The notes under the pieces: generated by a model
The model's database searches: none
Told to the model about the DNA's origin: nothing
What the model saw: only the letters and a program-made list of their open reading frames with translations
Position numbers and translations under genes: made by a program
Part shown: in pieces, positions 1 through 64,000 of the stretch
Numbering within the stretch: position 1 is the stretch's first letter
How the letters are laid out: every line of letters starts with the position of its first letter
From: Patiria pectinifera
Taxonomy: Eukaryota; Echinodermata; Asteroidea; Valvatida; Asterinidae
Assembly: GCA_029964075.1 (NCBI GenBank)
Contig: CM057136.1
Coordinates: forward strand, 10,478,001 to 10,542,000
Length of the DNA: 64,000 nt
Reading direction: 5' to 3'

Positions 1-3000
1 AAGCACCCTATAGATTTGTGTGTTGGGCACACTTCCACTTTTGTAGCATCACATTTTGTTGCCATTGAAGTAGATTTGCTGCAAAAATATTCCGCACACT
101 TGTGGGGCTAATGAGATGATCACTTTAATTGCATATAACTATGGAATAGATCTGATTGGTTGTATATGTCTCCCTGATAAGTGCTAACTTAGGATTTGCA
201 TGTATCTGTTTTAGATAATGCTGATATTTCTGACCATGTTGGGCCAGCAAATAAGAATGTCCCAAAACAATAGAGAAACAATAGAGAAACACAAGAAAAA
301 GGAAACATTTTGGGAACATGCATACGAAACAAAAAAACAATACACAACGATCTTTAATGAGAAAGTTTAAATTTTGGTATCCCCTACAGTGATTCCCAAT
401 TCCAAAATTTATAGGCAATTGTTAAATTTGGCACGCCACCATTCAGGTTCAGGTATGGAAAACAATGACAAAGAATTACTCAAATCGACATTTTTTGTAT
501 GGTGGTGAGGTCATATTGAACTTCTAAAAAAGGAATCGTGCACAGTAACTCAACAGCAAAATTGAAATGTAGACAATGAAAATCAATTTATATACAATTT
601 TAAGTTGATGAACATGCTGGCGCAGCAGAGTATGAGTGCTCGGTTGTGTGGTTGATAGAGCAGCATCCTTGGTCATACCGGGACTTCTGTGGTACCCTTG
701 GTTGGGTGAGTAACAGGACGATATGAGAAATGGTTTTAATGGCGTTGTATTTATACTTGTGCTCAGAGCCCACACTGTAAAAAATGCGTTACTTAACAGT
801 TGTTTTTCTGTTGAAATTTTTGTAAAATTAAAGTAGATTATACTGTTTTCGGGTTTTCTGTAAATTTACAAATGTGTTCCTGCCTGTACAGTTTTCTCCA
901 TTTCTCTGTTTGGTTAGGGAATATCCGGTGTTCAACTTAAATTCTGTGCAGGCACAAGGAATGACAGGTTTTGAACGAGCCTCCCGTTCCGACTCTGTTA
1001 GACACAGTCACATCTCTGTCGGTCAACACAGAATCATCTTTTTGTACAGGGTTCGGCCGTATCGCGTGATTTTTCCCTGGTAGGCGGTAGCAGTGCAACG
1101 TTACTGTGGCGTAAACGCTGAAGGGTACCAGTATGTTGTCAAGGAAGGCGCGCGCGGGAGTCGGTCTGTACCAACCTCGTCCCCAGTGCTTACTTTATTT
1201 CCAACGTTGTTTCCAATAGTAAACCCTGGATAGGAAACTTTCTTCCTGCATCCTGATTCGATACCGCAATTGGCTAGAAATGGATTTATATCGTGTACTT
1301 GGTGTTGTTATTCATAACGTGCAGTACGTGTTTTCGCGATCATTCGTCCACGAGTTCTCGAAAATATTCACTTCCTTTCCAGTTTGTTAATATTAATATG
1401 AAATTTGATACTGCATGTTGTCTCGTTAAGATCGTAACAGTTTAATTAAAATATAATCATGTTTTCGTAACTCACGGCATGCTCGCGCTCCAACGAATTG
1501 ATTCTGTGTTTACCCCAGACACCGCATACAAAAACAAACGCAAATGTAACGCACAGGCAGGCACCAGACTACTCCTAATTTGCATACGTGTTCACAAATC
1601 TTGCACATGCAAATGATCCAATACCAGGGTGAGAGAGCAGGTAGTGGTGGGCGCGTACTGCTCGACACCCTGGGGACGAGGTTTGGACTGTACAACTTCC
1701 CGTTGCGTCCGTGCGTATGCGTACCGTGAGTGTGATGTTGTAGAATCTTGGAGCATATTTCATAATCCGTTTCTGCTTACATGTTTGCATTTGTATTGTT
1801 AATGACTATTATTCTTAGTAGAAGCGCTATATTGAAGCGGTTTCAGTTTCAAGTAAGCCTGATAGTCAACGCCAACATCAGTTGAAAGTTGCCTGCTTGT
1901 CATTGCAACATGACTTGCCGTAAGCCAACGTGCAAGTATCTACATTCAAACCTTCATGAGTGTTATCGATAGCACCGCCATTACATGACGTGTTACAAGT
2001 ATCTGCATGTGATGTACGTTCATTATACGAGAATATCTGTGAACTGAAGCTCACACAGGACCTGTCATTCGCAATCCTCGATACAAACATGAACATTTTG
2101 TCGTTTATCGGCCCCCATCATAATCACCGTTTAACTGTTAACAAAAACAACCTTTCCTTCAGCTACAGAGAGTTGTTAAGGAACAAACAAAAACAGCGAA
2201 TGTGCTGTTAGGTTACAAAACGACAACACTTAATCATCTGTTACAAAACAGTAGAATCCCCTGTAATTGAACAAAAAGTGGAATCTGCTGTAATTGAACA
2301 ATATCAAATAAAGTAGAATCTGCTGTTAATGTACAGAGAAAAAAGAAACAGTAGAATATAATGTGCAAAAACAGTAACTCCTGTAATGCCAATTGACAAT
2401 AGAATCTAATGAACAAAGCGTATGTACGCTTTGTTCACTTTGACACTTTGATTACAAATCAAAAGATCGCCAGGTATTGCCCTAATTCAAAATATCTTCC
2501 AAAACATCCCAAGCAGTTGCCACACTGACCACGTGACCAAAAGGTGTACTTGCGTCATGTCCATAGGGTTGCACACCAGTAAATAAGTTTTCATGGACCC
2601 CAATGATAAACTACCCTACTTCGGAAATTCATAAAAAATACTCCAAAGTGTATGAGGTGTTCAACACGTACAATGAAAGCTTATTTCATCATCTCTCATT
2701 TTCGGTTCAAGTTTCTGGGGGGGGGGGGGAACAATGACTTTTGAGAGAAAATTCCATCCAAAGCTGATGACCCCTAAAAGCAGTGCTGAAGCCCATTGCC
2801 CTTTTTAAAATGGTCGCCTACGCTCCAGTGAAAAATACAGCCATTTTAGTGCATAATCATCATCCACATTTTACAAAAATACAAGCTCGCAGTCCTCTGC
2901 ACGGCTTCCATCAACAAACGCTCAAGTTCATGGCCCACAGTATGCTCAATGACGGCATGCGAATCGTGATTTGGCCGGCGTTGGCAATTTCGGACCGATT

Positions 3001-3197
3001 TAATGGCCTGCACCTATAGAGTTATATTGAATTTAGCTATCACCGTTTGCGAGTTAGCCACGCCACTTAAGACACAACCAAAGGGTGTTTTTCAACACTT
3101 ATTTGATTTTTGTTGATCACATATTTTGCGCGTTCCGCGTCCATTTATATATATTATGTACTTAGACACATAGATATAGAACTTAAATGACTTGGAC
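1..3197. other. Gene-poor AT-rich stretch
   Basis: No convincing coding exon is visible on either strand: open frames are short, of low complexity and without splice-signal support. Short dispersed motifs resembling ACAGTAGAATCTGCTGTAAT recur between about 2230 and 2410, with related text near 785-890. A perfect 13-bp inverted repeat around TG lies near 2409-2436, and a run of G sits near 2717-2730. These look like decayed repeats. Confidence 0.6.
2225..2436. repeat. Short degenerate repeats ending in a palindrome
   Basis: Several degenerate units containing GTAGAATC and CTGTAAT follow one another. They end in a perfect inverted repeat with arms TGAACAAAGCGTA and TACGCTTTGTTCA separated by two bases. 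This is probably the remnant of a small foldback element. No coding capacity is seen. Confidence 0.5.
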
Positions 3198-3366
3198 AAT
3201 ATTTCACAAGCTGCGTTCACGCAATTCTAACGCGATTCTATCGCGATAGGTCCATTATCTCCATAGATATAGAAAAGAAAAGACTATATCTCCCGTCCCA
3301 ACTATCTACGGCACTCAGAATTGACCTATCGCGGTAAAATCGCGCCAACGCAGGTTGTGAAATATT
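3198..3366. mobile_element. Small MITE with long terminal inverted repeats
   Basis: The left end (AATATTTCACAAGCTGCGTT, then ACGCGATT and TCGCGATAGGTC) is mirrored by the right end (GACCTATCGCG, then AATCGCG and ACGCAGGTTGTGAAATATT). The inverted repeat covers about 45-50 bp on each side of a core of about 60 bp, for a total near 169 bp. No open frame exists. This is a typical non-autonomous foldback or MITE structure; superfamily not assigned. Confidence 0.65.
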
Positions 3367-4740
3367 AGCCCCAAAAAAGATGAGAATAAGTGTATGCCGA
3401 ACGCGCAGAATCAGACACAAACAAACCTTAGTGTACACAATTTCAATAGGGTTGTCTAAGGGCTGCGCCATTTTGTTTCCCATCATGCCTTGCGCGATCT
3501 AAACGAACCTTTTCCCTCATGACCCTTTACCATCACCGTCTTTACCGACCACTTTACAATCTTGGTGTCCCCTTTGCCAGACATGTGGATGAAAACCATT
3601 CTTTACATAAGCATTTAGGCGAACCTCATTTCCAAAAAATTGTAGATAATAGGAACTCGTTTCTAAAGAAAAAGAAGATTGAGGGTTAATCTGTGAAGAC
3701 ACACACAACCAACATCAACATGGAGCATGGAACGCTGTCTGATCGCATGCATGTTAATAAACAATTCATGGACACTTGTCACAAGCTGGGTTATAAATCA
3801 CCCCCAGGTTGACATGAGTTCCTGCATGTAAACCGTTCTTTCCATTGTCTTTAATGACCAATTAAAGGCAGTGCCACAGACATTCTGTCCCCGTTTTATG
3901 GTCATCCAACTATTCCAAACTGACAAGCTTAATAAATAAGTTACACAAGTCCGATTACGTGCTTTATTGTCAGGTTTGACCCTGCACAGTCACTCCTTAG
4001 TCTGTCCAATATGGAGCTATAGGTACGTCCATGTTTACCCGCATGAAATGACATGCACACCACAAAAGTAGCAAACGATGTAATTGCTACAGCGTGCAAA
4101 ATGACCCCAAGAAAGTAAAGACAGTTGACTAAAATCGTAATTTCAGGTCCCCTTCAATTAATCCTAAAAGTGAGCGATTTTGTCTTTCAGGTAAAACACT
4201 TGATATAAACGTTAGAGAGAGATATGACATTAGCGTTTTAATAATGAAAATGCAGCTGAAGCCCCCAAACGGCATGAAGGTTAGCATTTGTTTGCTTAGC
4301 GACTTGTCATATGGGTGCGATAAAAAGAAGAACATACATTTCCACAAGAATATGCGAGTTGCCCCCTGACGTTGTGAGCACATTGGCTGCAGATAAGCAG
4401 CTGTCGACGTTGTTTGTGATATTTTGGGAGTCTGTAACCCTCCAAAAAAGGCGCTTTTTCTATTCGAATCTTTTGCGGAAAAGTCAGGTCGGAAACTGAC
4501 AAAGTAGCGATGACCTTTGCACTAATGTACATGTTGGGCTGCATCAGTCTACAGCTTGTTCTAGGGCTGCGCCCATTAAAAATACGCGATGACGCGCTGA
4601 AAATAGACATAGACAATTATGATACTGACAAATATCAGACAATTATCAACATCAAAATTAAGAAATTATCATCACATTTAATAATAGTTAGGCATCGGTA
4701 AACACCCCCCCCCCCCTCCAACGGCATAGTAAGTATTTAC
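3367..4740. other. Gap without recognisable gene
   Basis: Nothing coding is recognised on either strand. Short overlapping open frames around 4130-4700 have no splice context and overlap each other on both strands. A run of about 14 C lies near 4705-4718, just before the satellite begins. Confidence 0.5.
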
Positions 4741-4749
4741 ACGTACATT

Positions 4750-4930
4750 TTATTAACGTGCATTAGGCCCGTATATACCCATCGCGCTGCCTGGGTAAAA
4801 CGCAGAACTCTAAAATATAGGTCCTTCCCGTCTTCATTTTTCTGACTTGCAAAAACGGGGAACTCTAAAAGCAGAGGGTCTTTCCGGGTTAATTTTTCAA
4901 CGAAAACATTTCTAGGAGTTGTTGAGAATA
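4750..4930. repeat. Diverged satellite monomers, left edge
   Basis: The text contains the satellite landmark GGGTAAAACGC followed by GAACTCTAA and CCTTCCCG, but with many substitutions and indels compared with the array to its right. Strongly diverged edge monomers flanking a homogeneous core are usual for satellites maintained by unequal exchange. Confidence 0.7.
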
Positions 4931-7900
4931 TAATACACTTATCCAGATTAAAATTAAAAGATTGTGACGATTTTTAATATTGGTTCTGAAGCGATAAAGA
5001 TGCCCCCTCCTACAGCATCGGAGCACGTACGCGTATACTGCACATACCGTGCAATAGGCCTATTTGAACAAAAAACCTAGGTGGGTAAAACGCGGAACTC
5101 TCATTTTAAAAGGTCTTCCGGGGTGAATTTCCGAAAGAAAAAAAATCAGAGGAGTTGTTGAGAATATAATACACTTATCCAGATGAAAATTAAAACATTG
5201 TGACGATTTTTAATGTTGGTTCTGCAGCGATAAAGATGCCCCCTCCTACAGCATCGGAGCCAGTCCGCGTATACTGCACATACCGTACAATAGGCCTATT
5301 TGCACAAAAAACCAGGGTGGGTAAAACGCGGAACTCTCATTTTAAAAAGTCTTCCCGGGTGAATTTCCGCAAGAACAAAATCACAGGAGTTGTTGAGAAT
5401 ATAATACACTTATCCAGATTAAAATTAGAACATTGTGACGATTTTTAATGTTGGTTCTGCAGGGTTAAATATGCCCCCTCCTACAGCATCGGAGCACGTA
5501 CGCGTATACTGCACATACCGTGCAATAGGCATATTTGCCCAAAAACCAAGGTGGGTAAAACGCGGAACTCTCATTTTAAAAAGTCTTCCCGGGTGAATTT
5601 CCGAAAGAAAAAAATCACAGGAGTTGTTGAGAATATAATACACTTATCCAGATGAAAATTAAAACATTGTGACGATTTTTAATATAGGTTCTGCAGGGTT
5701 AAATATGCCCTCCTACAGCATCGGAGCACGTACGCGTATACTGCACATACCGTGCAATAGGCCTATTTGCACAAAAAACCTAGGTTGGTAAAACGCGGAA
5801 CTCTCATTTTAAAAGGTCTTCCCGGGTGAATTTCGGAAAGAAAAAAATCACAGGAGTTGTTGAGAATATAATACACTTTTTCAGATCAAAATTAACGGCT
5901 TGTGACGATTTTTAATGGTGGTCCTACATGGATAAACATGCCCCCTCCGACGCCATCGGAGCCAGTACGCGTATACTGCACATACCGTGCAATAGGCCTA
6001 TTTGCCCAAAAACCTAGGTGGGTAAAACGCGGAACTCTCATTTTAAAACGCCTGCCCGGGTTCATTTCCGGGAGAAAAAATCACAGGAGTTGTTGAGAAT
6101 ATAATACACTTATCCAGATGAAAATGAAAAGATTGTGACGATTTTTAATGTTGGTTCTGCAGGGTTAAATATGCCCCCTCCTACGGCATCGGAGCCAATA
6201 CGCGTATACTGCACATACCGTGCAATAGGCGTATTTGCACAAAAAACCTAGGTGGGTAAAACGCGGAACTCTCATTTTAAAAAGTCTTCCCGGGTGAATT
6301 TCCGAAAGAAAAAAATCACAGGAGTTGTTGAGAATATAATACACTTATCCAGATTAAAATTAGAACATTGTGACGATTTTTAATGTTGGTTCTGCAGGGT
6401 TAAATATGCCCCCTCCTACAGCATCGGAGCCAGTACGCGTATACTGCACATACCGTGCAATAGGCATATTTGCCCAAAAACCAAGGTGGGTAAAACGCGG
6501 AACTCTCATTTTAAAAAGCCTTCCCTGGTGAATTTCCGAAAGAAAAAAATCACAGGAGTTGTTGAGAATATAATACACTTATCCAGATTAAAATTAGAAC
6601 ATTGTGACGATTTTTAATGTTGGTTCTGCAGGGTTAAATATGCCCCCTCCTACAGCATCGGAGCCAGTACGCGTATACTGCACATACCGTGCAATAGGCC
6701 TATTTGCCCAAAAACCTAGGTGGGTAAAACGCGGAACTCTCATTTTAAAAAGTCTTCTCGGGTGAATTTCCGAAAGAAAAAAATCAGAGGAGTTGTTGAG
6801 AATATAATACACTTATCCGGATTAAAATTAGACCATTGTGACGATTTTTAATATAGGTTCTGCAGGGTTAAATATGCCCCCTCCTACGGCATCGGAGCAC
6901 GTATGCGTATACTGCACATACCGTGCAATAGGCCTATTTGCACAAAAAACCTAGGTGGGTAAAACGCGGAACTCTCATTTTAAAAGGTCTTCCCGGGTGA
7001 ATTTCGGAAAGAAAAAAATCAGAGGAGTTGTTGAGAATATAATACACTTATCCAGATCAAAATTAAAAGATTGTGACGATTTTTAATGTTGGTTCTGCAG
7101 GGTTAAACATGCCCCCTCCTACGGCATCGGAGCCAGTACGCGTATACTGCACATACCGTGCAATAGGCCTATTTGCCCAAAAACCTAGGTGGGTAAAACG
7201 CGGAACTCTCATTTTAAAAAGCCTGCCCGGGTGAATTTCCGAAAGAAAAAAATCACAGGAGTTGTTGAGAATATAATACACTTATCCAGATGAAAATGAA
7301 AAGATTGTGACGATTTTTAATGTTGGTTCTGCAGGGTTAAATATGCCCCCTCCTACGGCATCGGAGCCAATACGCGTATACTGCACATACCGTGCAATAG
7401 GCGTATTTGCACAAAAAACCTAGGTGGGTAAAACGCGGAACTCTCATTTTAAAAAGTCTTCCCGGGTGAATTTCCGAAAGAAAAAAATCACAGGAGTTGT
7501 TGAGAATATAATACACTTATCCAGATTAAAATTAGAACATTGTGACGATTTTTAATGTTGGTTCTGCAGGGTTAAATATGCCCCCTCCTACAGCATCGGA
7601 GCCAGTACGCGTATACTGCACATACCGTGCAATAGGCATATTTGCCCAAAAACCAAGGTGGGTAAAACGCGGAACTCTCATTTTAAAAAGCCTTCCCTGG
7701 TGAATTTCCGAAAGAAAAAAATCACAGGAGTTGTTGAGAATATAATACACTTATCCAGATTAAAATTAGAACATTGTGACGATTTTTAATGTTGGTTCTG
7801 CAGGGTTAAATATGCCCCCTCCTACAGCATCGGAGCCAGTACGCGTATACTGCACATACCGTGCAATAGGCCTATTTGCCCAAAAACCTAGGTGGGTAAA

Positions 7901-10900
7901 ACGCGGAACTCTCATTTTAAAAAGTCTTCTCGGGTGAATTTCCGAAAGAAAAAAATCAGAGGAGTTGTTGAGAATATAATACACTTATCCGGATTAAAAT
8001 TAGACCATTGTGACGATTTTTAATATAGGTTCTGCAGGGTTAAATATGCCCCCTCCTACGGCATCGGAGCACGTACGCGTATACTGCACATACCGTGCAA
8101 TAGGCCTATTTGCACAAAAAACCTAGGTGGGTAAAACGCGGAACTCTCATTTTAAAAGGTCTTCCCGGGTGAATTTCGGAAAGAAAAAAATCAGAGGAGT
8201 TGTTGAGAATATAATACACTTATCCAGATCAAAATTAAAAGATTGTGACGATTTTTAATGTTGGTTCTGCAGGGTTAAACATGCCCCCTCCTACGGCATC
8301 GGAGCCAGTACGCGTATACTGCACATACCGTGCAATAGGCCTATTTGCCCAAAAACCTAGGTGGGTAAAACGCGGAACTCTCATTTTAAAAAGCCTGCCC
8401 GGGTGAATTTCCGAAAGAAAAAAATCACAGGAGTTGTTGAGAATATAATACACTTATCCAGATGAAAATGAAAAGATTGTGACGATTTTTAATGTTGGTT
8501 CTGCAGGGTTAAATATGCCCCCTCCTACGGCATCGGAGCCAATACGCGTATACTGCACATACCGTGCAATAGGCGTATTTGCACAAAAAACCTAGGTGGG
8601 TAAAACGCGGAACTCTCATTTTAAAAAGTCTTCCCGGGTGAATTTCCGAAAGAAAAAAATCACAGGAGTTGTTGAGAATATAATACACTTATCCAGATTA
8701 AAATTAGAACATTGTGACGATTTTTAATGTTGGTTCTGCAGGGTTAAATATGCCCCCTCCTACAGCATCGGAGCCAGTACGCGTATACTGCACATACCGT
8801 GCAATAGGCCTATTTGCCCAAAAACCTAGGTGGGTAAAACGCGGAACTCTCATTTTAAAAAGTCTTCCCGGGTGAATTTCCGAAAAAAAAAATCACAGGA
8901 GTTGTTGAGAATATAATACACTTATCCAGATTAAAATTAGAACATTGTGACGATTTTTAATGTTGGTTCTGCAGGGTTAAATATGCCCCCTCCTACAGCA
9001 TCGGAGCCAGTACGCGTATACTGCACATACCGTGCAATAGGCCTATTTGCCCAAAAACCTAGGTGGGTAAAACGCGGAACTCTCATTTTAAAAAGCCTTC
9101 CCTGGTGAATTTCCGAAAGAAAAAAATCACAGGAGTTGTTGAGAATATAATACACTTATCCAGATTAAAATTAGAACATTGTGACGATTTTTAATGTTGG
9201 TTCTGCAGGGTTAAATATGCCCCCTCCTACAGCATCGGAGCCAGTACGCGTATACTGCACATACCGTGCAATAGGCCTATTTGCCCAAAAACCTAGGTGG
9301 GTAAAACGCGGAACTCTCATTTTAAAAAGTCTTCTCGGGTGAATTTCCGAAAGAAAAAAATCACAGGAGTTGTTGAGAATATAATACACTTATCCGGATT
9401 AAAATTAGACCATTGTGACGATTTTTAATATAGGTTCTGCAGGGTTAAATATGCCCCCTCCTACGGCATCGGAGCACGTACGCGTATACTGCACATACCG
9501 TGCAATAGGCCTATTTGCACAAAAAACCTAGGTGGGTAAAACGCGGAACTCTCATTTTAAAAGGTCTTCCCGGGTGAATTTCGGAAAGAAAAAAATCAGA
9601 GGAGTTGTTGAGAATATAATACACTTATCCAGATCAAAATTAAAAGATTGTGACGATTTTTAATGTTGGTTCTGCAGGGTTAAACATGCCCCCTCCTACG
9701 GCATCGGAGCCAGTACGCGTATACTGCACATACCGTGCAATAGGCCTATTTGCCCAAAAACCTAGGTGGGTAAAACGCGGAACTCTCATTTTAAAAAGCC
9801 TGCCCGGGTGAATTTCCGAAAGAAAAAAATCACAGGAGTTGTTGAGAATATAATACACTTATCCAGATGAAAATGAAAAGATTGTGACGATTTTTAATGT
9901 TGGTTCTGCAGGGTTAAATATGCCCCCTCCTACGGCATCGGAGCCAATACGCGTATACTGCACATACCGTGCAATAGGCGTATTTGCACAAAAAACCTAG
10001 GTGGGTAAAACGCGGAACTCTCATTTTAAAAAGTCTTCCCGGGTGAATTTCCGAAAAAAAAAATCACAGGAGTTGTTGAGAATATAATACACTTATCCAG
10101 ATTAAAATTAGAACATTGTGACGATTTTTAATGTTGGTTCTGCAGGGTTAAATATGCCCCCTCCTACAGCATCGGAGCCAGTACGCGTATACTGCACATA
10201 CCGTGCAATAGGCATATTTGCCCAAAAACCAAGGTGGGTAAAACGCGGAACTCTCATTTTAAAAAGCCTTCCCTGGTGAATTTCCGAAAGAAAAAAATCA
10301 CAGGAGTTGTTGAGAATATAATACACTTATCCAGATTAAAATTAGAACATTGTGACGATTTTTAATGTTGGTTCTGCAGGGTTAAATATGCCCCCTCCTA
10401 CAGCATCGGAGCCAGTACGCGTATACTGCACATACCGTGCAATAGGCCTATTTGCCCAAAAACCTAGGTGGGTAAAACGCGGAACTCTCATTTTAAAAAG
10501 TCTTCTCGGGTGAATTTCCGAAAGAAAAAAATCAGAGGAGTTGTTGAGAATATAATACACTTATCCGGATTAAAATTAGACCATTGTGACGATTTTTAAT
10601 ATAGGTTCTGCAGGGTTAAATATGCCCCCTCCTACGGCATCGGAGCACGTACGCGTATACTGCACATACCGTGCAATAGGCGTATTTGCACAAAAAACCT
10701 AGGTGGGTAAAACGCGGAACTCTCATTTTAAAAAGTCTTCCCGGGTGAATTTCCGAAAGAAAAAAATCACAGGAGTTGTTGAGAATATAATACACTTATC
10801 CAGATTAAAATTAGAACATTGTGACGATTTTTAATGTTGGTTCTGCAGGGTTAAATATGCCCCCTCCTACAGCATCGGAGCCAGTACGCGTATACTGCAC

Positions 10901-12955
10901 ATACCGTGCAATAGGCATATTTGCCCAAAAACCAAGGTGGGTAAAACGCGGAACTCTCATTTTAAAAAGCCTTCCCGGGTGAATTTCCGAAAGAAAAAAA
11001 TCACAGGAGTTGTTGAGAATATAATACACTTATCCAGATTAAAATTAGAACATTGTGACGATTTTTAATGTTGGTTCTGCAGGGTTAAATATGCCCCCTC
11101 CTACAGCATCGGAGCCAGTACGCGTATACTGCACATACCGTGTAATAGGCCTATTTGCCCAAAAACCTAGGTGGGTAAAACGCGGAACTCTCATTTTAAA
11201 AAGTCTTCTCGGGTGAATTTCCGAAAGAAAAAAATCACAGGAGTTGTTGAGAATATAATACACTTATCCGGATTAAAATTAGACCATTGTGACGATTTTT
11301 AATATAGGTTCTGCAGGGTTAAATATGCCCCCTCCTACGGCATCGGAGCACGTACGCGTATACTGCACATACCGTGCAATAGGCCTATTTGCCCAAAAAC
11401 CTAGGTGGGTAAAACGCGGAACTCTCATTTTAAAAAGCCTTCCCGGGTGAATTTCCGAAAGAAAAAAATCACAGGAGTTGTTGAGAATATAATACACTTA
11501 TCCAGATGAAAATTAAAAGATTGTGACGATTTTTAATGGTGGTTCTGCAGCAATAAAGATGCCCCCTCCTACAGCATCGGAGCACGTACGCGTATACTGC
11601 ACATACCGTGCAATAGGCCTATTTGCACAAAAAACCTAGGTGGGTAAAACGCGGAACTCTCATTTTAAAAGGTCTTCCCGGGTGAATTTCGGAAAGAAAA
11701 AAATCACAGGAGTTGTTGAGAATATAATACACTTATCCAGATTAAAATTAAAACATTGTGACGATTTTTAATATAGGTTCTGCAGGGTTAAATATGCCCC
11801 CTCCTACGGCATCGGAGCACGTACGCGTATACTGCACATACCGTGCAATCGGCCTATTTGCCCAAAAACCTAGGTGGGTAAAACGCGGAACTCTCATTTT
11901 AAAAAGCCTTCCCGGGTGAATTTCCGAAAGATAAAAATCACAGGAGTTGTTGAGAATATAATACACTTATCCAGATGAAAATTAAAAGATTGTGACGATT
12001 TTTAATGTTGGTTCAGCAGGGTTAAATATGCCCCCTCCTACGGCATCGGAGCCAATACGCGTATACTGCACATACCGTGCAATCGGCCTATTTGCCCAAA
12101 AACCTAGGTGGGTAAAACGCGGAACTCTCATTTTAAAAAGTCTTCCCGGGTGAATTTCCGAAAGAAAAAAAATCAGAGGAGTTTTTGAGAATATAATACA
12201 CTTATCCAGATTAAAATTAAAGGATTGTGACGATTTTTAATGTTGGTTCTGCAGGGTTAAATATGCCCCCTCCTACGGCATCGGAGCCAATACGCGTATA
12301 CTGCACATACCGTGCAATAGGCCTATTTGCCCAAAAACCTAGGTGGGTAAAACGCGGAACTCTCATTTTAAAAAGTCTTCCCGGGTGAATTTCCGAAAGA
12401 AAAAAATCACAGGTGTTGTTGAGAATATAATACACTTATCCAGATGAAAATTAAAACATTGTGACGCTTTTTAATGGTGGTTCTGCAGCGATAAAGATGC
12501 CCCCTCCAACAGCATCGGAGCACGTACGCGTATACTGCACATACCGTGCAATAGGCCTATTTGCACAAAAAACCTAGGTGGGTAAAACGCGAAACTCTCA
12601 TTTTAAAAGGTCTTCCCGGGTGAATTTCCGAAAGAAAAAAATCACAGGAGTTGTTGAGAATATAATACACTTATCCAGATTAAAATTAAAAGATTGTGAC
12701 GATATTTAATGTTGGTTCTGCAGCGATAAAGATGCCCCCTCCTACGGCATCGGAGCCAGTACGCGTATACTGCACATACCGTACAATAGGCCTATTTGCC
12801 CAAAAACCTAGGTGGGTAAAACGGGGAACTCTCATTTTAAAAAGTCTTCTCGGGTGAATTTCGGAAAGAAAAAAATTAGAGGAGTTGTTGAGAATATAAT
12901 ACACTTATCCAGATTAAAATTAAAACATTCTGATGATTTGTAATTTTGATTCTGC
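4930..12955. repeat. 234-bp satellite array with higher-order repeats
   Basis: About 34 head-to-tail monomers of about 234 bp. Landmarks recur in each monomer: TGTGACGATTTTTAAT, TATGCCCCCTCCTAC, ACGCGTATACTGCACATACC, GTGGGTAAAACGCGGAACTC and GAGTTGTTGAGAATATAATA. Monomer variants (for example GCATATTTGCCC with CCAAGG, or GCGTATTTGCAC) recur with a period of 1171-1172 bp (five monomers), and once of 1405 bp (six monomers), between about 6.1 and 11.0 kb. This shows higher-order repeat organisation. Many monomers carry a 72-codon open frame on the minus strand (for example 6360-6578, 7532-7750, 10108-10326). Because it is closed by a stop in every monomer and is absent from others, I regard it as incidental. 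Confidence 0.95.
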
Positions 12956-13080
12956 CTGTGTAAAACGCGAAACTCTCGGAGGCCTACCCATTGATCGCGT
13001 TGCCTGGGTAAAACAAGGAACTATTAATACAGAGGGCCTTCCCATGAACTTGTGGAGGATATAAGACACTTGTCGACATT
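12955..13080. repeat. Diverged satellite monomer, right edge
   Basis: Degenerate versions of the satellite landmarks (GTAAAACGCGAAACTCTC; CCCATTGATCGCGTTGCCTGGGTAAAAC) mark the decayed right margin. The phrase about CGCGTTGCCTGGGTAAAAC is closest to the left edge near 4782, so the two edges resemble each other more than they resemble the core. Confidence 0.6.
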
Positions 13081-13494
13081 GCAAATAAAACATTACGGTC
13101 ATTCCATAATGTTACTTCGGCAGAATTCGTTCTGCAGCGGTACATTATCCCCCTATCAACTGTTTAAAACACGTGCTTCACAGAGCACTGAGTCTCAGCT
13201 GCACCCTTGGTTTGTAAACGGCATGTATCCCTGTACAGCATGTGTTCTGCACTGTTCCGCAAATACTACACACAATTATTATACGACGGCACAAACAGGT
13301 GGGAAATCTTTTATTTTCAATTTATTTAAGGGCAGATTATGACGATTTTGGGACTTAATAATGAGATTGGGTCCTTGCTGTACTTTGAAAGCCAGTATTT
13401 CATCTTAATTTAGTGTTTTATTACCAATTTTGCAGAGTTCCGCAGAGTTCTGCACGTTCTGCAAGTTCCGCGAAATACCAATTGCCAATTAATA

Positions 13495-13498
13495 CAGC
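13495..13498. repeat. Target-site duplication, left (CAGC)
   Basis: CAGC lies immediately before the transposon end TGTCACGCC. The same four bases follow the other end (GGCGTGACA) at 24747-24750. The exact match, together with perfect outer inverted repeats, defines the insertion boundaries. Confidence 0.85.
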
Positions 13499-13740
13499 TG
13501 TCACGCCCCAACTATCGCATCGGTCCCAACTATAGTTGGGCCTGTCCCAACTATAGTTGGGCCTGTCCCAACTGTAGTTCCACAGTTGGGCTGGCCCAAC
13601 TATAGTTGGGCCTGTCCCAACTATAGTTGGGACGGTCCCAACTGTAAGTTCCATTGTTGGGCTGGCCCATCTATAGTTGGGCCACTCCGATCTTTTTATT
13701 TTGCGGTGTCCCAACTATAGTTTACATTGATGTACAACCA
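13499..13740. repeat. Left terminus: clustered 16-bp palindromes
   Basis: The perfect palindrome CCCAACTATAGTTGGG and near variants occur about six times, separated by CCTGT, GGC or GGACGG spacers. The outermost 60 or so bases are mirrored at the right terminus (24655-24746), where three to four copies are found. Dense palindromes at both ends are candidate binding sites for a dimeric transposase and could extrude cruciforms. Confidence 0.85.
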
Positions 13741-14110
13741 TAAAACGTTCCCTACAGCTCTGATACACGTCTGACTTTACTGGGGACCACTGAAATTAGC
13801 TATTGATGGGGCGAATCTATAGTTGGGCCACCCCAATCTTTTTATTTTGCGGTCCCAACTATAGTGTACATTGTTGTACGATTATAAAACATTCCCTACA
13901 ACTCTAATACACATCTGACTTTACTGGGGACCAATGAAATGATCTATGGGTGGGGACCATCTGTAGTTGGGCCACCGCAGTATTTTTATTTGGCAGTCCC
14001 AACTATAGTTGACATTGATGTACGACTATAAAACATTCTCTACAGCTCTGCTTACATGTCCGACTTGGGACCTTTGACATTAGCTATGGGTGGGGCCCAT
14101 CTATAGTTGG
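13684..14110. repeat. Three subterminal tandem repeats of about 145 bp
   Basis: A unit containing TCTTTTTATTTTGCGGT, CCCAACTATAGT, ACATTGATGTAC, ATAAAACATTCCCTACA and CTGACTTTACTGGGGACC is repeated three times with starts near 13688, 13840 and 13982. Each unit carries another CCCAACTATAG-type half palindrome. The right end of the transposon lacks this block, so the two ends are asymmetric. Confidence 0.75.
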
Positions 14111-14345
14111 CCGGCCATGGCAATTTTTAAATTTTGCAAAATGTTGCTGGATAAGAAAACCCAGCAGCTGGACAACTCATCCAACTAGGCAGTACCACTA
14201 GCCCTGGTGGACTCCCTTTCCTCCCTACGTTACGGAGGGAGTCCTGAGTACACATGTGCCCACAACCGGACGAAAACACCTTGCCAATAATTCTTACCTA
14301 CAATTTTAATATTTTACCTTGTTGGAGAAGCTAATTTTTACGTCG

Positions 14346-14600
14346 TAGTATTCTATGTGTCCTTATCTGTTAGTACGCTGGGTTCAGGAATTCCATATGC
14401 GATGCTGACTGACGTCAATCAGGAAAATAAACTCGAAAGCATCGTTAAACTTGTACGTGTTTAGTCTCTATTCATCAGTTTCTCAGTGAGTCGTATGCGT
14501 AGCGCCCTCCGTGCTCTGCGTCCGTGCAGCGTGAATGCGCAGTGCGCACGCGCGATTCGCTTAGTAACCGCGCCCTCAGACGCATGCGCACTATACTTGT
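14346..14600. repeat. Inner inverted repeat, left copy (likely promoter)
   Basis: About 255 bp matches, in reverse complement, 24121-24394. Shared text includes GGTTCAGGAATTCCATATGC, TCAGTTTCTCAGTGAGTCGT, GCGCCCTCCGTGCTCTGCGT and CCCTCAGACGCATGCGCA. It is CpG-rich, ends about 125 bp before the transposase start codon, and its twin sits just before the helicase start. Conservation at both ends suggests a shared promoter. GCGCATGCG-type motifs resemble NRF1 sites, which is inference. Confidence 0.75.
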
Positions 14601-14726
14601 AGACGCGGTCGCTTCATCATTATTCAGGGCGCGACGTTCGTGTTTCAATTGAGCCTGTATCCAGCTTATTTTTGCCGTAGATTTCCAGGAAAAAATCAGT
14701 CTGTTGTTGTTTGTTAAGCGGCAATA

Positions 14727-17700
14727 ATGACTGCCGCATGTGCTGCCTGTGTCGGCTGCCACACTACGTCGTTTGAGGAGTCTGCATCTGGGCAAGGGTA
14801 CAGGCGGACGTCGGTAAAATGTTTGACGAGTCCGGGCACAATTGAGAAAGTGTTCGGTCAAGTTCTTACGCCTCAAGAATACCAAACACAATTCTTGTGC
14901 TCGGACTGTGCAAGGACACTCGTCGCACAATGTAAAAAAAAGAAGAGAGGAGCTAAAAAAAGACGGTACACGGCCGCTGCAGTGAACTGGAAGACCAGCG
15001 ACTCATCACCGGCACCCAAACTGACGAAGCGACTAGTGATGGCTGACAGCACCAGCTTCAAGGAAACTGCAAAAAAATATATCGACCAGTCAAAATACAT
15101 CAAGGCACTCCGCTGCTTAATGCGTGGAAGTAAAAAGGCACGTGTAGCCCTAAAGAAAATATGCGTCCAGCAAGTCAAAGAGGAGGTACCGTTTTTTACC
15201 ATAACATTTTATTTATTCAGTAAAATCAATGTAGAAGCCAACATGGCCTGAATTGAACCTTTATTTTATTGAAATATTTAACCAATACACACTGCCTCCC
15301 CTATGCCTTTTCTAAACAGCTAATTTGAATGGTGTCATGGTTAATTGAAAATAAACCCCTAATTGTATCTGGTGCCGATTTGAAATCGCCCTCTAAAAGC
15401 GAAAAAGAAGTCCTGTAAACGAATCTGAATTATATAGGCCTACACATAAAGTGCTAAATTTAATTGAACGAACTGAAATGAAAATGAAACGTATTATGTT
15501 CAGAGTGATTTTCAAATTCAGACGAAAATAAACGACCGATTTTCAGAAGCAAACGAATAGGCCAATTGTTTAGCAAGACCAAAATAATATTGAGCACAAC
15601 TTTCGTAAATTGTCAACGAACATTGTGGCCAACAAAAATAATTAACAGTGAGCACAACTTTTGTTAATTGCCAACGAACATTGTGGCCAATAATAATTGG
15701 TGGTCGTCAGCAAAATAACGTGTAATTATTGTCCTCTTTTTAAAGGGGAAAAAGGTCCGGAAGGGAAAACAAGGTGACCCGGGGGCCGGGGATGCTGGAG
15801 TTTTGGGCGGAGATCCTACGATACCGAAATTGGAGAGCTTTAGCTGGGCTGGTCTCATTGATGAAGCGCGGGCAAAGATGCCTCTACTCGTATCTGCAGT
15901 GGAAGCCTCACTCTCACCCAAGCTAAAACAGTAAGAATATACCCTGTTATGGTGTTGTTAAAAGATACTTTCTTAATCTGTAATTATTTTGTTTAAACTC
16001 TTACTGATATTATACTTGATCTCTCGAAAAAAAATCATGGTGTCAATACAGAAAACAACCAGATGGAAGAGACGGCATTCGAGAGAAACGGCTGGGGATT
16101 ATTCTTGCTGTCATCTTCTACACGAGAGCCCCACGCAAGTACAACTTCGTTCAAGGCGCCATTGGTGTGGAGCTATGGCGGCAAGGATGTTCTCAGAAGC
16201 TATTCCAGTCCCTGAACCATCTGGGGATTTCACAAGGAGTCCAAACATCTCGAAAACACGTCGACCAACTCGCCAACGACCATGACAATTGTCTTGTCAA
16301 GTGGAAATCTGCAGTAGAGGTAAAGTAGTATAGTATAATGTAAGCTTTCCTGACCAATTTGAAAGTCGAGCACAATGATGACGACACACTCATTCGTAGC
16401 AAATTGAATGCACACATAACCAACATTTACTACTAAAATGATCGTTCAATTCAGATATAAACGCATCGGATTACACATGTAAATCGTGTGGTTTAAAAAA
16501 AAAATCAAAATAAAATTTTATATTTGTGCATCCAAATTCGCTATAGCTTTCACATGCGTAAATTTCGACAGTGAAATGTTTTGTACTAAATGAAAGACGT
16601 TGTTTACTATCCTTCCTTTCTTCAATGATAGACCACTCACGATGCAAGACGTGGGAAAACAGCACGACGAAGGTTGTCTTTCAAGCAAGATCAAGGTTAC
16701 GGTGTTTGCTGGGACAACGTTCAGATAAATCCGCACCGTAAACATCAAGGCAAGCAAAAGAAGGCGGATTTCCTGTTGTGGGCCCTATCGTTCGCTTGCG
16801 GCAATAGGGTTCCGACACTGCACCTGAAGGATCCCAGTACCACCCCCGCTTCCCAGCTGATTTCAAGTATTCTCCCACAGCCCGCAGACTACGATGCATT
16901 GAGGGAGCTGATGGTCTTCTTGGTGATGCGGATACTTGTTAAGTACCTTCCCTTCTTGCAGTCCACGAAGAAACACATCCCCCGTCCCAAGCATCAGTAC
17001 AGCACCGAGATGACCAGAAAAAGCGAAGTGGTAAATTTGGGTATTCGCGGCTATTTTGAAACTTTTTCATTCCACTTCATTACTCAAATTCGTGTATAGC
17101 AATGTTTAGTTCTGTCCATTGTCAATTTTTATTTTATTTCAAGTAATGAAAACCCTGAGCACACACAATCGCCAAGGAGTATTCGATTGCGTCTTTTATC
17201 TGAGAAAACAAGTTCGTCTGTGTTGCACAATTTCATCATCATTTTCTTCAATATTTCGGCATTTTTAGTATCGATAGAATACATACGTGCATAATTATAG
17301 GCCATAATGTTGATGAGAATTATGATCCTCTTTTTTCTTTTCTTGTTTTTCATTCATTTATTGTTTTTGTTTTTTGATTGTATTTTCTTAAAAATACGTC
17401 TCAAGACTAATATTTGCTTGACTGTACATAACTTTGTATTATGCCGTTGCATTACAATGCTTTATGTATTGTGATCTATGGATGCTACCATTGTAAACAG
17501 CTATAAGGCGAATTCGATCAGCATTGACGAATATTCTTGAAGTTAGTAATTGGTTGACCAAAATTTATTGCATGATGAATGACGAAATTGATTTTGCCAA
17601 AAGCGTGCTATGTAATTGAGGAATTTGAATGTTATATAATTGAGTGAATTGGAATGGAAAACGTTTTTTTTTTCTTCTTCTTTTTTTTTTTAAATAGCCA

Positions 17701-20700
17701 GGAAAAATAATGCGTGACTATGGTGTCATTGTGTCTGATTGTATGTACGTAATTTCGAAGGCTGACGTCGCTCGGCATTACTCATTAATTTAGGTGAACC
17801 TTGGTGTTCTGGAGGTGAATCCTGCATCCACAGCTGGTGTAGTAAAAGTGATGGAGCATCTTCATGCCTATGTCCCTGAGCCCGACGGCCAAATATGTCC
17901 GATCTTGTGCAGTGGGGATGGCCTCAGCGTAGAAAGGATGACCCATGCAAAACAAGCCAGGGTTAACGGAGAAAGCAAGAAACAGCAACTACAGGGTTTA
18001 GTTGAGTGCCCTCAAGAATTTCATAAGGAGATACTGCTGTTACAGGTAAGTATGATGAACTATTATAATGCGCGAAATATGTTATTTAAAAATCGCTTTT
18101 TTTCAAGTCATGACATTTTCCAAACTGAGCGCATATTTTTATAATATACCGAATCTATTACAAAAAGAATGTTTGAATTAGCCTTTTTCTGTTTGGTAAA
18201 TAATGTTAAGAATGCAAAAATAGCGAAGAAATTCTAAACATTCACATAAAATCACGCGATGGCGTAATTATGACCCCACTTCAATTTGAACTCTCTTCCC
18301 AGGACACAATCAACAATCTGTATAAGGGCAGCAGTGTCGCCTCCAGAGGAAGTCTTGCTCACTTAAAGGATTTCTACAAACACCGATCTATGGCCACCGA
18401 TGTAAAGCAGAACGTTCAGCACGTATGGGATATGATTGAGGTATACATGCATGCAAGAAATACTGTTCTGACATTAATGACAAATTTGAGACTGATGGTA
18501 TTTGTAAAAGCTCGTCAAAGTAACGTTTCAGGTTGATGCATTCTTAACTGGCTCGCTTTTTCTTTCACAATATCCTTGTCAGTTCTGCGCGGAGGCATAC
18601 GTCACGCTCTTTGCCATGACCGCAGCAAACATGGAGACAGTAAACGACGTGCCTCTCAACTTTCCAGTCAATGGGAACATGGAAGACAAGACTGAATTTG
18701 CGCGAAAGATAGCTGGAGCTGCAGTGGACTTCTGTTGGTCGGCCACGAAAAGTGAGGACATCAGGAAAGTCTACGCAAGTACCAAGTCATCAGCAAGCAC
18801 CCCGGGAGAACCTTATGGTTTCTGCTGTTGTGACGAAGGCAAGGATTGTAATACCATCATTGCAATCTAATAATTTTTCTAATGTACGAGGATTGTTTTT
18901 AAGTATACACAATGTATTAATTCGTTCACCTACACAGAAACTGAGGAAAAAATGATCCTGTGTTGCAGCCACCAGTGTCCTCATGTATGGTACCATCTCT
19001 CCTGCATGGGGCTTGATGAGCCACCTGCTGATGACTGGTACTGTAGTAAAAAGTGCGACGAAGATGGGAGCTACATTTATTGCATGTGTCACCGGCGGAA
19101 GGGAGGTGAGATGGTGCAGTGTGCTCTGAAGCAGGACTGTCGTCGACACGAGTGGTACCATCGGTCTTGTTTGTCTGAAAACAATTTCCCAGGTAAATGT
19201 ATACGGCGCATTTTCACAATGAAGTTAAGAAGTGCTCACGGTGAAAGTTTCAAGTTCATGCTTTTTGTTTCTTCTTGCTCCATTTAGATTTGTGGTTTTG
19301 CTGCGATGACTGTGCGCTTGGAAGTGAAGATGACGATTCTGTCCAGAATTACACCAAGGCACTAATGTGGCGCTGTTTAAACCATCTTGCGCGAAGATGG
19401 GCAGTCAGACATGGTGATGGCCAAACAATGACGTCTCATTGGAAAATGGACCTGATAGAGTTCTGGACGTTCGGACATTACAAGTACCTGATCATGGCCC
19501 AGCAATTTTTGACAGGTTGGTGTGTTAATATTCATGTGCAGATTGGTGTCAATTTCACTCAAATGCGAAAGGATGGTGATGTTCATAATTTTCACAATTA
19601 AATCAACGTGATGCATGACTGCATGGGCTCCAGGTTATGCTAAATCTGGATTTCAAACTTAACAAATAAATCTTGTTGTCGAGTCAGAATAAAAGCACCT
19701 TTGAAATATCAGACCAGTCCTGTTCTGCTGAATCCCATTCGATTCATACCCAGGTGTGAGTGGATTTCTTCCCGAACGTCTTCGTCATGACATGACATGG
19801 AACAGGGTGGCTAATGTCCACGGCATGGAAGGGGAAAATATTGGACTGGACCTTCTCAATGAATTCCTAAACAATGAATTCAAAGGTAAGGCCACCAAGA
19901 AAAAGGTCCTTCTAAATAATATAGTTTCTTGTATCCAAACAAATAAGATGGCCTGACGTTCTGATCTATATAGAATATCTTACTCAAACGCCTTCGAGGA
20001 AGACTCTGCTGGGATCAAAACGTCAGGCCGTTTTCATTTTGTTGGAGCAGTTTGCAGCAGTTTCATGAATTTTCAATATTTTATTTCAGTTACAATGAAA
20101 TCCATCGAGCTCATTTCAAATGGCGCTTGTCTGGCTGGACGTATGACAATCCCTTGCTTCCAGAGGTCACAGGTTCGAACCCCGCTCAAGTAATTTCTTT
20201 CGTCAAGTTCAACGTAATATTTGTTTTTTTTTTTTTTTACAAGATATGCTGCTGAGATCCCGGGGGAAATACACAGAACAACAGGTAAAGCGTTGTTCGC
20301 GAATGAGCGGAGCCTTTGGAAAACAGATCGACCGACTATTAACAGAGGGCGGACTGGGTGATCTTCTTTCCAGCAAGAATTCCTCCAAGAAAACCGCCAA
20401 CAAAGATGTGCTGGATTTTGTGAGTGAATTTAAGAAAGATGCACTCTTTGATTACCACCCTGGTCGGCAGCATCGTGGATTCGAAGACTTCACATACAAT
20501 ACCGGCATCAAAGCACCCACTCGACTCGGAAAAAGGCTCCTCATGACGTCCCAGGAGATGGACAGGTGGAAATTGGTACGTTTACAAGACAAAGAAATCA
20601 ACTGTGCTCGTTATAATGTTCTGCAAAATGGTTGCATTGAGAAGAGAAAATTCATCACGGATAACTTTTTTGACTTACAAAAAGAACCCCACCTCTCAAA

Positions 20701-20797
20701 AGACCGTAAAGACTTAAAAGTATAGCATTCAGATTTATTATGAAACATAACAATCCTTTTAACATATTCATTTTTGTTTCAGGTCATAGAATCATAA
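14727..20797 (+). CDS. DUF6589/Academ-like transposase with tandem PHD fingers
   Basis: My twelve-exon model is 14727-15185, 15746-15930, 16052-16319, 16632-17030, 17794-18045, 18303-18440, 18583-18838, 18938-19192, 19288-19515, 19754-19885, 20244-20575 and 20783-20797. Phases agree at every junction and total 2919 nt, giving 972 residues plus stop. Introns are GT-AG except intron 7, which uses a GC donor at 18839; the next GT would create a stop. Residues 5-61 hold a C-x2-C...C-x2-C zinc-finger-like N-terminus, followed by a basic stretch. The core resembles DUF6589 transposase-like proteins. Candidate catalytic aspartates are D332 (WDNVQ) and D479 (SGDGLS), by analogy with DDE enzymes. Residues 648-692 and 701-746 form two Cys4-His-Cys3 PHD fingers (WYHLSC, WYHRSC). 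The C-terminus contains the RGKYTEQQVKRC block typical of this family. It converges on the helicase gene, with stops 14 bp apart. The exact superfamily is uncertain; a transposase role is well supported by the element ends. Confidence 0.85.
18839..18937 (+). other. GC-AG intron within the PHD-encoding region
   Basis: The exon ends ...GACGAAG and the intron begins GCAAGG, matching the AG|GCAAG context of rare GC donors. It ends at TACACAG before AAACTGAGG. Splicing here gives Asp-Glu-Glu-Thr and joins the first zinc-binding cysteines (648-650) to the rest of PHD finger 1. Using the next GT (near 18846) also gives the right phase but reads TAA. Confidence 0.7.
19949..20034. mobile_element. Small foldback insertion in transposase intron 10
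   Basis: GGCCTGACGTTCTGATC at the left and GATCAAAACGTCAGGCC at the right form imperfect inverted termini around a core of about 50 bp containing ACTCAAACGCC and TTCGAGGAAGACTCTGC. It lies inside an intron, so it does not disturb the frame. It is probably a short MITE. Confidence 0.5.
20095..20195 (+). mobile_element. tRNA-related SINE fragment in intron 10
   Basis: An A-box-like stretch (TGGCTGGACGTATG) is followed by a B-box-like GGTTCGAACCCCGC. The same B-box text occurs in the SINE head near 26,330-26,415. It ends about 50 bp before the acceptor of transposase exon 11 and does not interrupt coding. Confidence 0.45.
20734..20739 (-). promoter_or_regulatory. Helicase polyadenylation signal candidate
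   Basis: AATAAA on the minus strand, about 70 bp past the helicase stop codon. It lies within the last intron of the transposase gene, so the two transcripts would overlap at their 3' ends. A plus-strand AATAAA at 21386-21391 lies inside a helicase intron and could serve the transposase. Confidence 0.45.
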
Positions 20798-20811
20798 ATT
20801 CCTACTCACCT

Positions 20812-23800
20812 CTACTCTTCCGTGCAAACAGTGCAACAGTGGGAGCCGATCACCTTGGCACGCTCATTCATGCCGGCTATCTTTAGATGCTCGAGCACTG
20901 CTTGTCTCATGCAGTTGCCTCCTTTGACTGTGCTGCATAGCTGTATCATGGTACTGTCAGTATACCGCTTGTTGATGGACCGCGGGAATATGTAGAGCTT
21001 TCCAAACCCTTGCCTCCCATCTCTCGCGCACCTGCCAACTTCTTGCCGATAGCTGAGAACATCTTTAGCCGGTCCCCAATGGAGCACAAACTCCACATCA
21101 TCTGCTTGGATGCCCAAACCAAAAGCCATGGTAGCCACAACGCATCGGAGTGGAGATGTCTTTTGGCAAAATGATGACGTAACACGCCTTTGGCTTTCGT
21201 CGTCAGTGCTACCATGGTACATGTCAATTATTCTATTATGGACACTGTGTACAGGGTCCACCCAAGCCATCTCCCCCAGACTCGTCATCAGCCACGCATA
21301 AATGCGGGAGACTTCGTTCACTTGTCTGCAAAGAAACAAAACAAAGAGTAGTTGACATTGTTTTTGAAAGACACCCGCATAATGCAATAAAAAAATATGT
21401 GATAGAAAACAATTTACCTTGCGTAAATTATCGCCTTTGGTGCGTCCTTTCCCCTCTTTAGCAGAGCACAATACCAGGCCAAGTGTTCTTCAACATTGGC
21501 GTTTTCCACGTTGAACATCTCCAACTTTATATTGGGTCTGAAAGCACATTAATGAATGAAATAAAAGTTAAAGGCAATGTTGTAATAATGATACGCTTTG
21601 TGCTTTAAATGCCTGCAGGTTAAAGGGTTTTTTCTTTCGTCAAGGACTAGAAATAAAAATGAGTTAAACTCTTTTTATGCATCCAGGAAACTCTCATTGC
21701 AATCTTGCCTGTCCGGAAGCACTGCTATGATGTCAAATGTAGACACCTCAAGCTGCAACATATCGATGATCTCCTCCATTATCGCCTGTGTTGCCGTTGC
21801 CGTAAGGCAGACGACAGGCTGGCTGGAGAGAATTGACCGAAGCCGATAAATATTGAGGTACTCCTCACGAAATGAGCCCCTGCGGAAAGAAATAAGGACA
21901 GTTTCAAATTTGAGATGAGGAAAGCTCATTTCGATAGACAAAAAGGCGAAACAAGATCGCCATCAATCAAGCTGAAGTTGTGATTGGGCCCTATGGTGAG
22001 GAATCTGAAAGTGGTTTATCGGCATGATGCATGGGCACTTGAGAAGTTTCAAGTTGAGTGTCGCAGTGCAGTAAAAATTTGTGCGAAATAAAAAGGTAAA
22101 CTTATGTCAATTAACAAAAAAAAATGGGAAGTTGCAGGAACGCAAAAGGATCAAATAAAACCGCGTAAATTTCACAGTGCAATCGAAAGTATCATTATTG
22201 ATGCTTCAATAGAAGACCTGACACCCCCGATTTTACCATCTGGTCATGCAGTGGGCTTCGTCTATGACTAAAGCAGTGATACGATCACGCCATCTCTTGA
22301 TTGCCAACCACCATGGCTGTTGCAGTGCTGCTTCTGGAGATGTAAATACTAACTGATACTCTCCTTTGCTGATTCCTAACAACGATAAAAACACAAACAG
22401 AAACGAGAACACTTATGGTTGTTATTAAAATATCAAATACAGGTTGCAGTCCCTGGCTCAAAGGCATTTGATAGACGAGTTCAAAATTATCCGGCACATA
22501 CTTTATATCTCACTTACAATTAAGAATGCTTTCAATAAGTTGTCCGAAACCCCGCCGTCTTAATTGTGATTGGATTGTTCTGCCCTTCCCTTATCCCTAA
22601 TTGGCTGCAAGTTTCGTGGAGCGTGGTCACTGCACGGTCGAGTAACAAGAGGGCGCACTCATTCTCACCTGTGAAAAATGGGCGTGACTCGCACCAAAAT
22701 ACATGCGCAGTAGGAACTCTCCATGGCGCTTGATGCCAAGACTATTTATAAATAATGACATCATAAACAGGGATGACTGCAGGCCGTCACAGTGTTGATC
22801 CAGCCAAGTTACATAATCCCTTAAAAGTAATAATTCAAATTACGACACCAAACTTACCATCTTTAGTAGCATTGTCCATTTCTTTAGCCTGCAAAATGGC
22901 CGCACATTTGACTCCCACGGCAGACCACCTGCTCACTTGGTCCATCATTAGTGAACGAAGGGGGGATATCACCAATGTGATGTGCTTTACCCCTGGTTTG
23001 ATCTGAGGAATTTATGTGTGAGCACTCGTTACGAATAGGACGAAACATGCGGCTTACCCGAATTAAAGATCTGGAATAAAATTTCCACGGCTAATGGATT
23101 GGATATTTACTGGGCCTATTTGACGTTCGCGATTTTCCCCTTAAACTTTACTTGGACAGAACAAAATCAATGCAGTAGCCTACAGACACTAGCTCCCGAA
23201 AAATAAAAAATCGCCTGAACTCTTCCCGAACTAGACCGGGAAAAACATTGTCCACAAATTGTCGCGCGATTGTTGTGTGTGTGTGTGTTTTTTTTTTGTG
23301 CGTTTTTTTAAAAGGTTTCCTTACACCCTGACTCTTCTGTTATTTTCCTGGCTGGTATAGCTAATTTTCTATTCAGTATTGTGTCCATATATTGCTGAAC
23401 CAACAACCCCTGATGACGCATGTGCTTAGTATTCCACAGCCATGCAGTTAAAATTCGAGGCTAAATAGGACAGAACCACCAAATGTCTTTGAACTGAAGT
23501 CCAATAAATAGACCTCAGCTCCCACCAGTTCAGTGTATTCAATTCAATTCAACTCAATTCAATTCAAGAAAACATTTATTCCATACTCCTTTGGGGGCGA
23601 CAGCCCCCCCCCCCCATGAAACCTCGTCGCCCCCCAGTCGCCCCCACCGAGATTTTGAGTTTCTAAAAAAAAATATCATTGATCTACACGACACCTCCCC
23701 ATGAAAATGTTCCAGCACCCACTAAAAAATTCCTGGCTACGCCACTGAATAAATGTTAAACTTATTTCGATGTAGGCCTATGTACAAAATTTATGTAGTT

Positions 23801-24046
23801 CCAGCTCATCTCATCCATTAAAGAAAACTTAAAGTCTGGCCTACTATCACAACATTATCAAAGACTCACTTTGTCCATTATTGGTGAGAGCCATCCATAA
23901 CAATCGCTTTTGCCAAAACCTGTCGGTAGCAATCCAAAAACGTTTTTGGATTTCTTCACCACAGACTCGATCGCTCGCATCTGTTCTAATTTCAAAGAAT
24001 AAGATACACCGTGTTCCTTAAGAACAACATCAATTACTTCGTCCAT
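20812..24046 (-). CDS. RecQ-like DNA helicase of the transposon
   Basis: My six-exon model on the minus strand is 24046-23870, 23002-22858, 22375-22237, 21879-21709, 21537-21418 and 21325-20812. Phases match throughout and total 1266 nt, giving 421 residues plus stop. Introns are GT-AG except the fourth, which has a GC donor (CAG|GCAAGA). Superfamily 2 RecQ motifs appear in order: Q motif near residues 18-26 (LKLEQMRAI), Walker A 41-47 (PTGFGKS), SPLRSLMMDQV, DEAH at 146-149, LTATATQ near 179-185, AFGLGIQ near 318-324 and QEVGRCARDGRQG near 345-357. A cysteine-rich C-terminus (GGNC...HCCTVC) resembles the RecQ zinc region. No catalytic motif is broken. Inferred role: unwinding DNA during excision or repair of the element. 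A captured host RecQ gene is the alternative, but location inside the inverted repeats and convergence with the transposase argue it belongs to the element. Confidence 0.88.
22140..22236. other. Helicase intron segment
   Basis: Part of the intron between the DEAH exon and the exon starting at 21879. AT-rich with no further exon candidate. The donor on the minus strand is GTAAAA directly after AGATG. Confidence 0.5.
23270..23770. repeat. Simple repeats and retroelement-like remnant in helicase intron 1
   Basis: A short GT run (23275-23290), an AATTC-type minisatellite (about 23537-23570), a C-run within GCGACAGCCCC, and a phrase ending GGCTACGCCACTGAA at about 23735-23750 lie between the first two helicase exons. 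No coding exon is seen. Confidence 0.5.
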
Positions 24047-24120
24047 ATCGTAAGGAGATCAATGCGACTCTGTCTGGTTGAAACTTTTCTTGTAAATTAT
24101 TCACGCAGCGGACTAAAAAA

Positions 24121-24394
24121 AGTATAGTGCGCATGCGTCTGAGGGCGTGGCGCATGCGTCTGAGGGCGTGGTTACTACGCAAATCGCGCGTGCGCACTGC
24201 GCGTTCACGCTGCACGGACGCAGAGCACGGAGGGCGCTACGCATACGACTCACTGAGAAACTGATGAAAAGCGACTACAAACACGTACAAGTTTAACGTT
24301 GCTTTGGAGTTTATTTTCCTGATTAACGTCAGTCAGCATCGCATATGGAATTCCTGAACCCAGTGGCCAATAGATAAGGATACATAGAGTATGT
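24121..24394. repeat. Inner inverted repeat, right copy (likely promoter)
   Basis: This is the reverse complement of 14346-14600 with a few substitutions. It carries an extra tandem copy of a unit of about 22 bp, GCGCATGCGTCTGAGGGCGT. It ends about 75 bp upstream of the helicase start codon, on the coding side of that gene, so it is positioned as the helicase promoter. Confidence 0.75.
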
Positions 24395-24654
24395 TGGCGT
24401 GAAATAAGCTTCTATAACGAGGTAAAACATAACAAAACTCTGGTAAAAATGTTGGGGTGGTTTCATGTAAAAAAGTCTTGTCCTGGACGTTAGTCGTATT
24501 GCAATGAAGACTTCGTCCAACCTGGGCTAGCAGTACCACGTGACCGGCCAGCCTTGCGGCATGCATGCATGCACGACGAATACACGGTGCCAGCGCCGCG
24601 GAACATTTAATCCAACAAAATCTATCAAGCATGAACCATCCGGCGCAACTCCAG

Positions 24655-24746
24655 TCCTAACTATAGTTGGGCCGACCCAACTGCCGCACTATAGTTGGGA
24701 CAGTCCCAACTATAGTTGGGACCGATGCGATAGTTGGGGCGTGACA
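24655..24746. repeat. Right terminus of the transposon
   Basis: Contains CCCAACTATAGTTGGG palindromes and ends ACCGATGCGATAGTTGGGGC then GTGACA, the exact reverse complement of the left tip. CAGC follows at 24747-24750. The right terminus lacks the 145-bp tandem units found at the left. Confidence 0.85.
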
Positions 24747-25384
24747 CAGCTATCTACATTCATTGACCATTGTTGACATTCTAAATATATTCACCAATCA
24801 CCACACGTTGCTGTGAAGATCCATCAGTTGGTTCTAATGACAACTAGTAGTACAGATCTTAAATTAAACGGTCCATAAGGAAGTTGTAATCCATGTGTAA
24901 ACATGTGTAAATTAAAAATATTTCGAAGATTGCTCACCTCTCTTTGCAATCACAAGTGCATGTACATGTACAACCGGAGAAAGGTACTTATGATAATGCG
25001 AATTGTGTCAGACGATATGAATTATGCAATACGTCTTGAATAATTTTTTGGTTGCATGCATGGCACATGTATTGCATTATTCATTTTTTTTCTGTGACGT
25101 AATATAACTTGCAGCGACGACGTAAGCCTACTTCCACTTCTCCAGTTGCGATACTGCTGCCACTATTGAGTCAGCATCATATCAGCACGGAACAGTCGAC
25201 ATTAAAATTAGGTGGGCCATTTTGACAAACCATCAAGTTCAGTATAACTAATCAAACTTTAATCGTCGATGCAGAATTAAAATTATTTACAAATAAATAG
25301 GTGTGGTTTTTAAGTTACAAATCTTGTATTTTGGACAAAAAAAAATCCGGTTTTGTAAAATATAACATGTTCATATACCCGTTT

Positions 25385-25445
25385 CAAAGTCGTCTCGTCT
25401 AATTACGTCATCGATCGAGATAAGAAATGGCGGCGCCCATGGCTC
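25385..25445 (+). promoter_or_regulatory. Probable GRHPR promoter / 5' UTR
   Basis: Contains a CRE-like TTACGTCA and, near 25422-25432, AAATGGCGGC, which matches the YY1-type element often found at start sites of housekeeping genes. The ATG inside it opens an 11-codon frame, out of frame with GRHPR. It lies only about 650 bp from the transposon's right end. Confidence 0.45.
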
Positions 25446-25449
25446 CAAT

Positions 25450-51912
<26,463 letters not shown>

Positions 51913-51929
51913 ATCACGCCATATTTGTA

Positions 51930-51935
51930 ATTAAA
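51930..51935 (+). promoter_or_regulatory. GRHPR polyadenylation signal candidate
   Basis: ATTAAA 18 bp after the stop codon. This would give an extremely short 3' UTR, so a more distal signal cannot be excluded. Confidence 0.4.
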
Positions 51936-51984
51936 GATTGATTGTCCGTGAAATTTTCCAGTCTCAACTCCAAAATATGTGCCT

Positions 51985-52355
51985 TTAATTTGGGCGATTC
52001 ACAATGCAGTGCGCCACCAAGAGTTTGCCGCGGAGAGTTCAATTTTCCCAGTGCATTGTGGGAGATGGTCGACAAATTTGCAGAGCAGGGCATTTGAAAT
52101 TGTTCGTTTTTCCGGTCAGTAGTTTCGTAAGCGTATGATTCGAGGATCTTTTTTTTTTTTTTTTTAATCAATATGGTGTTTTTTGTAAGGCATCAGAACG
52201 CTATGCCCCAATCTATAACAAATTAGCTCAAGTTGTCTACTGACACTCGTTCAAATGGGCCATGTGTTGTCGACCGTAAACTTGAAAAATGGACTCTCCA
52301 CGGCAAACTCTTGGTGGCGCACTGCTTCGTGAATCGCCCCAATTGCTATTTTCTA
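51985..52355. mobile_element. Foldback element downstream of GRHPR
   Basis: GGCGATTCACAATGCAGTGC, CACCAAGAGTTTGCCGCGGAG and TTCAATTTTCCCAG at the left are mirrored by AAAATGGACTCTCCACGG, CAAACTCTTGGTGGCGCAC and GTGAATCGCC at the right. Arms are about 75 bp or longer. No frame. Confidence 0.75.
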
Positions 52356-52629
52356 GAAATACTGAAGTTATTCACTTTTCATTGGATGTTGAACAAGAAA
52401 AAAAATCATGTTTACAACTTGCGAATTATTTATTTGTGGCCCGGGGACTGGTTCCCGATTAGAATCGATAATGTATAGTGAAGAAGAACCAGACTATTTG
52501 CTGGGCATGCCTGTTTATGCGCAAAAGCAACCCCGAAGATAAAACATTTTATTCGAGGGATGTAGACGCCAAAAACGATTTATTAGGAGAAAAGGACGGA
52601 ACATCTTCAAATGTTGTTGAATTTTGTTT

Positions 52630-53040
52630 TGGTGAGAGAAATTTTTTTACTTCCTCAGGTTTTTTTAATTTTAAGACAAACATTTGAACCTTTTACTGGA
52701 CCCATAAGCATGCCAATTACAATTAGCAAACTACTGAATGACCCAAAACAATACCTTGTATTAAAACAAATGTGTAGAATGAAAGTGTTTTAAGTGTACA
52801 AATTCAATGACATAATTATAATTTTTTTGATGTGAAACGCACAAAACGTGGATGAATTGGTGCAACATATTACTTTTCAAAGAAAAAAATGTTTCCAATC
52901 CTCTAAAACAGTACTGAAATGTAAAAAAGTATTATTTATAATTGAACATTCTATCCTTCAAAATGATTATGTAATAAATCAAATTAAACAGTTCTAAAAC
53001 AAATGTGTGATTGTTAAAATTCCCATCTTAGAGCTGTAGG
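52630..53040. repeat. 400-bp repeat, left flank of array
   Basis: CCTTTTACTGGACCCAT, CTACTGAATGA, CATGGATGA-like text and AGAGCTGTAGGCAAACTG are matched in order, with many changes, by 55690-56065. The two diverged copies bracket the 320-bp array, so the array probably grew inside a larger duplicated element. Confidence 0.6.
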
Positions 53041-53084
53041 CAAACTGCCAACTGAGGTTATTCATCTCTGAGGAAAAAGTTAAT

Positions 53085-55560
53085 CATATTTTTGACTGAT
53101 TTCATCCCAAATTTTCGTCAAAATTTCATTTTGAAAAGCACATCTGTCCAGATATCGAATTGGAATGTGTTCTAGGGTCCTTTAGGCATCTTTCTAGCAA
53201 GTTTGAAGCAATTTGATTTTTTGGCCAAAATTGAAGAAAAAAAACACAAGGGGTACCCCTTACTTTTTTATCAAAATTTGGCCAAAAATTGACTTTTCCT
53301 CCAACAATGCAGAAATGTCTTTGGAGGTAAGAGTAGCCTTAATCAACCTTTAATCACCCAATAACTTGAAGATTTGGGAAAAAAATCATTCTTTATGACT
53401 GATTTTACACCAACTTTTCGTCGAAATTTCATTTTGAAAAGCACATCTGTCCAGATATCACATTGGAATGTGTTCTAGGGTCCTTTAGGCATCTTTCTAG
53501 CAAGTTTGAAGCAATTTGATTTTTTGGCCAAAATTGAAAAAAACACACAAAGGGTTAAGCCTTACTTTTTTATCAAAATTTGGCCAAAAATTGACTTTCT
53601 CTTAACAATGCAGAAATGTCTTTGGAGGTAAGAGTAGCCTCAATCAACCTTTAGTCACCCAATAACCTGAAGATTTGGGCAAAAACTCATCGATTTTTAT
53701 AGAAAAAAATCATTCTTTTTGACAGATTTTACCCCAAATTTTTGTCGAAATTTTATTTTGAAAAGCACGTCTGTCCACGTATCGAATTGGAATGTGTTCT
53801 AGGGTCCTTTAGGCATCTTTCTTGCAAGTTTGAAGCAATTTGATTTTTTGGCCAAAATTAAAAAAAAACACAAGGGGTAAGCCTTACTTTTTTATCAAAA
53901 TTTGGCCAAAAATTGACTTTTCTCCAAACAATGCAGAAATGTCTTTGGAGGTAAGAGTAGCCTCAATCAACCTTTAATCACCCAATAACTTGAAGATTTG
54001 GGCAAAAAATCTTCGATTTTTATAGAAAAAAATCATTCTTTTTGACTGATTTTACCCCAAATTTTCGTCGAAATTTCATTTTGAAAAGCACATCTGTCCA
54101 GATATCGAATTGGAATGTGTTCTAGGGTCCTTTAGGCATCTTTCTAGCAAGTTTGAAGCAATTTGATTTTTTGGCCAAAATTGAAAAAAACACAAGGGGT
54201 AAGCCTTACTTTTTTATCAAAATTTGGCCAAAAATTGACTTTTCTCCAAACAATGCAGAAATGTCTTTGGAGGTAAGAGTAGCCTCAATCAACCTTTAAT
54301 CACCCACTAACTTGAAGATTTGGGCAAAAAATCATCGATTTTTATAGGGAAAAAACACATTCTTTTTGACTGATTTTACCCCAAATTTTCGTCAAAATTT
54401 CATTTTGAAAAGCACATCTGTCCAGATATTGAATTGGAATGTGTTCTAGGGTCCTTTAGGCATCTTTCTAGCAAGTTTGAAGCAATTTGATTTTTTGGCA
54501 AAATTGGAAAACAACACAAGGGGTAAGCCTTACTTTTTTATCAAAATTTGGCCAAAAATTGACTTTTCTCCAAACAATGCAGAAATGTCTTTGGAGGTAA
54601 GGGTAGCCTCAATCAACCTTTAATCACCCAATAACTTGAAGATTTTGGGGGAAAATCATCGATTTTTATAGAAAAAAAATCATTCTTTTTGACAGATTTT
54701 ACCCCAAATTTTCATCGAAATTTCATTTTGAAAAGCACATCTGTCCAGATATCGCATTGGAATGTGTTCTAGGGTCCTTTAGGCATCTTTCTAGCAAGTT
54801 TGAAGCAATTTGATTTTTTGGCCAAAATTGAAAAAAACAACAAGGGGTAAGCCTTACTTTTTTATCAAAATTTGGCCAAAAATTGACTTTTCTCCAAACA
54901 ATGCAGAAATGTCTTTGGAGGTAAGAGTAGCCTCAATCAACCTTTAATCACCCAATAACTTGAAGATTTGGGCAAAAAATCATCGATTTTTATAGAACAA
55001 AGTCATTCTTTTTGACTGATTTTACCCCAAATTTTTGTCAAAATTTCATTTTGAAAAGCACATCTGTCCAGATATCGAATTGGAATGTGTTCTAGGGTCC
55101 TCTAGGCATCTTCCTAGCAAGTTTGAAGCAATTTGATTTTTTTGCCCAAAATTGAAAAAAAAACAAGGGGTAAGCCTTACTTTTTTATCAAAATTTTGCC
55201 AAAAATTGACTTTTCTCCAAACAATGCGGAAATGTCTTTGGAGGTAAGAGTAGCCTCAATCAACCTTTAATCACCCAATAACTTGAAGATTTAGGCAAAA
55301 AAAAAACATCGATTTTTATAGAAACAAAATCATTCTTTTTGACTGATTTTACCCCAAATTTTCTTCGAAATTTCATTTTGAAAAGCACATCTGTCCAGAT
55401 ATCGGATTGGAATGTGTTCTAGGGTCCTTTAGGCATCTTTCTAGCAAGTTTGAAGCAATTTGATTTTTTGGCCAAAATTGAAAAAAAAAACAAGGGGTAA
55501 GCCTTACTTTTTATCAAAATTTGGCATTTGATTTTTTGGCCGAAATTGAGAAAAAAAAAC
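53085..55560. repeat. Tandem array of about 320 bp, eight copies
   Basis: GAAAAGCACATCTGTCCAGA recurs about every 303-326 bp (near 53137, 53440, 53760, 54085, 54408, 54737, 55057 and 55380), followed by GGAATGTGTTCTAGGGTCC, TTTGAAGCAATTTGATTTTTTGG and CAACCTTTAATCACCC. Copies are about 90 percent similar by eye. No long frame. Confidence 0.92.
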
Positions 55561-55689
55561 CTGCAAGGGGTTAACCTTACTCTTTTTGTCAAAAGACAAC
55601 CGGCCTGCAAGATCATTCAAATGAAAGATACAAGATTAAAACAAATCTGTAAGGCAAAAAGGGACAGTATAATTTGCAAAGAATGTTCA

Positions 55690-56065
55690 AATTTTTACGT
55701 TTTTCATTTTATGAGAAGCGCTTAAACCTTTTATTGCACCCATTATAATGCCTCTTAGCCAACTATTGAATGAACATAAAACAGTAACTGATAAAACAAA
55801 TATACAAAAATCAAAGTTCTTTACATTCTCAGACAAATTCAAAGACATAATTTCACCAACGTGAGATGAACATGGATGAGTTGATACAACATTTAACTTT
55901 CAGAGAAAAAAAAAGTTTCAAATAAACTTCTTTATACATTACTGAGTGTAAAAAAGGTAAGTAAATGAGATGTCCCGTACATATTTTAAATCAAATTTTA
56001 CCAAAAAAAACCCCAAACAAACAAAATCGATTAGATTGTCTCTGAAAATCCCATTTTGCAGCTGT
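55690..56065. repeat. 400-bp repeat, right flank of array
   Basis: Diverged partner of 52630-53040 (CCTTTTATTGCACCCAT, CAACTATTGAATGA, GCAGCTGTAGGCAGACT). Confidence 0.55.
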
Positions 56066-56439
56066 AGGCAGACTATGATCTGAGGTAATTATATCTCCGT
56101 GAAAGTCATATCGCAACAAAGGCGAACTGATAAAATGAGTATCATCTTTTCCAGCTATTGAATTGGGTAAAAACTGTCAAACTATTGGGAAGAATTTGCC
56201 CAAGAGTGTAGGCAGTTGATAATTCAACCAGCGTCAGTGGTCGAATTATCAACCCATTTTGCCCATTTTTTTTACAGTGTTATAGCATCTCTGTATTCAA
56301 ACAGCGTTTATTTTGTGTTTAACATCTATGATCAAATATGGGTAAAAGTGTACTTTAAGACCCTGCTCCTAGACTGAATTATGAGAATAAAAAGCCACTA
56401 ATTGTATCGTTTGAGCCCATCTAAATAGCAGGCGCTGTT

Positions 56440-57095
56440 GAAAAGCAATTGGTACCTTGGTAATCGTGTAGTTTAGGGCACCACTTACGTTTTACAAGTT
56501 TTGTTTATAAATCAAAACTCTGCACTCTGTCCATAAAATTAAGCTAGCTGATACTCATTATCTTAACGAACTATTCAGATGATTCCAAACACATAAAGTT
56601 AGCTCGAGTAACTCCAGCTGCAAAGCTCATCAGTAATTTGACACATAGAGCTGAAGCTAAATCTATGTTGTAGATACTAGATTCTAAGAGGCCCTAAAAT
56701 ACGGGACTCTCTGTATCTGTGTCACAAAAATGGTCCTTTTCCCCTCTATTAATCCCATCCCAGATTCCATTAAAAATTATGAGGCATGTTTAATGGAATA
56801 TGGGTTGGGAAACTAGAGGGGAAAAGTATAATTTTTGTGATACAGATAGTGACACAGAGAGTCCGTTTTTTAACTCTTAGAATCTAGGATCTACAGTGTA
56901 GTTTTAGCTCCAACTCTTATGTCAAATTCCTGATGAGCGTTGGAGCTGAACTTACTCAAGCTATTAGATTGTGAGTGACTTTTCCTGCTTGTATCATAGC
57001 CAAATGTTGAGATGTTAAGTCCCAATAAAAATAAGGAAAATTGTGTTCGTTCTCTTATATTGGAACGGGTCCTAAACTACACGATTGCCAATACC
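56440..57095. mobile_element. Foldback element of about 650 bp
   Basis: TGGTAATCGTGTAGTTTAGG near the left end is mirrored by CCTAAACTACACGATTGCC near the right. Internally, ACTCTCTGTATCTGTGTCAC and CCCCTCTATTAATCCCATCCC are mirrored by GGGTTGGGAAACTAGAGGGG and GTGACACAGAGAGTC. The inverted arms fold around about 56,775. Confidence 0.75.
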
Positions 57096-57207
57096 TGTAT
57101 GTCTTTGAACGAAGGCCAGTTGGCATTTTCCCCTGCAGAAATTTTAAGCAATTTGTCCCAATATGTGTGTTCCTGCTAGTGCTAGTGAAACACTTCAGCT
57201 ACGACTG

Positions 57208-57275
57208 TTCCTGGCCCAAGTTGGGACCGTCCCAACTGAAGTTGGGACCGATGCCTAAATTGGGCTTCACAAATC
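57208..57275. mobile_element. Relic of an Academ-like transposon terminus
   Basis: GTTGGGACCGTCCCAACTGA, then AGTTGGGACCGATGC and TTGGGC..CACA follows the same order as the right terminus at 24690-24746 (GTTGGGACAGTCCCAACTAT...GACCGATGCGATAGTTGGGGC). It is a diverged, solitary end. Confidence 0.65.
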
Positions 57276-57824
57276 CACTAGTTTAACTAGGAAAACAACA
57301 TACCACAAGAAATGAAGTTAATTGACTAGTATTTCTCAACCCAAGTGATTTAGCAAAGGACATATGCCAGCATATGAACAAAATAATGAAAAACGTGCAG
57401 CTTTTGTTTTTAACCCTGTTTGTAAAGTACACTAGAAAAGAGCTAGCAAAATCCTGCGCTGTTTAAGAAAAAGTGATAAAAACATTTGACATTTATAAAC
57501 ACATAGTGCGGCTGGATCGCAGCACATACATGCGAAGATTAGGTACCTGGAAAGAAACTCGGACATATTCAGCCTCGATCCCGAAATCTGTGAGTCAAAA
57601 AGTCAGTCCCGTCACTTGAAATTGTGCATTTTGTGTGCTTAATACGTACTGTTGATGAGTATAATTTACAATAAGAATCAGCCTCCACAGTATGTTTTGC
57701 AAAAAGTCTGACCTTAAAAACCCTGACATTTGCTTAAAAAAATACGAAAAAAAAAATATCATGGCGACTTCATATGTCGATAAAGCCCCATAAATATGTC
57801 TTGTATACTGGACTTCCGGGACAG

Positions 57825-58025
57825 CGATGTGTGCTGCGGAAGCTACTTAGTAACTGTTTACTGCGGCCGAGAGTTTCTGGAGGAATGCAGGATCTCCCGT
57901 GATATGTCATTCCCCGATCGTTTGGTGCAACACACGATCGTGGAGGTGTGCAATGACATCAGGGGTGATCCTGCATTCCTCCCGAAGCTTTTGGCCACAG
58001 CACACGCCTTGCGCCACCATCTCAG
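57825..58025. repeat. Large imperfect hairpin
   Basis: GGAGGAATGCAGGATC (57880-57895) is exactly mirrored by GATCCTGCATTCCTCC (57967-57982). Inside, GATCGT and ACGATC pair again and TGATATGTCATT pairs with AATGACATCA; outside, GTGTGCTG pairs with CAGCACAC. Open frames on both strands (57796-58044 plus, 57858-58091 minus) encode partly the same peptide because of this symmetry, so they are probably not genes. Confidence 0.75.
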
Positions 58026-58099
58026 CGCTGTATCGACATTCTGAAGGTGAGTTTTTCTTTCGTACGGCGTTAAAATATCACCCTCTTGCACAAAGCTGA

Positions 58100-59440
58100 T
58101 GAAACTCGCTCCATGAAATTTGTAATGCTTGTTTACATGATCTGAAATTTTGGTTTAATTCCATTGGTAAACACAGTTATTTAGGATCAAAAGTAGGACT
58201 GTTTTTTACACGTAGAAGCTTTAATAGCGAATACGAAGTGAAAAAAAAACAGTATATATTTTGAATTAAGGAAACACAACTTTTCAGGAAAATTTGGAGG
58301 AAATCCAGTTGATTTGAGACACATTGATGGGGCTAATATAGACACAAACCCCCACAGTGGGTCTACTACCTGCTTGTACTACCCGTCCAAATATTCCTCA
58401 AAACAATCCAAAAAGGCACGCGTGGTATTTATATAATACTCTCTGAAAAATACTGCCTCTCTTAATATTTTTGATTATATATATATTTTTTTTAAATCCA
58501 AGCCTGCAAGTGCAAATTTACCATTAAATAAATCAATATTTCAATTTTTTTTCTCGATTCGCACACTAATTTAAACCATTATAGCCCCTATCTTGAGTGT
58601 TCTGCTCTATATAAGTTACTATATACACTTACTATACAGCAATGTTTTATCATGATATAGTTTGTACAATTTTGTGAGATAATATGGAGCTGAAATATTT
58701 ATATTTATAAAATCACGCTATTTTTAGGCACTAATCAATACAAATCTTTGTGATATAAAATTGAACGATTAAAATGTATGCGTGGCAGAAACAAAAATCA
58801 AAAAGTTTTTGAGTTGTTAATCTCGTACAAGTTTTTGAAAATATAATATAGAGAACAGTGTAATTTAAGTACATGAGTTATGGTTTACACAATCATTTGT
58901 TTAAAATCAGCGTAATTAGGTATAGACTTGATTAAAATTTCTTGATTAAAATGTAGGCAGATTTACAGTCGATAACACAAAAGTGCTTAAATTTGTTCAC
59001 TGCAGTTGCTGCTAGCAATTTTTGTGTGTGCTTTTGTCACTCCACTCATATTTTTTTCCCTTTTAAAATTTCAATTCTATAAGGGGCAAATCATTCTATT
59101 GAAACTAAAATGGGACATATTACCATTTGAAATTGATATCTAAAATTTACTTTGGAAATTCCAACTTCCAAACTAAAATCTTCGTTGTATGAAATTGTCT
59201 TGGTCTCAAAATATAGCAAAACATCTCCCACGTCATTCTGGGAAACAATTGAACTCCAAACCTCAAAACTCTTACTTCATTCATATATCTCGAAGGGCAG
59301 GATTTATTTGTCTTAATTGAATAGACCAATCACAACGGCCGTCCCATTTTGACCAACGGAATTGATTGGCCTATTGCAGCAAGGCGTGAAAAAACTCTGA
59401 ACTAATCACAACGCACGTCTCAAGGCCTGACCGAGCTCTG
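58100..59440. other. AT-rich gap, no gene seen
   Basis: No coding exon or recognisable mobile element was found on either strand. It may contain the 3' UTR or downstream region of the minus-strand gene that ends at 59459. Confidence 0.5.
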
Positions 59441-59458
59441 AACCAATCATAATGCACG

Positions 59459-60004
59459 TTACAAAACCGTATTCATGATGTCCCTCTCATTCCACGGGGG
59501 CTGTGTGTACTGGTAGATCGGTTGCAGCAAATCCGGATTTGTCTGTGCCATCTCGTTTGCATTGTGATCACGGCTATCGCTGGGGTATTTCTTGCCCTCC
59601 GCGACACCAAAGCTGATATTGCTGTCTTGGTCCGATGCCCGATGCTTCCGAGACCGGCTCGAAGATCTTTTCGGTCTACCGGACCACGAATGCATTTTGC
59701 CGCTGCTGTCCGACAACGCCCTATTCATGCCTTCGTCGGAGCTGGTCGACGAGCTCCTGTTCTCGCGATGTCTGTGAGGGCGCCCGGCGCGCTTGTGTTT
59801 CTTCCGTGATCCTTTCCTTGTAGGTGCGTTGGATTTTGTCGTCGTTTCCTTGCTGGAGGAAGTTTTGGGTTGTTTTTGTGAGGATTGTCTATTCTCCATG
59901 TGGACCAGTTTGACCTGGTAGTCGTCCAGAGCGACGTGGGAGTGTTTCTGATTGGACGGCTCCCAGGGTGTACTTCTGCTTCCGCTAGGTCCCGCGAGGT
60001 CGTC
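59459..60004 (-). CDS. Terminal exon of an unidentified Ser/Arg/Lys-rich protein
   Basis: The last coding exon on the minus strand: acceptor TTTACAG at 60007-60005, 181 codons, stop at 59459. The sequence is polar and low in hydrophobics, with basic clusters such as RKGSRKKHKRAGRPHRHREN and SGRPKRSSSRSRKHRASD, and is probably disordered. The C-terminus NTVL fits a class I PDZ ligand (T at -2, L at 0). It joins in phase 0 to the exon at 63630-63960. Such tails occur in membrane receptors and scaffold proteins; the family is not recognised and no membrane segment lies within the window. Confidence 0.65.
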   Translation of the reverse strand, partial: DDLAGPSGSRSTPWEPSNQKHSHVALDDYQVKLVHMENRQSSQKQPKTSSSKETTTKSNAPTRKGSRKKHKRAGRPHRHRENRSSSTSSDEGMNRALSDSSGKMHSWSGRPKRSSSRSRKHRASDQDSNISFGVAEGKKYPSDSRDHNANEMAQTNPDLLQPIYQYTQPPWNERDIMNTVL

Positions 60005-60096
60005 CTGTAAAACGGACACAAGCATCCGTTAAAATCATGACGTAAATTCATTGCATATAATACATCTGTCATCAATATGGTAAACAGCTTTATGTT

Positions 60097-60365
60097 GGGG
60101 GGGGGTGTGGCTTAGGGGTTAAGATTCTTGGCTCATGATCAGCGGGTCAGGGGTTCGAATCCAGCTGCTGCCCATATCTTGTGTCCTTGGGCAAGCCATT
60201 TTACACCCACTGGCCTCTCTCCACCCAGGAGTATATTTATCCTGGCAGTAGCAAGGGGGATATTCTACGACAGACTGACAGCCCATCCAGAGGGAATAGA
60301 AACATTCTTGGTCGTTTCATGGCCTGATGGGCCATATTGGCTTGTGACAGGCTTCACAATTGCTT
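60097..60365 (+). mobile_element. tRNA-derived SINE, family 1
   Basis: GGTGTGGCTTAGGGGTTAAG is the A-box region and GGGTTCGAATCC the B box. TCCTTGGGCAAGCC and CTCTCCACCCAGGAGTAT lie in the body. It is inside the intron of the minus-strand gene. Confidence 0.8.
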
Positions 60366-60719
60366 GACTTTCAGCACTTGATACAAGACGTTTTAGAACA
60401 ATCAGAATTCACTACCATTGTTTACTCTTACAAAAAGTTCCATGACTGCTTTTCCACATAAAACTGGATTTCCTTTCTTCATAAGACTTCATGTACACCT
60501 TTCAAAACTTCAAATTTTTGATGTCAAAGATACTCCTAAACAAAAAACTAACCATGTGATCTATGATCAACAATTATGTAAACAACAACAAACTATGACG
60601 ATAAAACCTGAAATAGTAAACAAGAAACAACAATGATTGCAATGTCACCAACCCAGGAAATGCAAACAAGGACACAAGCGCACTGGCCAAAATTGCAGAG
60701 GACATGTAGAATTTTGCAC

Positions 60720-61155
60720 CAGGGATGAAGTCGAGTCCATCACAAGTCCCTGCAAGTCCATCACAAGTCCCAATTCAACTCACAAGCTATTCAAATGAGC
60801 TTTGACAAAGGCATTCCTTTGTTATTGTTTCATCCAGTGTTACTTGTGATGGACTTGTGATGGACTTGTGATGGACTTGTGATGGACTTGTGATGGACTT
60901 GTGATGGACTTGTGACTGGACTTGTGATGGACTTGTGACTGGACTTGTGACTAAACTTGTGACTAGACTTGTGACTGGACTTGTGACTGGACTTGTGATG
61001 GACTTGTGATGGGCTTGTGACTGGACTTGTGACTGGACTTGTGATGGACTTGTGATGGACTTGTGATGGACTTGTGATGGGCTTGTGACTGGACTTGTGA
61101 TGGACTTGTGACTGGACTTGTGACTGGACTTGTGATGGACTCGAATACATCCCTG
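60720..61155. mobile_element. hAT-like element filled by a 12-bp minisatellite
   Basis: CAGGGATGAAGTCGAGTCC at the left and GGACTCGAATACATCCCTG at the right are inverted ends starting with CAG. The interior from about 60841 is an array of GGACTTGTGATG / GGACTTGTGACT units. No 8-bp duplication is obvious. The open frame across it on the minus strand (60830-61399) is only the translated repeat. Confidence 0.7.
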
Positions 61156-61159
61156 CTGC

Positions 61160-63620
61160 GCTCACAAACACGATGAGTGAATGTCGAAGAAAATTGTCTA
61201 ACCTGTCGGAGTTCTTAGCGAAGGCTGAGGGGGGCAGGTCAGTAGTCCAACTGGAGCCCACAAGCACCCAGACATGAAGGCAAGCACCCAGACATGAAGG
61301 CAAACACCCAGGCAGAAATGGAGAGAGATACCCCGCACCAAAAGAGAACCAAAAAAATAATGAGGAGGGAAAAAATAAATGGTTAGGAACCGCCACCAAT
61401 CTGCACTATTGCTGGAAGGAAACACTGCCGAACTGCATTTTTTGGAGCAGTACATTTCAAAATTTAGACTTCGGCAATAGGACGCCAACTTCTGAGCGTA
61501 CCTCACGTTAAGTTTATTTAAGGGCAACTTTATGAATTTAGGGTCCAAAGTGTGACATTTTTCCTGTCTCTGTTTCCTTGGCACTTTGTAATTTGCCATT
61601 CAAGTATCATTAAGAATGACTTCAAACGATTTGTTCAATAGCTGGGTAGGTAGCTATTCGTAATCACTCTTGGAGGATGACTGCAGTCAGAATGATAAAA
61701 TCATAGATGTCAGATGAAACAGGAACAGGACAAAATAGTGGACCCCAAATTTGTAGAATGGTCCTTGAGCTAATGCGCTAACGTGAGATATGCTTCAAAT
61801 TTCTTGGGTAGCAGTGCCAAACTTCCCAAAGCTAGATTTGATTCATCTTGTTGATAGCACTCTGCTCTGTCATAGCAGTTTGAACTAACACTATAGTGAA
61901 ATCCGGCGAACGAAATTAGAAACCATTCTTGAGGTGGTGCCATGCTCGCGCGCATGCCGCACGCGTTGTTAAATAAGAGGCACGTGCGCATTTTGGTAAC
62001 ACTGTTGGTTGAAGGAACCTGGAGTGCGTGCGTACTACCTGAGTGCAACTCACGCGAGCCTCAAGCCACCTCAGAAACTAGCTGTCGCCGAATTAGTCTA
62101 TAGATAAGCCAAAAAATCTTCAGCGGAGGATTTTTGGGCCAACTTGCCTTTGATACGTAATGATAGAGGTAGGAGTTGTTTAGGGGTACACCCTTACGCC
62201 GTTGATGCCCCTCCAATGATCCTGGCTATGCAAATATGCCGGATATCATTGGACGATTCGCAAAGATACGAATGCGTTAGTGAAAGAAATATGCCATGAT
62301 TATGATTATAAAATGAAAGATGATATAGCTATTTTCAAAATTTCGACTTCATCCCCAGCTGTGGCTTAAGGCTTGAGCTTTTTGATTTCACGGACTATAC
62401 TGGCCCGTTCTCCTTAATAAAGACCCCAAATTTAACCAGGAGACTAAGCTAGGGAAAAGGCCAGCGTTTCGTAAACCCCATTAAGGGTTTTGAAATCTGG
62501 ACTTCACTCCAGCATTACCTGAAGGAGATTTGGGGCCCTTGTCTTTGGAAATGCTGGCTTAATCTAAATCAACGATCAGGATAACTAAACCAGATATAAT
62601 GAGCCAATACTTTAGTGTTTCCATTTGTTTTGCTGCTAATTAAACGATTCTCAAGCCACGAATGATCCAAAGCTGGGAACGAAGCCAGAGTTTTGAAAAT
62701 ACCCCACTGGATGATAATGATGAAATGAATGAGAGATTTATAATTCCATAACTGTATCATGGAAGATGCAGAGAATCTATAAAAGACAATCCTATACAAA
62801 TGACCGACATTTAATATTCTCATTTGATGGGTAAAAATAATTACGAAAAAAGCCCTCATAATTTCATAAGCTATTTGTATTTTTTTGTGTATTTAATTAA
62901 CATGATAAAAAATGACTACAATCATTTCCTATCAGCATTGATAATGTAGGGACTACGCCTGGCAGACCTCTTCATGCACAAAAGCAACCAAAAGTAAAAA
63001 GATGTTTTGTCGTTAAAATGAAACATACAAGTGAAAAATTTGTTCTGAAAAAAAAAATATCATTTGTTGAAGACTTTATAGACAATACATCTTTAATCCC
63101 GTTTCAGTATTCAGCAGAACTCTAACAAGCAATTACAGCGTTATCTAATGTCCGTGACGGAGTTTTTAAGAACTCAAGTCAATAAACCTAGAAACAATTT
63201 CAAATCTAGTAACGGTCAAGGAGATTACAGACTAGGCGTTTTGGATAATTTCTCTGAATCATTCATTAGATATCATGGTTAATTGGTTCTGTCATTACAT
63301 AATTTGTATCCTTGTGGTTTCAAAACCTGGCTGCTGAAAACTTAATATCCCTTTATATAAATAAATTATCAATTTGCAGACACAACGCCTTGGATATATT
63401 TATTTTTTTTAAAAAAATCCATATATCTATTTCGTGATAACCTTGTGGAGACGTATTCACCTATAGAAATTGCCCTGTTGAGATGTATACAATCTTTTGT
63501 TCCCTATTATACACATGTCTCCACAGGGCACCGTGTACCGGATCACTGGAATTGCCCTAATGTGAAGTTTAAATACTTTCTGAATATAATTCATATATGC
63601 GCATAATTATGACATCATCA
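61160..63620. other. Intron of the minus-strand gene
   Basis: Lies between the exons ending at 63630 and starting at 60004. Apart from a repeat fragment near 61,790-61,860 shared with 50.7-50.9 kb and a short duplicated phrase AAGCACCCAGACATGAAGGC near 61262-61300, nothing coding is seen. Confidence 0.5.
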
Positions 63621-63629
63621 TGAACTCAC

Positions 63630-63963
63630 CTTGTGAGTGGACACCGACGAGTCGGTCCTGGCGGCGGACACCGGACTGCCCGTCGGGCTGAAGCCGTCCC
63701 CTAAGTCCGCCCCCAGGTTGTCGTAACTCCCCGACTCAAACGGCGACCTGGGGTCAGAGGTCGGCGTGGGTCTGGGGTCAAAGAGCGGCGGGGGTCGGAT
63801 TGGCTCCCGGGGCGTGGCCTCGTCATGGCGATACGGGATGGTGGAGACTTGGTGGATCTTGGACGATTCGTTAGGGGAGGTTTCGTCTTTTGTGATGGTG
63901 CCGCTGCTTGAGTAGCTCGGCGGACCGCTGCTGGACGGAGTCTTACTATGCGAACCAGACCTG
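63630..63963 (-). CDS. Penultimate exon of the unidentified Ser/Pro-rich protein
   Basis: Minus-strand exon with donor CACAAG|GTGAGT at 63630/63629 and an acceptor (TTCCAG or CAGCAG) near 63961-63964. About 110 codons, rich in Ser, Pro, Thr and Asp (SGSHSKTPSSSGPPSYSSSG; PPPLFDPRPTPTSDPRSPF), and probably disordered. The GC-rich third positions differ sharply from the AT-rich surroundings, which supports coding. It reads in phase 0 into the exon at 60004. Earlier exons lie beyond the window. Confidence 0.65.
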
Positions 63964-64000
63964 CTGGAAAATTTTTAAAAAAAAATAAAAAAATCAATAT

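Follow-up and report, generated by a model that had tools for sequence, protein, structure and literature searches.

Several known systems bear on the element described below. In AcademX, the nuclease-bearing lineage of Academ transposons, the nuclease is XPG. Kolobok elements have TTAA as their target site, and in the RAG1/RAG2 system, for which ProtoRAG is a related comparison, the PHD finger of RAG2 reads H3K4me3. Another Academ lineage, AcademH, carries a helicase and occurs in animals and fungi, according to passages of PMC10799480 and PMC10045372 that cite Kojima (2020, Mob DNA 11:15). Target duplications are given as 9-10 bp for AcademH and 3-4 bp for AcademX, a difference suggested to be tied to the helicase or to the nuclease (excerpt of Kojima and Bao, PMC10045372). 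Helicase-bearing Academ elements being thus already described in animals and fungi, at least in these excerpts, the element presented here is of a known kind; it is AcademH-like, and formal membership of AcademH is not claimed for it. Like AcademH as the citing papers portray it, it is a DNA transposon with terminal inverted repeats that encodes a transposase and a helicase. What may set it apart, as far as these descriptions of AcademH allow the comparison, is a tandem pair of ING-type PHD fingers lodged inside the transposase.

A complete element with bounded ends

We consider it very probable that the stretch delimited in Table 1, which is part of the 64-kb of DNA analysed as a whole (the window), is a DNA transposon of AcademH-like type, complete and autonomous, that encodes a helicase. 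Its ends are bounded by inverted repeats and by flanking direct repeats, arrays of palindromes lie at the termini, and two open genes converge between them. A preliminary description had proposed a complete, coding-intact Academ-like transposon with a helicase, and the bounded ends, the two open genes and the RecQ-type character of the helicase support this proposal well.

Table 1. Coordinates of the element and of its features, numbered from the first letter of the window
Feature	Position	Strand	Remarks
Whole element, ~11 kb	13499..24746	.	bounds by the 4-bp duplication reading
Alternative element bounds	13500-24745; 13502-24743		6-bp reading; 10-bp reading
Left CAGC	13495..13498	.	inside longer direct repeat ACAGCT 13494-13499
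Right CAGC	24747..24750	.	inside ACAGCT 24746-24751
Left outer terminal inverted repeat	13499..13562	+	61/64 positions shared with the right end
Right outer terminal inverted repeat	24683..24746	-
Left subterminal array	13525..14111	.	16-bp palindrome CCCAACTATAGTTGGG and 144-bp tandem repeats 13669-14049
Right subterminal CCCAACTATAGTTGGG copies	24656..24720	.	1 exact at 24705, 2 with 1-2 mismatches
Inner inverted repeat, left arm	14272..14589	+	separated by 137 bp from the transposase start codon
Inner inverted repeat, right arm	24150..24464	-	separated by 103 bp from the helicase start codon
Transposase gene (likely), 12 exons, 972 aa	14727..20797	+	open spliced frame, DUF6589 match
Transposase exons 1-6	14727-15185, 15746-15930, 16052-16319, 16632-17030, 17794-18045, 18303-18440	+
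Transposase exons 7-12	18583-18838, 18938-19192, 19288-19515, 19754-19885, 20244-20575, 20783-20797	+
Tandem ING-type PHD fingers	18817..19316	+	aa 646-695 and 698-747; end of exon 7, exon 8, start of exon 9
RecQ-type helicase gene, 6 exons, 421 aa	20812..24046	-	WRN/RECQL5/RecQ/BLM matches, TIGR00614
Helicase exons	24046-23870, 23002-22858, 22375-22237, 21879-21709, 21537-21418, 21325-20812	-
Fragment like the element's right terminus	57219..57254	+	36 bp, 92%, E 1.5e-7 (blastn)

The left tip, TGTCACGCCCCAACTATCGCATCGG, begins at 13499, and its inverted copy ends at 24746. The outer inverted repeats had been called perfect, which holds for their first 42 bp but not beyond, as mismatches are met at positions 43, 60 and 61, and then from 65 onward. 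Next to the tips are copies of the palindrome CCCAACTATAGTTGGG, of which the window holds five exact copies, four at the left end of the element (13525, 13546, 13595 and 13616, with three more copies at 1-2 mismatches) and one at the right end. When up to two mismatches are tolerated there are 11 copies (7 left, 3 right and 1 at 57231), against 0.02 expected from shuffled sequence. Inside the element these palindromes are confined to the neighbourhood of its ends, and we may see them as candidate sites for transposase binding.

The length of the target duplication matters here because AcademH and AcademX are reported to differ in this respect. The duplication had been read as an exact CAGC; while CAGC does flank both tips, this is not the only reading that fits. 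The longest exact direct repeat compatible with symmetric tips is ACAGCT (6/6), and the tips then become GTCACG, each one base inward; a 10-bp duplication would match at 8/10 positions, with CACGCC (CACGCCCC) as tips and transitions as both differences. Two window positions drawn at random would show such matches with a chance of 0.0050 for 4/4, 0.00044 for 6/6 and 0.00075 for at least 8/10. A single copy leaves the 4-, 6- and 10-bp readings side by side. The excerpted reports give 9-10 bp for AcademH, to be set beside an exact 4-6 bp, or 8/10 over 10 bp, found here; 4/4 CAGC would fit the duplication of AcademX, though the flanks allow the 6/6 reading as well. If the true duplication were 4-6 bp, the reported link between helicase and 9-10 bp duplications would be broken by this element.

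Compared by blastn with the rest of the window, the element has one clear counterpart, the fragment at 57219-57254 that resembles its right terminus (next best place, E 0.001), and no second end for this fragment was recognised. The fragment points to the presence of related termini at other sites of the host genome. Searching the rest of the window by tblastn with the transposase gave nothing at E <= 1. Further afield, 25 bases of the terminus had no exact match in a viral contig collection, and tblastn, which reaches close relatives only, recovered no relative of the transposase or of the helicase among the viral contigs (0/5 pattern-matched stretches for each) and none of the transposase in a genome contig collection (0/11); a phage collection likewise held no relative of the transposase. 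Because these collections are viral and prokaryotic, the absence of relatives from them says little.

Two convergent genes and the age of the copy

The two multi-exon genes, 18 exons in all, had been described as uninterrupted frames of 972 and 421 codons, and reading them again gave the same result, 12 and 6 exons, each frame followed by a stop. They are convergent, the stop of the transposase gene ending at 20797 and that of the helicase gene lying at 20812, with 14 bp between them. Among the 16 introns (11 + 5), 14 are GT-AG and two GC-AG (18839-18937 on the forward strand, 21708-21538 on the reverse). Homology supports the splicing, as the DUF6589 match (aa 382-886) covers exons 4-11 of the transposase and as the alignment with WRN (helicase aa 15-370) touches all six exons of the helicase. 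For aa 1-381 of the transposase, the model rests on openness and splice signals; this part of the protein has weak zinc-ribbon-like Pfam matches alone, the best with E 0.0013-0.011, below the curated cut-off.

Upstream of each gene lies one arm of an inner inverted repeat, identical at 279/311 aligned positions. CpG dinucleotides are frequent there, with an observed/expected ratio of 1.52 in the left arm and 1.40 in the stretch 24047-24465 that holds the right arm, as against 0.81 in the whole window. The arms are putative promoters, forming a matched pair that faces inward. Each contains, on one strand or the other, a single mismatch-free copy of YGCGCAYGCGCR (at 14543 and 24185), which we take to be an NRF1-like site motif; since matches with 1-2 mismatches are scattered across the window, these sites are a lead only.

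How old is this copy? Intact coding had been put forward as a sign of recent mobility, and we simulated neutral decay, with 2000 runs per setting, either with indels at 0.1 per substitution or with substitutions only. With indels, the share of runs in which neither frame was lost fell from 30% at 0.2% divergence to 9% at 0.4% and to 0.3% at 1%; with substitutions only, it was 14.8% at 1% and 2.6% at 2%. Once neutral divergence exceeds about 0.5-1%, two open frames are thus improbable when indels are included, so that the copy is probably young, and the simulation suggests that the element was inserted recently. Recent mobility is thereby made likely, for frames that were, it should be said, picked for their openness; because the gene models were chosen in this way, they could hide small lesions within introns.

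The strongest rival account is that the copy is complete but inert, its transposon structure being correctly read and its mobility lost in this host. If the duplication is of the 10-bp AcademH type, two of its ten positions already differ, which points to some age, and the arms of the inner repeat differ at 32/311 aligned positions, a divergence that may, however, be older than the insertion. Set against this are the exact 6-bp repeat, the 42 bp of identical terminal repeat and 1,393 open codons, together with the simulated decay just given, which weighs less heavily if substitutions alone are counted. An inert copy keeps, in our view, a substantial minority share of the probability, and a young, coding-intact element remains the preferred reading.

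The transposase and the helicase

The 972-aa protein matches Pfam DUF6589 between aa 382 and 886 with E 9.9e-36 and 123.7 bits; no other Pfam model matches it at E <= 1. We take DUF6589 to be the Academ transposase; a literature search for DUF6589 returned no mention of it. Models of DDE or RNase H type in Pfam found no match in the protein, at E <= 1 when taken whole or at E <= 5 when taken in pieces, and no catalytic triad was recognised. Judged by this homology, the DUF6589 protein is likely to be the transposase of the element.

The second protein resembles RecQ helicases. In the PDB it matches 46 distinct sequences at E <= 0.001, the best being WRN (2.8e-38), followed by RECQL5, bacterial RecQ, RECQL4, BLM and RECQL1, and it has weak matches to a few DEAD-box RNA helicases and to YprA. 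The TIGR00614 model (RecQ family) gives E 1.7e-59 and 201.8 bits; as this score lies under the curated cut-off of 219.8, the helicase should be seen as RecQ-type but divergent. It contains PTGFGKS, DEAH, CLTATAT and QEVGRCARDG, presumably motifs I, II, III and VI, and it reads WG-SFR where WRN has WGHDFR, a stretch that we assume to be the aromatic-rich loop. Alignments with RECQL1 extend to aa 415, into a C-terminal cysteine cluster, and because the protein ends six residues further on there is no room for the RQC or HRDC domains of RecQ helicases. The helicase distinguishes the element from AcademX, as does the lack of a Pfam match to the XPG nuclease model at E <= 1 in the two modelled proteins, to which that scan was confined among the reading frames of the element.

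A tandem pair of PHD fingers within the transposase

The less ordinary feature of the element, and the part most worth following, is the pair of fingers that interrupts the DUF6589 region; like the CpG-rich inner inverted repeat, it does not figure in the preliminary description. When the full protein is the query, the first finger (PHD1) matches YNG1 with 6.1e-9 and the second (PHD2) matches ING2 (chain 9m4s) with 2.2e-5; taken alone, they match ING1 with 1.6e-9 and ING2 with 1.8e-6, respectively. The C4HC3 zinc ligands are present in both, in an ING-like sequence, while the Pfam PHD models stay below threshold on the region of both fingers (best E 0.029). The two halves of DUF6589 that flank the pair correspond to positions 12-240 and 269-395 of the profile, and deletion of the PHD stretch leaves the same profile positions covered, with 124.8 instead of 123.7 bits. 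Measured against the DUF6589 consensus, the pair is thus an insertion.

In ING3 the methyl-lysine cage consists of Y8, S15, M19 and W31 (PMC5000080). The counterparts, by our own mapping through alignments, are F/T/M/W in PHD1 (via the ING3 alignment) and Y/K/M/W in PHD2 (via those with ING4 and ING5): a phenylalanine replaces the cage tyrosine in the first finger, a lysine replaces the cage serine in the second, and Trp-47 is kept in both. The aspartate that contacts Arg2 (Asp-23) has become C in PHD1 and A in PHD2. Because the cage is partly kept, it is plausible from the residues alone that the fingers read H3K4me3.

Among the matches listed for a literature search combining 'Academ' with 'PHD', no title dealt with PHD domains in Academ transposases, and in excerpts of PMC10799480 the only PHD domain mentioned belongs to a host fusion protein. 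It is tempting to go one step further, tentatively and with the balance of probability against us: a helicase-bearing Academ-like lineage may have built an ING-type PHD pair into its transposase, steering it to H3K4me3 chromatin, in a parallel to RAG2 that would have arisen independently. As in RAG1/RAG2 and ProtoRAG, a recombinase system would be associated with a PHD finger; unlike in RAG1/RAG2, there are two fingers, of ING type and within the transposase, and this transposase matches DUF6589, not the Transib/RAG1 type. There is also a likeness to piggyBac and the domesticated PiggyMac and Tpb2, which are transposases with a cysteine-rich cross-brace zinc domain, the domains of PiggyMac and Tpb2 contacting histone H3 (excerpt of PMC8086355); the domain of PiggyMac, as described there, is not a canonical PHD, whereas the two fingers found here are ING-like and sit within the DUF6589 region.

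One could also suppose that the helicase, and perhaps the PHD fingers too, are captured host sequences devoid of any role in transposition. The helicase does resemble cellular RecQ proteins and the fingers cellular ING proteins, and the PHD segment is absent from the DUF6589 consensus; yet published accounts make a helicase the defining trait of the AcademH lineage (PMC10799480 and PMC10045372, in excerpt), and both genes are placed behind matching inner repeats and both are still open. Capture without function is unlikely to our mind.

Other readings of the locus

Much less probable is that the element is not an Academ but a RecQ-bearing Kolobok, either KolobokH or the Kolobok type whose helicase is encoded by the opposite strand. 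The combination of a transposase with a RecQ helicase is common to KolobokH, Kolobok-1_CCri and this element; in KolobokH, RecQ lies downstream of the transposase, and in the red-algal Kolobok-1_CCri it is encoded by the complementary strand, an arrangement like the present one (PMC9587614, in part). Several points speak against this reading: the flanking repeat is CAGC or ACAGCT, not TTAA, the transposase has DUF6589 as its sole Pfam match at E <= 1, and KolobokH is stated to be restricted to fungi (same excerpt of PMC9587614). Least credible of all is a host gene pair, made of a domesticated transposase and a RecQ helicase with repeats flanking them by chance, for although both frames are intact, each tip combines the inverted repeat with a direct repeat, the palindromes of the element are found only near its ends, and a related terminus-like fragment is present elsewhere in the window.

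How the element might work, and why it matters

For the AcademH-like transposon that we favour, the following scenario can be proposed. The inner repeats would act as matched, inward-facing promoters driving both genes. The DUF6589 protein, as an Academ-type DDD/E transposase, would bind the terminal palindromes, excise the element and insert it elsewhere, a few bases of the target being duplicated in the process. Meanwhile the PHD fingers might read the H3 tail, most likely H3K4me3, tethering the complex to active chromatin, and the RecQ helicase could open the ends or process the gap left by excision or integration. A whole, coding-intact copy would provide practical starting material for work on the role of the helicase and on the control of duplication length. 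Should the PHD fingers indeed read H3K4me3, chromatin targeting would be part of the transposase itself, which bears on the evolution of RAG-like recombination and on integration tools.

The surroundings of the element

A satellite array spans 4914-12955, about 0.5 kb to the left of the element; its 234-bp unit recurs 34 times (94% matches), and it was also scored with a two-unit period of 469 bp. In a second array, at 53378-55525, a unit of 323 bp is present 6.6 times (94% matches). Some 1.6 kb to the right of the element is a tRNA-Ala (GGC) gene (26337-26409, reverse strand), and an inverted repeat at 33912-34436, with arms of 193 nt (95%), holds one tRNA-like sequence per arm, in opposite orientations. 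Three very similar open reading frames of 144-147 aa follow on the reverse strand (34878-35321, 38323-38766 and 41791-42225), and their spacing of about 3.4-3.5 kb suggests tandem duplication; one of these copies, compared with Pfam, had no match at E <= 0.01. On the forward strand, the frame at 48446-48877 encodes a portion of the NAD-binding domain of D-isomer 2-hydroxyacid dehydrogenases (PF02826, E 2.2e-15) and is probably an exon of a host gene, presumably resembling animal GRHPR. Long inverted repeats of 110-138 nt (79-89%) are found at 46993-47236, 51491-51733 and 60098-60207, the first two flanking the dehydrogenase exon, and they possibly represent another transposon family.
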